Shown one piece after another: positions 1-64,000 of a stretch of 64,000 nt of DNA. Below the pieces are notes generated by a model that was given only the letters and a program-made list of their open reading frames with translations, made no database searches and had not been told where the DNA came from. A program made the position numbers and the translations under genes. Numbering within the stretch: position 1 is the first letter of the stretch; each line of letters starts with the position of its first letter. The stretch is from Chitinibacter sp. SCUT-21 (GTDB lineage Bacteria > Pseudomonadota > Gammaproteobacteria > Burkholderiales > Chitinibacteraceae): positions 372,001-436,000 of the forward strand of contig CP102611.1 of NCBI GenBank assembly GCA_041874755.1, in the 5' to 3' direction.

Positions 1-165
1 GATAACGACCGCGAACAGCAAAACCAGCAGGATATTAAGCGAGCCCAGTATCGTTTCTGGCGAATACACCACGGCAAGGGATTTAAATTGAAGCACCGGT
101 GGGGCGCTCGATTCGGAGCAGGCAGTAACCGGAGATGAATCGGGCAAAGAAGGGCGAGTCTGCAT
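1..165 (-). CDS. FecCD-family siderophore ABC permease, N-terminus only
   Basis: Partial gene running off the left edge. The 55 visible codons start with an ATG that directly abuts the TAA of the upstream permease gene. They encode a short hydrophilic leader and the first part of a membrane segment (…SLNILLVLLFAVVI). Two adjacent FecCD permeases are the usual arrangement for ferric-siderophore importers (FepD/FepG style), so this is inferred to be the second permease. The ATPase gene would be expected beyond the edge. Confidence 0.75.
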   Translation of the reverse strand, partial: MQTRPSLPDSSPVTACSESSAPPVLQFKSLAVVYSPETILGSLNILLVLLFAVVI

Positions 166-1203
166 TTAAGCCACCAAGCGATTGGATCGCACTAAAACAA
201 TCAACAACGGCGCACCGATCAAGGCCAGAATAATACTGACCGGATTATCGTAGGGCTGGCTCAACCAGCGGGCTACAATGTCGGCCACGACCAACACAAT
301 CGCGCCAAGCAAAGCGGAACAAAGCACTTGGTTAAATAATCGCGCACCGCTCAGCGAGCGCGCCAAATACGGCGCAATTAAGCCTAGAAAAGCCAAGGGG
401 CCAGCCAAGGCAACGGCCAAACCGCTGAGCAAGGTCGTAATCACGCCGACCAGCATACGGATTAAGGTCGGCTGGTAACCCAGCGCGCGCGCACTATCGT
501 CGCCCAACAGCAAGGCCGACAGCGGCCTAACGATCACGAAAGCCGCCGCCAAGCCCAACAAAAATGCGGGCACCAGCGGCCAGATCATCGCTGGGCTAGC
601 ACCGGCTAGCGTACCGAGAATCCAGAAACGATATTGCTCGTAGGCGTTGGCATGGCTGAGCAAAATATACGACGTTGCACCGGAAAAAGTCGCCCCCAGA
701 GCCAAGCCCGCCAGCACCAAACGCAGCGGTGACGCAGCATTTGGGCCTGATTGGGCAATCAGTAGCACCAGCATATTGGCGATCAGTGCGCCAATAAATG
801 CCCACAGCAAATAATCGAGGCTGCTTTGTACCGCCCCCAGCGTAAAGCCGATCACGATGCCGAGCGCAGCACCGGCATTAACACCGAGCAAACCAGTATC
901 GGCCAGCGGATTACGAGTCGCCGATTGCAACAAAGCCCCCGCAACGCCTAGGCTGGCACCGACCATGACGCCAGCCAAAGTGCGAGGCAGGCGCAAATCA
1001 TGAATCACCATCGCCAGCTGATCTTGCACTGCCGGATTAACACTATCCTGCCCCATCAGGTAATTCAAACTGGCCTGCATACCCAACTGGCCAGAGCCCG
1101 ATAGCAAAGACAAGCCTATCAATGCCAGCAGGGTCAGCAATAACAACGCTGCCAGACTGATTTGGCGTGGCGGATACAAGCTAGCGGCCATGATGTAAAC
1201 CAT
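166..1203 (-). CDS. FecCD-family iron-siderophore ABC transporter permease
   Basis: This 345-residue integral membrane protein has about nine hydrophobic segments and the FecCD hallmarks: 'RLPRTLAGVMVGASLGVAGA' near residue 72, 'NPLADTGLLGVNAGAA' near 97 and 'GLIAPYLARSL' near 273, the last being the coupling region for the ATPase. It is the usual family length. Its stop abuts the start of the next permease, so the two are probably translationally coupled. It lies 25 bases downstream of the binding-protein gene in the same operon. It should carry the ferric catecholate across the inner membrane. An in-frame ATG four codons downstream is an alternative start. Confidence 0.93.
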   Translation of the reverse strand: MVYIMAASLYPPRQISLAALLLLTLLALIGLSLLSGSGQLGMQASLNYLMGQDSVNPAVQDQLAMVIHDLRLPRTLAGVMVGASLGVAGALLQSATRNPLADTGLLGVNAGAALGIVIGFTLGAVQSSLDYLLWAFIGALIANMLVLLIAQSGPNAASPLRLVLAGLALGATFSGATSYILLSHANAYEQYRFWILGTLAGASPAMIWPLVPAFLLGLAAAFVIVRPLSALLLGDDSARALGYQPTLIRMLVGVITTLLSGLAVALAGPLAFLGLIAPYLARSLSGARLFNQVLCSALLGAIVLVVADIVARWLSQPYDNPVSIILALIGAPLLIVLVRSNRLVA

Positions 1204-1228
1204 TCAACAAAACAATCATCGCCATCAT

Positions 1229-2197
1229 TTAATTCGCCGCTGGTAGCAGATTTTTTTCAAGATCATCAAGCACCGCCAATGCCGCCAATGGGCCGCCGGT
1301 ACTGGTCCACAGCGAACCGTCGATAATTCGCACTTGCTGGGTTTTGACGACCTTCAGATTTTTAAATGCTGGCGCCGTTTGTACGGCTTTCAGCGTTTCA
1401 GCCGCTTCGCCTTCGGGCGACAAGGTACCAATAAACATCCAATCGGCATCAATTTCGCTGAGCACTTCTAAACTGAGCGGTTTAGAGTGATTCGTTCCCG
1501 GTCCCATCTGACCCGCAGGGCGCTTTAAACCCAGATCTTGCACGATCAAGCTGGAAAACGCGTCTTTAAACATATAGCCGGGGCCTTTTGGATTCCAGCG
1601 CACAATGCTGACCGTTTGGTCTGGCTTAATTTTTTGCCTTAACGCAGCCACGCGAGTTTGATACTGGGCGAGAAACTGCTGCGCTTGCGCCTCTTTACCC
1701 AACACGGCTGCGATCTGATTAAACGCAGACTTCCAATCCGAACCCGTTTTGACCGCCACGACCGTGGGTGCGATACGCTGCAATTTGGCGATGATTTGTT
1801 GATCGCGCAAATCAGTGAGAATCAAATCGGGTTTGGCCGCCAGCACTTTATCCATATTGGGCTGGGCAAATCCGCCAACGCTAAGGACCTCGGCATTCTT
1901 GTGATGTAAATGGCTTTGCAGATAATGCGGCATACCTGATTGACCACGGCCATTGGTAGCGCCCACTGGCTCGATACCCAGTGCCAGCAAGGCATCCAAT
2001 TCAAATTCGCCTAAGGCCAAAATACGCTGTGGCGATTGCGGAATGCTCACTTTACGCTCGGCCGCATCGACCATCTCACGACTCGGTACACTCGGCGCGC
2101 CATCGGCAAGCGGCGCGCGTGATGTCAAAACAAAAAACGCCATCACCGCCAGCAAAACCGCCAGCACCGTACCCCGCCATACTATTTTTTTATTCAT
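1229..2197 (-). CDS. Periplasmic iron-siderophore binding protein (FepB/FecB type)
   Basis: 322 residues with an N-terminal hydrophobic segment (about residues 8-25) that acts as signal peptide or anchor; no lipobox Cys is seen. The rest matches the PF01497 binding-protein fold: 'PQRILALGEFELDALLALGI' at about 57, then 'KPDLILTDLRDQQ' and a C-terminal 'VLDDLEKNLL'. This is the extracytoplasmic component of the permease pair that follows. A Fur-like box lies 45-62 bases upstream of the ATG, so iron repression is likely. The start is preceded by a purine-rich GGCGGGGAT. The exact ligand cannot be read from sequence, but the neighbouring catechol genes suggest a ferric catecholate. Confidence 0.92.
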   Translation of the reverse strand: MNKKIVWRGTVLAVLLAVMAFFVLTSRAPLADGAPSVPSREMVDAAERKVSIPQSPQRILALGEFELDALLALGIEPVGATNGRGQSGMPHYLQSHLHHKNAEVLSVGGFAQPNMDKVLAAKPDLILTDLRDQQIIAKLQRIAPTVVAVKTGSDWKSAFNQIAAVLGKEAQAQQFLAQYQTRVAALRQKIKPDQTVSIVRWNPKGPGYMFKDAFSSLIVQDLGLKRPAGQMGPGTNHSKPLSLEVLSEIDADWMFIGTLSPEGEAAETLKAVQTAPAFKNLKVVKTQQVRIIDGSLWTSTGGPLAALAVLDDLEKNLLPAAN

Positions 2198-2241
2198 ATC
2201 CCCGCCTAATCTTTAAATTTACGCGCAGTTTACACCAAAAC

Positions 2242-2259
2242 GATAATGATAATGATTGC
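2242..2259 (-). promoter_or_regulatory. Fur box upstream of the binding-protein gene
   Basis: GATAATGATAATGATTGC closely follows the Fur repeat pattern GATAAT-GATAAT-(C)ATTATC; only the last hexamer is degenerate. It sits in the promoter region of the binding-protein/permease operon, and iron-dependent repression is inferred. Confidence 0.85.
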
Positions 2260-2320
2260 TTTTAATTACTCAGAGCAAATCGAATGTAGCGTGCTCAATC
2301 CAGCGAGCGCAAAAGCCAGA

Positions 2321-2376
2321 ATATGGGTATATGACTAAAAACAATGTAGCCATTATCCTGCAACCATATACCCATA
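2321..2376. repeat. Inverted repeat downstream of the NRPS gene
   Basis: ATGGGTATATG (2323-2333) and its exact complement CATATACCCAT (2365-2375) are separated by about 31 bases. The structure lies between the NRPS stop and the Fur-controlled promoter. It could end transcription of the ent operon, although there is no T-tract. The GGGTATAT arm recurs in another intergenic hairpin at 57611-57659. Confidence 0.5.
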
Positions 2377-2438
2377 GAAGATTGGATTAATCAGTCATCG
2401 CAGTTGCCGAGCTAAACAACGCTACAGCCCACTACTGA

Positions 2439-5400
2439 TCATTTCAAACCCAGTCGCGCCGCCAGCGTCTGACCAATCACGCGCATTGGGGCAGGATCGC
2501 TAAGGCCAAAATGATTGCAATCCAGATTTAGGCATTCGAGCTTCCCTGTCAGATATGGCAGCCAGCTGGCCGCCGCTGGAGCTGCCTCGCTATCGAGTGC
2601 TGCACGAAATAACAGCAAGTCACCCGAGTAGGTCTCGGTCTGGCTTTGTCGAAACAACTTCATCCCGTGCCATGCCCTGTCCCCCAAACGATGCAGCTCC
2701 GCAGTATCGAGCGCGGCAAACGGGCTACCCGGACGCTGCAAACGCAGGTAAATATCATCAACACTTAAATCTGCAGCTGCGATTTCACCATTCACACTCA
2801 ACACCGTGATCAGCGCATCGTGCAAAGTCGGTTCGCGCCAATTTGTGAACGCGGCCGCCGGATAGCTATCCATCAGCGCGACGAGCTCCACCACTGCTCC
2901 GCGTTGCTGCAAACGCACGGCAATCGCCTGCGCTAATGCCCCGCCAAGCGACCAACCGAGTAAGCGGTAAGGCCCTTGCGGCTGCTGCTCGACAATACGC
3001 GCAACATAGCGTTCAACCCAGCTGGCAAAGTCAGCCTCTCGCAGTTGGCTATCGGCCTGCAAACCATAAATAGCCACACCGGGTAGGTGCTTGGCCAAGC
3101 CCAGATAGCACCACGCCAAACCCTCAGCAGGATGCAAGCAAAAAAGTGCAGGCAAACTGCCCTGCTGGATCGGCAATAGGGGGGCAAAAGCGGTATGACC
3201 ACCAGCCTCTTGCGGTGGCCGGTGCGCGACCGGTGCACTCAAAGCTTTGGCCAAAGCGGCAACGGTGGCATGACTGAACAAAATCGATGCGGCGACTTCA
3301 CGCTGCAAAGCACGGCTAAGCTGGCTAGAAACCTGAATCGCCTGTAGCGACTTACCGCCTAGATCAAAGAAATTGGCATCAATATCGGCAGGCATTTCGC
3401 CAAGTACGTCAAACCACACCTGCATAATTTGCTGCTCTAAAGGGCTGGCATCGGGTAGCTCGCCCACCGACTGCTCGGCAAGCAAACCCGCCAGATGTTT
3501 TCTATCAATTTTCCCGTTCACATTACGTGGCAAGCTCGCAGGGTAATGCCACTGATCAGGAATTGCAGGCGCGGCCAATAAATCAGCCAAATGCGAGCGC
3601 AATTGCGCGGGTGTTTGCACCTGAGTGCAAACTACAAACGCCGCCAGCGTATACGCGCCATTGCGACGGCGCACCGCGACAACGGCGGCCTCTGCAATCG
3701 CCGGATTGCTAAGCAGTGCATTTTCAATTTCGCTCGGATCAATGCGCAGGCCGGAAATTTTAATTTCATGGTCAAGACGACCCAGAAAAACCAGCTGTCC
3801 ATCAAGCAGACACGCTCTGTCACCAGTTCGATAAGCACGTGGCGAGCCGTCCAATTGCGACAACGTCACAAAACGGCGTGCAGTTAATTCGGGCTGTCCG
3901 TGATACGCCAAAGCCAGCGCCTCTCCGGTCAGTAACAATTCACCAGCCTGCCCCACTGGTACCGGATACAAATTCTCATCAACAATCAAGGCTCCAACAC
4001 CGGGGCGCGGCACACCGATCGGCACACTATCGCTACCATCCCACACGCAATCGGGGCCAGCCAGAGCCGCAGTGGTCGCAATGATGGACGCTTCGGTCGG
4101 GCCGTAACTATTAAGCAGTGTTTGCGAAGGCAACAGCGCACCCCAGCGCCGAGCCCGTTCAGGCAAAGCCGCTTCGCCACCGATAATTGTCAACCTCACT
4201 GTGGTCAATTGCTGCGCTTGATCTTCAGTTAGCGCATGCGCCAATTCATGCCAGTAAGCCGTTGGCAAATCAAGGATGGTAATTTGCTTGGCAGCAATAA
4301 AGTCGCTGAATGTTGCGCTCGAATCGAGCATCGCATCGGTGCGCAAAATCAAGGTCGCGCCGTGGCATAGCGCGAGAAATATTTCTTCGATACTGGCGTC
4401 AAAATGCAGCGGTGCAAATTGCAAAACCCGATCAGTTTCGCCAACCGCATACAATTGGCCTGCACTGGCGACAAACTGCGACAACGCACCATGCCCCAGC
4501 AAAACGCCGTTGGGCACGCCAGTTGAGCCTGAGGTATACAGCAAATAGGCCGGATCGTTTGCCGTGGGCAAGAATGCAGCCGGCACGAGCAGATTCATTG
4601 TATTTGGCGCGTCAAGCAAAACCGTCTTTACGGCCCCAACCTTGCCTGCCCAGCACTGCAAAGTCACCACTTGCTGCGCTTGAGCATCGAGCAAAACTCG
4701 CTCTAAGCGCGTCGCAGGCCCCAATGGATCAAGCGGCACGTAGCAGCCACCGGCCCATAAAGTCGCCAGAATCGCGACTATCGCCTCTGGGCTACGGGGC
4801 AGCAAAATCACGACACGATCGCCCGGCTGCATACCGTTAGCCAGCAACCGCGCCGCCATTTGCTGTACTTGCGTGCGCAGCGCTGCATACGTCAAACTGC
4901 CTGCAGTGCGGCCATGGCCTTGCTTGAACTCGATAGCCGCTTTATCTGCATAGCGCTCGGTCATGACGAGCAGCTGAGCGATAACCGATTCAGGCTTTTT
5001 TAGGAGTGCCTCGCCCTCCATTTGCGCCAATGCTGGCAAATCACGCAACAAGTCGGTCAATGGCGCTTGCGGGCTTAATGCAGACAACTCGGCGACAAAA
5101 GCCATTAAATCGGCTTGCAGTTCGGTCAAGCGCGCCATGCTGTAGGCATTTGGATTAGCCTCCATGCACACGCGCCATTCGGTATTGAGCACCGACACGC
5201 TGATATTCAAGTCTTTGACGGGCCCGGCCGTAATCGGATGAATAATGCTGCTCAAACCCGCAAACGGCGCATGGCGATCAAATGGCATGATGTTGACGGC
5301 CTGATTGAATAAATGCTTACCGATTTCCAGCAACCCAAGATCGGCGCGGATCCAGCCGTAGCGATAGTACAAATGCGGCCGTATCGTACGCATGTTGCTT

Positions 5401-6335
5401 GCCAACTGAGCACTCAGTTCTTGCATGCTTTGCTCTGGATCGAGATACACGCTCATCGGTACGATATTCATCGCCATGCAGGGAATATTGATCGCAGGCG
5501 TTCCCAGTCGATTCATCACCGGCAAGCCGAAAGTGAACTGCCGTTGCCCAGATTGCTTGGCCAGCCATGCACTGATCGCCGCCAGCATCCAGCTCCCCCA
5601 ATCTTGACCGCATTGCTTGGCGGCACGCTGCAAGACACTTAATTCCTCGCTACTCAAGCGCGTACTATGGCGCAGCACATCGTCGGAAAAATCTTGCGCT
5701 GGATCTATCGTTACCGAACCTGGTGCATTTTTCATATGCGCCATCCAAAACGCCTGATCTTTCGCGCGTTTTCCAGTCTCGGTATACGTTTGCTCAGCGG
5801 CAATGATTTTGTTTAGCGACCAATCGGGTAGAGTCGGCAAGGGCTGTTGCAGCACTAGCGCGCTATAACGCGCCGCTACCGCCTGACCAATCAAGCCATA
5901 AGCGAAACCATCAATCGCGATATGATGGATTTGCAAATACCAGAGCTGTTTATCCGCCGCTGTTTGCAAAACCGCACTACGGAATAAGGGATCTTTAGTC
6001 GGATCGCACAGAACTGACAAAGATTGCTTGATCCACGCTTGCGCAGCCGCGTCGGCGTCAGCCTCGCCGCGCAAATCAATATATTCCAGCTTGGCATTGC
6101 GTTCTTGCGGCCACAACCACAAACCTTCATCGTTCATTTCGAACCGCGTGTGCAATGTTGCGGCATGATTGAGCACATCGGTGACCGCTGTACTTAGCGC
6201 GGCCAAATCGAGTTGCCCCGTCAATTCAATCGCTTCGGCGGTCAGGTAACACGGGCTTTGAGGCGCCATTTGTTGCCCCATCCAGATGCCGAACTGGGCT
6301 GAAGTTGCTGGCAAACGGGCAAAGTTTGATTTCAT
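2439..6335 (-). CDS. EntF-like nonribosomal peptide synthetase, C-A-T-TE
   Basis: A 1298-residue single-module NRPS with the architecture and length of EntF. The condensation domain (1-430) has HHIAIDG at 137-143. The adenylation domain shows A3 'YTSGSTGVPNG', A5 'NSYGPTEAS', A7 'YRTGDR' and A10 'NGKIDRK'. The carrier domain has 'FFDLGGKSLQ' with the phosphopantetheine Ser, and the C-terminal thioesterase has 'GWSLGG'. It should take DHB from EntB's carrier domain, join it to an amino acid and release or cyclise the product. By eye alignment to GrsA the pocket residues are D-A-E-D-I-G-S-I-I, not the serine code of EntF. The second substrate may therefore be a basic amino acid (inference), so no entF symbol is given. 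Confidence 0.93.
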   Translation of the reverse strand: MKSNFARLPATSAQFGIWMGQQMAPQSPCYLTAEAIELTGQLDLAALSTAVTDVLNHAATLHTRFEMNDEGLWLWPQERNAKLEYIDLRGEADADAAAQAWIKQSLSVLCDPTKDPLFRSAVLQTAADKQLWYLQIHHIAIDGFAYGLIGQAVAARYSALVLQQPLPTLPDWSLNKIIAAEQTYTETGKRAKDQAFWMAHMKNAPGSVTIDPAQDFSDDVLRHSTRLSSEELSVLQRAAKQCGQDWGSWMLAAISAWLAKQSGQRQFTFGLPVMNRLGTPAINIPCMAMNIVPMSVYLDPEQSMQELSAQLASNMRTIRPHLYYRYGWIRADLGLLEIGKHLFNQAVNIMPFDRHAPFAGLSSIIHPITAGPVKDLNISVSVLNTEWRVCMEANPNAYSMARLTELQADLMAFVAELSALSPQAPLTDLLRDLPALAQMEGEALLKKPESVIAQLLVMTERYADKAAIEFKQGHGRTAGSLTYAALRTQVQQMAARLLANGMQPGDRVVILLPRSPEAIVAILATLWAGGCYVPLDPLGPATRLERVLLDAQAQQVVTLQCWAGKVGAVKTVLLDAPNTMNLLVPAAFLPTANDPAYLLYTSGSTGVPNGVLLGHGALSQFVASAGQLYAVGETDRVLQFAPLHFDASIEEIFLALCHGATLILRTDAMLDSSATFSDFIAAKQITILDLPTAYWHELAHALTEDQAQQLTTVRLTIIGGEAALPERARRWGALLPSQTLLNSYGPTEASIIATTAALAGPDCVWDGSDSVPIGVPRPGVGALIVDENLYPVPVGQAGELLLTGEALALAYHGQPELTARRFVTLSQLDGSPRAYRTGDRACLLDGQLVFLGRLDHEIKISGLRIDPSEIENALLSNPAIAEAAVVAVRRRNGAYTLAAFVVCTQVQTPAQLRSHLADLLAAPAIPDQWHYPASLPRNVNGKIDRKHLAGLLAEQSVGELPDASPLEQQIMQVWFDVLGEMPADIDANFFDLGGKSLQAIQVSSQLSRALQREVAASILFSHATVAALAKALSAPVAHRPPQEAGGHTAFAPLLPIQQGSLPALFCLHPAEGLAWCYLGLAKHLPGVAIYGLQADSQLREADFASWVERYVARIVEQQPQGPYRLLGWSLGGALAQAIAVRLQQRGAVVELVALMDSYPAAAFTNWREPTLHDALITVLSVNGEIAAADLSVDDIYLRLQRPGSPFAALDTAELHRLGDRAWHGMKLFRQSQTETYSGDLLLFRAALDSEAAPAAASWLPYLTGKLECLNLDCNHFGLSDPAPMRVIGQTLAARLGLK

Positions 6336-6420
6336 CTCTCTTTTCCTAAAATACGATCCGCACTGTAATCAGTGTCTACAGGGAATCTCTGTGCCCGGTT
6401 TAAAATGTGCTGGCATCGCT

Positions 6421-7389
6421 TTAGTGCTCACTCGTTGATACAGGTGCCGAAAAGGCAAAATCGACCACGCGCCGCGCACCGTGCAGCAACATGTCCATAT
6501 GATCATGCGCAGGCAGGCAATCAAAACTCACGTCAAACTTTGCGCCGTCGTTGTAGCTCGCCAATTGCTGCGCAAACGCTTGCGCGTTATCGACCATCGC
6601 ACGTTCGCCCGATTTAGCCTCGACAAATGGCGAAGAAAATTGTGAGGGGTATTGCTCATCAAGACCAACAGTAATGGTCACCTTGGCGCTATACCCTGCC
6701 AAGTTCATTGTTTCCAACTTCGTCAACTGTTCTGGCAATCGCTTTAAAGTTTGCGCTTCACCAAACCACAACGACGGACTCGCGGCCCAATAGCGCTGGA
6801 AATATTGCGGCTGAGTGCTAAGCGTATACAGCGCAAACAAACCGCCGTACGAGAAACCAAACAGCGTTTGCTGCTGCGGATTAATTGCGAATTGCTGAGC
6901 AATCAAGGGGCGCAATTCGCTGATTAGAAAACGCAGAAAATCATCGGCGCCACCATGTTTGCTGGACAATAAATCACCAGTTTTGGCCGTAGTGACTGGC
7001 GTGTAATCTTGGGAGCGGGCATCGATATCAAATGGTTTACCGCTGGCGTAGGCCACCGCAACGATCAAGCCGTCGTTGGGCGTACGCCCTTGGCGCCACA
7101 GGCGCTGATCACCGCCGATTTGCGGTCTAACCGTTTCGATAATCGGAAAACTGGCCAAACCATCGAGCGCCCATAGCACGGGATAGCCGTCTTTGGGCGC
7201 AGCATGGGCCGGCAGGCCAATCAGAATGCGATATTTTTGCCCCGTAATTTTCGAGTTCAAATCAAAAGTTAGCGTGCGTTCGCGCTCGGCTGTGCGCCAA
7301 TTCGCCGGAAAGTCAGCGGCGCGACTGGCCTGATTAGTTAGCATAAAAATTCCGACCCCCATTAATACAACCCAGTGGTATAGCCTCAT
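6421..7389 (-). CDS. Periplasmic siderophore esterase-like hydrolase (IroE/Fes type)
   Basis: 322-residue alpha/beta hydrolase of the putative-esterase family (PF00756). An N-terminal signal sequence (about 1-24, ending 'QASRAA') places it in the periplasm, as for IroE rather than cytoplasmic Fes. The nucleophile Ser is in 'GFSYGGLFALY' and the likely catalytic His is in 'LPAHDHMDML' near the C-terminus. It would hydrolyse ester bonds of a cyclic or linear catecholate and help release iron. It lies between entB/DUF2218 and the NRPS in the same orientation. If the NRPS product has no ester backbone, the substrate would need another explanation. Confidence 0.85.
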   Translation of the reverse strand: MRLYHWVVLMGVGIFMLTNQASRAADFPANWRTAERERTLTFDLNSKITGQKYRILIGLPAHAAPKDGYPVLWALDGLASFPIIETVRPQIGGDQRLWRQGRTPNDGLIVAVAYASGKPFDIDARSQDYTPVTTAKTGDLLSSKHGGADDFLRFLISELRPLIAQQFAINPQQQTLFGFSYGGLFALYTLSTQPQYFQRYWAASPSLWFGEAQTLKRLPEQLTKLETMNLAGYSAKVTITVGLDEQYPSQFSSPFVEAKSGERAMVDNAQAFAQQLASYNDGAKFDVSFDCLPAHDHMDMLLHGARRVVDFAFSAPVSTSEH

Positions 7390-7425
7390 AAGATTTGCAC
7401 TCTCTTATTCGCAAGCCAATACCCA

Positions 7426-7713
7426 TTAATCTACTCTGTGCCAATCGAGTTTGAGTTCAGGATTTTTGACCATCAAGCCCAAATGATCGGTAATCACCCA
7501 CTCAACTTTGGCCAGCAGCTCTTTATCAGCGGCTGCACAGTCCATGGCCAGAAAATCGTTGGTGCGAACAATGTGGCATTCGCCATACGGAAACTTGATG
7601 TAGGCTTTTTCGGTATCAAAATCGACCGGAATTTTCAGCGCAAAGTGTTTACACAACTTGTACAGCACCTTGTCGGCGTTGGCGGCGCTCAGTTGTGCCT
7701 GACTATTGAACAT
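7426..7713 (-). CDS. DUF2218-family protein
   Basis: The 95-residue protein starts at the ATG at 7713, which has an AGGA-type ribosome site; a longer upstream reading would run through a hairpin and is rejected. It fits the small cytosolic DUF2218 family: 'ADKVLYKLCKHFALKIPV', 'FPYGECHIVR', 'LMVKNPELKLDW'. Members are often seen next to siderophore genes, but their function is not established as far as I know. It occupies the place between entB and the esterase where entA is often found, but it has no Rossmann motif and is not a dehydrogenase. Confidence 0.85.
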   Translation of the reverse strand: MFNSQAQLSAANADKVLYKLCKHFALKIPVDFDTEKAYIKFPYGECHIVRTNDFLAMDCAAADKELLAKVEWVITDHLGLMVKNPELKLDWHRVD

Positions 7714-7744
7714 GTAGACATCCTGATAATGAGTAAAGAGAAGC

Positions 7745-7781
7745 GCAAAGCCTGCCCAAACGCGGCTCAGGCAGGCTTTGC
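7745..7781 (-). terminator. Intercistronic hairpin between entB and DUF2218 gene
   Basis: GCAAAGCCTGCC (7745-7756) pairs perfectly with GGCAGGCTTTGC (7770-7781) around a 13-base loop. No long T-run follows on the minus strand, so it may be a partial terminator or an mRNA-stabilising structure that sets expression of the downstream genes. Confidence 0.6.
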
Positions 7782-7790
7782 ACCAGACAT

Positions 7791-8663
7791 TTAGGCCGGC
7801 ACGGCCTCTTTTTCGGCCAGCAGCGCCCACCAAGCTGCCAGCGTTGGCGTTTCAGCTAAAGCCATAAAAGTCAGCTCACGGCCGGCACGGCGCCAGCTTT
7901 CCAGCAAACCCATGATGCGAATCGAATCGAGCCCCCAATCGAGTAGATTGTCGTCAGCACGAATTTCTGCCGCCGCAATTTGCAATTCGCTTGCGATCAG
8001 TGCGCTTAAAGCATCTAGCGATGCTGGCAAGGGCGTGACCAAGCTTGCCAACAACTGCGCGGTGGTTTGCGCACTACCACAACGCTGCGCCACGTAACGC
8101 AAAGCCATTTCGTGCTCATCGAGCGAAAAGTCTGCCAAACCGTCTGCAACAAAAAACGCCTGGATGTCGTTCATAAACGCCTCGCATGCCGTCATCATGC
8201 AGCCGATATGCGCATAAACGCCGCAAATCACCAGCTGATCGCGTCCTTGCACTTTCATACGCTGCGCTAAATCCGACTTCTGGAACGCGCTATAGCGCCA
8301 TTTATCGAGAACAATGTCGCTAGTTTGCGGCGTCAACTCACTCACAATCGCATTGCGTTGTGGCTGCGCAGTCAGCCCCGGCCCCCACATATCCTGCAAC
8401 AAACCACGTTGCAGAGCCGATTGCTCGGGCAATTGCGCGGTGTACACCACCGGAATACCTTGCTCATGCGCGGCATCGAGCAAACAACGAATATTGGCGA
8501 TCAACTCAGGCACCGGCGCAGCGTTGCGATCATAAAAATCGATAAAATAATCCTGCATATCGTGCACCAACAATACCGCACGCTGCGCATCAAGCTGCCA
8601 GTTGACTCGATTAGCCGGCGCACTCTTTGGCATTGGATACGTTGGAATTTTTGGAATAGCCAT
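7791..8663 (-). CDS. entB: Isochorismatase with aryl carrier domain
   Basis: 290-residue two-domain protein. The N-terminal isochorismatase domain (about 1-205) has 'LLVHDMQDYFIDFY', 'DKWRYSAFQ' and 'GVYAHIGCMMTACEAF', and converts isochorismate to 2,3-dihydro-2,3-dihydroxybenzoate. The C-terminal aryl carrier domain has 'LLDWGLDSIRIM' with the phosphopantetheine-bearing Ser. The length matches E. coli EntB (about 285). It loads DHB delivered by EntE and presents it to the NRPS condensation domain. It follows entE after 33 bases, so the two are probably cotranscribed. Confidence 0.95.
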   Translation of the reverse strand: MAIPKIPTYPMPKSAPANRVNWQLDAQRAVLLVHDMQDYFIDFYDRNAAPVPELIANIRCLLDAAHEQGIPVVYTAQLPEQSALQRGLLQDMWGPGLTAQPQRNAIVSELTPQTSDIVLDKWRYSAFQKSDLAQRMKVQGRDQLVICGVYAHIGCMMTACEAFMNDIQAFFVADGLADFSLDEHEMALRYVAQRCGSAQTTAQLLASLVTPLPASLDALSALIASELQIAAAEIRADDNLLDWGLDSIRIMGLLESWRRAGRELTFMALAETPTLAAWWALLAEKEAVPA

Positions 8664-8696
8664 GTTTCATTCTCTCGTTGAATTCTTTAACACTAA

Positions 8697-10310
8697 TTAG
8701 CCAGCCAGCTGCGCTGCGATTAAGGCGCGCAAATGCTTTTTACTCACTTTGCCAACACCGGTTTTAGGAAATTGCGGCAAAAACTCGATGCGATCAGGAA
8801 TTTTGTACGTCGCCAAACCGCGTTCGCGCAAAAAGCGAATCAAGTCGACACCACGCACCGATTCGTCACTGCGAATAACAAATGCGCAGCTTTTTTCGCC
8901 CAAGTAAGCGTCGGGCATGGCCACAACCGCCGCGTCGACGACGCGATCGTGTTCAAGCAATTGGTTTTCAACTTCCTCGGCCGAAATTTTCTCGCCGCCG
9001 CGATTGATTTGATCTTTGGCGCGGCCTTCAACGACGAGGTTGCCCTCGGCGGTCAGCCGAACGCGATCGCCAGTGCGATAAAACCCATCCGGCGTGAACG
9101 CGCGCTCGTTGTGCTCGTCAGCGCGGTAGTAGCCATGAATGGTGTACGGGCCGCGCGTGAGCAAATGTCCGACCTCGCCCTTTGCAACGGGCAGATCTTC
9201 ATCATCGACAATGCGAATTTCATCGTGCGGCGAAATGGGCCGCCCTTGGCTGTAGCACGTCACCTCAAGCCTATCGTCAAGTCGCGTGTAATTAACCAAG
9301 CCTTCGGCCATGCCAAACACTTGCTGCAAGGTCACGTTCAACTCGCGCGTCAACCGGCGTGCGACTTCAGGGCTAAAACGCGCACCACCCACTTGGACGA
9401 CGCGAAGGCTACGCAGATCGGGCTTTAAACTCTTAACGGCATCAAGCCAAACTGGCACCAAGGGCGGCACCAGCGCCGTCATCGTCACGCCCTCTTTGGC
9501 AATCCAATTGAGCGCCACATCCGGGCTCGGGTGCGCGCACATCACCACTTTGCCGCCGGCATAGAACGTGCCGAGCGAGCCGGGTGAACTTAGCGCAAAG
9601 TTATGTCCGCACGGAATGACGCTCAAATACACGCTATCCGGTGTCAGTTGGCAAATTTCGGCGCTGCCGCGCAAGCTGTAGATGTAATCGTCGTGCGTAC
9701 GCGGGATTAGCTTCGGCGTACCGGTACTACCGCCCGACAACTGAAAAAACGCCACGTCGCTGGCCAATGGCTCAGCCGGCAATTCTCCGTTTTTTGTTGG
9801 CACACTCGCCAGCGCAGTAAATTCGGCCGCCTCGCCCAGCACAATGACATGTTGCAAACTAGGCGCTTCTGCCTGTACTTCGCGCGCCAAAGCGCGGTAA
9901 TCAAAACCGGCGTGCGTATCGGCGATGATGTAAGCCACTGCTTCGGCATGCTGACAAAAGTTCCGAATTTCAAACTTGCGATGCGGTGGCAATGCAAAAA
10001 TTGGCAACGCACCAAGGCGAAATAAGGCAAAAATTACGATTAAAAATTCGGCGCAATTGGGCAACTGTACGACGACGCGATCTTGCGGCTGTATGCCCAG
10101 TGCAGCAAAGCCCTTGGCCATTTGCGTCACTTGCTCGCTCAATTGCGTGTAAGTGAGTCTGTGCGTGTCGCTGACGATCGCGTCGCGATCGCCAAATTGC
10201 GCGACTCGCTCGGCTAGCATGGCTGGGAAAGTTTCGCCACGCCAATAGCCTGCAGCACGGTATTGCTCGGCAAGCTCTTCAGGCCATGGCGTGCAATGAG
10301 ATACCCGCAT
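8697..10310 (-). CDS. entE: 2,3-dihydroxybenzoate-AMP ligase
   Basis: 537 residues, the usual EntE/DhbE length. Adenylate-forming motifs are '[19 protein letters not shown]' near 197, '[11 protein letters not shown]', 'YRTGDRV' and '[15 protein letters not shown]'. The [10 protein letters not shown] segment is typical of aryl-acid ligases. It activates DHB with ATP and transfers it to the EntB carrier domain in the cytosol. Its ATG overlaps the stop of entC by one base (TAATG), which indicates translational coupling. Confidence 0.95.
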
Positions 10311-11494
10311 TACACCGCTCCTTCAGCCGCGTCTGCCGACAAACCCAAGGCATTGAGCATGGTTTTGAATTTGGCCGCGGTTTCGGTCAATTCGCTTTGC
10401 GGTGTTGAATCGACAACGACGCCAGCCCCCGCAAATAACCGCACTTGTTTACCCTTCACTTTGGCGCAGCGGATGGTCACAATCCACTCGCCATTCCCCT
10501 CGGCGTCGCACCAGCCAACCATGCCGGTATAAAAACCGCGATCGAATGGCTCTAACTCAGCAATCAAATCGCGCGCGGCCTGATTCGGGTAACCGCATAC
10601 CGCAGGTGTCGGGTGTAAATGCGCAGCCAGCCATAATGAACTTGCCGATTCGTCCTGAAGTTGACCACGAATATCGCTGGCCAAATGCCACATCGTTGCG
10701 GTACTGACTAAGTTTGGGCTCGCTGGCGCGACCAAATGACTGCAAAACGGGCGTAAATTGGCTGCGACCGCATCGGCCACCACTTTATGCTCGTACAGAT
10801 CTTTGGCTGAATTCAGTAGCACATCGCACCGGCGCGCGTCTTCTTGCGGCTGATAGGCTCGAGCCGCCGAACCCGCCAATGGGTTGGAGCGCACGTAAAC
10901 CCCATTACGGCTGAGTAAGAGCTCAGGACTTGCGCCGATTAGTGTGCCCTGTTCGGCATCATCTAAATTAACGGCAAAGGTATAGCCACTTGCATTATTT
11001 CCAGCAAGGCGCGCCAGCAGATACCCCACATCAAATTCTTTTTCAGTGCTGACGCTCAAGGTTCGGGCAAGGACAACTTTGCTCAGCAGCTTGCTTTTCA
11101 TGCGCTCAACCGCTTCGGCCACGCCTGCGGCGTACACTTGCGGTGCAGGCTCTGCGGCAATGCTGTAATTCATTTTCTCGCCTTGACCCAGCGGCTGTGA
11201 CGCAAGTGGTCCGGCGCGAAGTACGGTTTGCGGAATCGACAGGCAAGCCGTTTGATGGCCATCAAAGGGAATTGCACCGACGACCACGGGGTTGGGATGG
11301 CCCGCGGCTTTTGCCTTTTTCAATGCAGCATCAACGTTCTTGCTCAAATCCAGCAGATTATCGGCACTTGGCACCTTGGCGTAATGCCCTTGGCCGAGCA
11401 AAGTGTGCTCCGGTGTCGCAAAAAAGAAAGGCTGCTCGCTAGCGTAATTCGCCAGTAGCTCTTGGGCGCTGGGCACTGCGGTAGATTGTGTCAT
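10310..11494 (-). CDS. entC: Isochorismate synthase
   Basis: 394 residues of the chorismate-binding superfamily (PF00425). Diagnostic motifs are 'KVVLARTL', 'IGASPELLL', '[11 protein letters not shown]', '[14 protein letters not shown]' and the C-terminal 'LFAGAGVV'. It isomerises chorismate to isochorismate, the first committed step to DHB. It heads the entCEB series with a one-base overlap to entE. No clear Fur box is seen directly upstream, so iron control may come from a more distant promoter. Confidence 0.94.
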
Positions 11495-11548
11495 GGTAAA
11501 AGTCTCATCTGCGGGTTAAGGGTAATCTTGTTATTTTTCTAACTCGTA

Positions 11549-11580
11549 CAGGGAATGCGCGTGCGAACTACGCTTCCCTG
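11549..11580 (-). terminator. Hairpin between MFS gene and entC
   Basis: CAGGGAA…TTCCCTG arms with extra GCG/CGC pairing form a stem in the 158-base gap between the exporter stop and entC. There is no T-run, so it is a possible weak terminator or processing site. Confidence 0.35.
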
Positions 11581-11652
11581 CGCTTGCTGATTAGCCCCGC
11601 ACACACAAGCTGTGAACTTGAACCCATTGAACTGAAAACCATCATCCGCCAT

Positions 11653-12966
11653 TTACTTGCTAACTCCCGCTGGCTGCACTTCTACTGCTAGCGCAATTGC
11701 AGCACTTTCAGGCTCCACAGCCGCGTGCTTGGATACCTGATGCAGCTGAATTTTTCCCGACAAATACAAAGTCATTCCGGTAATGACAATAGCCACCCAG
11801 CCAGCAGTGCCATAGCCACTTATTTCGCCACTGACACTCTGGCTAATCAGCATGCCGCCGATATAGGCCGCCAAGCCATTGGCCATCTGCTGAATAGCGG
11901 CATTCAAGGACATGAAAGTGCCGCGCTGCGCTGGCTTGACGGCAGACATCGTAATGGCCATCGCACTGACCGCGCGGCCAGGCCCGAGCGCGAAAAACAC
12001 GGTGGTACACAACAGGACCCAGCCCAGCGCAACCGCGGGTAAATGCGTCAGGGCAAAAATCGGCAATATCGACAAAGCCGCCACGATGCGGTAGCTCTTG
12101 ACCTTGCCCCAATTGTCGGCAAGGCGACCGATAAAACGTGCACTAAAGAAACTGGCCGTACCACCAATGGCATACACCAGCGGAATCAATTCGGCGGCTA
12201 CACCCACGCTGCCGGTCAGATACAGCGTGATGTAGGGAATTACAACAAACGTCGAACCACCGCCCAGCGCCATGAATAGGATCGCAAGGCAATGATTGCG
12301 CTCGCGCAGTACTGCAACGAGATTGGCAGTTGGAGATATTCGCGCATTAGCTTGGGGACAACGAGCGTGCAGCAGATGCGAGCGCAAGCTTGGCAACTTC
12401 ATACTAGCCAGCAGTAGAAAAATCGCTGCCAGTACGCCGATGGCGACAAAAGGAACTCGCCAGCTCAACACATTGCTGAGCAACAACGCCATAGGTACGC
12501 CAAGCACCGAGGCAACCGCCGTTGCCGACATTACCGAAGCACTGGCTTGGCCGCGTCGCTCAAACGGAATCAGATCAGCAACCATGGTCTGCACCATCGC
12601 TGCGAGCACGCCGCCAAAAGCGCCAGCCATTGCTCTTGCGGTCAATAAAGATTCAAAACTGCCAGCCGCAGCACACCACAGCGTGGACAAAATAAAGATG
12701 AAAAAGAACAAGAGCAGCAAACGCTTGCGCTCAAATAAATCAACAAAAGCCGCGGCCAAAAAGCCGCTCACTGCCGCTGCCAGCGTATATGCTGACACCA
12801 GCAAGGCAAATTCGTGCGTGCTTAATGCCAAGGATTTGATTAACACAGGCCCCAGGGGCATAAGCACCATGAAATCGAGAATGTGCGAGAACTGTATGCC
12901 CGCCAATATGCAAAGCAATTCACGCTCGTGTTTTAACGACAATGGTGTGGCTAGTGATGGGTTCAT
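11653..12966 (-). CDS. MFS transporter, probable siderophore exporter
   Basis: 437 residues from the ATG at 12966, which has GGGG upstream; the seven extra codons of a longer reading are unlikely. Twelve hydrophobic segments carry major-facilitator motifs ('LLTARAMAGAFGG', 'DLIPFERRGQASA'). The order receptor-MFS-entCEB mirrors loci in which an MFS protein (EntS-type role) exports the new siderophore. Similarity is to general AraJ-like drug efflux, so the export role rests on context. Confidence 0.85.
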   Translation of the reverse strand: MNPSLATPLSLKHERELLCILAGIQFSHILDFMVLMPLGPVLIKSLALSTHEFALLVSAYTLAAAVSGFLAAAFVDLFERKRLLLLFFFIFILSTLWCAAAGSFESLLTARAMAGAFGGVLAAMVQTMVADLIPFERRGQASASVMSATAVASVLGVPMALLLSNVLSWRVPFVAIGVLAAIFLLLASMKLPSLRSHLLHARCPQANARISPTANLVAVLRERNHCLAILFMALGGGSTFVVIPYITLYLTGSVGVAAELIPLVYAIGGTASFFSARFIGRLADNWGKVKSYRIVAALSILPIFALTHLPAVALGWVLLCTTVFFALGPGRAVSAMAITMSAVKPAQRGTFMSLNAAIQQMANGLAAYIGGMLISQSVSGEISGYGTAGWVAIVITGMTLYLSGKIQLHQVSKHAAVEPESAAIALAVEVQPAGVSK

Positions 12967-13031
12967 GGTTGCCCCGTAGCAGAACAAAAGCCAAATTTCT
13001 TACCCGTTTTGGCGAGCTTAAAGGTGATTAA

Positions 13032-13097
13032 ATTCAAGATTTCGTGCACCAGCGCAGCCCTCCTTCGTGCTGCTGCGCTGGATACAAAATCTTGAAT
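13032..13097 (-). terminator. Nested double-stem terminator after the receptor gene
   Basis: An outer stem ATTCAAGATTT/AAATCTTGAAT (13032-13042/13087-13097) encloses an inner stem CCAGCGCAGC/GCTGCGCTGG (13049-13058/13072-13081). It lies just after the receptor stop and before the MFS gene, so it probably separates or attenuates the two. Confidence 0.7.
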
Positions 13098-13104
13098 CAC
13101 GTCA

Positions 13105-15177
13105 TTAGAAGTTGGTAGCGACCTTCATCCAGTAGCGACGTCCTTCGTCAACCATCCAGTTGCCATCTAGACCTTGGGCGCGAGTACGTTCATCCACGGG
13201 AACCACTTCATCGGTCAGATTGAGCACAGCCATACTGATGCTGACGTTTTTATTAATCACGTAGCTGGTGCCCAAATCAAAAGTCAGCGTTGATTCGCGA
13301 GTGCGAATGCCATTAGCGCCATTGCGGAATGCCGCAAAAACTTCTTCGCCGGAATACGTTGCGTGAATGTATGAAGACCATTTGCTGTTCGGCGTCCAAT
13401 CGACTTGCAGGTTGGCCATATTTTCTGGCGTGCGAGTCAAAGGCTGGCCGTCGAGCGACGTACCGTTGTAGGCCGGTTCACCTCCCCCTTCACGGCTTGA
13501 ATGCGTGTACGTATAGTTGCCCGAGACTTTCCAATCACGACCAATCGGCCAGCTCGCCGCGACTTCAACGCCTCGAATAACGGCTTTGTCGATATTGTCG
13601 TAAACGTAGATGTTGTAGCCTTTGTACAGCGGATCACGTTTGCCAGTGTCATAGCTGGTGACTTTGTTTTTAAAGTCATTGTTAAACATGGTGAACGAGA
13701 ATGACTCGCCTTGGCTGCCGTCATAACGCACGCCGATTTCTTCGGTCAGGCTATCTTCCGGCTTCAAATTTGGATTGCCGCACAATGAGCCAGGGCGCAG
13801 GCCGGTATTAACACGACCTGACGTCATGCAATAGCCCGCTGTAGTTTGACGCAGCGTCGGCGATTTAAAGCCACTAGCCACACCAGCACGCAAAGTCCAT
13901 AAATCGGTTAATTTATACACAGCATACAGACGCGGGCTCCAATGTGAATCGTATAGATCAGAGTTGTCGACCCGCAGACCACCAGTCAATGACAGCTTGT
14001 CAGTCACGGCAAATTCGTCTTCTACAAACAGTGCCCATGACGTAGCATCCGCTTCATTCGGGCTGGCTTTATGGCCAGGTACTGGAGATTCGGTACGCAA
14101 ACCCCGCAATTGGTTGTGATTGTATTGGCCACCGAATTTGACGATATGCGCGTCAAACGGCAACGTCACTAGTGCATCAACCACGGTATTGTCGATGTCG
14201 CGTGGCAATGGATTGTTTGCGCCATTTTTGGTATTGCTTTCTTTTCCTTTCTCTTGATAGACAGAGATCGATGTCAGACCAAAACCCCAGCGGCCGTTAT
14301 GCGTCATACTCCAGTAGTCGCGCGCATAATCGTTTTCAACATTACCCAAAGCCGCCGTGCTGGTCATGCCTATCGTACTGGTGTTGTCGAGCTCATTACG
14401 GCCTACGGTCAAGATAATGTCTTGATTGTCGGTCGGCGTAACGGTTAGCTTGGCGCCCAATGTTCTATCTTTGGTGCCATAAGCACCTGCCGTTAAGCTC
14501 TTTGGATCGTAGTAATCATCTTCGGCGCGGTTACTGTAGTTGCCAAAAAATTGCAAACCCGCCACGCCTTCTTTCAAGGGGCCGCTCAACCAGAATTCAC
14601 CTTGGCCGGTGTTGCCGTGCGCCGAGTCTTCCTGCAAAGTGCCGCTCACGCTGATCGCGCCTTGCCATTGCTTGGCAATTTTGCGCGTAATGATATTGAT
14701 GACACCGCCCATCGCATCAGCACCGTAGAGTGACGACATCGGGCCACGGATCACTTCGATACGCTCGATAGCCGATAGCGGTGGAATCAAAGACGGCTGA
14801 ACACCACCCGAGCTACGGTTTGACGTTTCGCGCGTATTCTGGCGTTTGCCATCAACCAAGATCAACGTATATTCACCCGGCATACCGCGAATCTGAATGT
14901 CTTTATCGTTTGGGGAGTAGCCGGTGATGCTAATACCTTCAATTTGGCGCACCGCATCTTCCAGATTGGCAAACGGCTTGGATTCAAGTTGTTCGCGCGT
15001 AATCACAGAAATACTCGCTGGCGCTTCCTTGATTTGTTGCTCATAGCCCGAAGCCGTCACAACAACGGCATCCAGCGTGGCCACATCATCAGCATAAGCA
15101 CTACCCATCAATGCCAACCCTAGCAAGAAAGGGATGGGACGAACGACAAAATCAGCTTGCTCAAACTTCGCAGACAT
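13105..15177 (-). CDS. TonB-dependent catecholate siderophore receptor (CirA/IrgA type)
   Basis: 690-residue outer-membrane receptor. After a signal region (ending near 'GSAYA', residue 29) comes a TonB-box-like 'LDAVVVTAS', then the plug ('APASISVITREQLESKPFAN', 'IERIEVIRGPMSSLYGADAM', 'GGVINIITRK') and a 22-strand-sized barrel ending in the expected aromatic residue ('YWMKVATNF'). The MSSLYG-AMGG stretch resembles CirA/IrgA more than FepA. It imports the ferric catecholate with TonB energy. It is divergent from an AraC-type activator over a Fur-like site. Confidence 0.94.
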   Translation of the reverse strand: MSAKFEQADFVVRPIPFLLGLALMGSAYADDVATLDAVVVTASGYEQQIKEAPASISVITREQLESKPFANLEDAVRQIEGISITGYSPNDKDIQIRGMPGEYTLILVDGKRQNTRETSNRSSGGVQPSLIPPLSAIERIEVIRGPMSSLYGADAMGGVINIITRKIAKQWQGAISVSGTLQEDSAHGNTGQGEFWLSGPLKEGVAGLQFFGNYSNRAEDDYYDPKSLTAGAYGTKDRTLGAKLTVTPTDNQDIILTVGRNELDNTSTIGMTSTAALGNVENDYARDYWSMTHNGRWGFGLTSISVYQEKGKESNTKNGANNPLPRDIDNTVVDALVTLPFDAHIVKFGGQYNHNQLRGLRTESPVPGHKASPNEADATSWALFVEDEFAVTDKLSLTGGLRVDNSDLYDSHWSPRLYAVYKLTDLWTLRAGVASGFKSPTLRQTTAGYCMTSGRVNTGLRPGSLCGNPNLKPEDSLTEEIGVRYDGSQGESFSFTMFNNDFKNKVTSYDTGKRDPLYKGYNIYVYDNIDKAVIRGVEVAASWPIGRDWKVSGNYTYTHSSREGGGEPAYNGTSLDGQPLTRTPENMANLQVDWTPNSKWSSYIHATYSGEEVFAAFRNGANGIRTRESTLTFDLGTSYVINKNVSISMAVLNLTDEVVPVDERTRAQGLDGNWMVDEGRRYWMKVATNF

Positions 15178-15210
15178 TAAAAATCCTTTTTACGCGCACA
15201 TTACTATCAA

Positions 15211-15230
15211 ATGAGAATGAATATCAATAC
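15211..15230. promoter_or_regulatory. Fur-like box between receptor and AraC-type regulator
   Basis: ATGAGAATGAATATCAATAC reads as three degenerate GATAAT-type hexamers in the divergent promoter region. It could control both the receptor and the regulator. It is weaker than the box at 2242. Confidence 0.65.
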
Positions 15231-15322
15231 AATGCGAATTATGCCTGAGAAAAATGAGGGCCACTTTTGCGCTAGCCAATCAAATCTTTGCGCGCGCAAT
15301 ACTTTTCCATTAGGAGAACCCA

Positions 15323-16246
15323 ATGCTAGAGATGTCCAATCTGATTTCGAGTAGCGATACGCAAACGCTCAAGCTGCGATCGGAACACGATGGCGTTGTT
15401 TTAACGGGGCGGGTTTTCAATGAGAAATATCATAACCAGCTCGAGTTGCATTGCAGCGATATCAAGCTCAAACAGCAAATCCGAAGCCAGTCACAACTCA
15501 AGCCCGGCATCAAGCTGATTGTGATGCTGGAAGGCTGCATCGCCATGCAATCGTCCCGGATGCAGCACAGGTTAGACTCGCAGCAATCAGGAGTGCTACT
15601 AGTTTCCAGTACGGAAAATGAGCCATTCAAACGCGCGATGCTGGAGCTTGGGAGTCAGCAACAAGTCGTTTTGCATGTACCACCCGAGTGGTTTGAAGAA
15701 GGCGGCTACACCAGTTTGCCAAGCTTTAAAAAAACCGCGCAATTTTGCCAGCAGCATCTGGCCTATTATCAATGGCGAGCCAGTAAGTACTTGCAGTCAA
15801 TGTGCAAAATGCTGTTTCAGGACTGGACTTTGCAAGACCATATGCAAAAACTGCACCGCGAGTTTCTCGCGCTGGAATTACTGCATTACGGCTTAGAGCC
15901 GTTATCGGGTAAAACGTTTATAGATCCACGTGCCGAGCAACGCGTCGCCAGACTGATCGAGCTATTGCACAGCGGTGAGGCCGATCATTATTCGCTGTCA
16001 GAAATGGCCAGCGCCGTCGGCAGCAATGCAACGACGCTGCAAAAACAGTTTCAGGAAAAAATGGGCCTCAGCATTTTCGACTACTTGCGCCGCTACAAAT
16101 TGGAAAACGCGCGCCTGCAATTGCAACAGGGATTGAGCGTAACCGAGGCGGCACTAATCGCCGGCTACAAAAGCCCGGCCAATTTTACGACCGCATTCAA
16201 ACGACTATTTGGTGCTTTACCCAAGAATGTTCGTGTACATAAGTAA
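15323..16246 (+). CDS. AraC-family regulator, PchR type
   Basis: 307 residues; AGGAG lies eight bases before the chosen ATG. The N-terminal ligand-binding part (about 1-200) is followed by two AraC helix-turn-helix motifs ('YSLSEMASAVGSNATTLQKQ' and 'LSVTEAALIAGYKSPANFTT' with 'FKRLFGALPKNVR'). PchR/YbtA/AlcR-type regulators sense the ferric siderophore and activate receptor and biosynthesis genes. Its divergent position to the receptor fits this role. Ligand and targets are inferred. Confidence 0.9.
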   Translation: MLEMSNLISSSDTQTLKLRSEHDGVVLTGRVFNEKYHNQLELHCSDIKLKQQIRSQSQLKPGIKLIVMLEGCIAMQSSRMQHRLDSQQSGVLLVSSTENEPFKRAMLELGSQQQVVLHVPPEWFEEGGYTSLPSFKKTAQFCQQHLAYYQWRASKYLQSMCKMLFQDWTLQDHMQKLHREFLALELLHYGLEPLSGKTFIDPRAEQRVARLIELLHSGEADHYSLSEMASAVGSNATTLQKQFQEKMGLSIFDYLRRYKLENARLQLQQGLSVTEAALIAGYKSPANFTTAFKRLFGALPKNVRVHK

Positions 16247-16368
16247 TTTACTAGCATGCAAAATCCGGAAAACCGTCTGTATTGTACGAAGTGGAGTGGA
16301 GGCCAACAGCATAAAGATATTTACTGTCAGCTATGGCCGAGCAGCACGTGAATCTATCACAAATAATT

Positions 16369-16448
16369 AAGGCCGCTACCTGATGGTTTGCGGCCTCTAA
16401 TTATTCCTCCATCGGCATCGACACCTCGGCCAAAGCGGCCGGTCATCG
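16369..16448 (-). repeat. Dispersed intergenic hairpin repeat, copy 1
   Basis: Read on the minus strand this is CTTTGGCCGAGGTGTCGATG … AGGCCGCAAACCATCAGGTAGCGGCCTT. It matches the copies at 24286-24356 and 33911-33990. Its 3' half folds as GGCCGC-ACC-loop-GGT-GCGGCC, a terminator-like stem. It lies between the AraC-type gene and the end of the T1SS operon. The rest of 16247-16530 shows no gene. Confidence 0.8.
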
Positions 16449-16530
16449 AAGGCAAACTCACGGAGTTATAACATACAAAACTGCCGCTCAAAGCAAGCCG
16501 TACAGGCTGGTGGCTATTTTTCTCCACCTA

Positions 16531-18684
16531 TTAACCTGCCTGTATTGCATGCAACCGGGCGTAATATCCATCAGCTCGACTAACTAGCTCTTGATGCGGC
16601 CCTTGCTCAACAATTTGCCCGCGATCCATGGCAATAATCCGATTGGCATCGCGTACCGCAGAAAGTCGATGTGCAATAATCAGCACTGTACGCCCTTGGC
16701 AGATGGCTTTCATGTTGTTCTGAATAATGCGTTCAGATTCGTAATCCAAGGCACTGGTGGCTTCATCAAAAATCAGGATGCGCGGATTGGTAATCAGCGC
16801 TCGTGCAATCGCGACGCGCTGACGCTGTCCACCCGACAAGCCAGTACCGTGTTCGCCCACCATCGTGTCATACCCTTCAGGCAACTCTACGATGAAGTCA
16901 TGAGCCCCTGCTAATTTGGCTGCATGAATCACCTTCTCCATATTCATACCAGGGTCAGCCAAAGCGATGTTGTCACGTATACTGCGATTGAAAAGCAAGT
17001 TTTCTTGCAAGACCACGCCGACTTGTCGACGCAGCCAAGCAGGATCAACCAGCCCCAGATCAATCCCATCAATCAACACGCGCCCACGCTCTGGCACATA
17101 CAAGCGCTGCAGCAATTTGGTCAGCGTGCTCTTACCTGAACCAGAGCGCCCCACAATGCCAATCACTTCACCAGCATTAATTTCCAATTTGATGCCTCGC
17201 AGGATTTCTGGACCATCGGCACAATAACGGAAATGGACTTGGTCAAATTCGATCTTGCCCTGAATCGGCGGCAGCGCAGCGCGGCTTTGGTTGATTTCAG
17301 TACGGGTATTTAAGATATCGCCCAAGCGTTGCATCGAAATACCTACCTGCTGGAAATCCTGCCACAGCTGGGCCAGACGCATGACGGGGCTTGCCACTCG
17401 GCCGGCCAGCATATTAAACGCAATCAGTTGCCCGACACTGAGATCGCCTTGAATCACCAGCTTGGCACCCAGCCACATCGTCGCGACGGTGACGATTTTT
17501 TGAATCAAGCTCACGCCCTGGCTACCCACATTGCCCAATTGGGAGACTTTGAATCCTGCAGCAACGTAGGCTGCCAGTTGGTTATCCCAACGGCGCGTCA
17601 CTTGCGGTTCAACGGCCATAGCCTTGACGGTTTCAATGCCATTGACTGTTTCAATCAAAAACGATTGATTTTCGGCACCGCGGGCGAACTTCTCATCCAG
17701 ACGCGCTTTCAAAACTGGAGTAATGAGCACAGATAGCGCCACATAACATGGCAGGGAAACCAGCACGATCAGCGTCAGCCACCAACTGTAGTAGACCATG
17801 ACAGCTAAAAAGACGATCGAGAAAAATAAATCGAGCACCGAGGTCAGGGCTTGGCCGGTCAGGAAATTACGAATGTTCTCCAGCTCACGCACACGCGCGA
17901 CCGAATCACCAGCGCGACGGGCCTGGAAATAAGCCAGTGGCAAATTGAGCAAATGACGGAATAACTTGGCGCCCAGCTCAACGTCAATACGGTTGGTGGT
18001 ATGGCTAAAAACATAGGTGCGCAGGAAAGTCATTCCCACTTCAAACAGCGAGATGACTAATAAGCCGATTGCCAGCACATCGAGTGTCGTCACACCACGA
18101 TGCACCAACACTTTATCCATGACGACTTGAAAGAACAGTGGCGTTGCCAGCGCAATCAGGTTCAAAAAGAATGAGACCAGCAAGACTTCACCGAGCAGCT
18201 TGCGGTATTTCACCACAGCTGGAATAAACCAAGAGAAATCGAACTTGGCCAAATCACCTGCCAAGCTCGCGCGTGAAGTAAACAGAATCAATCGCCCTGA
18301 CCACAAGGCTTGCCATTCATCCTGACTACATTGTTGCGGTCGACCGACTTGCGGGTCTTGGTACAACACCATCGCGCCATCGATTTTAGCCAGAATCACC
18401 CAACGACCATCGAGTAGCTGCGCCATCGCCGGTAACGGCGTGCGATCCAGACGATCGAAGCGTGAATGAAGTGCTTTAGCTTTCAAACCGGCTTGCTTGG
18501 CGGCACGCAGCACATCCTGCTCGCTGAGCAAACCTGACTCGCCAATAAACTGATGCTTGATCTGATCCGGCTCAATCGCCACCTGATGAAAGCGGGCCAG
18601 CATAACCATGCAGGCAAGCGCAGAATCAAAAGGAGGGATTGGTTCTTCATCAGATGGTGAAATGGGTAAATCGTGGGCGTTCAT
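16531..18684 (-). CDS. Type I secretion ABC exporter with C39-like domain (HlyB/RtxB type)
   Basis: 717 residues from ATG 18684. A longer reading would use a TTG inside the preceding terminator and is rejected. An N-terminal C39-like domain ('[20 protein letters not shown]') lacks a catalytic Cys/His pair, as in HlyB. A six-helix membrane domain follows (about 155-440), then an ABC ATPase with Walker A 'GRSGSGKST', signature 'LSGGQRQR' and Walker B '[12 protein letters not shown]'. It should export the RTX protein encoded just upstream together with the HlyD-type adaptor. No TolC-like gene is in the window. Confidence 0.94.
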
Positions 18685-18712
18685 TGGATTCAGATTTTTT
18701 GAAAATAAGAAA

Positions 18713-18734
18713 CCCGACCTCAAGAGAGGTCGGG
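18713..18734 (-). terminator. Terminator between RTX and exporter genes
   Basis: CCCGACCTC-TCTT-GAGGTCGGG followed on the minus strand by TTTCTTATTTTC. This is a classic rho-independent structure. It would limit expression of the exporter relative to the abundant substrate, as in many T1SS operons. Confidence 0.85.
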
Positions 18735-18756
18735 CGTATAGCTCTACAAGCCGATA

Positions 18757-21700
18757 TTATTGCCAGTTAGCTGCTAACACTGGTTGCAGGGCCTCATGCT
18801 GTTGCTGGCTCAGATTAATCTGACCGGCTGCAGGCGGGTTAAAGCCCGCCATCGCAGAAACCAATGCATCAACTTGGCTATCCAGCAGCACCTTGCCATC
18901 GGCGGTTCTAATCTGCTCCATATGCTGACCTGCGTACCAGTTTTGAACCACAAATTTGTCATCTGTGCCAATGATGCTGATCTCTAAGCCAGTACCCAAT
19001 TGACGGAACCAAAGTTGGTCACTATTGGCATCTTTAATCGTCAGAGTGTCATTACCAGACACGTCTTGGACTAAATCGGTACCATCGCCACGAGCAAAGA
19101 GATATTGATCATCGCCAGAACCACCATCGATGTAATCAGTCCCAGCACCACCAGCAAGAGTGTCATTTCCTTCTCCACCCCATAACTGGTCTTGTTCCGC
19201 ACCACCGAACAGCTTATCGTTGCCCGTGCCTCCCCAGAGATAGTCGTAACCATCGCCACCATCAATCACATCATTCCCAGCATCACCAAACAACTGGTCG
19301 GTATCCGCACCACCAGAAATTTGATCATCGCCATCTCCGCCCATCAGCATGTCAAAACCAGCTTTGCCGGAGATGATGTCATTACCAGCGCCGCCATTGA
19401 TATAGTCTGCAGAACTATATCCCGTGCGGATATCGTTACCAGCAGTACCTTCAAGTAGCTTGGCTTTGATATCTGCATCAGACCAGTAAAAACCATCGCT
19501 TCCTTGGAGCCGTGAAATCGCAGGTCTAGACTCTAGGGCATCATCAAAATAATTCTGAATGGTCAAAGAGTCTGTAGATCCTTTCAAGCCAAAGATCAGG
19601 TCATTACCATCGCGCTTCAGCTCAGAATTTGCCAAGGCTGTTGTTAACTCTATGCGATTATTGCCTTCTGATTCATTAGCTTTAAATGGGGTAATAACAT
19701 CTTTTCCGCTCCCAAAGCCAAAACGATAAATGTCATCGCCCTGGCCACCATTTAGGAAGTCGTTACCCGCTCCACCGTCCAAAACGTCATTACCATCACC
19801 AGCAATCAAAATGTCATCACCGACACCGCCAAGCAGCTGATCGTTTCCTTGACCACCCAACAACTGATCATTGCCTGCATTGCCCGTTAGAATGTCGTTC
19901 CCATTACCACCAAAAGCTACGTCATTTCCAGCTCCGCCCGACCATGAGCCATTGACACGAGCAAAGCCAAACAAGTTACTTACGTGCTTGGCGGCATCTG
20001 CAAATGCCGGATCGTTTAGGTATCCGCCCAACAGACTTAGCCCATCGAAACCAATTGATTGAAGGCTAGAACCTGCATACTTATTCAACTCAGCAAGGTC
20101 AGTGAGTGCTTTCTTTGGATTCGTTGCGGCAACTGCCTCAATTTTCTCAGCGACACCCGAAGTATCGAATGACAAACCATTGACACTAATCTTCAAATCT
20201 AGCTCATCTAGATAAGGCTTCAGCCGCGTCTGCAAGACTAAACCATCATAGACAGATTGACGTAATGCTTCATATGATTGATTTAAAAAATTAACTTGGT
20301 CTTGGCTGTAATTAATAACCAATGTCGGCTTCGAACCAATTGAAATTGCACCGTCACCTGTAGAAGCATCATTCGAATTAGCAACAATGTTCAGACCATT
20401 GACTGCAGAGAAGCCTGATTGCTGCTGCTCTGGTAGTACAAAGAAGTGACGACCATTAAACGCCTCAAGGATGTGCATTTTTTGATCCCACTGACGGATT
20501 GTGTTTTTGTATTCATCAGTCAACAAGCGATTTTCTAGATCCGGCACATACTGACCAACACCAACTCCCGATCCAGAGCTTGTTCCAGCAATGAAATCAG
20601 GGCCTTTGAATTGACGAGTGATGTTGCCAAACCCATCGTAGCGGATCATGAATTTGCCACCCGCGCGAGTATCCAGTGATTTGGCCATCCCTGAAGTATC
20701 AGCCCAGGCTGCAAGCATCTTATCTATAAGGGATAACTGGCTTTCACGAGTGTCTGCAGCTGTATATTCCAAGAGTACAGCCTTAAGAGGATCGGACGCT
20801 CCCGCTGCCTCGCGTAAATCACGGACTTTGCCAGATCCATTGATGTTCACTAGCAATAATTCTTGGCGATCTAAATCTACGTAATCGGTAAATTTACGAT
20901 GGAAGGTATCTTCGGCCAAATCTATGTCTGCCATCGAGCCAACTTCACCCATTGTTGCCGATTTACCATCATTACGGGTGTAAGTACCCAGATCGGCGAT
21001 TCGATTACCATTATTTAATAGCTGGCTATTGGGATTTTTTTGAACATCGAATTCAATGATACCAGCTTGCTCCAACGTTTTGAGTTCACCGTCATCCGAA
21101 ACCCCATTACTATTCACGTCTTGCCAAACACGTAGCTCTGCAAATCGCTCGTCAAGAGCATTCACCTTACCGTCTTTGTTGCTATCTAGATCGTTTAGGG
21201 CATCAAATCCATCTTTGGCTTTTTTACCATCAGACTTAATGGTTGAGTCGCCAAACAACTCTCCACCATTATCAATGGTTCCGTTCCCATTGCGATCTAA
21301 AACCAAAAACGCGTCATCAGGCTTGATCCACCCTGATTTGTTCTGAGTCCCATCACCATCATGATCGAAAAATACAGCAGATGGATCATTTGCACCTACA
21401 GTTTCCAAGCCATCTGAATCAAGATCCAAAGTCAGCGGGTCACGACGAAATTGCCACTGCTGAGCTCGATTAAAACCATTTGGCACGCCCTGCGGGTCAA
21501 TATCAGGATATAACATGCCGTCAGAGCTTTTTGCGCCGCCACCTGGTTCAACCACAAGACGTCCTTCATCTAGTGCTTTTTTTATCGCTTCCGCAATTTC
21601 GTCATTGGTCGCACAATCCCCTAATTCATTCAGTACATTGCGTCCAACAGAGTTATTCCAAAGATCCATATCACCCTCGGAAATAGGCCCTCCACTAACT

Positions 21701-21930
21701 AGGCCCAAGACCTCCCAAAACTGCCCCATTGCTGCGGCCGGAAGAGACGTAATATCTCTTGCCAAAACGGCACTTGAATAGGCGTGTCGAAAAGCATCTC
21801 TTGCATCGTTATGACCCCCATCAGGGGCAATGTTATATCTATCAGCATATTCATATGCTTGATTGGTTAGCTTATCAACTGCACTAGTAATTTCGCTAAG
21901 TTTAATTGTATTTACTTCGCAAGAAGACAT
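18757..21930 (-). CDS. RTX-repeat type I secreted protein with putative N-terminal effector domain
   Basis: 1057 residues. Residues 1-130 hold a helical domain with 'HNDARDAFRHAYSSAVLAR', resembling the DxxRHA motif of DUF6973-like domains of polymorphic toxins (from memory, not searched). Around 165-300 are calcium-loop sequences ('DLDSDG', 'DHDGDGT', 'DRNGNGTIDNGGELFGD'). Two blocks of GGxGxDxUx nonapeptides follow (about 660-740 and 830-990), then a C-terminal export region. The N-terminal position and absence of a Sec signal fit T1SS export. The small lipoprotein gene lies directly upstream and could encode protection for the producer. Activity is unknown; a lipase or protease motif was not seen. 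Confidence 0.88.
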   Translation of the reverse strand: MSSCEVNTIKLSEITSAVDKLTNQAYEYADRYNIAPDGGHNDARDAFRHAYSSAVLARDITSLPAAAMGQFWEVLGLVSGGPISEGDMDLWNNSVGRNVLNELGDCATNDEIAEAIKKALDEGRLVVEPGGGAKSSDGMLYPDIDPQGVPNGFNRAQQWQFRRDPLTLDLDSDGLETVGANDPSAVFFDHDGDGTQNKSGWIKPDDAFLVLDRNGNGTIDNGGELFGDSTIKSDGKKAKDGFDALNDLDSNKDGKVNALDERFAELRVWQDVNSNGVSDDGELKTLEQAGIIEFDVQKNPNSQLLNNGNRIADLGTYTRNDGKSATMGEVGSMADIDLAEDTFHRKFTDYVDLDRQELLLVNINGSGKVRDLREAAGASDPLKAVLLEYTAADTRESQLSLIDKMLAAWADTSGMAKSLDTRAGGKFMIRYDGFGNITRQFKGPDFIAGTSSGSGVGVGQYVPDLENRLLTDEYKNTIRQWDQKMHILEAFNGRHFFVLPEQQQSGFSAVNGLNIVANSNDASTGDGAISIGSKPTLVINYSQDQVNFLNQSYEALRQSVYDGLVLQTRLKPYLDELDLKISVNGLSFDTSGVAEKIEAVAATNPKKALTDLAELNKYAGSSLQSIGFDGLSLLGGYLNDPAFADAAKHVSNLFGFARVNGSWSGGAGNDVAFGGNGNDILTGNAGNDQLLGGQGNDQLLGGVGDDILIAGDGNDVLDGGAGNDFLNGGQGDDIYRFGFGSGKDVITPFKANESEGNNRIELTTALANSELKRDGNDLIFGLKGSTDSLTIQNYFDDALESRPAISRLQGSDGFYWSDADIKAKLLEGTAGNDIRTGYSSADYINGGAGNDIISGKAGFDMLMGGDGDDQISGGADTDQLFGDAGNDVIDGGDGYDYLWGGTGNDKLFGGAEQDQLWGGEGNDTLAGGAGTDYIDGGSGDDQYLFARGDGTDLVQDVSGNDTLTIKDANSDQLWFRQLGTGLEISIIGTDDKFVVQNWYAGQHMEQIRTADGKVLLDSQVDALVSAMAGFNPPAAGQINLSQQQHEALQPVLAANWQ

Positions 21931-21940
21931 ATATACCTCT

Positions 21941-22444
21941 TTAATTTGTTAAGATAAAATAAAAACCATCGCCAAAATAATCAACCCTTTTAATCTTTGC
22001 CGAGGATAATTTCAAGCATTTTTTACCTGGGGGCACATCTTTAATCTCTAAATATCGACGTCTAAAGCTAATCGTAATAAGTTCATTGCCTTGCAAAATC
22101 ACTAATTTCGACTCGCCTTCTTCAGAATGCACGTTCTGCTCACGAAGGTATAAATTTAATTTATCAATTGCAGAATGGTATATGCCATCACCAAATAGTT
22201 TTTGGCTTGAAAATGCCTTATTTTGCGTTGAAATTTTCATCCCATAAGGTGGCAAAACACATACAATATCTGACTCGGCGCTACTTTTTTTTGGAAGAAG
22301 TCTGTTAATTTCTAGCCCACTGTTTTGCGCCTCGACGGATTTAATCAAAATGTCTTCTTGTTTACTAACTCCACCCATACAAGAATACAATCCAATAATA
22401 ATTGATAAAATATAAAGCACCAAGATGACAATTTTTCTATTCAT
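21941..22444 (-). CDS. Small lipoprotein upstream of RTX gene, candidate immunity protein
   Basis: 167 residues from ATG 22444. An 18-residue hydrophobic stretch ends in the lipobox L-Y-S-C22, predicting a lipoprotein. The mature part has no recognisable family. It is more AT-rich than the genes around it. It sits 10 bases upstream of the RTX gene and inside the secretion operon, a position used by immunity proteins. A chaperone or surface-retention role for the RTX protein is equally possible. Confidence 0.65.
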   Translation of the reverse strand: MNRKIVILVLYILSIIIGLYSCMGGVSKQEDILIKSVEAQNSGLEINRLLPKKSSAESDIVCVLPPYGMKISTQNKAFSSQKLFGDGIYHSAIDKLNLYLREQNVHSEEGESKLVILQGNELITISFRRRYLEIKDVPPGKKCLKLSSAKIKRVDYFGDGFYFILTN

Positions 22445-22655
22445 GCAATTCCACGAAGCACGCATTAAACCGTATAGCAATTTGGATAAAAACGTCTAAC
22501 TTTTTGGCAGACCTGATTTTTACACAAGATTCGCCTAGTCCCCCATACCAACAAACGCCAATTCACTAGAGATATTGATTAGATAATTGTCGACACATGT
22601 GAATTAACCAATACAATTATTTATAGTTTATGACAAATGTACATTATTTCGATAC

Positions 22656-24086
22656 TTAACGTTCCCGCACACTCTCTGATACATGTACTATTAACGGCGA
22701 CAGGAAATATTCAATAATCCTGCGTTGTCCTGTTTTCACTTCAACGCTCACTGCCATACCCGGCGCTAAATTGACCCAGCGGCCATCGATATTCATTTTG
22801 GTTTGCTGAAGTTTGACCTTGGCCTGATACACCAGGCCGAGCTTTTCATCGGGGATGGCATCGAGGCTAACATTGCTCACTTGGCCGTCGAGCAGGCCGT
22901 ATTTGGTGAAATTGAAGGTTTCGATTTTGACTGCGGCATGTTGGCCGACGTTGACAAAACCGATGTCTTTATTTGCGAGGATGGCTTGGGCTTCGAGCTG
23001 CTGGCCTTGCGGCACGATGACCATCAGCGCTTGCGCTGGCGTAACAACCCCGCCAACGGTGTGGATTGCAAGTTGCTGCACCACGCCATCGACCGGTGCG
23101 GTCAGTTGGGTTTGTTTTTGCAATTGCTGAGCTTTAATTACATCTTGCCCGAGCGCAGCTGCCCGCTCTTGTGCTTGAGCGAGCAGATCGTTTTGCACGC
23201 GACTAAATTCGGCTTTTAAGGCGGCGGCTTGTTGACTATTGGCCTGAATCCCGGCCGATAATTCAGCCAATTTACTGCGTTGACTGGCTAAATCCTGCTC
23301 CGCTTCAATGCGTGCCTGTTGTTTATCGAGTACGCCGTGCTTGGAAATAAAATTTTTATTGGCCAGATCATTAAAGTCGGCCTCGCGCTGGCGCACGATG
23401 GGTAAGGTTTGTTCGAGTTTTTTCACTTGCTCGACGGTGGCATTGCGTTCGGCCTGTTTGCGGGTAGTATCCGCGTCGACCGTCGCTAGTTTGGCCTGCA
23501 GCTCTTGCCAATTACTGAGCATTTCCTGTTGGGTAGCGGCACGCCGAACAGCCAAATTGGGGGCGCTTTTCAGCGCAGGATCGTCAAGCAACACCGGCAC
23601 ACGCGCTTGATTTAGACCTGTAATTAATGCCTGAGCTCGCAGAATATCAAGGCGCGCTTCAATCCAGGCATCAAGGTTTTTGTGACTTTCTGCGCCGGCC
23701 AATGTGCTATCGAGTTCGATCAACAATTGCCCAGCTTTGACTACCTGACCATCCCGAACATGAATCGCCTTTACCGTCCCCGCGTCCAATGACTGTACGG
23801 TTTTACTTTGATCGGAAACGATCAGTTTGCCGGGTGCGACTGCAACGACATCGATCTTACCGATACACGCCCAGAGTATTGCGATAACAATAAATCCCAA
23901 TAAGGCCCACAAGGTAATACGTGCAGCAGGGTGCGGAGGTGCATCTTGTAGCTCTAGCGCAGCCGGCAAAAAAGCCAGCTCATCCGCCGAGCGTTGAGGC
24001 GGGGTAAGTTCGTGCCGAATTGACCAAACATTACTGAAAATTTGACGATACCTAGCAAAAAGATCGCCTAGAGACTGCAACAACAT
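22656..24086 (-). CDS. HlyD-family type I secretion membrane fusion protein
   Basis: 476 residues with one N-terminal membrane helix (about 57-77, 'LWALLGFIVIAILWACIG'). A lipoyl/barrel half ('IHVRDGQVVKAGQLLIELD') and long coiled-coil hairpins (about 180-310) follow. The second barrel half ('LTAPVDGVVQQL') and the family C-terminus ('GMAVSVEVKTGQRRIIEYFLSPL') complete it. It links the inner-membrane exporter with an outer-membrane channel. It is the first gene of the T1SS operon; the channel must come from elsewhere. Confidence 0.93.
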   Translation of the reverse strand: MLLQSLGDLFARYRQIFSNVWSIRHELTPPQRSADELAFLPAALELQDAPPHPAARITLWALLGFIVIAILWACIGKIDVVAVAPGKLIVSDQSKTVQSLDAGTVKAIHVRDGQVVKAGQLLIELDSTLAGAESHKNLDAWIEARLDILRAQALITGLNQARVPVLLDDPALKSAPNLAVRRAATQQEMLSNWQELQAKLATVDADTTRKQAERNATVEQVKKLEQTLPIVRQREADFNDLANKNFISKHGVLDKQQARIEAEQDLASQRSKLAELSAGIQANSQQAAALKAEFSRVQNDLLAQAQERAAALGQDVIKAQQLQKQTQLTAPVDGVVQQLAIHTVGGVVTPAQALMVIVPQGQQLEAQAILANKDIGFVNVGQHAAVKIETFNFTKYGLLDGQVSNVSLDAIPDEKLGLVYQAKVKLQQTKMNIDGRWVNLAPGMAVSVEVKTGQRRIIEYFLSPLIVHVSESVRER

Positions 24087-24483
24087 AAAGAATCATTAAC
24101 AAATCTTAACAATAGGAACCGCAATTTAACGCAAACAAAAAACAACAGCAAGCACCTAGTAAGCAATTGAATTGGATTCATAAAGGAAAGAGAGGAAGAT
24201 CACTGATAACTCGACTCTTCGGAAGGAATGTGGAAATACGAAAATCGATTCAGTGAAAATGGGGAGGATGATATTGACAATGAGTGGCGGCTTTGGCCGA
24301 TGTGTCGATGCCGAGGGTGAGAAAATGAAAGGCCGCAAACCATCAGGTAGCGGCCTATATTATTTCGCGCTCATACCAAGGCTATTCGGCCAAAGCGGAC
24401 TTTGATCTGTAATACACTGAGTGATTTCAAGATGCTCAAATCATGACCCCCAAGCCTGATTTAGCTTTGCTATTGCGGACGCT
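24087..24483. other. Gene-free stretch between T1SS operon and amidotransferase gene
   Basis: About 400 bases without a supportable gene. It holds the start-side region of the T1SS operon and repeat copy 2. A 60-codon minus-strand reading here overlaps the repeat and lacks a ribosome site. Confidence 0.6.
24286..24356 (+). repeat. Dispersed intergenic hairpin repeat, copy 2
   Basis: GGCTTTGGCCGATGTGTCGA … AAAGGCCGCAAACCATCAGGTAGCGGCCT. It is nearly identical to the reverse complement of copy 1. The terminal GGCCGC…GCGGCC stem is terminator-like. It lies downstream of the amidotransferase gene's stop only on the opposite side, so its role may be general rather than gene-specific. Confidence 0.8.
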
Positions 24484-25299
24484 TCAATTCCTCATTTCAT
24501 GCTGCATTAGTGTATACCCCCAACCCAAACCACCTTTTGGTCGCTGAATTGCCATCGATGTAGAAGCATCTAACTCAGGGCGAATGAGTATATTTCGTAA
24601 CCATTGTCGATATGTATGATTGGCTAGCTGATGTAAGGTGGCGACCTTTCGGTCTAGATTGTGCATGATCTCGTTTTCACTTTGCACCGATGGCAAGTGC
24701 TGATATTTGAGTAGCGATGCCTGATCTTCAGCGCACCATTGGCGAATACTGGCAGCAGTGACCTCCAAATGCGATTGCAACGCCAAATGCGGGCCATGCG
24801 CAAAGCCTTTATTCATGCAGTAATGGCCAAATAACATCCGTTTTGCGCCACGTGGGATTTCAAACGTATCGAAATGCCAATGAAATATGTTGAGTTCGCG
24901 CTTAGCGCCCATCCAATACTGCGCCTCGGGAAACGTCGTAACCAATACCTTGCCCCAGCCGATATGCGGCACGCTATTGCGCCTGACTTTGGCCCCCAAA
25001 GCACGCGCTAACATTTGCCCGCCAAAGCAGTGCCCCAAAATCGGGCGATTTCTTTGCAGTGCATCTTGCAGCAATGCATCTTCGCGGCGAATCCAGCTAA
25101 AGCCATCATTGGCGCTGGCGTTCGACCCCAAAATCACGATGCCAGAAAATTCAGCGGCCCGGTTGGGCGGCGTGTCGCCCGCATCAATTGCAAAAATACG
25201 ATACGGGATGTCATGCTGATCAAGAAAGGTTTGCAGATAGGCTGGGCCTTGCGTTGCTTCATGACGGCAAATAGCGATGGGTTTGGCTAGCGTATACAT
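24484..25299 (-). CDS. Class I glutamine amidotransferase-like protein
   Basis: 271 residues from ATG 25299 (GGAAAACACC upstream; an earlier TTG is less likely). The GATase1 nucleophile elbow is 'ILGHCFGGQMLARALG', with the catalytic Cys, and the His-x-Glu of the triad is 'LQSHLEV'. 'IVILGSNASANDG' forms the oxyanion region. Stand-alone members include GMP-synthase-like and gamma-glutamyl hydrolase-like proteins. The substrate cannot be told from sequence. Its neighbours are unrelated. Confidence 0.82.
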   Translation of the reverse strand: MYTLAKPIAICRHEATQGPAYLQTFLDQHDIPYRIFAIDAGDTPPNRAAEFSGIVILGSNASANDGFSWIRREDALLQDALQRNRPILGHCFGGQMLARALGAKVRRNSVPHIGWGKVLVTTFPEAQYWMGAKRELNIFHWHFDTFEIPRGAKRMLFGHYCMNKGFAHGPHLALQSHLEVTAASIRQWCAEDQASLLKYQHLPSVQSENEIMHNLDRKVATLHQLANHTYRQWLRNILIRPELDASTSMAIQRPKGGLGWGYTLMQHEMRN

Positions 25300-25444
25300 G
25301 GTGTTTTCCAAGCGTTGAACACCAGAGCAGCATAAGTTTACGTCTGCAAAAACACTGTAAAGAGTGTAATTGCCGGTATAAAAAAATAATCAATACATCG
25401 CGCTTTAACAAACCATCACGCTTACTCGCCGCTCTCGCTGCCAT

Positions 25445-25473
25445 TTTTATACTTTCTTTACATCTCACCCGCC
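25445..25473 (+). promoter_or_regulatory. KdpE-type operator upstream of kdp operon
   Basis: TTTTATACTTTCTTTACATC followed by TCACCCGCC closely resembles the T-rich KdpE-binding site before E. coli kdpFABC (TTTATACTTTTTTTACACCCCGCC, from memory). It lies about 80 bases before the first kdp-associated ORF, consistent with activation by KdpE encoded at the end of this locus. Confidence 0.75.
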
Positions 25474-25553
25474 AATCTTTGCAGCAACTTTAGCCACAAA
25501 TTTTTACAGTGCAATCCTACGCGGCTCGTTGGAGCTGATGCTTGGGAGCTTGT

Positions 25554-25649
25554 ATGTCAGATGTAGTTTGGATTGGCTTGATCTTACTGTTAGCCATGGC
25601 GCTGTATGGCTTAGTACAAATCTGCGCAAAAACAGGAGGTCAATCATGA
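25554..25649 (+). CDS. 31-residue membrane peptide upstream of kdpF
   Basis: ATG with GGGAGC upstream encodes MSDVVWIGLILLLAMALYGL followed by VQICAKTGGQS. It is a single transmembrane helix with a short tail. Its TGA overlaps the kdpF ATG (ATGA), so the two are probably translationally coupled. Similar tiny ORFs precede kdpF in other proteobacteria as far as I recall, but the function is not described to my knowledge. Confidence 0.75.
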   Translation: MSDVVWIGLILLLAMALYGLVQICAKTGGQS

Positions 25650-25735
25650 ATTTAGTCGAATGGCTGGCGGCGTTTTTTGCGCTCGCTTTGCTGGTGTACT
25701 TGTTTTATGCCCTATTTAAACCGGAGCGTTTTTAA
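25646..25735 (+). CDS. kdpF: Potassium-transporting ATPase subunit F
   Basis: A 29-residue single-helix peptide (MNLVEWLAAFFALALLVYLF…KPERF) preceded by a strong AGGAGGT. The size and 'YLFYALFKPERF' ending fit KdpF, which stabilises the KdpABC complex in the inner membrane. Its TAA abuts the kdpA ATG. The stop of the preceding membrane peptide overlaps its start. Confidence 0.93.
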   Translation: MNLVEWLAAFFALALLVYLFYALFKPERF

Positions 25736-27535
25736 ATGCTGAACGCAAATGCTGTATTACAGCTTGGCCTGTACTTGGCGGTGTTGCTGGTACTGGCTTG
25801 GCCACTGAGTCACTTAATTACCCGCGTGATGGCGGGGAATATTCCGTTTGGTTTGAAATTACTGCGCCCGCTTGAGCATGGTTTTTATCGTTTGGCTGGG
25901 GTTAAGCCCGAGGTAGCGCAAAAATGGCAGTCTTATGCGTTGGGATTACTGCTATTTAATATTCTGGGTCTGACCGCCGTGTATTTATTGCAGCGTACCC
26001 AAGGTATGTTACCGCTGAATCCACAAGCACTGCCGGGCGTGTCAGCAGATTCGGCACTCAATACGGCGATTTCCTTTGTGACCAATACCAATTGGCAAGG
26101 CTACGCCGGCGAAGCCACGATGAGCTATCTAACGCAGATGCTTGGTCTGGCGGTGCAAAACTTCTTATCGGCCGCTAGCGGGATTGCGGTAGCAATTGCG
26201 TTGATTCGCGGCTTTGCAAACAATACGCGCAACAGTGTGGCGACGATTGGCAATATCTGGGCGGATCTAACGCGGATTACCTTATATATCCTGACGCCCA
26301 TTGCGCTAGTGATTGCACTGCTGTTGGCCGGCCAGGGCGTGATCCAAAACTTTAAGCCTTACCAAGAAGTGCGCACGGTTGAGGCGGTGAGCTATCAACA
26401 AGCCAAACTCGATGCGGCCGGCAATCCAATCAAAAATGTGGCCGGTGAAACCGTGATGGAAACCGTCACCCATCACAGCCAAGTGCTGGCAATGGGCCCC
26501 GTCGCGTCGCAAGAAGCGATCAAAATGCTGGGCACCAATGGCGGTGGTTTTTTCAACGCCAACTCGGCGCATCCCTTTGAAAACCCCACGCCGCTGTCTA
26601 ACTTCATCCAAATGTTGGCGATCTTTTTGATCCCGGCTGCACTGTGCTTTACCTTCGGCAGCATGGTCGGCGACAAGCGCCAAGGTTGGACCATTTTAGC
26701 GGCCATGACGATCCTGTTTGTGCTGGCCTATGGTGTTTTGGTCAGTGCCGAGTTGGCCGGTAACCCTGCGTTTAGCAAGCTAGGTGTGGATGCAATTGCC
26801 AACCTTGAAGGCAAAGAAACGCGCTTTGGCATTATCGCCTCTAGCCTTTTTGCCACGATCACCACCGCTGCCTCCTGCGGCGCGGTCAATGCGATGCACG
26901 CGTCCTTCACCCCAATCGGCGGCATGGTGCCCACGCTATTGATGCAGCTGGGTGAAGTGGTGTTTGGCGGGGTTGGCTCAGGCCTTTATGGCATGTTGAT
27001 GTTTGCCATTTTGGCAGTGTTTATTGCTGGGCTAATGGTCGGCCGCACGCCCGAATATCTTGGTAAAAAAATTGAATCGTTCGAGATGAAAATGATGGCG
27101 CTGGTGATCTTGGTCACGCCGCTGCTGGTGTTATTGGGAACGGCATTGGCGGTGAGTACCACTGCTGGTCGCGCCGGGATTTTTAACCCAGGCCCACATG
27201 GGTTTAGCGAAGTGCTGTATGCCTTCTCTAGCGCAGCCAATAACAACGGCTCGGCCTTTGCGGGTTTGTCGGCCAACACGCCGTTCTATAACACGCTGCT
27301 GGGTATTGCGATGTGGTTTGGCCGGTTTGGCATCATGATTCCGGTCTTGGCCTTGGCGGGTGCACTCGCCGCCAAGCCACGCTTGCCCGCAAATGCCGGC
27401 ACCTTGCCAACGCATGGCCCTTTGTTTGTCACGCTACTGGTTGGCGCGGTGCTACTGGTTGGGGTGCTGAACTACATTCCAGCTTTGGCCTTAGGGCCGA
27501 TTGTTGAGCAGTTGCAGATGCTCGCCCTCCATTGA
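25736..27535 (+). CDS. kdpA: Potassium-transporting ATPase subunit A
   Basis: 599 residues of the K+ channel-like subunit, with the repeated selectivity-filter segments ('[14 protein letters not shown]', '[20 protein letters not shown]', '[10 protein letters not shown]', 'NNNGSAFAG') spread over about ten helices. The length agrees with the family (about 560-600). It binds K+ from the periplasm and passes it to KdpB. It is cotranscribed with kdpF and starts directly at its stop. Confidence 0.97.
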
Positions 27536-27555
27536 GATGGCTTGCAGCTAATCAG

Positions 27556-27630
27556 AAAAAAGGCCGAGTATAGGTCTATAGGCCATATTTTATAAGCTCT
27601 ACATCGCAATACCCTTTGCATAAAGGGTTA
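27556..27630 (+). promoter_or_regulatory. Intercistronic hairpins before kdpB
   Basis: A GGCC…TATAG-GT-CTATA-GGCC stem (about 27566-27588) is followed by ACCCTTTGCATAAAGGGT (27611-27628). The second stem ends just before the AGGA of kdpB. They could tune kdpB translation or mRNA decay between the subunits. Confidence 0.45.
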
Positions 27631-27641
27631 AGGATATGAAT

Positions 27642-29702
27642 ATGACAAAGCTCGCTTTGCTTGACCCACAACTGGTAAAACCAGCGATCTGGGCGGCGGT
27701 GACCAAACTATCTCCACGTGTGCAGTGGCAAAACCCAGTGATGTTTGTGGTTTACATCGGTGCCATTTTGGCCACGGTCTTGCTGGGCCAAGCGCTATTT
27801 GGCCAGGGGGAAGCCCCGCTGGGATTTATTGCGGCCATTAGCCTGTGGTTGTGGTTTACGCTGCTGTTTGCCAATTTTGCCGAGGCTTTGGCCGAAGGCC
27901 GTAGTAAGGCTCAGGCCGCTAGCCTGCGCAATACCAAGAAAAACGTGATGGCGTGGAAACTTAAATCGCCTTCGCATACCGCCGCGAAAGAGATCACCGA
28001 CAGCGCCAGTTTGCGTAAAGGCGATTTTATTTTAGTCAAAGCCGGTGAGGTGATTCCAGCCGATGGCGAAGTGGTTGAAGGCGTGGCTTCGGTCGATGAA
28101 TCGGCAATTACTGGCGAATCTGCGCCCGTGATCCGTGAAGGCGGCGGTGATTTTTCGGCCGTGACTGGCGGCACGCGGGTGTTGTCCGATTGGATCGTGG
28201 CGCGAGTAACAGCCAATCCAGGCGAGGCATTTCTAGATCGCATGATTGCAATGGTTGAAGGCGCAAAACGTCAGAAAACCCCGAATGAAATCGCGCTGAC
28301 GATTTTATTGGTGGCGCTCACGATTGTGTTTTTGGTGGTCACCGTCACCTTGCTGCCATTTTCACAATTTAGCGTATCGGTCGGCGGCAGTGGTGAGCCG
28401 GTGAGTTTGACGGTCTTGATTGCATTGCTGGTGTGCTTGATTCCCACCACCATCGGTGGCTTATTGTCGGCAATTGGCGTGGCCGGGATGAGCCGGATGT
28501 TGGGCGCAAATGTCATCGCCACCTCGGGTCGTGCGGTTGAAGCGGCCGGTGACGTCGATGTTTTGCTGCTGGATAAAACCGGCACGATTACCTTGGGCAA
28601 TCGCCAAGCGGTGAAATTTATCCCCGCGCCGGGAGTGACCGAGCAGCAGCTGGCCGATGCGGCGCAATTTGCGTCCTTGGCGGATGAAACGCCCGAGGGT
28701 CGCAGCGTGGTGGTGCTGGCCAAGCAGTTATTTAATTTGCGCGAGCGGGTATTGGATACCCACGCGGTTGAATTCATCGCCTTTACCGCGCAAACCAGAA
28801 TGAGCGGGGTTAATTTCGATCAACGCGAAATTCGCAAAGGGGCCGTCGATGCGATTCGCCGCTATGTCAATGATGCCGGCGCTAGCTTTCCCGAGGCCGT
28901 CGCCAAAGCCGCTGATGAAGTTGCGCGCCGTGGCGCTACGCCGCTGCTGGTGTGCGAAAACCATAAAGTGCTTGGGGTGATCGAGCTGAAAGACATCGTC
29001 AAAGGTGGGATCAAAGAGCGCTTTGCCGAGCTGCGCGAAATGGGCATCAAAACGGTGATGATTACCGGCGACAATCCGCTGACCGCCGCTGCGATTGCTG
29101 CCGAAGCCGGTGTGGATGATTTCTTGGCCGAAGCCACGCCCGAAGCCAAATTGGCGCTGATTCGCCAGCATCAAGCCGAGGGCAAACTGGTTGCGATGAC
29201 CGGTGATGGTACCAACGACGCCCCAGCATTGGCACAAGCCGATGTGGCCGTGGCGATGAATAGCGGTACCCAAGCGGCCAAAGAAGCCGGCAATATGGTC
29301 GATCTGGATTCCAACCCGACCAAGTTGATTGAGATCGTTGAAATCGGCAAGCAAATGCTGATGACGCGTGGCTCGCTAACGACGTTTTCTGTGGCCAACG
29401 ACATCGCCAAATATTTTGCGATTATTCCCGCCGCGTTCGCGATGACCTATCCGCAGCTTAATGCATTGAATGTGATGGGGCTCAATTCACCTGCATCGGC
29501 GATTTTATCAGCGGTGATTTTCAACGCCATCATCATCGTGTTCCTGATTCCATTGGCCCTGAAAGGCGTCAGCTATCGCGCCCAAAGCGCCGCGCAATTG
29601 CTACGCAATAATATGCTGGTTTACGGCTTGGGTGGCCTAATCGTGCCGTTTGTGGGCATTAAGATCATTGATGTATTGCTTTGTGTACTAGGTATGGTAT
29701 GA
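27642..29702 (+). CDS. kdpB: Potassium-transporting P-type ATPase subunit B
   Basis: 686 residues. The second of two close ATGs is chosen because AGGA is seven bases upstream; the first has no spacing. P-type motifs: 'TGES' in the actuator domain, the phosphorylation loop 'DKTGTITLG', '[10 protein letters not shown]' and '[21 protein letters not shown]'. '[15 protein letters not shown]' is typical of KdpB. It hydrolyses ATP to drive K+ uptake under K+ limitation. Confidence 0.97.
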
Positions 29703-29760
29703 CCTACAGCTCTATACCCCTTTTTGTGCTTTGCATCCGCTTCATCAAAGGATAAATATT

Positions 29761-30342
29761 ATGTTGCAGCAACTTCGCCCCGCCGTGGTGATCTTTATCG
29801 CTCTAACGCTAGTCACTGGCGTGCTCTACCCATTGGCCGTTACCGGCTTGGCCAAAGTGTTTTTTGCTGAGCAAGCCGCAGGTAGTTTAATTGAGCAAAA
29901 TGGCCAAGTGCTCGGCTCGAAATTGATTGGTCAGGCATTTAGTGGGCCAGATTATTTCTGGTCACGTCCGTCGGCCACCGGCCCAATGCCATATAACGGC
30001 GCGGGTTCATCAGGCTCCAATTTAGGCCCGACCAATCCAGCATTGCTCAATACCATAGCCGAGCGCGTTGAGGCGATCAAAGCAGCGCACCCCCAGCAAA
30101 GCGCCGCAGTGCCACTTGATTTAGTGACCACTTCAGCGAGCGGGCTCGATCCACATATCAGCCCAGCCGCTGCGGCTTATCAAATTGAACGCGTTGCGAG
30201 CGCAAGAAATTTACCGCTCTCGCAACTCACCCAGTTGGTCGCTGCACATACGCGTGGTGCACAATGGGGCATTCTGGGCGAGCCAGTGGTAAATGTATTG
30301 GAATTAAACTTGGCGCTTGATCGCATCGCGGCTACGAAGTAA
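29761..30342 (+). CDS. kdpC: Potassium-transporting ATPase subunit C
   Basis: 193 residues from ATG 29761, with AAAGGA upstream; a TTG ten codons earlier is rejected. One N-terminal helix is followed by KdpC signatures '[19 protein letters not shown]', 'NLGPTNPAL' and '[12 protein letters not shown]'. It assists ATP binding by KdpB and completes the KdpFABC complex. Confidence 0.96.
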
Positions 30343-30466
30343 AACCATCGCCGATGAATGATTGCACGGGGTACAACGGCACCGATCAATCGGATGTTTT
30401 ACTGGCTAAGCCCCGTTTTACCCGTGCCTATTGCGGCACAGGAATGGATTTGTACGGATACCCACC

Positions 30467-33151
30467 ATGAATGAAGCACAAAGACCCGACCCCGATGCCT
30501 TGATTGCGCAATTGCAGCGTGAGCAGCAAAAATCTCAGCGCGGGCGCCTCAAAATTTTTTTTGGCGCTTGCGCTGGGGTGGGTAAAACCTACGCGATGCT
30601 TGCGGCCGCGCATGCCCGCATTCGTGAAGGGGTTGAAGTGGTCGTTGGCGTGGTTGAAACGCATGGGCGCAGTGAAACACAGGCGCAGCTGGCTGGCTTG
30701 GAAATCTTGCCCGCCAAGCAAATCGAATATCGTGGCCGACTATTGCCCGAATTCGATTTGGAGCAAGCACTAGTGCGTCAGCCAGCACTGATTCTGATTG
30801 ATGAATTTGCGCATTCAAATATCACCGGCAGCCGCCATACCAAACGCTGGCAAGACGTCGAGGAATTGCTCGCGGCGGGGATTGATGTTTACACCACATT
30901 GAATGTGCAGCACTTAGAAAGCCTGAACGACATCGTCGGGCAAATTACCGGCATTGTGGTGCGTGAAACTGTGCCAGATCGCATGTTTGATTTGGCCGAT
31001 GAAGTCACTCTGGTTGATTTGCCACCCGAAGAATTATTAGATCGATTGGCCGCGGGTAAAGTGTATTTGGGTGAACAAGCGCATCGCGCGGCCCAACATT
31101 TTTTTCGCAAAGGCAATTTATTGGCGCTGCGCGAATTGGCACTGCGCCGCACAGCGGATCGCGTTGATGCGCAAATGCGCGAATACCGCGCCGATCAATC
31201 CATTCAGCCCGTGTGGCAAACTCGCGAACGCTTGATGGTTTGTGTCGGCCCTGGTGTCGATAGTGAAAAATTAATTCGCAGTGCTTCGCGTTTAGCGGGC
31301 AATTTACATGCCGATTGGCTGGCGATTTACGTTGAAACTCCAACATTACAGCGACAAAGCAAGCAGGCCCGCGAGCGTATTTTCGCCAATCTGCGTTTGG
31401 CGCAGGAATTGGGCGCTGAAACTTCGGTTTTGGCGGGCGCGGATTTACCGCTGACCTTGCTGGCCTACGCACGCAGTCGCAATGTGTCCAAATTGGTTGT
31501 TGGAAAATCACTGCGGGGTCGGCTTTCGCGTTTGTGGCGTATCCCCTTGTCGGAGCAATTGGCACTCCAAGCCCAAGATGTGGATGTGTATGTCGTGGCA
31601 CACGAGCAAAATCAACCGCATGCGGCACATACCAAGCCACCCAATCTGCTATTTAATGTGAGTAATCATGCTACGCAGTGGCGTAATTATGCTATTGCGA
31701 TTGGTGCTTGCACGCTGACGACGCTGCTGGCCGCAGCTTTGCTCAATGTGTTTGATTTGGCCAATGTCGTGATCGTATTTTTGCTGACCGTGGTGTTGGT
31801 CGCGATCCGATATGGCCGTGGGCCGGGTGTACTCGCCTCTTTCCTTAGCGTATTGTCGTTTGACTTCTTTTTCGTTCACCCAAAGTTGTCGCTCACGGTC
31901 GCAGATACACAGTATGTTTTTACCTTTGTACTGATGCTCAGCGTCGCGCTGATTATCAGCCAGCTCGCGGCGCGATTAAGGTTTGAAGCCCAAGTGGCCA
32001 CCTACCGCGAGCGCCGCACCCGCGCTTTGTATGAATTAGGCCGCGAATTGGCAGGTGCATTAACGGCGGCGAGCGTGGTTGAGATGGGCGTGCGGCGTTT
32101 GGCCGAGTTATTTGATGCACAGTTGCTGATTTTATTGCCTGACGCGCACGATCAATTACAGCCAGCAGGTGATATGGCAGGATTTGAAATCGGTTTGGCG
32201 CAATGGGTTTTTGATCACAACGAAATGGCAGGCCGTGGAACACATACCTTGCCCGCTTCCAAAGCGCTGTATTTACCGCTGAAAGCGCCAATGCGTTTGC
32301 GTGGCGTGATGGCGCTGATTCCGACCGATGATGCAGTGATAGGAAGCCCAGAACAACAGCGGCTATTAGAGACGTGTGCCAGCCAAATCGCGCTATCACT
32401 AGAGCGTGTGCACTACGTTGAAGTGGCGCAAGATGCGATTGTGGCGATGGAAAGTGAGCGGCTGCGCAATAGCGTGCTATCCACCGTTTCACATGATTTG
32501 CGCACCCCGCTGACCAGCTTAATCGGCATGATTAGCCTGCTGCAATCAGGTCGCCTCGATAGCGCCGAGCAAAGTCATACTTTAGACGCGCTTAATCATG
32601 AAGTGCTGCGAATGAATAGCCTAGTGGTGAATTTGCTGGATATGGCCAAATTGCAATCGGGCGTAAAACTAAAAATGGAATGGCAGGTACTCGAGGAAGT
32701 CGTTGGCAGCGCGGCCAGGGCCTGTAGTGCTACCTTGGCCCTGCATCATTTACGGGTCAACTTAGCGCCCGATTTACCACTATTGGAATACGATGCAGTA
32801 TTGATCGAGCGGGTCTTGGTCAATTTGCTGGAAAATGCAGCCAAATACACGCCCAGTGCCAGCACCATTGAATTAAGCGCCAGTGTTGAAGATCAGTCGG
32901 TATTGATTCGCGTCAGCGATAATGGTGCGGGTTTACCTGCTGGTGCGGCGGAGCGTTTATTTGATAAATTCACCCGGGGTAGCAGCGAAACTTCAACGCC
33001 GGGCGTGGGTTTGGGCCTTGCAATTTGTCGCGCGATTGTTGCGGCACATGGCGGAACAATCGCCGCTAAAAACTTAAACCCACACGGGGCTGAATTTAGC
33101 TTTACCTTGCCGCTGGGCAATCCACCGACTTTAAATCGTGAGCTTGAATGA
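30467..33151 (+). CDS. kdpD: Sensor histidine kinase KdpD
   Basis: 894 residues from ATG 30467. The N-terminal KdpD domain has a Walker A-like 'GACAGVGKTYAML' and 'LILIDEFAHSN', then a USP-like domain. Four clustered membrane helices (about 405-500), a GAF domain and a kinase core follow: H-box 'VSHDLRTPLTSL', N-box 'NLLENAAKYTP', G-boxes 'DNGAGLP' and 'GVGLGLAI'. It senses K+ limitation or turgor and phosphorylates KdpE. Its stop overlaps the kdpE start (ATGA). Confidence 0.96.
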   Translation: MNEAQRPDPDALIAQLQREQQKSQRGRLKIFFGACAGVGKTYAMLAAAHARIREGVEVVVGVVETHGRSETQAQLAGLEILPAKQIEYRGRLLPEFDLEQALVRQPALILIDEFAHSNITGSRHTKRWQDVEELLAAGIDVYTTLNVQHLESLNDIVGQITGIVVRETVPDRMFDLADEVTLVDLPPEELLDRLAAGKVYLGEQAHRAAQHFFRKGNLLALRELALRRTADRVDAQMREYRADQSIQPVWQTRERLMVCVGPGVDSEKLIRSASRLAGNLHADWLAIYVETPTLQRQSKQARERIFANLRLAQELGAETSVLAGADLPLTLLAYARSRNVSKLVVGKSLRGRLSRLWRIPLSEQLALQAQDVDVYVVAHEQNQPHAAHTKPPNLLFNVSNHATQWRNYAIAIGACTLTTLLAAALLNVFDLANVVIVFLLTVVLVAIRYGRGPGVLASFLSVLSFDFFFVHPKLSLTVADTQYVFTFVLMLSVALIISQLAARLRFEAQVATYRERRTRALYELGRELAGALTAASVVEMGVRRLAELFDAQLLILLPDAHDQLQPAGDMAGFEIGLAQWVFDHNEMAGRGTHTLPASKALYLPLKAPMRLRGVMALIPTDDAVIGSPEQQRLLETCASQIALSLERVHYVEVAQDAIVAMESERLRNSVLSTVSHDLRTPLTSLIGMISLLQSGRLDSAEQSHTLDALNHEVLRMNSLVVNLLDMAKLQSGVKLKMEWQVLEEVVGSAARACSATLALHHLRVNLAPDLPLLEYDAVLIERVLVNLLENAAKYTPSASTIELSASVEDQSVLIRVSDNGAGLPAGAAERLFDKFTRGSSETSTPGVGLGLAICRAIVAAHGGTIAAKNLNPHGAEFSFTLPLGNPPTLNRELE

Positions 33152-33840
33152 ACGAAATTCCAACGACGCTAGTCCTGATCGAAGATGAGGCCCCGATTCG
33201 CCGATTTTTGAAAACCACGCTTGAGCACGCCGGTATGGTGGTGTTTGAGGCCGAAACCGGTCAGCGTGGACTGATCACGATCGCTAGCCGTAAACCTGAT
33301 TTGGTGATTTTGGATTTAGGCCTACCTGATATCGATGGGATCGACGTCATCCGTCAATTGCGTGATTGGAGCGATTTACCGATTTTGGTGTTATCGGCCA
33401 GAGAGCAAGAAGACATTAAAGTCACAGCACTGGATGCCGGGGCGGATGATTACCTGACCAAACCGTTTGGCGTTGACGAATGTCTGGCCCGCATTCGGGT
33501 ACTGCTGCGCCGCCATGCGGGCCATAGCGCACGTAACGAGCAAACCTTTAGTTTTGGCGATGTGCGCGTCGATTTAGTGCAACGTCAGGTTGTTAAAGCC
33601 GAACAATCCGTGCATTTAACCCCCATCGAATATCGCTTGCTGGCCACGCTGATTCGCCATGCTGGCAAAGTAATGACACAGCGCGAATTGCTGCGCGAAG
33701 TTTGGGGCCCCAATCACAGTGAATCCAGTCAGTATTTGCGCGTCTACATGGGGCATTTACGCCAAAAACTCGAAAATGATCCGGCCTTGCCCCGATTTTT
33801 AATTACAGAAACGGGTGTTGGTTATCGGCTAGTCCAGTAG
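33148..33840 (+). CDS. kdpE: Response regulator KdpE
   Basis: 230 residues: a receiver domain with the acidic pair 'IEDE', phospho-acceptor Asp in 'LVILDLGLPDIDG' and Lys in 'YLTKPF', then an OmpR-type winged helix ('LTPIEYRLLATLIRHAGKVM', 'YLRVYMGHLRQKLE'). It activates the kdp operon when phosphorylated by KdpD; the operator at 25445-25473 is the likely target. Confidence 0.97.
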   Translation: MNEIPTTLVLIEDEAPIRRFLKTTLEHAGMVVFEAETGQRGLITIASRKPDLVILDLGLPDIDGIDVIRQLRDWSDLPILVLSAREQEDIKVTALDAGADDYLTKPFGVDECLARIRVLLRRHAGHSARNEQTFSFGDVRVDLVQRQVVKAEQSVHLTPIEYRLLATLIRHAGKVMTQRELLREVWGPNHSESSQYLRVYMGHLRQKLENDPALPRFLITETGVGYRLVQ

Positions 33841-33910
33841 TTTGGTCGCGTCGCTTTTCGCTAATCTAAAAGTGCTTTGATTAATAAAAAATGGTAGCAA
33901 AAGCCAGATG

Positions 33911-33990
33911 CTTCTGCTTTGGCCGATGAGTTGAAGTCGAGGTTTCAACAACGAAAGGCTGCAACCTAATGGTTTGCGGCCTTTCGTATT
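33911..33990 (+). repeat. Dispersed intergenic hairpin repeat, copy 3 (after kdpE)
   Basis: GCTTTGGCCGATGAGTTGAA … AAAGGCTGCAACC-TAAT-GGTTTGCGGCCTTT. It is more diverged than copies 1 and 2, but the TTTGGCCGATG head and the hairpin foot are kept. The stem (13 pairs, few mismatches) followed by TCGTATT probably terminates the kdp operon. Confidence 0.75.
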
Positions 33991-34434
33991 CAGTGCTGAT
34001 TCTTGTGTTGCTCGACCAAAACCGACTATGACACCAGGGGCGTTTTACTCGTCGGTTCTAACTTCCTGCACATCAACGCAAAAGCCATATTTTCTATATA
34101 AATCAATGGTTTTCACTACAAACCTCTCATGTACATTTTTATAGTGAAAGTCTTTGATTTATATGAATTTTCCTCGGTTTTCTGCAGACATTCTGGCTCA
34201 GCGGAATGTGGATCTTTCCGCATGCAGTTATGCAGCTCATGTACATCTGCGAATTTCTGCCGCCAATTACGCTTTGGCCTCAGGTCATACACAGAGCAAT
34301 CTTTACCGAGCCCCAAACAGGGCAACAGCAATGCTGAAAATCTAAAAATATCTAGCGGTTTTAGATATATCTAAATTCACTAGATATTTTTAGATATGTG
34401 AGTGCTGCACAGATTTTGCATTGTGCCTGCATCG
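33991..34434. other. Stretch without a supportable gene, with AT-rich palindromes at its right end
   Basis: Overlapping readings of 61-81 codons exist on both strands (34116-34374), but none shows a family, a good ribosome site or coherent composition. The right part holds the palindrome cluster described separately. Confidence 0.5.
34341..34394. repeat. AT-rich palindromic TAGATAT cluster
   Basis: TCTAAAAATATCTA (34341-34354) is an exact inverted copy of TAGATATTTTTAGA (34381-34394). Between them sits the perfect 14-base palindrome TTAGATATATCTAA (34361-34374). The repeated TAGATAT half-site pattern looks like a multi-site operator. A cruciform or bidirectional terminator is an alternative. 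Confidence 0.65.
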
Positions 34435-34620
34435 TTAATCAGCGCCATCAGACCGCTGCTTACTAATCAACAACGAGCCATCTTCATTCTGTTCAATGTT
34501 GAGCATATCGCCTTCATTCCAATCCACCTGAGCGATAAATTCATCAGGAAAGATCAAAAGAGCATCTTCGGTGCCTTCTGGATCTGGTTGCAACGTAACG
34601 ATCCAAGTTGATTTTTTCAT
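34435..34620 (-). CDS. AbrB/MazE-like small protein
   Basis: 61 residues. 'LLIFPDEFIAQVDWNEGDML' followed by 'NIEQNEDGSLLI' has the pattern of the swapped-hairpin AbrB/MazE/SpoVT fold (P-x-E-hydrophobic … GD-x-L … G-hydrophobic). No toxin gene is adjacent, so it may be a solitary regulator or an orphan antitoxin. A 21-codon reading (34617-34682) overlaps its start by ATGA and has AGGAC before it, a possible leader. Confidence 0.6.
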   Translation of the reverse strand: MKKSTWIVTLQPDPEGTEDALLIFPDEFIAQVDWNEGDMLNIEQNEDGSLLISKQRSDGAD

Positions 34621-34844
34621 TTGGATTTTCCTTGGGCTAGTTTTTTACCAAGTGGAATTTTTGACCATTTTTTCATCATCATCTAGTCCTGAGGCTCGTT
34701 GACGGACTTTGCTGTGCACTTGGCTAATTGAATCGGCGAGATTGGTTGTGCAGGTAAAAATGCATCCAGATGATCAAGCAAATCGAAAGTACTGTGTTGC
34801 TACAAATGCGGTGGCGAATCACACCAATATTTAGCGTTAATGCA

Positions 34845-36110
34845 TTATTTGGCTCTTGGAATATCTGTCCACCTCGTGGTCCAAAACGGCGACAGACTAT
34901 TTTGCTTCATTTTCCAAGCGTGATTTACACCTACACTAGCTAAACAGATACTGCCACGGCCCCATCGTCTATTAATCTCATCCATGGTGGCATTGAGCTC
35001 CGCTCGTTTGATTGGATCGGCGGTTTGTAGAAAAAGATGTCCTTGGATTGCGGTATTGGGTTGCAGATCGCTCAGCATCACGCCCGCTTTAGCATAGCTA
35101 AAGCCGGGTTGGTAGATGCGAGCTAGCATCCATAAAGCCACTTGGGTCAGTTTCAACGTGTCGTCAGTGGCTTGCGACAAAGGTAGCATGACATGCCGAC
35201 TGTATTGTGGGTCTTTCGGTCGAAATGGATTGGTGCGAATAAAGATGCTGAGGCTGGCTGCGACTGATTTTTGCAATCGCAGTTTTTCAGCCGCACGCGC
35301 GATATAGGTGCTGATGGCTTCGGCCAATTGTTGTTCGGTGTAGATCGGTTGACCAAACGAGCGTGAGCACAAGATCTGCTGTTTATCTGGCTGCATTTCT
35401 TCAATCTGAATGCAGGGGTGGCCATTGAGCTCTTCAACCGTGCGTTGCAACACCACGCTATAGCGCGCACGAATTTGCTCTGAATTGGCTTGGGCTAAAT
35501 CAGCCGCACTGTAGATCCCTTGCTGATTGAGTCGTTGCGAGATTTTACGCCCCACACCCCAAACATCACCGACTTCGATCTCACGCATAATTTGTAATTG
35601 CTGCGCAGGGCTGAACTTGGCCCATTCGCACACACCAGCGAAGCCCGTGCGTTTTTTTGCGATGTGGTTGGCCAGTTTGGCGAGCGTTTTGGTCGGCGCA
35701 ATGCCGACACAGACGGGTAAACCCGTCCATTGCATCACGGTTTGTTTGATCGATTGCCCTAGCTCAGTGTGATCGCCGCCGATGCCATTTAGGCCTAAGA
35801 AGCATTCATCAATCGAATACACTTCCTGGTGCGGGCTGAACATGCCGAGCACCCGCATTACGCGATTGCTCATATCGGCATACAAGGCATAGTTGCTGCT
35901 GTAGGCGATCAAACCGGTTTCTTGGGCAAATTCACGCAGTTGATGCCAAGGCGCTCCCATTTTAACGCCGAGTGCTTTGGCTTCAGCCGAGCGCGAAATC
36001 ACACAGCCATCGTTATTCGACAGCACAACCATCGGCTTGCCTTCTAGCTTGGGCTCGAACACCCGTTGGCAACTCACGTAGAAGTTGTTTACATCAATCA
36101 GCGCAATCAT
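34845..36110 (-). CDS. umuC: DNA polymerase V catalytic subunit
   Basis: 421 residues of the Y-family polymerases. The N-terminal '[20 protein letters not shown]' and '[10 protein letters not shown]' carry the metal-binding acids; '[20 protein letters not shown]' and '[15 protein letters not shown]' are palm/thumb signatures, and the C-terminal UmuC extension is present. It copies damaged DNA during the SOS response with UmuD'. Its start overlaps the umuD stop by four bases. Confidence 0.96.
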
Positions 36111-36556
36111 TTAGGGCGCACAATCCATGCAATCACCACGCCCCAGATTGACAGCTCTTGCTCATCACCGAGCACAATCGGCGGGTAGTCAGGATTCTCG
36201 GCCACCAAAGCTAAATGCTTGCCGCGCTGGAACAGTCGTTTCACGGTAAAGTCGCCATCAATCGCCGCCACCACAATGTCATTGTGTTTAGCTTGAACCG
36301 CCCGATCCACCACCAAGGTTGCACCATCGGGGATGGTGCGCTCTGAAAGGTGACTGACCATACTGTCGCCCGACACGGTAAAGTAAAACGTCGCCTCTGG
36401 ATGGCTAATCAAGTGCTGGTTGAGATCGACCCGATCTTCAACCCAATCTGCCGCTGGAGAGGGAAACCCAGCGGGCACTGATTCACCGATCCACGGCAGG
36501 TAATGCGCCATTGGATTGGGGTCTGCTGGAAATGGCCCCTGCAAAAAACTCGACAT
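36107..36556 (-). CDS. umuD: UmuD translesion accessory protein (self-cleaving)
   Basis: 149 residues of the LexA/UmuD S24 family. The cleavage region '[16 protein letters not shown]' has A-G where E. coli UmuD has C-G. The Ser nucleophile is in 'VSGDSMV' and the Lys partner in 'GDFTVKRL'. RecA-stimulated cleavage would give UmuD'. The start has AAGGATAC upstream, and a TATAAT -10 overlaps the SOS-like palindrome. It is cotranscribed with umuC. Confidence 0.95.
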
Positions 36557-36588
36557 CGCAGTATCCTTATCTGAACTGGAACCAGACC

Positions 36589-36607
36589 ATTATAGAACGT
36601 TCGTTCT
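36589..36607. promoter_or_regulatory. SOS-like operator and umuD -10 box
   Basis: AGAACG-TT-CGTTCT (36594-36607) is a perfect 6+6 inverted repeat and contains GAAC-N4-GTTC. It abuts TATAAT on the minus strand (36589-36594), which would be the umuD -10. It also lies ten bases before the SRAP gene start. It differs from the E. coli CTG-N10-CAG box; repressor identity is inferred. Confidence 0.65.
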
Positions 36608-36616
36608 CTTTTTGCG

Positions 36617-37288
36617 ATGTGTGTTAATTATTTATCCATCCCAAAGCAAACTCTGTTGACTCGCTTTGAAGCCGCGCCACCCGATGAGGACTGGCCTGCT
36701 GAAGTGTGGCAAGACTACAAGGCGCCAATCTTGGTTGCGGGTGATATGGCACGCCAAGCCATTGTTGCTAATTATGGTTTCTTGCCACAGCACAAACTCC
36801 CACAGGGAACGCGCTACAGCACGATGAATGCGCGGGCCGAAACGATAGGCGAATTGAAAAGCTATCGCGGAGCATGGCGCAGCAGCCAACTGTGCCTTGT
36901 ACCGATGCTGGGTTTTTTCGAGCCCTGCTACGAGTCGGGCAAAGCAGTACGCCATCAAATCAGCCTCGCCAGCGGTGAACCCTTTGCGGTGGCTGGCATT
37001 TGGCGCTCGTGGGAAGAAGGAAACGGCCAATTGAGTTATTCGTTCACGCAAATCACGATTAACGCTGACGAGCATCCGCTAATGAAACGCATGCATAAAC
37101 CTAACGATGAAAAACGGGGCTTGGTCATCATTCCCGAGCGTGACTACGATGCGTGGCTGGATTGTACAAATCCAGAGCTAGCGCGTGCTTTTCTCAAGCA
37201 CCTACCTGCGGAACAAATGCAAACGACCGAAAAACCGATTCAACGCACACGCCCCGCCACTGGCCATTTATTCGAAGTCGATCAATAG
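36617..37288 (+). CDS. SRAP-family protein (YedK/HMCES type)
   Basis: 223 residues. Met is followed by the catalytic Cys2, and the family pattern continues with 'YSTMNARAETI', 'CLVPMLGFFEPCYE' (Glu) and 'ADEHPLMKRMHKP' (His). These proteins crosslink to abasic sites in single-stranded DNA and protect them. It is divergent from umuDC over a shared palindrome, which supports SOS control. No clear Shine-Dalgarno is visible before the ATG, so the start is a little uncertain. Confidence 0.93.
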   Translation: MCVNYLSIPKQTLLTRFEAAPPDEDWPAEVWQDYKAPILVAGDMARQAIVANYGFLPQHKLPQGTRYSTMNARAETIGELKSYRGAWRSSQLCLVPMLGFFEPCYESGKAVRHQISLASGEPFAVAGIWRSWEEGNGQLSYSFTQITINADEHPLMKRMHKPNDEKRGLVIIPERDYDAWLDCTNPELARAFLKHLPAEQMQTTEKPIQRTRPATGHLFEVDQ

Positions 37289-37412
37289 GACCACTTCGCA
37301 GTTTGGCAACTTCTATCCTCTGTTAAACGCGACTAGCCGAACAAGGCTTCCCTCTGGTATTTTTGCTCTTATCAAACGCTGCATACACGATGCTGCCCCA
37401 TAAGGAATTGAA

Positions 37413-38222
37413 ATGATGCAAGGCGTACGCCTGATTGCCTGTGACCTGGATGGCACACTGCTCGATGAAGCCAAGCGGTTACCTGCCGATTTTCCCGAGC
37501 TTGTTAAGCGCCTTCATACACATGGCATAGTGTTCTGCCCTGCCAGTGGCCGACAGTACCACACGATCCGTGAACAGTTCGCAGGGATTAGCAGTGGAAT
37601 TCCAGTGATTGCAGAAAACGGTTCGTATGTCGTTCTGGATGGAAAAGAACTTTATTCGGTTTGTCTCGATGCGGAATCGGTACGCTCGATCTTGGCTGCC
37701 ACGGGAGCGCTTCAGCGGCAAAAAGCCGATTTTGGTGTCGTACTGTGTGGCAAACGTGCTGCCTATATCGTGCGCCATGATGAGGCTTTCGTCGAGCAGG
37801 TGACCCCCTATTATCTAAGTCTTGAACTCGTTGAGAGCTTCGATGCTATCGATGACGAAATCCTGAAAGTCGCCATCTATGACTTCGAGTCGTCTGAGCA
37901 CAACGTCTACCCGCATATGCGACAGTTTTCAGAGTCGCTGCAGGTCGTCGTATCGGGCAGTAACTGGCTCGACATTATGGCCGCCGGCGTTAATAAGGGT
38001 ACGGGATTGCTCGCGTTGCAGAATGCACTTACGGTCAGCCGTAGCGAAACAGCTGCATTTGGCGACTACCTAAACGATCTCGAAATGCTCGACGGCGCCG
38101 AGCACTCGTACGCAATGGCTAACGCCCACCCACAATTACTCGCGCGTGCCAAGTACATCGCCAACGCAAACACGGAGAATGGCGTCGTGCGTGCTATCGA
38201 GGCGATGCTGGCAGTTATTTAG
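37413..38222 (+). CDS. Cof-type HAD phosphatase
   Basis: 269 residues of the HAD IIB (Cof) family: motif I 'ACDLDGTLLDE', motif II 'PASGRQYHTI', Lys in 'MAAGVNKGTGL' and motif IV 'AFGDYLNDLEML'. Such enzymes dephosphorylate sugar phosphates, FMN or other small phosphates in the cytosol; the substrate cannot be assigned. The codon at 37413 has GGAA upstream. It stands alone. Confidence 0.92.
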   Translation: MMQGVRLIACDLDGTLLDEAKRLPADFPELVKRLHTHGIVFCPASGRQYHTIREQFAGISSGIPVIAENGSYVVLDGKELYSVCLDAESVRSILAATGALQRQKADFGVVLCGKRAAYIVRHDEAFVEQVTPYYLSLELVESFDAIDDEILKVAIYDFESSEHNVYPHMRQFSESLQVVVSGSNWLDIMAAGVNKGTGLLALQNALTVSRSETAAFGDYLNDLEMLDGAEHSYAMANAHPQLLARAKYIANANTENGVVRAIEAMLAVI

Positions 38223-38680
38223 CTATGTGTTTTAGGGTGAAAAGTGTAGCCACCTAAGCTGGTGTAAATGACGACGAGCAAAAAAAGTGGACGCGAACTT
38301 TCAGGAAACAGTCTTTAGTATTTGAAAGACCGAGCAACTAGCCGATGTACGTATTTATCCTATTGAGTCACGTATAGCATCATCGCTTTGCTTGTGCATT
38401 GATCCCCTCATCGCTTATTCCCAAGCCGATCATTCGAACTATCTGCAAGCACTGATGATGCAGAAATTCCTTCGAACCCCAACAGTCGATGTGGACAAGG
38501 GCGTTTCATTCATATCCACCTATAATATTTATTGGCCACTCTGCCATTTGAAGGTGCTTTGAGATTATAAAGTCCGGTCGAAAATCGGCAACATTGATGA
38601 AAGTACTGCGAAATTCTGATCGGCCTACTAATTTTCCATTGTCGATATGCGGCCTTGGCTTAATCAGCTAGAAGGAAACA
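38223..38680. other. Intergenic stretch without a supportable gene
   Basis: About 460 bases. A short ATG reading near 38267 (MTTSKKSGRE…) faintly recalls an IS3 OrfA start but stops after 16 codons. Nothing else is recognised. Confidence 0.4.
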
Positions 38681-38803
38681 ATGAGTCCAATTAAATTGCT
38701 CTTAATTTTTTTTGTACCGATCCTACTACTTGTGGGCATCCCATTGATTGCACTATTTTTCCTGAAGCGGCGAGAGAAACTGAGTCGAAACCATCAAAAA
38801 TAA
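38681..38803 (+). CDS. 40-residue single-pass membrane protein
   Basis: ATG with an excellent GAAGGA six bases upstream encodes a hydrophobic helix (IKLLLIFFVPILLLVGIPLI) followed by a basic tail (FLKRREKLSRNHQK). It looks like a genuine small membrane protein too short for routine ORF calling. No family is recognised. It faces the tiny exported-peptide ORF at 38821-38922. Confidence 0.6.
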   Translation: MSPIKLLLIFFVPILLLVGIPLIALFFLKRREKLSRNHQK

Positions 38804-38820
38804 TCTTAATTTTATACGGA

Positions 38821-38922
38821 TCAAACATTCGTAATTTGTTTATGTTTTCGATTAGCTGCAGCAGGCTGGATCGTGAGCACAAATGTGAAGGCCAGCAGTG
38901 TGGTTTTTAGGAATCGTTTCAT
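38821..38922 (-). CDS. 33-residue peptide with signal sequence
   Basis: MKRFLKTTLLAFTFVLTIQP continues with AAANRKHKQITNV. A basic start, hydrophobic core and A-x-A site predict export, leaving about a ten-residue basic peptide. AGAGAG lies upstream of the ATG. Function unknown; it could be a signal-peptide remnant of a lost gene. Confidence 0.45.
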   Translation of the reverse strand: MKRFLKTTLLAFTFVLTIQPAAANRKHKQITNV

Positions 38923-39076
38923 GTTTTCTCTCTTCTTTTTGCGATGGCTAAACGAGCAGGAATGGCTTGCTTGGGTGAGGAATCTCTTTGTGTAAATCGT
39001 GCGGAAGATTTTCAAATGCTTTGTTCAATGCGCGAGCTGATACATGGTCAATGCATCAGTCCGCCTTGAATTATTG

Positions 39077-39565
39077 TTATTTCACGGGGTATGTGTCGGC
39101 CCACATTCCGACCTCAGCTTGTTTTGCTTGTGCTTGGGCTGATTTGTACTTGGGTAGCCATTTTTTTGCGTCCTCAGTGAGTGGGGTCTGATCGATGACT
39201 GTCCCCCCTCCGAGGCTGAGCAGGAATCCCCCGAGATCGACATCTCCCAACATTGCAGCGCGAGCGATGACGAGCTGTTGTTTGTCATCGCGCCCCAAAA
39301 TAGTCAGGGAAGATAAGCTAGACAAGCGCGTCTGGATCTCAAGGATTGACTTACTTTTTGGTCCATATGGCTGCGTTAATTTAGGCACATCGATATAGGC
39401 TAGGCGCACTTTGAACGTTTGCTTATCTTTTTTGGTCATGAACATAAACGTGTTCCCATCGATGACCTGTAAAATTCGGCCTTTAATGGGTTCTTCCGCA
39501 CTGGCCATTTGCATGGTGGCGGCGAAGAGGGTGGCGACGAATGCAATCTTTAGTAGGTGTTTCAT
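39077..39565 (-). CDS. Exported staphylococcal-nuclease-fold protein, degenerate active site
   Basis: 162 residues with a signal peptide ending 'ASA' at about residue 23. 'GRILQVIDGNTFMF' and 'KVRLAYIDVPKLTQPYGPKS' align to the SNase motifs VIDGDT and R-x-L-x-x-ID-x-PE-x-x-QPYG. Compared with the active enzyme, the second calcium Asp is Asn (DGN) and the general base Glu is Lys (PK). R35 and the third Asp are kept. It is probably not a working nuclease; a binding or structural role is possible. Confidence 0.78.
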   Translation of the reverse strand: MKHLLKIAFVATLFAATMQMASAEEPIKGRILQVIDGNTFMFMTKKDKQTFKVRLAYIDVPKLTQPYGPKSKSILEIQTRLSSLSSLTILGRDDKQQLVIARAAMLGDVDLGGFLLSLGGGTVIDQTPLTEDAKKWLPKYKSAQAQAKQAEVGMWADTYPVK

Positions 39566-40031
39566 ATTGGTCTCCGTTAGGTAATTCGCTAATTGACAAC
39601 CCTTTTAGATCAAAAAAATAATTTGTAAAGCCCGTGCCTTGCCACACTTCGCGCTAGTGTCGCTTTTTAGCTTTTTGATAAATATGGATCTAACGCCAGA
39701 TACGAACGAGGTAGCAAATAAGCCAAGACAAGATACTGAAAGGCACGGTGATGCGGTGGTGGGGATAGTTTTGATGCGACGATTGCACCGACTAAAGCCA
39801 TTTTTGGCGGTTGCAGCTTGTATCGGAGAAGGCTGGCGTAAAGAATCCGCGTGCCCCCCCTCATCAGAGAGTGCGGCAGTCGGTGAGACAGGAATAAACA
39901 GTTAGCGGTCAAACCGGCCAAATTCATCATTACGCGTTTTCACGAAGAATGATGCTACGGCAGTTCTGCTGGTATGTGGGCAGATGTAGAGACCCCACAT
40001 TTCAACTTCAATCATATTGCAGATTACTGGC
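39566..40031. other. Intergenic stretch, no confident gene
   Basis: About 460 bases. A 73-codon plus reading from 39684 (MDLTPDTNEVANKPRQDTER…) and an opposing minus reading overlap; neither has a family or a ribosome site. Confidence 0.4.
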
Positions 40032-40400
40032 TCATTGGGTGCCTAGGCTTAGTCTAATCTGTCTGAGCTCAATATGGGCGTGCGACTCCTTGCATCCAAT
40101 CGAGGACTTAATTGCTTGTTGCAGCGATTCATCGAAATAGTTACGGTAGCCATGCGCGGCAAGTTCGTCCAGGCACATGACAATGAATGCCGCCAAAAAT
40201 ACCGTAAATATCATCATCGCCAACAAGATCCCTGTCAGATGGACCAATTGGGCTAAACTTGCTTTCTGTATTTCGGTGAGTACCACAATAGTCGTTGTCG
40301 GGTCGGCGTATATGGCGATAGCCACCTGCCAGAATATCAGTTGCGGCACGTGATTCAGCACTTGCATGGTCAGACTGGCTAAATGCTTGGCACTGACCAT
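40032..40400 (-). CDS. Hypothetical membrane protein next to integrase
   Basis: 122 residues with two hydrophobic stretches (about 18-40 and 47-75, 'LTGILLAMMIFTVFLAAFIV'). No family is recognised. It lies just downstream of the integrase in the same direction. The ribosome site is weak, so the start is uncertain. Confidence 0.5.
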   Translation of the reverse strand: MVSAKHLASLTMQVLNHVPQLIFWQVAIAIYADPTTTIVVLTEIQKASLAQLVHLTGILLAMMIFTVFLAAFIVMCLDELAAHGYRNYFDESLQQAIKSSIGCKESHAHIELRQIRLSLGTQ

Positions 40401-40453
40401 GGCAGCATGCGTTAGCTGCTTGATGTACAGTTATTGTGCGGTTTTGTCGAGTT

Positions 40454-41473
40454 TCAACCTTGGCGCTGAAATTTCCCATAGTAACTGTTGGTGATTTTGA
40501 TCCTGCTATGGCCTAACTCTTCGCTCACGCGATACCGCGCCTCGTTTATCGCTTCGTCCACCCGCCCATCACCACCACGCACTGGAGTGGTGTTTCCGGT
40601 GAACTCTTCAAAGCGGTCATTCGCGTATTGGTGTCGCAAGCCATGTGCAGTGGCACCGCTGGCTTCTTTGGTGATGCCAAACCGCAGCATCACATATCCA
40701 AATCGGGCGATATTCTGTTTCAGTGTTTTGTCTGGATCTGCTATGTGTGCTTGCTTGTGTGGCACAAAGGCCTTTGCTGCTTCAATAACAGCCCGCTTTT
40801 GCGGCGTGTCGATTGGGATCATTCTTGGCCGCCCACCTTTTGTGCCGGAGTAGATGCGGATTGCATCGCCTTCTGGGGTTTCCACTTGCCACGGTTTGAA
40901 ACAGATTGCCTCTTTGCGGCGCAGACCGAAGGCTTGAATCACTTCCAGCTGCATCGCCACATAGAGATCGAATTGCTGAATTTGCCGGATAAGCTGTTCT
41001 GGATCGATTTCGTGCGCGGTCCAGCTTTTGTCCTTTTCTGCGACATAGCTTCGTTTGGCTTGGTGTTCTGGCAGCAATTTCGCGGCAGGGGGGATCATCC
41101 CACTCTTGCCCAACCACTCGCAAAACACCCGCAGGATCGACAAACGACTGTGCATCGTCGCGACACTGAGATTATTTTTTTGCCACACCCCAATCAGGTG
41201 GTTGATGTGCTTGGGCTTGATGTTGCGAATGTCTTTAATGGCAAAGCCATCCTGCTTGAGCTGCCTATACGCCTGCACGATTGTTTGTTCGCGAATCTCC
41301 TTTGTCTTGTGGCTGATGACCTTATCCCGCTTCGCTGCACCGCCCAAGAACACTTTAAACACAACGCCCAATTGCCTTAGGATATCGCCTTGCCGAACGT
41401 GTTGTTCAAGCGCGCGGCATAACACTGAGGTTTGGGTTTGCTGTGCTTCATCGGCTGGTGCTACTTTCTTCAT
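40454..41473 (-). CDS. Tyrosine recombinase / integrase
   Basis: 339 residues from ATG 41473, preceded by GGAG and six A residues; 40 further upstream codons have no such site. A SAM-like core-binding part (about 60-150) precedes the catalytic domain: Arg in 'QAFGLRRKEAICF', 'HGLRHQYAND' (H-x-x-R), His in 'ELGHSRIKITNSYYG' and the Tyr nucleophile in SYYG. It resembles the integrase type found on integrative elements (Integrase_1-like). It probably mobilises, or once mobilised, part of the region to its right. Confidence 0.88.
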   Translation of the reverse strand: MKKVAPADEAQQTQTSVLCRALEQHVRQGDILRQLGVVFKVFLGGAAKRDKVISHKTKEIREQTIVQAYRQLKQDGFAIKDIRNIKPKHINHLIGVWQKNNLSVATMHSRLSILRVFCEWLGKSGMIPPAAKLLPEHQAKRSYVAEKDKSWTAHEIDPEQLIRQIQQFDLYVAMQLEVIQAFGLRRKEAICFKPWQVETPEGDAIRIYSGTKGGRPRMIPIDTPQKRAVIEAAKAFVPHKQAHIADPDKTLKQNIARFGYVMLRFGITKEASGATAHGLRHQYANDRFEEFTGNTTPVRGGDGRVDEAINEARYRVSEELGHSRIKITNSYYGKFQRQG

Positions 41474-42952
41474 TTTTTTCTCCGGGCATAATTTTTCGTT
41501 CTTTCGTCTTTGTCTTTCGTCGCAATAGCAAGTCTTCAAAACGGGTCTCCCGCAGATTTCGACGTTTCGGTCGATTTCACGCGCCACCGTCACGGTGAAC
41601 CTTCGAGCGGATGGAGCTCTCGACAGGTGGTTGGTTTTTGGGTCTCCAAATGACCGGTCTGAATCTGGCGCACATTGCGTGCGTTCGGATTGCGTCTCAA
41701 CACCACGTCCACTTCACGCCTGCGACCAGCGTGTGTTCTGACGTTTCTCCCGCATTTGCTTGAGCTCGGCAACTTTGGCCTGCTCGATCAGGGATGAACT
41801 TTTTCATCGAAGATCGCATGAAGCGTTTTGGCTTCGGGGAGAGTGTTGAGTGTGAATTAGGGTTTTGCGTTGCCTTCGGTAGCAAAGGACTGTCAGTGGC
41901 ATGCACCGCACGCGCAGTTTTGGGATTCGCCATAATGGCTTGGAGTGTCGCTCGAAGCGTGGATCATTGCCATGATTGGCGAACGATCATTGGGTGTTGC
42001 AGAGGGTGACTGGTGTCGATTTGGCGCATTGGCCTTGGAATTTCGTTGCTGAGGCGCGTCAGCTCGCATCCGATTGGATGCTTAAAATTTAGTTGGCAAC
42101 CATGCGATTTGTCAATGTTTTTTGTTTAATCTTTTCGTTTTAGTTTTTTTTTGGGATTAATTCTTCGTTCTAAGCCGCGACAGCGTTGGATCTAGCAGAG
42201 CCTCTAGGTTTGATTTCTGATGAATTACTAAATTTTTGGTGTTGGGTCGGAGGCTACATTGGTTTGTTCTAGATCCTTTTTCGATCATCGGATCTTAGTT
42301 TTGGATTTGCTTGATTACGAAACAATTGGGTTGCTGCGCCCTGATCGGCTAGCTCTTAAAAACAGCGATGAATGCCTGAACATCACCAGAGGCCAGCCTT
42401 AAACATGGGCGATCTGAAAGTGAAGTGGTCTGCTTGTGAGGGCGAATTTTTGGATGCCGATTGCGGCCAGTGAACTGTGTTAAGGGGATGGAATGTTGGA
42501 TTTCACAGCCATTCTTTTATGAGATGAAGCCGAAGGTGAGTGAAAAATAATCAAATTTTTAGATGTGCACGCATTTGGCCAAGTCAGTTTTTCGACTGAT
42601 CCGGTCAATATTTCATCCAACTTATTTGTTTTGGTGCCTTAGTGATTTCGTATTTTCCGTGAGTTGTTCATGTTGTTTGAGTCTGATTGGTTTTTGGTTG
42701 TCTTTCAATGATATTGGCTATGCCTTTAGCGGCGCGTTATCAAGCATTTCTTCCTCGATAGGGCGTTCCTTTTTATTCCGATTGAGCATTGGTCGATCCA
42801 TTTAGGTTGAATACCACTAATTCTGTCTTAAAAAATTTCAACGTACTTGCTCGAAAACGGGGTGGTTTTTGCTAGGTTTCGATTGTTTTGGGGTCTTGCC
42901 AAGTTGAATTCCCGTGCTAGTCTTTTTTTGAATGTGACTGCTTGGAGGCATC
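41474..42952. other. Gene-poor 1.5-kb stretch upstream of integrase
   Basis: No reading here has a family and a ribosome site together. Minus-strand readings near 41590-41933 show a possible frame-shifted small gene: one frame gives LIEQAKVAELKQMREKRQNT without a start codon. The part at 42100-42900 is strikingly T-rich on the plus strand. It may hold recombination arm sites, an origin or an RNA. Confidence 0.45.
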
Positions 42953-43342
42953 ATGCGACTAACTCGTGAAATAGTGTTCTGCTGTGTTTGTGCATTTGGC
43001 ATGTTGTACCTGTGTGCCAAAGTCTTGGTATCTAGCTTTGATCTCATGGTGACCAATGGGCCTGAGAAGATTTGCAGTCAGCAAGTTGAGCTTCATTGCA
43101 CGCTAGATTCACTCAAGTGGCAGAGGGAGAAAGGCAAAACGGTGGCGCATACCACGGTGAGCGCCCCTGCTCGATTGCACGCCGATGTCAAAGCGGCATT
43201 CATGTTGACGGCATCGAAGGCCGAGAGCGATTTGTTTGTCCCATCGTTCGGCATGGATTTAGTGCTGATCGATAGTGAGCCGCAGCCTGTCGAAGTGGTC
43301 ACGCCAAAGAAAAAAGCGAAACGAGGTGCAAAAAATGTCTAA
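42953..43342 (+). CDS. Small membrane-anchored protein upstream of AAA ATPase
   Basis: 129 residues, with GGAGG five bases before the ATG. One N-terminal helix ('IVFCCVCAFGMLYLCAKVLV') is followed by a periplasmic-sized region with two Cys (a possible disulfide) and a very basic tail ('KKKAKRGAKN'). No family is recognised. It overlaps the ATPase start by eight bases, so it is probably its partner. Confidence 0.72.
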   Translation: MRLTREIVFCCVCAFGMLYLCAKVLVSSFDLMVTNGPEKICSQQVELHCTLDSLKWQREKGKTVAHTTVSAPARLHADVKAAFMLTASKAESDLFVPSFGMDLVLIDSEPQPVEVVTPKKKAKRGAKNV

Positions 43343-45323
43343 ATTGACCCCTACTCCGACGATGAGTGATCCATCACGCTTTGGCCGTCATGTGGCTTGG
43401 CTGTCTTATGCTACGTTTGCCATTTTGTTGGCCGTGGTGGTGGATGATGTGGTGCGCACAGGCGATGCCAACCCTTTCTGGTCGCACTTAAAATTCGTGG
43501 CCTTTATCGGTTTCTCAGTGGCTTGTGCCTTTGTGATGGCGCTGCGCCAGAGTTCGACGTTAGCTGGCCCATTATTGAGTTTGACCTTTTGGGTTCTATT
43601 CGTTTTGGCACTGGCGTTAAATGTGCCTAACTTAATGGCAGGGCTGATCTTTTTAGCCGCGTCGGCGATCACATCCATTTTTCCAAAACAACAAGGTGTT
43701 GCTACACCAGCCGCCCCGAATCACCAAGGGGAAAAAGCCCGTGCGCAGCAACCCTTGATCGGGGTTGATGATGAAGAAGGCGCGGAGGAAGCATTGCCGG
43801 TATTTAACTATCCTGCGGAGCCATCGAAAACAACCTTTGCTGAGGTGGTCGGGATGAACAAAACCAAGGCTGAAATGAAGGCGGCTTTGGATTGCGCGCT
43901 CAATGAGCAAGATGGTCGCAATGGGATTTTGCTGTTTGGTAAGCCAGGTAACGGTAAAACCATGCTCGCCAATGCGCTGGCGGGTGAGGCTGATTTGCCG
44001 ATCATTAGTGTGGCATTTGGTGATTTTGCTTCACGCTGGATTAACCAAACCTCTGAACAAGTGGTGCAGCTCTTTAAGGAAGCTCGCGCTCAAGCGCCTT
44101 GCGTCTTGTTCATGGACGAAATTGATTCCTTAATCATTGACCGCAGTGCAGTCAGTAGCTCCGAAAGTGAAGCGCCTAAGATTACCAATTTATTGTTGAC
44201 CGAGCTGGTGAACACCCGTGGTACGGGCGTGTTGATTGTGGCAGCGACCAATTATTTAGATCGACTTGATACAGCGGCGGTGCGTGCTGGGCGTTTTGAT
44301 TTCAAAATTGAGATTCCATCGCCCGATCTGGCGGCGCGTCGTGCGATCTTAGCGGAAACATTGCGCAAGGATTCGTTGAAGCGGGGTTTTGGTTCGATGG
44401 TGAGTGGTCCAGAAACGCTGGATCGCATTAGCCGCCGTTGGGATGGATTTTCATGTGCGACGCTGAGTGCGATTGCTAAAGCTGTGGTGGATATTGGCAA
44501 GCAGAAACAGGCTAAAACGATTGATTTTAGTTTGTGGATGGCTGCGCTGCGTACGGTGCAAGGGGATGCGCGCCGTTTGCCAGAAGGAACGCCGACCATT
44601 GAGGAATTGGTGTGCAATGCGCCATTGCGCGATGCTTTACATGCCCTCTCCATGCGCTTGATGAAAATTGAACAATTGGAAGATCTTGGTGGCTCTGTGC
44701 CGACAGGGGTTTTGTTTTACGGACCTCCGGGAACGGGTAAAACATTAACGACGCGGGCGTTGGCGAAGTCGAGTGGTTGGGCGTTTTTGCCGACATCGGG
44801 TAATGCCCTGTTGCGCGACCCGACCGTGATCGATGATCTGCTGGAAAAAGCGTCCAATTTGCGTCCGTGCATTGTGTTTATTGACGAGGCTGACGATGCG
44901 CTCGCAGATCGCGGTCACTCGCCACACACCACCACCATCACCAATAAATTGCTGTCAGCCATTGATGGTGCTGATGGCAAAATTCCTGATGTGGTTTTTG
45001 TGGCGGCGACAAATAACCCGCACATGATGGATAGCGCGGCATTACGAGGTGGTCGGTTTACCGAAAAAATTGGTTTTGAATTACCCAATCAAGAAACCAT
45101 GCTCGGTTTAATTCAAATGTGGCAAAAGAAAAACAAAATCCATGACTTAGGCCATTTACACGATCAGATGGCGGCGGCCTTGGATGGTCAATCTCCCGCT
45201 AATGCGATGTCGGTCTTGCAGGCTTGCCTCAATGAGATTGCAATTCGTCATGTGAGTGGTGATCGAAGTGCGCCCAATTGGGAGGATTTTCAGCGGGGTT
45301 ATGTGCGGGTTTTAGGCAATTGA
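43335..45323 (+). CDS. Membrane-anchored tandem AAA+ ATPase
   Basis: 662 residues from ATG 43335 (GAGGTG upstream). Three to four N-terminal helices (about 20-112) and an acidic linker lead into two AAA modules. D1 has Walker A 'GKPGNGKT' (202-209) and Walker B 'VLFMDEID'. D2 has Walker A 'GPPGTGKT' (463-470) and Walker B 'IVFIDEAD', with Arg fingers in 'GGRF'. The layout resembles Cdc48/FtsH-type unfoldases but with no protease domain. It probably remodels membrane or periplasm-facing complexes; the substrate is unknown. It forms a unit with the small membrane protein before it, and perhaps the lipoprotein after it. Confidence 0.88.
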   Translation: MSKLTPTPTMSDPSRFGRHVAWLSYATFAILLAVVVDDVVRTGDANPFWSHLKFVAFIGFSVACAFVMALRQSSTLAGPLLSLTFWVLFVLALALNVPNLMAGLIFLAASAITSIFPKQQGVATPAAPNHQGEKARAQQPLIGVDDEEGAEEALPVFNYPAEPSKTTFAEVVGMNKTKAEMKAALDCALNEQDGRNGILLFGKPGNGKTMLANALAGEADLPIISVAFGDFASRWINQTSEQVVQLFKEARAQAPCVLFMDEIDSLIIDRSAVSSSESEAPKITNLLLTELVNTRGTGVLIVAATNYLDRLDTAAVRAGRFDFKIEIPSPDLAARRAILAETLRKDSLKRGFGSMVSGPETLDRISRRWDGFSCATLSAIAKAVVDIGKQKQAKTIDFSLWMAALRTVQGDARRLPEGTPTIEELVCNAPLRDALHALSMRLMKIEQLEDLGGSVPTGVLFYGPPGTGKTLTTRALAKSSGWAFLPTSGNALLRDPTVIDDLLEKASNLRPCIVFIDEADDALADRGHSPHTTTITNKLLSAIDGADGKIPDVVFVAATNNPHMMDSAALRGGRFTEKIGFELPNQETMLGLIQMWQKKNKIHDLGHLHDQMAAALDGQSPANAMSVLQACLNEIAIRHVSGDRSAPNWEDFQRGYVRVLGN

Positions 45324-45438
45324 ATGAATAAAATAAATGTGATTTTTTTGCCAGAAACACCCCGAAACGCTATTGACAGCTCGAAGTTGCATGAGAGTAT
45401 GTGTATATGAGCAATTACTTGTAGATGCAATTGGAGAG

Positions 45439-47034
45439 ATGATGAAAACAAAATTAACGTATGTGTCTTTGGCGGTTTCCTCGGCTTTGTTGGTGGCATG
45501 TGGCGGTGGTGGCGGCGGTGCGGGTGGCACAAATACTAATAATAATACTGGCACTTTACCTGCTGCACCGACTGCGCAACCGCTGCCTGTGGTTTCTGCT
45601 GCTGCACCGGTTTCGAATAACGGTGGCGCTAATTTTGAATTCGCGTTGGTGAATGGCTTTAATGGCGATTCGGAAAACATGACCGGTTCGAATACGGCGG
45701 TGGCACAGGCCTTGACCACCAGCAGTAACCTGACCGTGGTTAAAGCCGAAATGGGGCAAGTGAATTTAAAAGAGCCAACATCGGATTATTTTGCACTGGT
45801 GGCTAATCGCGATACTTTACTGCGGGTGGTGGTGGTGGCGAATCAGCCGAATGTGGTTGCGCCAACCCTGAAAGTGACTGTACGCAAAGTCAATGGCGGT
45901 CAGATCGTGTTTGAAGAAGGCCTAAAAAACAATACCCAAGGGCTACTGCCGCAAGTGGCAGATCAGCCAGTGGTACTACTCAAAGGCCAGTTGGGTAAGG
46001 ACGAGTTCTCGTTGCCAGTGAGCTACCCTATTTCGGATAAAGCGGTTAAAACCGTGATGCCAATGCCGGATCTGAACCGCAGCTATGTGATTAAGCTGCC
46101 AGCCAGCATCATCACGGCTGAACCGCTGAGCATTGAAGTGTCGTTATTGGACACCACGGATGCAATTGCGACGGACAATGCCAAGACCTATACGTTTGAG
46201 CCAAAAGTGGTTGAGCCATTGACCATCGTAAAAGTGCCGGTCACAGTGAACGGCCATGCGCCATCGGTGCCAAGTGATGATTATTTGCGTCGTACATTGA
46301 TGGCGGCGATTCCGGTATCCAATGTGATTGTTAAAACTCGGCCTGTTGCTGTAGTGAGCAATCAAGGTGATGGCATTAGTGCGCCGGATGTGATCGGCGA
46401 CTCAATCTTAGCGCCAGCCAAAAATGCACTGACAGCAGCACGCCAAAGCGATGTGACTGCCAATCAGGCAGTTGAATCCGACTACTACATGGGCTTTGTG
46501 AAAGCCTCAAATGTCGGCGGGGTCACTTCGTGGGGTGGTTTTGTTGCTGTGGTGCAAGACTCATTGAATAATGAGTTCACAACTCAGCTAACAAAGCGAG
46601 GCTGGATTCAGGAGGTATTGAATGATTGGGGCTCTGTGGGTGATTCAGGCGCGTGTAGCGCACGTCTGGATGATGTGAATTACCCTTACCTAAATGGTGG
46701 TTTGGGCGGGGTTTGGAATATCGATCTGGCAAGCTACGACAATAAAGTGGTGCTACTGAATCCGCGTGCCTACACCAGTGTCACCAGCTATTGCGCCAAC
46801 TCATTGTATATGGCCGATAATCAAGTAAAACGGATGATTCGTGATTACTGGCCGATGCAGATGATGGCATATACAGAACGTGCGCGTAAAATGAGCGAAG
46901 CGGAGTTGCTGGCTTTAGGCTCAACGGCGTATTGGGCTAAATATCCGAATGGCATTAGTGATATGCCAGATAAAAAGTTTATTGAAACGCGCATTCAAAA
47001 TAGTAAGTTGCCGGTGCCGAAACAAGGCTGGTAA
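45439..47034 (+). CDS. Large lipoprotein resembling a metallopeptidase without zinc motif
   Basis: 531 residues; GGAGAG precedes two consecutive ATGs. Lipobox 'LLVAC' at C21 is followed by a Gly-rich linker. The N-terminal half ('DYFALVANRDTLLRVVV…') resembles the beta domains of M66/StcE-like proteases. In the C-terminal part, 'ACSARLDDVNYPYLNGGLGG' plus 'VWNIDL', and later 'SYCANSLYM', match the segment that in such enzymes follows HELGHNxGxxHAPC. Here that site reads QEVLNDWGSVGDSGAC (391 on), so all three zinc His are missing. It is inferred to be an inactive, binding-type relative; function unknown. Confidence 0.7.
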   Translation: MMKTKLTYVSLAVSSALLVACGGGGGGAGGTNTNNNTGTLPAAPTAQPLPVVSAAAPVSNNGGANFEFALVNGFNGDSENMTGSNTAVAQALTTSSNLTVVKAEMGQVNLKEPTSDYFALVANRDTLLRVVVVANQPNVVAPTLKVTVRKVNGGQIVFEEGLKNNTQGLLPQVADQPVVLLKGQLGKDEFSLPVSYPISDKAVKTVMPMPDLNRSYVIKLPASIITAEPLSIEVSLLDTTDAIATDNAKTYTFEPKVVEPLTIVKVPVTVNGHAPSVPSDDYLRRTLMAAIPVSNVIVKTRPVAVVSNQGDGISAPDVIGDSILAPAKNALTAARQSDVTANQAVESDYYMGFVKASNVGGVTSWGGFVAVVQDSLNNEFTTQLTKRGWIQEVLNDWGSVGDSGACSARLDDVNYPYLNGGLGGVWNIDLASYDNKVVLLNPRAYTSVTSYCANSLYMADNQVKRMIRDYWPMQMMAYTERARKMSEAELLALGSTAYWAKYPNGISDMPDKKFIETRIQNSKLPVPKQGW

Positions 47035-47052
47035 TTTAAGCTCCCCTCAAAC

Positions 47053-47082
47053 AAAAAGACTGCCTCGGCAGTCTTTTTTTTT
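47053..47082. terminator. Bidirectional terminator
   Basis: AAAAAGACTGCC-TC-GGCAGTCTTTTT followed by more T residues lies between the convergent lipoprotein and pilin genes. The 12-pair stem with T/A runs on both sides serves both strands. Confidence 0.93.
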
Positions 47083-47089
47083 GGTCTGA

Positions 47090-48610
47090 TTAGTAGCATT
47101 CAGGTGGGTATGCTGGAGCAGGTATATCGTTTCCGCATGAGAAGCTATTGGACATACGTTGGTCGTTAGCATCAAACCAACCAGCAGGTATTCCGGGTCT
47201 TCCATTTATTTGGTAATAACCAGTACGGCTATTTGAGATCATACGATCTCGTACGCCATCAACATACCGCACGGTGCATTCTGCCTTAGCAGTTACATAG
47301 TATGCCGTACCTGCCCCGCCACCACCACCGGCGCTGCCGCTGAGGCCGCACTGTGCAGTACCCCCAAGTGTCTCAAAGGTTCGGGTTGTAATGACAGGGG
47401 CTGGCGTAGGAATAGGACGGTTTCTAATGTCACACATATTGTTTTGTGGCCCCGTTGCACCATAAACACCACGGCAATTGACGAGTGTTGCTTCGTTGGC
47501 CCAATTTGCAAGTGCAGCAGTATCAGCCGTCGTCGCGCGCGTAGCGTAGTTGGCCAAGGACGAGCGTACGGCATTTTGTACGTTCACGACTTGCGCACCA
47601 TCGCCTTTCAGCGTGGTGGCGGTCAGGCGATTATTGACGGTGGCGTTATTGGCAAAGGTGGCATTACCCGCAAAACTGGATGTTCCACCCACAGTCAAAT
47701 TGCCGGTATTGTTTTGAGCGCCATTCACCGTTAGGCCTGCATTGAGCGTGGTCGCGCCATTGGCTCGTAAGACATTGGTGGTTGTTTGCCCCTGAATGGT
47801 GGTATTGCCCGTGCCTGTCGCATGGCGGAAAGAAATATCTTGCGCATTCATAGCGCCAAGCAATGTGGTCGTGCCACTGACATTTAAGTTGTTGGTGGTC
47901 GCCGCGCCGGTAATCGTGGTATTACCATTGAGCGTGGTATTGCCATTAATGACTTGGTTACCGTTAATGGCGGTGGTGCCATCGGTGCGTACAAAAGCGC
48001 CCCACCCAGACGAATTATAGCCAACACGAACCGCGACCAGACCTGCTGTACCCAGCGCGTTGGGTAATGTCCATGCGCTTTGTGCGGAAGTGAACCGAGC
48101 TGGATTGGCGGTGGTGGATACGGCGTAATCAGGGCCGGTCAGCAGCAAGGCGCCGAGCGAGACTTCGTCTACCCCGCCTTTTTCGTGCAGCAATGGGGTT
48201 GAGCTGCGAACAATCCCGCCGACATCACACATGGGCGGCGTGCAGCCTGTTGGCTGAACTTGTAATTCAATGGCGAAGTTGCCACCAAAAATGCCTGATG
48301 TGACTTGGTCACTCGGTAGCATCCCCGCGGCTTTCATTTCAGCAACCGTTGGGCGCAGCGGATTCGCAAAGCCAGGTACAGGCTGGCCAGCGACGATTTT
48401 GCTGGAAGCGCGAACTAAATAAGTGGACTGAACCGATTTAGCGAGCGTATCGAGTTGTTTGGCATACGACTGGACACGTTGCTGTTGCAGTCGCTCTTGT
48501 TCGGCATAACCTGCGTAAACGGCAATCATGCCCGCAATAATCAGTACAACCGTCAACTCAATTAAGGTGAAGCCGGTTTGTCGATTTTTTTGAAGTTCTC
48601 GGAACTTGAC
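47090..48610 (-). CDS. PilV/shufflon-type type IV pilin, start codon unresolved
   Basis: About 500 residues. A type IV prepilin signature lies at the N-terminus: …KNRQTG|FTLIELTVVLIIAGMIAVYAG. A long N-terminal constant region follows, then a run of short NG-N-T-T-x-x-x repeats likely forming beta-helix turns, and a Gly-rich C-terminus ending in PPECY. This resembles PilV-like minor pilins of conjugative systems. The TTG at 48556 is inside the prepilin motif and cannot be the start. AGGAGA is at 48614-48619, but no ATG, GTG or TTG follows in frame up to the upstream stop at 48682. No other pilus genes are near. Confidence 0.75.
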   Translation of the reverse strand, partial: VKFRELQKNRQTGFTLIELTVVLIIAGMIAVYAGYAEQERLQQQRVQSYAKQLDTLAKSVQSTYLVRASSKIVAGQPVPGFANPLRPTVAEMKAAGMLPSDQVTSGIFGGNFAIELQVQPTGCTPPMCDVGGIVRSSTPLLHEKGGVDEVSLGALLLTGPDYAVSTTANPARFTSAQSAWTLPNALGTAGLVAVRVGYNSSGWGAFVRTDGTTAINGNQVINGNTTLNGNTTITGAATTNNLNVSGTTTLLGAMNAQDISFRHATGTGNTTIQGQTTTNVLRANGATTLNAGLTVNGAQNNTGNLTVGGTSSFAGNATFANNATVNNRLTATTLKGDGAQVVNVQNAVRSSLANYATRATTADTAALANWANEATLVNCRGVYGATGPQNNMCDIRNRPIPTPAPVITTRTFETLGGTAQCGLSGSAGGGGGAGTAYYVTAKAECTVRYVDGVRDRMISNSRTGYYQINGRPGIPAGWFDANDQRMSNSFSCGNDIPAPAYPPECY

Positions 48611-48840
48611 TGCTCTCCTATTTGCTTGACAAGTGATTTTTTGGTCTATGCTTATTTCGTTGGCACAACTTTTCCGTAACTAAACATGTCGGACCCAACA
48701 CGATTAATCCGCTTGTTTTTTCAGTATGTTATACGACAGAGCCAACACAATGGATTTATCCAATGTTCTGGTCAATGCCATTGTTGAATGATTGATTTTC
48801 TTTCTAATCGCTGCTTTTGCAGCATGCTTTGGAGTTAATT

Positions 48841-49599
48841 ATGCTTTTCATGAAATTCAAAACCTCTGCGGTTGAGGGCAAGCCTCGTTGCGCTCGCGTT
48901 ATTTTCACTGACCACCCTGAGCATTGCCGTGGTCATTACCTCATCAAGATCACCGACCCATCAATCCCTGATGAAGATGTATTGATCGCGGCTGAATTGT
49001 TCGCGATTCAAAAAGCCTTCACTTGCGCCCCAGGCTTGGCTAATCGCCCTAAATCTGGCCGCAGCCTGCAGTTACAAGTGTCGTTTGGGTCAATCCTCAA
49101 ACTCAAAACAGCCGACTCGGAAAAACGCCATTTAGTCGATTACGCGCATGCGATCGCCACTAAATATGCGCAAGCCGATGTGACCGTCAACAATGCGCAT
49201 CAACCGTGGATGTCGCTGCCATTGCCGAAAGCTGAATTGTTTACCGTTGATGCGCCTACGCCTGACTATGTGTTCTGCACCGCTTTGCGCGCTGGCGTTA
49301 AAGTAACCCGCCATGCCCTAGAACGCTTGAGCGAACGCGCTGAAAATTACAAAAACAGCAAAGATCTTTATCTTACTGCGATCAGTAGCCTTGGGATGCA
49401 AGGCAAGAAACTCGAGTGCATCACGCCCTGTGAGCACGCAGTCAAAAAAGCTCGAGCTAAATACAGAGTGACGCCGGTTTTTGTTTATGACCACATCAAC
49501 GCCGTTTACTTAATTTTGACCAAAAAGCACAACCGCTATGATCTGGTTACCGCCATTGCAAATAGTGAGTACAGTGACTACAGCATTCTTGGTCGCTGA
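48841..49599 (+). CDS. Hypothetical protein of accessory region
   Basis: 252 residues from ATG 48841 with GGAG at the right distance. No family is recognised. The C-terminal half ('VTRHALERLSERAENYKN … YDHINAVYLILTKKHNRYDL') has the feel of a small alpha/beta domain in which RHAxERLxxR may be functional. It is soluble and basic, with no signal peptide. It converges with the small gene that follows, three bases away. Confidence 0.75.
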   Translation: MLFMKFKTSAVEGKPRCARVIFTDHPEHCRGHYLIKITDPSIPDEDVLIAAELFAIQKAFTCAPGLANRPKSGRSLQLQVSFGSILKLKTADSEKRHLVDYAHAIATKYAQADVTVNNAHQPWMSLPLPKAELFTVDAPTPDYVFCTALRAGVKVTRHALERLSERAENYKNSKDLYLTAISSLGMQGKKLECITPCEHAVKKARAKYRVTPVFVYDHINAVYLILTKKHNRYDLVTAIANSEYSDYSILGR

Positions 49600-49602
49600 G
49601 CG

Positions 49603-49818
49603 TCACACTGGATAGCCGTGATGCGCACCGAGCGCCAACTGCTTTAAAAACACCGTCAAATCCACAAGGCTTCGCGACGAGTTCAACAGCCCTTCGTGAC
49701 CTTGCGGTTTGGTGTACCAAATTACGTCGCCTTCCAACTCAATCGTATGGCCATGGATTTGCAGGGTGAACTCTTGCTGCAAGGTTTTGAGTAGTTTGCT
49801 TGGCGATGGCTGCATCAT
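49603..49818 (-). CDS. Small hypothetical protein
   Basis: 71 residues from ATG 49818. 'FTLQIHGHTIELEGDVIWYT' followed by 'KPQGHEGLLNS' looks protein-like, with a regular pattern of hydrophobic strands. No family and no strong ribosome site were found. It is tightly convergent with the preceding gene. Confidence 0.5.
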   Translation of the reverse strand: MMQPSPSKLLKTLQQEFTLQIHGHTIELEGDVIWYTKPQGHEGLLNSSRSLVDLTVFLKQLALGAHHGYPV

Positions 49819-49821
49819 CAA

Positions 49822-50140
49822 ATGCCATTTGTCGGTGGCGATGTAGTGCTCCTAATACTAGTCAATACGGAGAATGATGCTGTTCTGAGCAGTGGTACTA
49901 GTGTGAATAAGATCAAGCGAGGAATCGATTCTGCCCCCCTGCCTGGTAAAACCACGAGGCAAAATCAATCATTAAATTGCATGGATGAGCTCGCATACAT
50001 CTCTTGAACAGGGATGTTTGCCCAATCACAGATACACTGTACTTTTTATGCACTATGCCCGTAATAAGTGGAGCGATAGAAGATAAAGTCCGTCATTGAC
50101 AATGTGCGCAATTAATAAGCTGTGATTGGGAGGTCTGAAT
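49822..50140. other. Intergenic stretch, no gene supported
   Basis: Only a 61-codon plus reading without a ribosome site. It may hold promoters for the flanking small genes. Confidence 0.4.
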
Positions 50141-50172
50141 AACCACGCTTTGCCTTGGCGTTAAGCGTGGTT
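50141..50172 (-). terminator. Hairpin downstream of small membrane gene
   Basis: AACCACGCTT (50141-50150) pairs with AAGCGTGGTT (50163-50172) just beyond the stop of the minus-strand gene at 50186. It is a probable terminator, although the trailing T-run is short. Confidence 0.65.
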
Positions 50173-50185
50173 GTTCGTTGGATTG

Positions 50186-50431
50186 TTAGGCTATCAAGTA
50201 GTTTGCTAGCAAGGCAACCACACATATAGTGCCATAGCAAAGCACAACTGACTTTGTATTTTTGTCGAGTAAAGCGCCAATATATAGGCAGAAGAATCCA
50301 AGGCCAAACGCTTTTGCCATGCTAATGTCCTCGACATACGGCATGATGATTGCACCTATACCAGCGATGACGACGGCGATGATTAAGTCTTTCGTTGTTG
50401 GCAGTATGATTTGTTTTTTGTTTTTTAACAT
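50186..50431 (-). CDS. Small three-helix membrane protein
   Basis: 81 residues from ATG 50431, with AGGAGAG upstream. Hydrophobic stretches lie at about 13-30, 37-53 and 60-80. No family is recognised. It lies downstream of the unknown gene at 50549 in the same direction. Confidence 0.65.
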   Translation of the reverse strand: MLKNKKQIILPTTKDLIIAVVIAGIGAIIMPYVEDISMAKAFGLGFFCLYIGALLDKNTKSVVLCYGTICVVALLANYLIA

Positions 50432-50548
50432 GCGCACTCTCTCCTTTTGGATGTTTTGTTCAGTGAACATCCCACCATTTTTTTAATTAGTTTTCATTTA
50501 ATTACAATATTTAAATACGGATTAAAAACAGCAAAATACGACCTTGTT

Positions 50549-51538
50549 TCAATGACTCTTGCCCGTGAACTTATATATAAGCGCATTGGATGTAAGGTGC
50601 TTGCAGATGTAATCAAGCTCAATTTCTTCCATCTCACTGCGAAGTTCCAACTCCATTTTCTGGCGCACTTCGCCATCGTCGGTGGCAAAATACAGGCTCC
50701 ATGTGTTGAGGAAAGCCAAGTCGTTCTCTTCCTGCTTGAAATACACCTTCGTCACGTCGGGGAATTTGTGTCGCGCGTGGACAATATGACTCCTAACAGT
50801 CATTCCCGACAGCATCGCATTTAGGAAGACAAAGCCGACGTTTTGGCCAACGTTCACCTCACATTCCGTCAATTTGTCCGTATAGGCAAAACGCACCACA
50901 TCGGCCAGTGCTTGTGGCACAACCTCCGAAATGATTTTGCATTTAGCAAATGAAGAACCTGAGCTGCTGCTGATTAAGACAGGAACCGCACCAAGGCAGA
51001 TATGAGCATCCATGCCTGCATCGTCTTTGACGGTCACAAATTCCTCAAGGCCGGGATAGAACGCAGTTTTAGACGCCTCATTAATGCCAAACACAAGCCC
51101 ACGATCTAGAAATTCTCGCGCAGCAACATAATCCATCGTATCCAGCCCTTCAAATGGAACGACATGGTCCAAAACATCGACCATCATATCTGAAGGAATT
51201 TTAAAGCTACGGATCATCGTTTCGCGGAACAGTGCAACATCCAATTTCACCTTCGGACGCGCCTCGCCTCGCAAGATAATCTGGAACGGAATGAAAACTA
51301 AATGTGCATGTTCCCGATATTCTTCTCTACTCGAATACTCAACGGCCCACGTGAGCTGCTTGAGCGATTCTTTTAAATTGGTCGTCACCGCCAGCCGGTC
51401 GTAGATCGACTCCAAATCACCTTTCATTAAAGCCTCATTAAAGCCGTCGTACTCTGCATAGCGATTGCCGTCAGTTTTAGAGCTCGCGACATTTGATTTT
51501 TTGCGGGCAAACAACGCTTCATAAATTTCACGATACAT
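50549..51538 (-). CDS. Hypothetical soluble protein
   Basis: 329 residues from ATG 51538 (AAAGGTG upstream). No family is recognised. It is acidic with no signal or membrane segment. The middle has a Ser-rich 'LISSSSGSSFAKCK' and the C-terminus a charged helix ('RQKMELELRSEMEEIELDYI'). It may form a pair with the small membrane gene downstream. Confidence 0.72.
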   Translation of the reverse strand: MYREIYEALFARKKSNVASSKTDGNRYAEYDGFNEALMKGDLESIYDRLAVTTNLKESLKQLTWAVEYSSREEYREHAHLVFIPFQIILRGEARPKVKLDVALFRETMIRSFKIPSDMMVDVLDHVVPFEGLDTMDYVAAREFLDRGLVFGINEASKTAFYPGLEEFVTVKDDAGMDAHICLGAVPVLISSSSGSSFAKCKIISEVVPQALADVVRFAYTDKLTECEVNVGQNVGFVFLNAMLSGMTVRSHIVHARHKFPDVTKVYFKQEENDLAFLNTWSLYFATDDGEVRQKMELELRSEMEEIELDYICKHLTSNALIYKFTGKSH

Positions 51539-51619
51539 TGAAATCACCTTTGATTAAATTTTGAGCACCACAAACACAGTCCACTTCTACCTTAATCATC
51601 ACCCAATCAGCGAAGGAGG

Positions 51620-51628
51620 TTATCCACA
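51620..51628 (+). promoter_or_regulatory. Perfect DnaA box
   Basis: TTATCCACA matches the high-affinity DnaA box exactly. It is a single copy upstream of the unknown gene at 50549. It may be chance or part of an element's replication or regulatory region. Confidence 0.4.
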
Positions 51629-51774
51629 GACACTGTGAGTCAATTCGATTTCATATTCTCATGCGAAGTCACTCTGTCAAGAGGGTAAAAAAGGGCTTCA
51701 CAACTGAAACTGCAAAATAAATCACTAGATTCGATGATGTCGCGAAGCAGCTCAACACAGACTCGTTTCACATC

Positions 51775-52074
51775 ATGCGAAAGATGGCTAATGCTAAGAA
51801 TACAAGGACTGATTTCCGAGATAGCGGCCTCGTCGACACGATGACCGATACTTTGGAACTATCGATTTATATGTATAGCGGCAGCAAAGGCGTACAACAA
51901 GATAGCCAGCCCCCTGTAATCGGCATGATCTGTTCATTCCAATCTACAGCCATATCAGGAATCTACATCGCGCAAAACAAAATTGATGTGCGACACGCGC
52001 TGGCATGTCGATTAATCGAAAACGCACATGTGTGGCTGCATCAGCGGAACACTCTCGACCATAAATTGAAATAA
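51775..52074 (+). CDS. Hypothetical protein
   Basis: 99 residues: 'LELSIYMYSGSKGVQQDSQP' with a two-Cys, possibly redox-inert core and 'ALACRLIENAHVWLHQRN'. No family and no clear ribosome site; the ATG at 51787 is an alternative start. It is kept because it is the only long reading in this interval. Confidence 0.4.
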   Translation: MRKMANAKNTRTDFRDSGLVDTMTDTLELSIYMYSGSKGVQQDSQPPVIGMICSFQSTAISGIYIAQNKIDVRHALACRLIENAHVWLHQRNTLDHKLK

Positions 52075-52360
52075 TTGATGAGTTGCAGATTGAATAGAGC
52101 GTTCACACGGCATGGTTATGATTCTCGATCAAACCCAGGTCAATCGAACGTGCGAGGCCACAAGACAAAGGAACGCCAAGCTAGAAGTTTCGAGCCAGAG
52201 CTTGGGTTTGTGAAATATTAGCGGGTAGATTGAGTTCGCAATCGTAAGGCTTAGCACGTAAAAAACAACAGGTGAATAGCTTTACGTTACCGAAAAAGCT
52301 ACTGGATCACTAGGAGTGAACAACTCGCAGGACGAAGATAGGGCGAAAAAGCTTCCATAG

Positions 52361-52455
52361 AGTCAAAGCCCAGTCGAAACGCAATCCTACCTGATGGCCT
52401 ATTACAACTGGCAACGCCCCCACTAAGCCTATGGCGGGCTAGCGCCCGCCATCAA
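52361..52455 (+). pseudogene. IS3-like transposase C-terminal remnant
   Basis: One frame reads SQSPVETQSYLMAYYNWQRP then H-stop-AYGGLAPAIKE. This is the C-terminal signature of IS3-type DDE transposases (YYNWQRPHxYNGGLAPA), with an in-frame stop in the middle and no upstream catalytic part. The rest of 52075-52501 has no gene. The GGCGGGC…GCCCGCC hairpin (52431-52452) within it may now serve as terminator for alpA. Confidence 0.75.
52431..52452 (-). terminator. Hairpin after alpA-like gene
   Basis: ATGGCGGGC-TAGC-GCCCGCCAT is a 9-pair GC-rich stem 50 bases beyond the AlpA-family stop. There is no strong T-run. Confidence 0.55.
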
Positions 52456-52501
52456 GGAAAAACAACTTAATTTTCCGTCCGAAATTTGTCGACCAAAACA
52501 C

Positions 52502-52711
52502 TCACGGCCGATTGTTGCTCAAAGTCAGCATCCAAGCCTCGACTTCTTGCCGCACCCACAGAACTCTCCCTCCATCTTTTATTTTTTTCGGAAATCTTGC
52601 GTCAAAAGATCGCGAACGGGGATTCATTCTACCGTAAACCGTTGATCGCGCCATTTTGAGCATCGCCAACAATTCTGGCAAACGAACGAATGCAATTTCC
52701 TTGGTTTCCAT
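52502..52711 (-). CDS. AlpA-family DNA-binding regulator
   Basis: 69 residues with the AlpA/MerR-like helix-turn-helix: 'FVRLPELLAMLKMARSTVYG', 'FPKKIKDGGRVLWVRQEVEAW'. AGGAGAT lies upstream of the ATG. Such proteins activate or direct excision of P4-integrase islands, which agrees with the integrase at 54070-55260. Confidence 0.9.
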   Translation of the reverse strand: METKEIAFVRLPELLAMLKMARSTVYGRMNPRSRSFDARFPKKIKDGGRVLWVRQEVEAWMLTLSNNRP

Positions 52712-52859
52712 GTGAGATCTCCTAAAAAGTTTTCAAGCTGGTTTTCCTCTCAAAAAACCAGTGAAGCCAGCGTAATGGATTTTTTTCTTGCGAACATCAT
52801 CGAATGTGGGGTGGTTTTTGATAGGATTCAGAGTGTGAGACGACCCCAAAGGGCTTTGT

Positions 52860-53122
52860 TAACAGAATTGACGCCCCTTCCTAAGCCAGCGATACCGGTG
52901 ATTGATTATTTAATAGGCGAAAACGCCATCGTGATGAAGCAGATTGCCAACAACACACCCGAGCAAGCGATGTTAGGCGACTTTGCCAAAGCCATCGACA
53001 ACGCCATCATGGACAGCAGCGCAGCGCATCAAAACCAGATGCTGCAGCTGCTATCCGATCCAAGCAAAGCGAATAAGTTTGCAAGGGTGGTGTTTGATTT
53101 GTTGGCGATGGGGAAAAATTAA
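52860..53122 (+). pseudogene. Probable HsdR C-terminal remnant
   Basis: The reading 'GENAIVMKQIANNTPEQAML' with 'GDFAKAIDNAIMDSSAAHQN' and 'LLSDPSKANKFARVVFDLLA' resembles the extreme C-terminus of some type I restriction R subunits (from memory). The upstream part overlaps the alpA start region and lacks its own start. It is probably a deletion remnant placed before the toxin-antitoxin pair. An independent small protein is possible. Confidence 0.45.
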
Positions 53123-53132
53123 AGTGCTGAAT

Positions 53133-53549
53133 ATGACTGAGCAAAAAACATCACTACCACTAGCAAATATATTGGCGCAGCTACAAAGTGCTTTTCCCAA
53201 TTTGCTGGCAGTGTATTTATTTGGCAGCTTTGCCAAGGGTGAAAACGATGCACAAAGCGACGTTGATCTTGCCGTATTATTGGCAGGTCACAGCGATCCA
53301 GTTGCCTTGTGGCAAATCGGCCAAAATGTTGCCGCATCGATAAATCGGGACGTAGATCTGATCGATTTGCGGCAGGCCTCAACCGTGATGCAATATCAAA
53401 TCATCACTCAAGGACAACGATTGTGGGCGCTGGACTCGCAAGCAGCCATTTTCGAGAGCTTTATTTTGAGTGAAAAAACAAACTTGGATACGGCGCGTTC
53501 AGGTATTCTCAAAGATATTCAGCAAAGAGGAAGCGTGTATGGCCGATGA
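53133..53549 (+). CDS. mntA: MntA-type nucleotidyltransferase antitoxin
   Basis: 138 residues from ATG 53133. The minimal nucleotidyltransferase signature is G31-S32 … D43-x-D45 ('GSFAKGENDAQSDVDLAVLL'). MntA proteins inactivate the HEPN toxin HepT by adding AMP to its active-site Tyr. It overlaps hepT by 11 bases, so the pair is cotranscribed. The ribosome site is unremarkable. Confidence 0.92.
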   Translation: MTEQKTSLPLANILAQLQSAFPNLLAVYLFGSFAKGENDAQSDVDLAVLLAGHSDPVALWQIGQNVAASINRDVDLIDLRQASTVMQYQIITQGQRLWALDSQAAIFESFILSEKTNLDTARSGILKDIQQRGSVYGR

Positions 53550-53967
53550 TGTTTTGATTAATAAAGCCGCAACGATTGAGCGTTGCGTGATGCGTGCCCG
53601 TGAGGAATATCACAAAGACGTAGCCAGCTTTGATACGGACTTCACGCGCCAAGATGCGGCCATTCTGAATATCCAACGTGCTTGTGAGGCCGCGCTGGAT
53701 ATGGGGCAGCATCTGATCCGCCGTGAACAACTAGGTGTTCCACAAAGTGCGCGCGATGTATTTGCCCTACTCGCGACCGCGCAATGGATTGAAACCGACC
53801 TAGCAACGAGCCTGCAAAAGATGGTGGGGTTTCGCAATATCGCGGTACATGATTATCAAACCTTGCAATTGCCGATCACCATTGCAGTGATCACCCAGCA
53901 TCTGGAAGACTTCCTTATTTACAGTAAAACTCTATTAATCAAGGATCGGGCGACGAATAATCAGTGA
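53539..53967 (+). CDS. hepT: HepT-type HEPN ribonuclease toxin
   Basis: 142 residues from ATG 53539 (GAGGAAG upstream). All-helical, with the HEPN motif R99-x4-H104-x-Y106 ('RNIAVHDY'). It is the RNase toxin of the MntA/HepT type VII-like pair. Its position in a mobile island next to restriction debris fits a defence or maintenance module. Confidence 0.93.
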   Translation: MADDVLINKAATIERCVMRAREEYHKDVASFDTDFTRQDAAILNIQRACEAALDMGQHLIRREQLGVPQSARDVFALLATAQWIETDLATSLQKMVGFRNIAVHDYQTLQLPITIAVITQHLEDFLIYSKTLLIKDRATNNQ

Positions 53968-54069
53968 ATGTTAGCCAAAATTAAACCGATAGAACCCCGC
54001 GTCCCTCGTCAAAAAATCAGCGCGATTTTGATTTAAAAATACCAGAAAGTGACTCATTGAGTGCTGAGC

Positions 54070-55260
54070 TCAAATTTTGCCAAGAACATAATCAGACCAT
54101 GCTTGCATCATGACTCTACGCTGCTCCAACTGATCTGTTCGTCGATAAGCCCGTGTTATTTTTGTACCTATCGAATGTCCAAGCGCTATTTCGCTCAGTT
54201 CATCAAGATAGCCCTCCTCTACCGCCCAAATTTTAAACGCGGATCTAAATCCATGTGCAGTTGCGGAGCGACCTTCAACATCTGAAATTGCATTTGTTTT
54301 ACGCAAAAGACTCGTCATTGCCATGTCGCTCAGAACCAAACCACGAGGCGAAGGGAAAACGAGTTCTGGATGCAAGCCTTGCTGTTGAATAAGAATATCC
54401 ATGACACCGGAAGAAATCGGGAGTCGAAGCGGCTTATCAGTCTTCATTTTTGAAGCCGGAATCGACCAAACCCCCGTTGTGAAATCGAACTCAGTCCATA
54501 CTGCCTCTCTCGCATTTGCAGATCGCACGGCGGTTAATATTGTGAATAACATTAAATTTTTACTCACGCTCGCATTGCCAAGCAAACAATCTTTCACGAA
54601 ATTTGGTATGTGTTCATGAGGCATCATAGGCTGATGTGTTGGTTTTCTTTCCAGCGCTTTGCCCAGTACATCCGCCACATCGGTTGATACAATATCCTCA
54701 ACCAATTTTCTGGCTTTGCACCATCTTAAGACCAAGCCAATGTCGTGCTTCACCTTTGATGCGGTCTCAGGCTGGCGAGTCCAAATAGGCCTTAATACCG
54801 CGGCTACATGATCAACGGTAAGCATTTCAATTTTCACATCCCCAATCATTGGGAAAATATGATTAGTCATGCGCCCCATCCAGCGCACCGTACTGCTCTC
54901 AGCCTTCCAACGAGTTTGCAAATCAGGCAATGCAGCAAGGGCTGCTGATTGAAAAGTATGTTTAATAGGGGCAGCCAACTTTGCCGCTTCTTTGGCCTGC
55001 TCGATTGGGTCTATGCCTTGCGAAATCAAAAGCCGCATAGCCTCTGCTTTTTCCCTGGCTGCAGCGATGCCAATTGTGGGGTAACTACCTAATCCGGCAT
55101 CTCGCCGCTTACCTGTAAGCGGGGATACAAAACGTAGCTCCCACCGCCCATGCCCTTTTGCTTTACTGGGAATCAGCCTTAACCCAGGCACTCCACCATG
55201 AGAAATAGCTTTATCTGTTGGCTTGATATTTCGTGCTTTTGCCTCAGTCAATAGCGCCAT
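54070..55260 (-). CDS. P4-family site-specific integrase
   Basis: 396 residues from ATG 55260; the longer reading crosses repeat DNA. The N-terminal DUF4102-like arm-binding domain ('MALLTEAKARNIKPTDKA…GRWELRF') is followed by the catalytic residues: Arg in 'LTAVRSANAR', 'HGFRSAFKIW', His in 'LGHSIGTKITRAY' and the Tyr nucleophile in the same RAY region. It lies 150 bases from a tRNA-like attachment sequence, its probable target. Confidence 0.93.
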   Translation of the reverse strand: MALLTEAKARNIKPTDKAISHGGVPGLRLIPSKAKGHGRWELRFVSPLTGKRRDAGLGSYPTIGIAAAREKAEAMRLLISQGIDPIEQAKEAAKLAAPIKHTFQSAALAALPDLQTRWKAESSTVRWMGRMTNHIFPMIGDVKIEMLTVDHVAAVLRPIWTRQPETASKVKHDIGLVLRWCKARKLVEDIVSTDVADVLGKALERKPTHQPMMPHEHIPNFVKDCLLGNASVSKNLMLFTILTAVRSANAREAVWTEFDFTTGVWSIPASKMKTDKPLRLPISSGVMDILIQQQGLHPELVFPSPRGLVLSDMAMTSLLRKTNAISDVEGRSATAHGFRSAFKIWAVEEGYLDELSEIALGHSIGTKITRAYRRTDQLEQRRVMMQAWSDYVLGKI

Positions 55261-55261
55261 T

Positions 55262-55400
55262 TTACCCCACATCCTACCCCACATTTTGATATGGATAGTA
55301 TAGAACCTCATTGGACAGTATTGTACTAAAAAAACAATTAATACGATAAATATCAATCCCTTAAAGAACGCCACTGGACGCCAGTGGACGCCAGTGGACA
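55262..55400. repeat. Integrase-proximal direct repeats
   Basis: TACCCCACAT occurs twice (about 55264-55286), and GGACGCCAGT-type units repeat in tandem at 55371-55400, beginning with the palindrome CCACTGGACGCCAGTGG. These are typical positions for arm-type or excision-factor sites. Confidence 0.55.
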
Positions 55401-55408
55401 CTATTATA

Positions 55409-55427
55409 GTTCCCATCGCCCGCTCCA
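55409..55427 (+). mobile_element. Attachment site: tRNA-Gly 3' end fragment
   Basis: GTTCCCATCGCCCGCTCCA matches the T-arm/acceptor end of a tRNA-Gly including the encoded CCA. The bases before it do not make the rest of a tRNA. Together with the neighbouring P4-type integrase and the terminator that follows, this reads as the att copy left at the far end of an integrated island. The intact tRNA should lie at the other end, on the left. Confidence 0.65.
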
Positions 55428-55436
55428 GAATCGTTC

Positions 55437-55469
55437 AATAAAGCCCTTTACATAAGGGCTTTATTTTTT
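55437..55469. terminator. Terminator after att site and lysR
   Basis: AATAAAGCCCTT-TACAT-AAGGGCTTTATT then TTTT. It is a 12-pair, bidirectional rho-independent structure. It ends the LysR gene on the minus strand and is probably the original terminator of the split tRNA. Confidence 0.93.
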
Positions 55470-55473
55470 GGCA

Positions 55474-56373
55474 TCAATTGAGCGAACTATTGTCTTTCAG
55501 TGCTTGTGCAATAAAATCGACAAAGGCGCGGATTTTGGCTGAGCCGTGTCGGCCTTCGCGGTGTACTACATGGATCGGCAGTGGTTTGGCTTCAAATTCA
55601 CCCAAGACCGTTTTCAATTCACCGCTGTGTAAATACTCCGCAATTTGATAGGACATCAGGCGCGTTATTCCTGCGCCATTGCGCACCGCTGAAATCGCAC
55701 CGTCATTGCTGGTGACGGTAATGCGTGGTTTGATGCGCACGATTTTGGTTTGCTCATCTTCGCCAAACTTCCATTCAATGGTCGGGCTGATGCTGCTGGC
55801 GGCGACGATTTGATGTTGCAGTAAATCATTCGGCGTTTGTGGAATGCCATATTGCGCCAAATAATCGGGCGAGGCGCACAGTACGCGGCGCACTTGACCT
55901 ACCCGTATTGCCCGCATGGTACTGTCTGGCAAGGCGCCGATACGGATACCCACATCCACTCCTTCTTCCAGCATATTCACCACCCGGTCGAGGAACATTG
56001 CCGACACATCCACATCCGGATAGCGCTGCAAAAATTTCACCACCTGCGGCATCACATACAACTGGCCAAATAGCACTGGCGCGGTGATGGTCAGATGGCC
56101 GCGCGGCTCGGCGTTAATGCCGGCAGCCACTTCGTCGGCTTCCTGCACTTCGGCCAAAATGCGCCGTGCATCGTCCAGATAGCGTTGCCCCGCATCGGTT
56201 ACTCGCACATAGCGGGTGGTGCGGTTCAACAGTTTCACGCCCAAATCTTCTTCCAAGGCGGCCACTGCACGGGTCACCGCCGGCGGCGACATCGCCAGTT
56301 TGCGCGCTGCGGCGGCAAAGCTCTCGGTTTCGGCCACCGCCACATAGACGGTCATCTGATGAAAGCGATCCAT
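55474..56373 (-). CDS. LysR-family transcriptional regulator
   Basis: 299 residues, the standard LysR length. The winged helix-turn-helix is 'ESFAAAARKLAMSPPAVTRA' with 'LLNRTTRYVRVTDAG', and a two-lobed ligand domain follows. It is divergent from the AhpD-like gene at 56502, the likely target. The effector is unknown. Confidence 0.95.
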   Translation of the reverse strand: MDRFHQMTVYVAVAETESFAAAARKLAMSPPAVTRAVAALEEDLGVKLLNRTTRYVRVTDAGQRYLDDARRILAEVQEADEVAAGINAEPRGHLTITAPVLFGQLYVMPQVVKFLQRYPDVDVSAMFLDRVVNMLEEGVDVGIRIGALPDSTMRAIRVGQVRRVLCASPDYLAQYGIPQTPNDLLQHQIVAASSISPTIEWKFGEDEQTKIVRIKPRITVTSNDGAISAVRNGAGITRLMSYQIAEYLHSGELKTVLGEFEAKPLPIHVVHREGRHGSAKIRAFVDFIAQALKDNSSLN

Positions 56374-56501
56374 GATTTATTCCATTTTTAGCAACAATCT
56401 ATTGTCATTCATGTGGATTCTTCTTTCAAGTGAAGATCGGCACAATGCACTCATTCGCTCAACACCGAGCGAAACAAATTAACCAACTAAAGGAATACAC
56501 C

Positions 56502-57038
56502 ATGAGCCGCATTAACGTCGTTACTACTGAAACTGCAACTGCCGAACAACAAGCTTTGTTTGATGCCATCCATGCCCAGCTGGGCATTGTGCCGAACTTC
56601 TTGAAAGTGTTTGCCAATTCACCTGCGGCACTGCGCGCCTTCCTCGGTCTGCACGGCATTGCCAAAGAAGGCAGCCTAGATTTGCAAACGCGTGAACGTA
56701 TCGCCTTGGCTTTGGCGCAGCAAAATTCTTGCGAATACTGCCTGTCAGCGCACACCGCGATCGGTAAAGGCGCCGGTTTGAATGGCGACGAAATCGCGGC
56801 TAACCGTGCCGGTACTAGCCAAGATGCGAAAGCCGCGATTGCCGTGAAATTGGCGCGCTCTTTGGCTGAGCACAAAGGCGAAATCACCACCGCCGAATTG
56901 ATCGAAGCGCGTAACGCTGGTTTTAGCGATGCGGACATCGTCGAGATTATTACTCACGTCGGCATGAACTTGCTGACCAATATCTTGGGCAAAGCCAGCC
57001 GCTTGGAAATCGACTTCCCGAAAGTGACTTTAGCTTAA
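56502..57038 (+). CDS. Carboxymuconolactone decarboxylase / AhpD-like protein
   Basis: 178 residues from ATG 56502 (AAAGGA upstream). The CMD core has 'ERIALALAQQNSCEYCLSAH' with the CxxC-x3-H of AhpD-type peroxidases. The cytosolic protein probably reduces peroxides or acts with a thiol partner. It is divergent from a LysR regulator and followed by a YHS protein and a glutaredoxin, which suggests a redox or metal stress group. Confidence 0.9.
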   Translation: MSRINVVTTETATAEQQALFDAIHAQLGIVPNFLKVFANSPAALRAFLGLHGIAKEGSLDLQTRERIALALAQQNSCEYCLSAHTAIGKGAGLNGDEIAANRAGTSQDAKAAIAVKLARSLAEHKGEITTAELIEARNAGFSDADIVEIITHVGMNLLTNILGKASRLEIDFPKVTLA

Positions 57039-57103
57039 TTAATGATTTAACCCGTAACACCCCCACGACTGACTATTTATTATTTTTTAAAAGGACTTAT
57101 CCC

Positions 57104-57601
57104 ATGTTGAATTTTCGCAAAACCCTGATCGCCGCAACTTTGATGTCTGGCTTCGCATTCTTGGCGGCTGTACCGAGCACTGCCATGGCCTACGACGAAA
57201 CGTCGACTGCCTCAGTGAATGTGGATGAACAAGGCGTTGGCCTGAAAGGCTACGACCCAGTGGCGTACTTCACCGCTAAAGCACCGACCTTGGGCAATGC
57301 CGCGTACAGCGCGCAGCACGATGGCGTGACTTATCACTTTGCTAGCAAAGCCAACCGCGACAAGTTCACGGCGAACCCAGCGCACTACGCACCCCAGTTT
57401 GGCGGCTTCTGCGCGATGGGCGTGGCCTTGGACAAGAAGTTGGATGGTGATCCACAAGCTTGGAAGATTGTAGATGGCAAGCTGTACCTGAACGTGAATA
57501 AAGAAGTACAGAAAAAATGGTTGCAAGACGTACCGGGCAATCTGAAGAAAGCCAATATGGAATGGCCGTCAATCAAAGATAAAGCACCGAAAGATTTGTA
57601 A
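57104..57601 (+). CDS. Exported YHS-domain protein
   Basis: 165 residues with signal peptide ('SGFAFLAAVPSTAMA', cut near 29). The YHS motif family reads 'LKGYDPVAYFTAKAPTLGNA', 'YHFASKANRDKFTANPAHYA' and 'GGFCAMGVAL'. YHS domains bind metals such as copper. It lies downstream of the AhpD-like gene; a periplasmic metal-related role is inferred. Confidence 0.9.
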   Translation: MLNFRKTLIAATLMSGFAFLAAVPSTAMAYDETSTASVNVDEQGVGLKGYDPVAYFTAKAPTLGNAAYSAQHDGVTYHFASKANRDKFTANPAHYAPQFGGFCAMGVALDKKLDGDPQAWKIVDGKLYLNVNKEVQKKWLQDVPGNLKKANMEWPSIKDKAPKDL

Positions 57602-57610
57602 TTAACCCAT

Positions 57611-57659
57611 GGGTATATCGCTGCATGCAATGATCAAAAATGATCTTAGCGATATACCC
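57611..57659. terminator. Perfect hairpin after YHS gene
   Basis: GGGTATATCGCT and AGCGATATACCC form a perfect 12-pair outer stem with an inner GATCA/TGATC stem. It lies ten bases after the YHS stop. The arm GGGTATAT is shared with the repeat at 2321-2376. Confidence 0.7.
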
Positions 57660-57721
57660 GTCATATCCAGTTGCTAGTTCGCTCTGGCGAGCGCAATGGT
57701 TTAAGAAAAAGGAGACGCAAC

Positions 57722-57985
57722 ATGTCAACCACCACCCTCTACAGTACCCGTTCTTGCCCATTTTGCGTTCAGGCTGAAAATTTGCTCGCGCGCAAAGGTT
57801 TAGCCGTGAACAAAATTTTAGTTGATCAAAATCCAGACGAATTTGCCACCATGGTAGAGCGCACCGCGCGTCGCTCGGTCCCGCAGATTTTTATTGGTGA
57901 TCGGCACGTGGGTGGTTTTACCGATTTATTAGCCCTCGATCAATCTGGCCAATTGCCGGTTTGGTTGGCACAAGCAGGGGTGTAG
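57722..57985 (+). CDS. Glutaredoxin (GrxC type)
   Basis: 87 residues from ATG 57722, with AAGGAGA upstream. Active site 'CPFC' near residue 12, 'SVPQIFIG' cis-Pro loop and 'HVGGFTDL' glutathione-binding segment. It reduces disulfides with glutathione in the cytosol. It heads a short series with the DUF302 and DUF2282 genes. Confidence 0.95.
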   Translation: MSTTTLYSTRSCPFCVQAENLLARKGLAVNKILVDQNPDEFATMVERTARRSVPQIFIGDRHVGGFTDLLALDQSGQLPVWLAQAGV

Positions 57986-57987
57986 CC

Positions 57988-58386
57988 ATGTGTGAAGAAC
58001 CGAACGCCTTTGGCATCGACAAAATCGCCTCGGCGTATGACTTTAGCGAAACGATTGCCCGCTTAAGTTCCGCGATTCAGAGCAAAGGGGCGACCATTTT
58101 TGCCCAGATCGATCATCAAGCGCAGGCTAAGCAGCAGCAATTGGAATTGGCCCCCACGCAATTATTGATCTTTGGACACCCCAAAATCGGCACCGCTTTA
58201 ATGAATTCAGCCAGCAGCACCGGTTTGGATTTACCACTGAAAGCCTTGGTGAGCCAAGACTGCCACGGGCAAGTTTGGGTGTACCTGAATCAGCCCGATT
58301 ATTTGCAACTGCGTCATGGATTTGACGACGAATTACTCACCCCGCTGCGTGGGCTGCATAGCTTGCTCAGCCACAGCATTCACTAA
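57988..58386 (+). CDS. DUF302-domain protein
   Basis: 132 residues from ATG 57988, two bases after the glutaredoxin stop. The DUF302 pattern is 'IFAQIDHQAQAKQQQLELAP', 'LLIFGHPKIGTALM' and 'LPLKALVSQD'. The structure of the family is known but its role is not. It is cotranscribed with the glutaredoxin. Confidence 0.9.
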   Translation: MCEEPNAFGIDKIASAYDFSETIARLSSAIQSKGATIFAQIDHQAQAKQQQLELAPTQLLIFGHPKIGTALMNSASSTGLDLPLKALVSQDCHGQVWVYLNQPDYLQLRHGFDDELLTPLRGLHSLLSHSIH

Positions 58387-58398
58387 AGGATCAAAAAG

Positions 58399-58647
58399 AT
58401 GGATCGCAGACAACTGATTTTGGCCGGCGCCATGACCGCAGTGCTGGCGCTCGCCAGCCAGCCTAGCCTGGCCGCTGACCCCAGCAAAGAAAAATGCTTT
58501 GGCGTCGCCAAAGCGGGCGCGAATGATTGTGCCGCCAACGGTCATTCTTGTGCCGGCATGGCCAAGAAAGACCGTGATGGTAAAGAGTGGAAACTCGTCG
58601 CCAAAGGCAGTTGCCTGGCGATGAAGGGTTCGCTCACGCCGTTGTAA
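58399..58647 (+). CDS. DUF2282 (BufA1/bufferin-like) exported peptide
   Basis: 82 residues: signal peptide ending 'SLA' at about 25, then four Cys (33, 44, 51, 72) in the DUF2282 frame ('[20 protein letters not shown]', '[14 protein letters not shown]'). Members are precursors of copper-binding modified peptides when paired with a DUF692 enzyme (recent literature, from memory). No DUF692 or DUF2063 gene is next to it here. It ends before a strong terminator. Confidence 0.88.
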
Positions 58648-58680
58648 CCCTTAAGTCGCATCGAATCTCCTTCCTCTTTG

Positions 58681-58707
58681 CCCCTTGCTTAGCAAGGGGA
58701 TTTTTTT
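58681..58707 (+). terminator. Rho-independent terminator after DUF2282 gene
   Basis: CCCCTTGC-TTA-GCAAGGGG followed by ATTTTTTTG. It closes the glutaredoxin/DUF302/DUF2282 transcript. Confidence 0.95.
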
Positions 58708-58763
58708 GTTAGATTTTTAACGCGGAATCGACTAAACCGCAGCATCCAATAAAGGACTTCATT

Positions 58764-59219
58764 ATGCTTTCATCCCCATTGCTTCAACGCTTAGCGCAAG
58801 CGACACCGCTCAACGCCATTGCACCGCTCGCCGATTTGGCTCTGCGCCTGTATATCGGCAAAATCTTTTTCATGTCGGGCCTGACCAAAATCGCCGATTG
58901 GGACACCACGGTGATGTTGTTCAGCGACGAATATCACGTTCCCTTGCTATCGCCGCAATTGGCGGCCTTCGGCGGAACGGCTGGCGAACTTATCTTGCCG
59001 GTGTTGCTGGTGCTGGGCCTATTTACTCGCTTGTCTGCGCTGGGACTCTTCGCGCTTAATGCCGTAGCGTTGCTCTCTTACTACCATGTGTTGAAAGATA
59101 TGCCCAGCGCGGTGCAAGATCATCTTGAATGGGGTTTAATGTTGCTGGCGCTAATCGCGATCCCGCTACAACGTTGGGCGCTCGATCGTGTGCTGTTCCG
59201 CGCGCGTGCTTCTCAATAA
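58764..59219 (+). CDS. DoxX-family membrane protein
   Basis: 151 residues, four hydrophobic helices. DoxX signature: 'LALRLYIGKIFFMSGLTKIA' and 'LGLFTRLSALGLFALNAVAL'. AAAGGA lies before the ATG. Members belong to redox-related complexes and are common next to DUF2282/DUF692 genes. It is followed after 19 bases by a thioredoxin-like gene. Confidence 0.92.
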   Translation: MLSSPLLQRLAQATPLNAIAPLADLALRLYIGKIFFMSGLTKIADWDTTVMLFSDEYHVPLLSPQLAAFGGTAGELILPVLLVLGLFTRLSALGLFALNAVALLSYYHVLKDMPSAVQDHLEWGLMLLALIAIPLQRWALDRVLFRARASQ

Positions 59220-59238
59220 ACCCACCATAGGATTCACA

Positions 59239-59733
59239 ATGAAAAAATTCTGGCTCAGTGCTTTGTGGTTCAGTTTAATCTGCAGCAGTGTGTATGCAGC
59301 ACCGACACTACAAGGGCGTGATGTCATCAGCGGCAAAGCGGTGAATCTGGCGCAAGTGCGCGCTAAAGACCAAACCGTTTTGCTGGTGTTTTTTAAAGCG
59401 GGTTGCACCACCTGTGTGTACAACTTCAAGCTGATCCGGGAATTTTACAAAGCTAATAAAGCCAGTCGTTTTAATGTGTTAGGGATCGGCCTAGACAGCA
59501 AGCCAGAGCTGTTTCGCAGCTACGCCGAACTGGTGCGCGCCACCACGCCCAAAGACGAGCAATTTCCGCTGCTATGGCGGCCCGACTCAGTGCATCAAGA
59601 CAGCTTTGGCGAATTGAAAAACGACTCAACCGTCTTTGTGATCGGCAAAAATGGCGAAATCACGCTAACGCGCGAAGGCGTGATTCAGGATGCAGACTGG
59701 GATGAGATTTGGACTTCGCTGCAAAATAATTAA
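59239..59733 (+). CDS. Exported thioredoxin-like protein
   Basis: 164 residues from ATG 59239 with a signal peptide ending 'VYA' (about 20). The TlpA/AhpC-like fold has 'VLLVFFKAGCTTCVYNFKLI' (CTTC active site). It probably handles disulfides or electrons in the periplasm together with DoxX. Confidence 0.9.
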   Translation: MKKFWLSALWFSLICSSVYAAPTLQGRDVISGKAVNLAQVRAKDQTVLLVFFKAGCTTCVYNFKLIREFYKANKASRFNVLGIGLDSKPELFRSYAELVRATTPKDEQFPLLWRPDSVHQDSFGELKNDSTVFVIGKNGEITLTREGVIQDADWDEIWTSLQNN

Positions 59734-59895
59734 GTATCAATAGTTTGCTGCCATTTCTGGCTTGCTGCGCAGTGTAGGCTCAGCAAACCAATGGGGGTAT
59801 GCTTATGTACATTAATAATGAAGTGGCCTTCATGGCAATACATGGGCTAAAAGGCGCTTAAGGCAAATGACTCAAAGCGTCAAAGCGGAGAAACA

Positions 59896-60426
59896 ATGAA
59901 TTTTTTAATTTTGCCCGGTATTGGCGATTCCGATCAAAATCATTGGCAAACACATTGGGAGCGCGCTAGTCCTAGTTTCAGTCGCGTCATACAAGATAAT
60001 TGGACTCAGCCAGATTGCAGCCAATGGGTCGCCCGCTTAGAAAGCACCGTAGCGCAAAGCGGTCCCAATACGGTATTAATTGCGCATAGTTTGGGTTGTT
60101 TATTAGTTTCGCACTGGGCGGCTGCAAGCCAATTAGAAATTCAGGGCGCGCTGTTGGTTGCGCCGCCAAATCCTATGGCGGAAGTTTTTCCAGTTGAAGC
60201 CAATAGCTTTAATGAATTTCCAACGCAAGCCTTTAATTTCAAAAGTCTAGTGGTCGCCAGCGCAAACGATCCCTACGCTGAGCTGGCGTTTTCTCAGCAC
60301 TGTGCCTGCAGTTGGGGAAGTGAATTTATTTGTATTGGCGCTGCGGGGCATATCAATGGCAGTAGTAATTTGGGTGAATGGGCCGCAGGCAAGCAGCTGC
60401 TGCAACAATTGCTCAGCACGCTCTAG
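59896..60426 (+). CDS. RBBP9/YdeN-type serine hydrolase
   Basis: 176 residues. Signatures: 'LILPGIGDSDQNHWQTHWE', nucleophile 'LIAHSLGCLLVSHW', Asp in 'SANDPYA' and His in 'AAGHINGSS'. It is a small cytosolic alpha/beta hydrolase; its substrate is unknown. Confidence 0.93.
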   Translation: MNFLILPGIGDSDQNHWQTHWERASPSFSRVIQDNWTQPDCSQWVARLESTVAQSGPNTVLIAHSLGCLLVSHWAAASQLEIQGALLVAPPNPMAEVFPVEANSFNEFPTQAFNFKSLVVASANDPYAELAFSQHCACSWGSEFICIGAAGHINGSSNLGEWAAGKQLLQQLLSTL

Positions 60427-60639
60427 CGCACCGCAAAGAAAACTTCATGCCAAGCCCATAAATATCGTCATTGCAACACGCCGCACTTTTCTTTTTCTTG
60501 GGCATTGATTAGCATACGGGTCTGGGCTGACTGGTCGCCCAGCTCGCGAAAGTGCAAACACCAGTTTCATCGCGCAAGCCCATTGCTTGCATACCCTCCG
60601 TGACCCACAGCGAGAATGGTCACTTATTTTGGAGCTGGT

Positions 60640-61071
60640 ATGCCTAATTCTGCCTCTACTCATCACGAAACACCTGCGGTGCAATTTATCTTGCGCCAAG
60701 CGCGGCGCTTGCAGCGCGCAGCGCAATCCGATTCACCTGCCATTGCCTTGCCCATTTTGCGGCGCTTAATTCAAGCGGGCGCAATTGAAGCCAAATCGCT
60801 GGTCACGCTGTACGCGCAGCGCCAGCAATTGCAGCGCAAACATATTCTGCGCCTATTGGCACTGGAAGCGGGTTACCCCAGTTGGGAGAAATTCAAACCC
60901 CAATTAAGCACGCTCAGCGCCGCTGATTTGGCCGCATGGCAATACCTTGATACTGGCGCGGCGCAACTGAAATTGTGGTTTGCCGATGCGCAAACGGCAC
61001 ACAGCTACGCCGCAAGCCAAGGCGGCCGCGTGATCAACGTCGGCCAACAAGCTGTGGTGATGACGAACTAA
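60640..61071 (+). CDS. Hypothetical protein
   Basis: 143 residues from ATG 60640 (GGAGCTGG upstream). The N-terminal half is helical and basic, with a segment 'LALEAGYPSWEKFKPQL' like the C-terminal tail of some glyoxalase-superfamily proteins. The other half ends in a small strand-rich part. No family is recognised. Confidence 0.75.
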   Translation: MPNSASTHHETPAVQFILRQARRLQRAAQSDSPAIALPILRRLIQAGAIEAKSLVTLYAQRQQLQRKHILRLLALEAGYPSWEKFKPQLSTLSAADLAAWQYLDTGAAQLKLWFADAQTAHSYAASQGGRVINVGQQAVVMTN

Positions 61072-61161
61072 TGAAAGTGGGCGCAACGGCTAACGCCGAA
61101 GCGCCCAATCACATTTACGCCTGAAACTGCTGCTATTAGCCTAAACTGGCCATGATTATCG

Positions 61162-61344
61162 TTAAGCGCTAGCAGTATTACTGATAATGAGCGCCGTGGT
61201 GGCCGCAACAGCTGCACCAGCCCCAGCTAGACGCAGCGGTTTGGCCTCTTTGGCCCAATTCCAAATCAGCACACCAAGTACGCCAAGCAACATCGCCAAT
61301 GCATATAAAACCGCAAAACCAAAAATATAAGATTCAATTGGCAT
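61162..61344 (-). CDS. 60-residue two-helix membrane protein
   Basis: A strong AAGGAG precedes the ATG. Hydrophobic stretches lie at about 6-28 and 39-56. No family recognised. Confidence 0.75.
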   Translation of the reverse strand: MPIESYIFGFAVLYALAMLLGVLGVLIWNWAKEAKPLRLAGAGAAVAATTALIISNTASA

Positions 61345-61748
61345 GGTAAAACTCCTTAAAACTAGTTAACCGTAATAATTTGAAATCAAATTCGCGCTCT
61401 TGCCCCTGAAAAGGGCGCGCGTTCAATTCGCATCTTTCTAGAGCTTGCTGGCGGCGTGCCCTGCCGCATGGATTAGCCTCGTTCAGGAGGGACTCCGTCC
61501 TTTGTGATCGGGTTCCCAGTTGTTGGCGTTGTGTGTACTAATGCCATAGCCTTGACGCGGCTTTGAGTTCGTTGTTTGCAGCGTCAATGACGGCCAGAAA
61601 ACCAAGACTTAAAACCTTTCACGCAATAGTGATCAGTTACCTCAGTGATTTGGAATGCTTGTTTATTCCGTACTTTGCAACAATATATTGCATTTTAGAG
61701 TTATTCTTCTTTTTATCGTCATCAACCACAATAGCGTCATTGTTCTGG
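61345..61748. other. Intergenic stretch
   Basis: About 400 bases. A plus reading of 62 codons is in frame with the following gene, but its composition is unlike that gene and it lacks a ribosome site. No RNA gene is recognised. Confidence 0.5.
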
Positions 61749-62825
61749 ATGATGACTGTGATGACGCTACATACGCTAAACCCTATCCCAAATTTGCTCG
61801 GCGAGCGCGTGATGCCTTTGGCGCCGCAGCTAACGTTGGCCAATGGCCAGCGCTGGATTGCACAGCATTATTTGCGCTATCAGCACTCAGTAGAAAGCGT
61901 GTCGGCGTTGTTGGCGCAGATCGATTTTGACGTGCATACGCCGCTGTTTGCTGGGCAGGATGCCAATGGCGTGTATTTGCAAGTGGGGCTGATTGGGCGC
62001 GAGAATTATGATCGCAGCAATACCCTACGAGCGCATAAGCTGGTGTACGGCAGAAAATGGCGTATTGATGCCGATACCCCAACTTCTGAAATCATCCAGA
62101 CCGCTTTTTTGGCGATCAAAAAAGCGCGCGAACACGAGGTACGCGAGTTGCTGACGGTGCGCAATGGCGCGGGCAAAACCAGCGCGGCGTTTAGTAATCA
62201 TCACGATTTGCCCTTGCTCACTCAGCAAAGGGATGAATTACGCGCCACTGCGCGCCCAGCGGGCGCGGCTAATGTGACGGCGACGGTGCTGGCGCAATTG
62301 GCGACACTGCGTTTTGCGCAGCGCCAGATCGAGTTATTGCAAGTCGTTGAATTGGCTGGCGAGCGGGTGTTGCTCGATTTTCAATTGGGTGCAGCACCAC
62401 TGGCGCGCCAGTTGGAGGGCGATTTTCCTGAGTTTGCGCAGCTGTCGTTCAGCGTGCTGTTGCCCGTCGCGCAATTACATCAATTACCGTATGCGCTGAT
62501 GGATGCGCTGATTGCGCACAGCGATCGGCATGTGGATGAGACCTTTCGCTTTCGCGGCTTTGCGCGCTTTAGCCGTGAAAACGCGATTCAGGCGATTGCC
62601 GATTTGTCGCTGCAAACGCGCCCGTACGCGCGGGATTTGGCCGACGCGCAATTTGAGCAAATTTTCCGCGCCAATAATTACGAAGTCGACGCCAGCCGCG
62701 CCCCCGCTTTGGGCGCAGGCGAGTTGGGGCGGAAAAATCGCCAGCTGATCGAGCAATACGCGAACTTGCTCGGCCATATGCCGCAGGGATACGTGCTAAC
62801 AACTAACAGAGAACAACGAGCCTAG
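61749..62825 (+). CDS. Hypothetical protein, family not recognised
   Basis: About 358 residues; the start lies at one of the ATGs at 61749, 61752 or 61761. It is soluble, with strand-rich N-terminal ('DFDVHTPLFAGQDANGVYLQ', 'YGRKWRIDADTPTSEIIQ') and helical C-terminal parts. It shows an even hydrophobic pattern and strong coding bias. No signal peptide or known motif was found. Confidence 0.75.
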   Translation: MMTVMTLHTLNPIPNLLGERVMPLAPQLTLANGQRWIAQHYLRYQHSVESVSALLAQIDFDVHTPLFAGQDANGVYLQVGLIGRENYDRSNTLRAHKLVYGRKWRIDADTPTSEIIQTAFLAIKKAREHEVRELLTVRNGAGKTSAAFSNHHDLPLLTQQRDELRATARPAGAANVTATVLAQLATLRFAQRQIELLQVVELAGERVLLDFQLGAAPLARQLEGDFPEFAQLSFSVLLPVAQLHQLPYALMDALIAHSDRHVDETFRFRGFARFSRENAIQAIADLSLQTRPYARDLADAQFEQIFRANNYEVDASRAPALGAGELGRKNRQLIEQYANLLGHMPQGYVLTTNREQRA

Positions 62826-63068
62826 ATACATGTCGATGTATATCAATTAAGCCCAAGCTATAAAATAGCTACAGCAATATACCACTCATTAATTTTAACC
62901 ACCAACCCCAATATACAACTCGAATTATTTCCAAGTTCTTACCCAAGCAATGCGCACATGTTCTGCAGCAATGATTGCATTACTTTTTGTGAAAGGTGAA
63001 AATCGGAACAAGTTAGTTTATTGGCCACAAGCGGCCACAGGCTGTCAGTAAAAAGGAAGTAGATCACG

Positions 63069-63617
63069 ATGAAATCGCCTTGGCTAGCACTGGTGCAGTT
63101 TTTTCCCTTATCTATATTTGCGCTCTACGCGTTCTGGCATGGTGCACCTAGCGATGAGCGCTGGTTAGCCGCTTTCCAAATCGGTGCATTGCTCGCCTTA
63201 ATCCAACTGATTTGGGTTTTGCGCCAAGCACAACCCGCCAATCGGCTTATTTTAGCCGCCAATTTGTATTTAATTGCCGGTGGCATGGCTGCTTTTTTCC
63301 AGCAATGGTGGTTTCTTAAGCTGTATGGGAGCCTGCGTGTAGCGGCGATTTTTGTATTTATTTTGGCGGTTGGTATCGTCACCACCTTATGCAGCCCAGC
63401 TGGATTTATCGCACAAGCCGCAGCACCCACCCAGCAAGTTCGCACTGCTTCATATTATCTGCTGGCAGCCACGCTAATCGCGCTCACAGTTTCTTTGTAT
63501 TACCGCGGCAATCAGACTTGGGCTGCGGTTGTACCGATTGTAAGCTTGGTCATTTTGCAAAGAATTCTGGCCAGACGGGTTATACACGCCCATAACAATG
63601 AGTCTGAAGGTGACTAA
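63069..63617 (+). CDS. Hypothetical integral membrane protein
   Basis: 182 residues, about six hydrophobic helices. AAAGGAAG lies upstream. No family is recognised. Its TAA shares one base with the start of the reductase gene that follows, so the two are coupled. Confidence 0.8.
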   Translation: MKSPWLALVQFFPLSIFALYAFWHGAPSDERWLAAFQIGALLALIQLIWVLRQAQPANRLILAANLYLIAGGMAAFFQQWWFLKLYGSLRVAAIFVFILAVGIVTTLCSPAGFIAQAAAPTQQVRTASYYLLAATLIALTVSLYYRGNQTWAAVVPIVSLVILQRILARRVIHAHNNESEGD

Positions 63618-64000
63618 TGCAGACCTCCCTTCATTTAATTGCAATTTCGGGTAGCCTGCGCGCTGCTTCGTGCAATACGGCTTTGCTGCGTGCGGTCCAA
63701 ACCATCGCACCTGAGAACATTCGTGTCACGTTGTTTGAAGGCTTGGCGCAAGTGCCGCCGTTTAATCCGGATATTGATATTGAATCGGTGCCGCTGCTGG
63801 CCCAACTGCGCGATCAAATCATCGCCGCCGATGGCGTGCTGATTGCCAGCCCAGAATATGCGCATGGGGTGAGCGGGGTAATGAAAAACCTACTCGATTG
63901 GCTGGTTAATACGCCAGCTTTCGTCTATAAACCCGTCGCCACACTCAACGCCGCCCCGCGTGCGCATCATGCGTTTGACTCATTAAAAGAAACGCTCACA
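63617..64000 (+). CDS. NADPH-dependent FMN reductase, partial
   Basis: Starts at 63617 and runs off the right edge (128 codons seen). The flavodoxin-like motifs 'ISGSLRAASCNTALLRAV' and 'LIASPEYAHGVSGVMKNLLD' are those of the ArsH/ChrR/YieF reductase family. It would reduce FMN or quinones with NAD(P)H. Confidence 0.93.
   Translation, partial: MQTSLHLIAISGSLRAASCNTALLRAVQTIAPENIRVTLFEGLAQVPPFNPDIDIESVPLLAQLRDQIIAADGVLIASPEYAHGVSGVMKNLLDWLVNTPAFVYKPVATLNAAPRAHHAFDSLKETLT

Follow-up and report, generated by a model that had tools for sequence, protein, structure and literature searches.

A lysine-type synthetase in an enterobactin-like operon of Chitinibacter sp. SCUT-21 very probably belongs to the cepaciachelin/azotochelin type

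The window analyzed here is a stretch of 64,000 nucleotides from Chitinibacter sp. SCUT-21 (contig CP102611.1, positions 372,001 to 436,000). Its first part carries an operon with the gene order receptor, MFS, entC, entE, entB, DUF2218, est, NRPS, fepB, fepD, fepG, fepC, and entA, the last three of which cross or pass the window edge; positions beyond the edge are given for L002. The following genes and features were assigned outside the synthetase gene itself:

15323..16246, plus strand: AraC-type regulator, divergent (Pfam PF12833)
13105..15177, minus strand: TonB-dependent receptor (Pfam; best NCBIfam match the IreA family, below its cut-off)
11653..12987, minus strand: MFS exporter (closest model MxcK with 314 bits, below the cut-off of 525)
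10310..11494, minus strand: EntC/DhbC-like isochorismate synthase (NF005380, 495.8 bits, above cut-off)
8697..10310, minus strand: EntE-like DHB-AMP ligase (TIGR02275, 761.8 bits, above cut-off)
7791..8663, minus strand: EntB-like isochorismatase with aryl carrier domain (Pfam PF00857 and PF00550)
7426..7713, minus strand: DUF2218 protein, from the ATG at 7713 (Pfam PF09981)
6421..7389, minus strand: EstA-like esterase, N-terminus resembling a Sec signal peptide by eye (Pfam PF00756)
2242..2260, no strand assigned: possible Fur box 45 bases upstream of fepB, weak, 15/19 to the consensus
1229..2197, minus strand: FepB-like siderophore periplasmic binding protein (Pfam PF01497)
166..1203, minus strand: FepD-like ABC permease (ORF, 42% to E. 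coli FepD)
1..165, minus strand: end of a second, FepG-like permease, the rest beyond the window (L002 16083-17165)
L002 15188-16006, beyond the window: FepC-like ATPase
L002 14380-15285, beyond the window: EntA (TIGR04316, 360.8 bits, above cut-off)

Since EntE, EntC, and EntA all scored above their NCBIfam cut-offs, the full gene set for 2,3-dihydroxybenzoate (DHB) is present; the EntB-like protein had no match to a curated NCBIfam EntB model. In 20 mononucleotide-shuffled copies of the window the best score was 14; the possible Fur box is weak evidence. Fur-like matches in the gap between the receptor and AraC genes (13/19) were no better than shuffles and were dropped.

The synthetase gene was found by ORF calling on the minus strand at 2439..6335 and encodes a protein of 1298 amino acids. 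Its features are:

2439..6335, minus strand: single-module NRPS with the order C-A-T-TE, lysine-type (ORF, Pfam, NCBIfam, alignment, and trees)
5079..6314, minus strand: condensation (C) domain, residues 8-419, with HHIAIDG at residue 137 (Pfam PF00668, motif)
3510..4958, minus strand: adenylation (A) domain, residues 460-942 (Pfam PF00501 at 460-811 and PF13193 at 869-942, i.e., AMP-binding and AMP-binding_C)
4080..4400, minus strand: stretch with the nine pocket residues DAEDIGSII, within residues 646-752 (alignment)
3240..3434, minus strand: carrier (T) domain, residues 968-1032, with LGGKS (Pfam PF00550 PP-binding, motif)
2499..3149, minus strand: thioesterase (TE) domain, residues 1063-1279, with GWSLG (Pfam PF00975, motif)

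Besides the three motifs listed, the core motifs YTSGSTG and NGKID were found. A domain search recovered the same single C-A-T-TE module in the homologues P0030, P0019, and P0055. Genome searches yielded one condensation domain and one PPTase-family protein, the latter of 222 amino acids.

For the adenylation pocket, the protein was aligned by MAFFT with residues 234-335 of GrsA (a piece identical over 102 residues to PDB 1amu), E. coli K-12 EntF, and homologues. The blocks flanking the pocket positions (FDASIEEIF, LDLPTAYW, RLTIIGGEA, and LLNSYGPTEASIIATT) aligned cleanly, and residues D646, A647, E650, D689, I717, G719, S743, I751, and I752, i.e., DAEDIGSII, were placed at GrsA positions 235, 236, 239, 278, 299, 301, 322, 330, and 331. 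The computed alignment thus returned the nine residues of the original prediction, which had also described the pocket as unlike a serine code. This description was borne out, as EntF reads DVWHFSLVD in the same alignment and differs at eight of the nine positions.

A protein search for homologues gave 130 sequences at 1e-100 from 7994 scored candidates. Of the best 120 of these 130, the 95 with 800-1750 amino acids were surveyed for their pockets, and 25 longer ones were dropped. The pattern D[A/T]ED[I/V]G[S/T][I/V][I/V] occurred in 92 of the 95 aligned homologues, the Chitinibacter protein included, and the other three were serine-type; on the strength of this spread, the DAEDIGSII pocket is, as far as alignment can tell, not a chance combination. 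The pocket type D[A/T]ED[I/V]G was common to all 83 rows from P0001 to P0083 (Chitinibacter included), and 11 aligned rows, again with Chitinibacter, had exactly DAEDIGSII. Among them was the C-A-T-TE synthetase P0030 of Chromobacterium violaceum, identical at 9/9 positions. One or two residues differed in Burkholderia (DAEDIGTII) and Methylophilus OH31 (DAEDIGSVI). The pocket codes of two loci were left uninterpreted, L032 and L008, the latter with a gap that probably reflects misalignment; both are outside the trees. A literature search for the string DAEDIG returned one paper, on eggshell proteins, and no published Lys code table.

Trees of the A, C, and TE domains were built from 38 chosen rows. 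In the A tree, the Chitinibacter domain fell into a clade of 18 single-module, TE-type lysine rows (support 100/100), which also holds the rows of C. violaceum, Burkholderia, and Methylophilus. The reductase-type lysine rows lie next to this clade, and all seven serine-type rows are separated from the Chitinibacter NRPS by a 100/100 branch. The same 18 rows formed a 100/100 clade in the C tree, where the deeper branching is weak. The TE tree, computed by a quick method only, kept the clade as well (SH-aLRT 97); its deeper order and the placement of the EntF thioesterase are unsettled, and it gives no clear origin for the thioesterase of the Chitinibacter NRPS. Sequence identity of the A domain to the Chitinibacter one was 63% for Methylophilus OH31, 62% for C. 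violaceum, 56% for B. multivorans, 51% for Myxococcus MxcG, and 33% for EntF. By a domain check, a reductase was confirmed for L008, L009, L011, L094, and L095; the loci with a confirmed thioesterase are L089, L090, L092, and L096-L099.

These results bear on whether the gene encodes a true EntF that activates serine and makes enterobactin. The C-A-T-TE order and the DHB operon are common to both systems, the gene set as a whole is enterobactin-like down to an esterase in the operon, and EntF (NF007605) is the second-best NCBIfam model with 545.5 bits. However, this score misses the cut-off of 2400, and EntF has a serine pocket, low A-domain identity, and a separate A clade, all serine-type rows lying beyond the branch mentioned above. 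In addition, the genome search found no MbtH match, whereas E. coli has ybdZ beside entF. A true EntF is therefore extremely improbable. The expectation of a basic substrate agrees with the pocket identical to that of P0030 and the grouping of the A domain with lysine-type synthetases, and that of a siderophore other than enterobactin with the pocket and the A clade. Judged from sequence, both appear well supported. Even with the C-A-T-TE order of EntF and enterobactin-like surroundings, a synthetase can thus be a lysine enzyme that serves a quite different siderophore, and pocket code and A clade decide between the two.

The best NCBIfam model was MxcG (NF038078) with 984.6 bits, and the Myxococcus MxcG rows share the C-A-T order and a lysine-type pocket (DAEDIGTVV); the best match of the exporter, MxcK, points in the same direction. 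A myxochelin synthetase would likewise use lysine and release its product reductively as an alcohol or amine. The match to the model, however, covers only positions 3-1046 of 1442 and stops before the reductase (PF07993) that forms the C-terminus of MxcG itself; in the Chitinibacter protein a thioesterase follows where the reductase would be expected. The cut-off of 2300 was missed here and was passed in none of 369 genomes of the class. We give a myxochelin synthetase hardly any probability.

Of 300 genomes sampled from the order, 58 matched the NRPS at 1e-60, and a single full-length match at an identity of at least 44% was present in five, the Chitinibacter genome included. G372, the only further genome from this genus, had no match at 1e-60. 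Close relatives include P0002 of Deefgea tanakiae, with 76% identity and an identical pocket but no product named in the literature consulted; the locus L089, which we infer to carry this gene, has the same gene order as Chitinibacter.

Lysine-type clusters of this architecture have been described. According to the available text of PMC13251462, inverse isotope labelling and MS/MS identified cepaciachelin ([M+H]+ 489.2340) as the product of homologous clusters in two strains, Methylophilus sp. 5 and C. violaceum CV017; the paper adds that azotochelin and aminochelin were also detected in Methylophilus, and connects the chromobactin cluster of C. violaceum with cepaciachelin. The Methylophilus row in our comparison is OH31, which is distinct from strain 5 of that paper. 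The accessible part of PMC4906002 describes the B. ambifaria cluster as Cstarter-A-Te with a Lys code and reports cepaciachelin by MS. In the portion at hand of PMC5681537, cepaciachelin is DHB on both lysine amines with the lysine carboxyl joined to putrescine, and the cpc cluster comprises a TonB receptor, an MFS transporter, an ABC transporter, and EstA, for which a putative Sec signal peptide is given.

The Chitinibacter NRPS resembles the cepaciachelin (cpc/chromobactin) synthetases in its C-A-T-TE order, its pocket, which is that of C. violaceum, and its place in the shared A and C clade. P0030 is presumably the synthetase of the chromobactin cluster. With the cpc cluster the operon shares the DHB genes, MFS exporter, TonB receptor, ABC transporter, and EstA-like esterase, a match made to the available text of PMC5681537 and not to Burkholderia DNA. 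On the other hand, the NRPS is overall only 56% identical to that of C. violaceum and 50% to that of B. multivorans, and Chitinibacter has the DUF2218 gene between entB and est. The lysine-type enterobactin-like operon is the already described cepaciachelin cluster, to which Chitinibacter adds a member. The gene at 2439..6335 is very probably the synthetase of a cepaciachelin/azotochelin-type bis-catecholate siderophore, which would place a bis-DHB-lysine cluster in Chitinibacter and its Deefgea relative.

As substrates, lysine, ornithine, or a diamine had been proposed for the A domain. Lysine is favoured among these because cepaciachelin contains lysine, as the available text of PMC5681537 has it. 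Two acidic pocket residues alone leave the chain length unset and would also suit ornithine or diaminobutyrate. Against activation of either of these, the pocket is identical at 9/9 positions to that of the C. violaceum relative, whose product presumably contains lysine, and the A tree brackets the Chitinibacter NRPS with the Burkholderia, Chromobacterium, and Methylophilus rows, leaving the two shorter diamino acids highly improbable.

Gene content, pocket, and clade of the cepaciachelin-type system proposed here were read from the sequence, and lysine activation, double acylation, release, export, and uptake from protein families and the cited papers. EntC, EntB, and EntA would form DHB, which EntE would load onto the carrier domain of EntB. 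The A domain of the NRPS would activate L-lysine onto its own T domain, a predicted step that is strongly supported. The one C domain would then acylate both lysine amines with DHB; double acylation is proposed because of the products of the relatives and the single C domain. Release by the TE to water would give bis-DHB-lysine (azotochelin), and release to an amine would give cepaciachelin if the amine is putrescine. The MFS protein would export the siderophore, and the ferric form would be imported via the TonB receptor, the binding protein, and the ABC transporter.

Alternatively, only one amine might be acylated and the TE might join several DHB-lysine units via the free amines; the resulting oligomer or cyclic product would be a lactam counterpart of enterobactin. 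The TE has the GWSLG serine motif as in EntF, and the quick TE tree leaves its relation to the EntF thioesterase open. The products of the homologous clusters, however, are bis-DHB-lysine species and not oligomers, as far as the accessible text of PMC13251462 goes, and we regard oligomerization as very unlikely.

Amonabactin was raised by the source name AmoF of the 64% homologue P0009. The amonabactin route is multi-module, and the single condensation domain in the genome speaks against this candidate, which was rejected.

With regard to the amine that might cap bis-DHB-lysine in the cepaciachelin-type reading, genome searches found no PF02784 decarboxylase other than LysA, no arginase/agmatinase, and no agmatine deiminase. 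They found three matches to the spermine/spermidine synthase family and one PF01276 (Orn/Lys/Arg) decarboxylase, whose substrate is ambiguous: its best NCBIfam comparison was with LdcC, below cut-off, and by sequence it is nearest to PDB 6q6i, the molecule name of which is arginine decarboxylase. We take this entry to represent LdcA, a lysine decarboxylase from Pseudomonas aeruginosa. Among the families searched there was thus no ordinary putrescine route apart from this ambiguous enzyme, a point against the cepaciachelin-type reading. Putrescine may be taken up or produced by the PF01276 enzyme; capping by cadaverine or release of the uncapped acid may also occur. Because an ordinary putrescine route was not found among these families and the decarboxylase is nearest to 6q6i, the product could be azotochelin or a cadaverine-capped compound.

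All seven close clusters (Chitinibacter, L003-L007, and L089) have an est homologue placed between entB and the synthetase gene; the Rhodoferax loci L006 and L007 were counted as close by identity (65-66%) and are outside the trees. By blastp at 1e-5 none was found in the fetched stretches of four outer TE-type loci (L090-L093, with L091 lacking the entB side), four reductase-type loci (L008, L011, L094, and L095), and five serine-type loci (L055 and L096-L099, with no DHB genes seen near L097). In L010, an est homologue sits in a separate block. Est had no blastp match to E. coli Fes at 1e-3 and a weak HMM match to the enterochelin esterase model (26.2 bits).

In the part of PMC5681537 available, EstA of the cpc cluster is suggested to point to the use of foreign enterobactin. 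A different reading, which we hold only tentatively and consider unlikely, is that the product is azotochelin itself or a cepaciachelin relative capped with cadaverine (the latter not named in the available parts of PMC13251462, PMC4906002, and PMC5681537) and that this siderophore, although it has no esters, might be the substrate of the EstA-like hydrolase. The hydrolase could then be an amidase that frees the iron or the transacylase that adds the amine cap, and foreign enterobactin would not be its target. The conserved esterase-like gene is not explained by an ester-free siderophore and weighs against the cepaciachelin-type reading, which raises the small question of why a gene for an esterase-like protein with a signal peptide is fixed beside a siderophore without esters.

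The close clusters also vary in composition. L003 and L005-L007 have a different receptor (29%) and a different ABC set (ATPase 35-38%), and the uptake half is therefore not conserved, which also weighs against the cepaciachelin-type reading. No MFS gene was seen in the L004 fragment. The DUF2218 gene between entB and est is also present in L004 and L089.

A stand-alone condensation (C) domain is encoded in the Uliginosibacterium locus L010, where its ORF adjoins a DUF2218 gene and the EstA-like esterase gene est.

L010 3378-4718 (+): intact stand-alone C-domain ORF of Uliginosibacterium, 446 aa, motif HHIALDG

With the window's NRPS as reference, this C domain showed 60% identity, compared to 45% for the full NRPS of Uliginosibacterium itself, and its identity to other C domains of the close clade reached up to 70%. 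A second stand-alone C-domain case, G399:C56:8290-9606, was found in the genome sample of the order (48% identity over residues 2-441).

The DUF2218 gene recurs across siderophore clusters.

Window 7426-7713 (-): DUF2218 gene

In the cluster comparison, the window and loci L004, L089 and L010 carry it next to est. It follows the ABC genes in L003 and L005-L007, and the serine-type locus L096 has it close to ABC genes.

Whereas ybdZ adjoins entF in E. coli, a search of the whole Chitinibacter genome (G000) revealed no MbtH homologue for the window's NRPS. Within the genus the cluster has a patchy distribution, since G372, the one other same-genus genome of the order sample, had no match to the NRPS at 1e-60.

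Inspection of the ORF list by eye also revealed two further genes in the window.

Window 16531-21930 (-): ABC exporter whose N-terminal part resembles a peptidase, and a glycine/aspartate repeat protein

Judged from their sequences, the exporter and the 1057-aa repeat protein look like a type I secretion pair.
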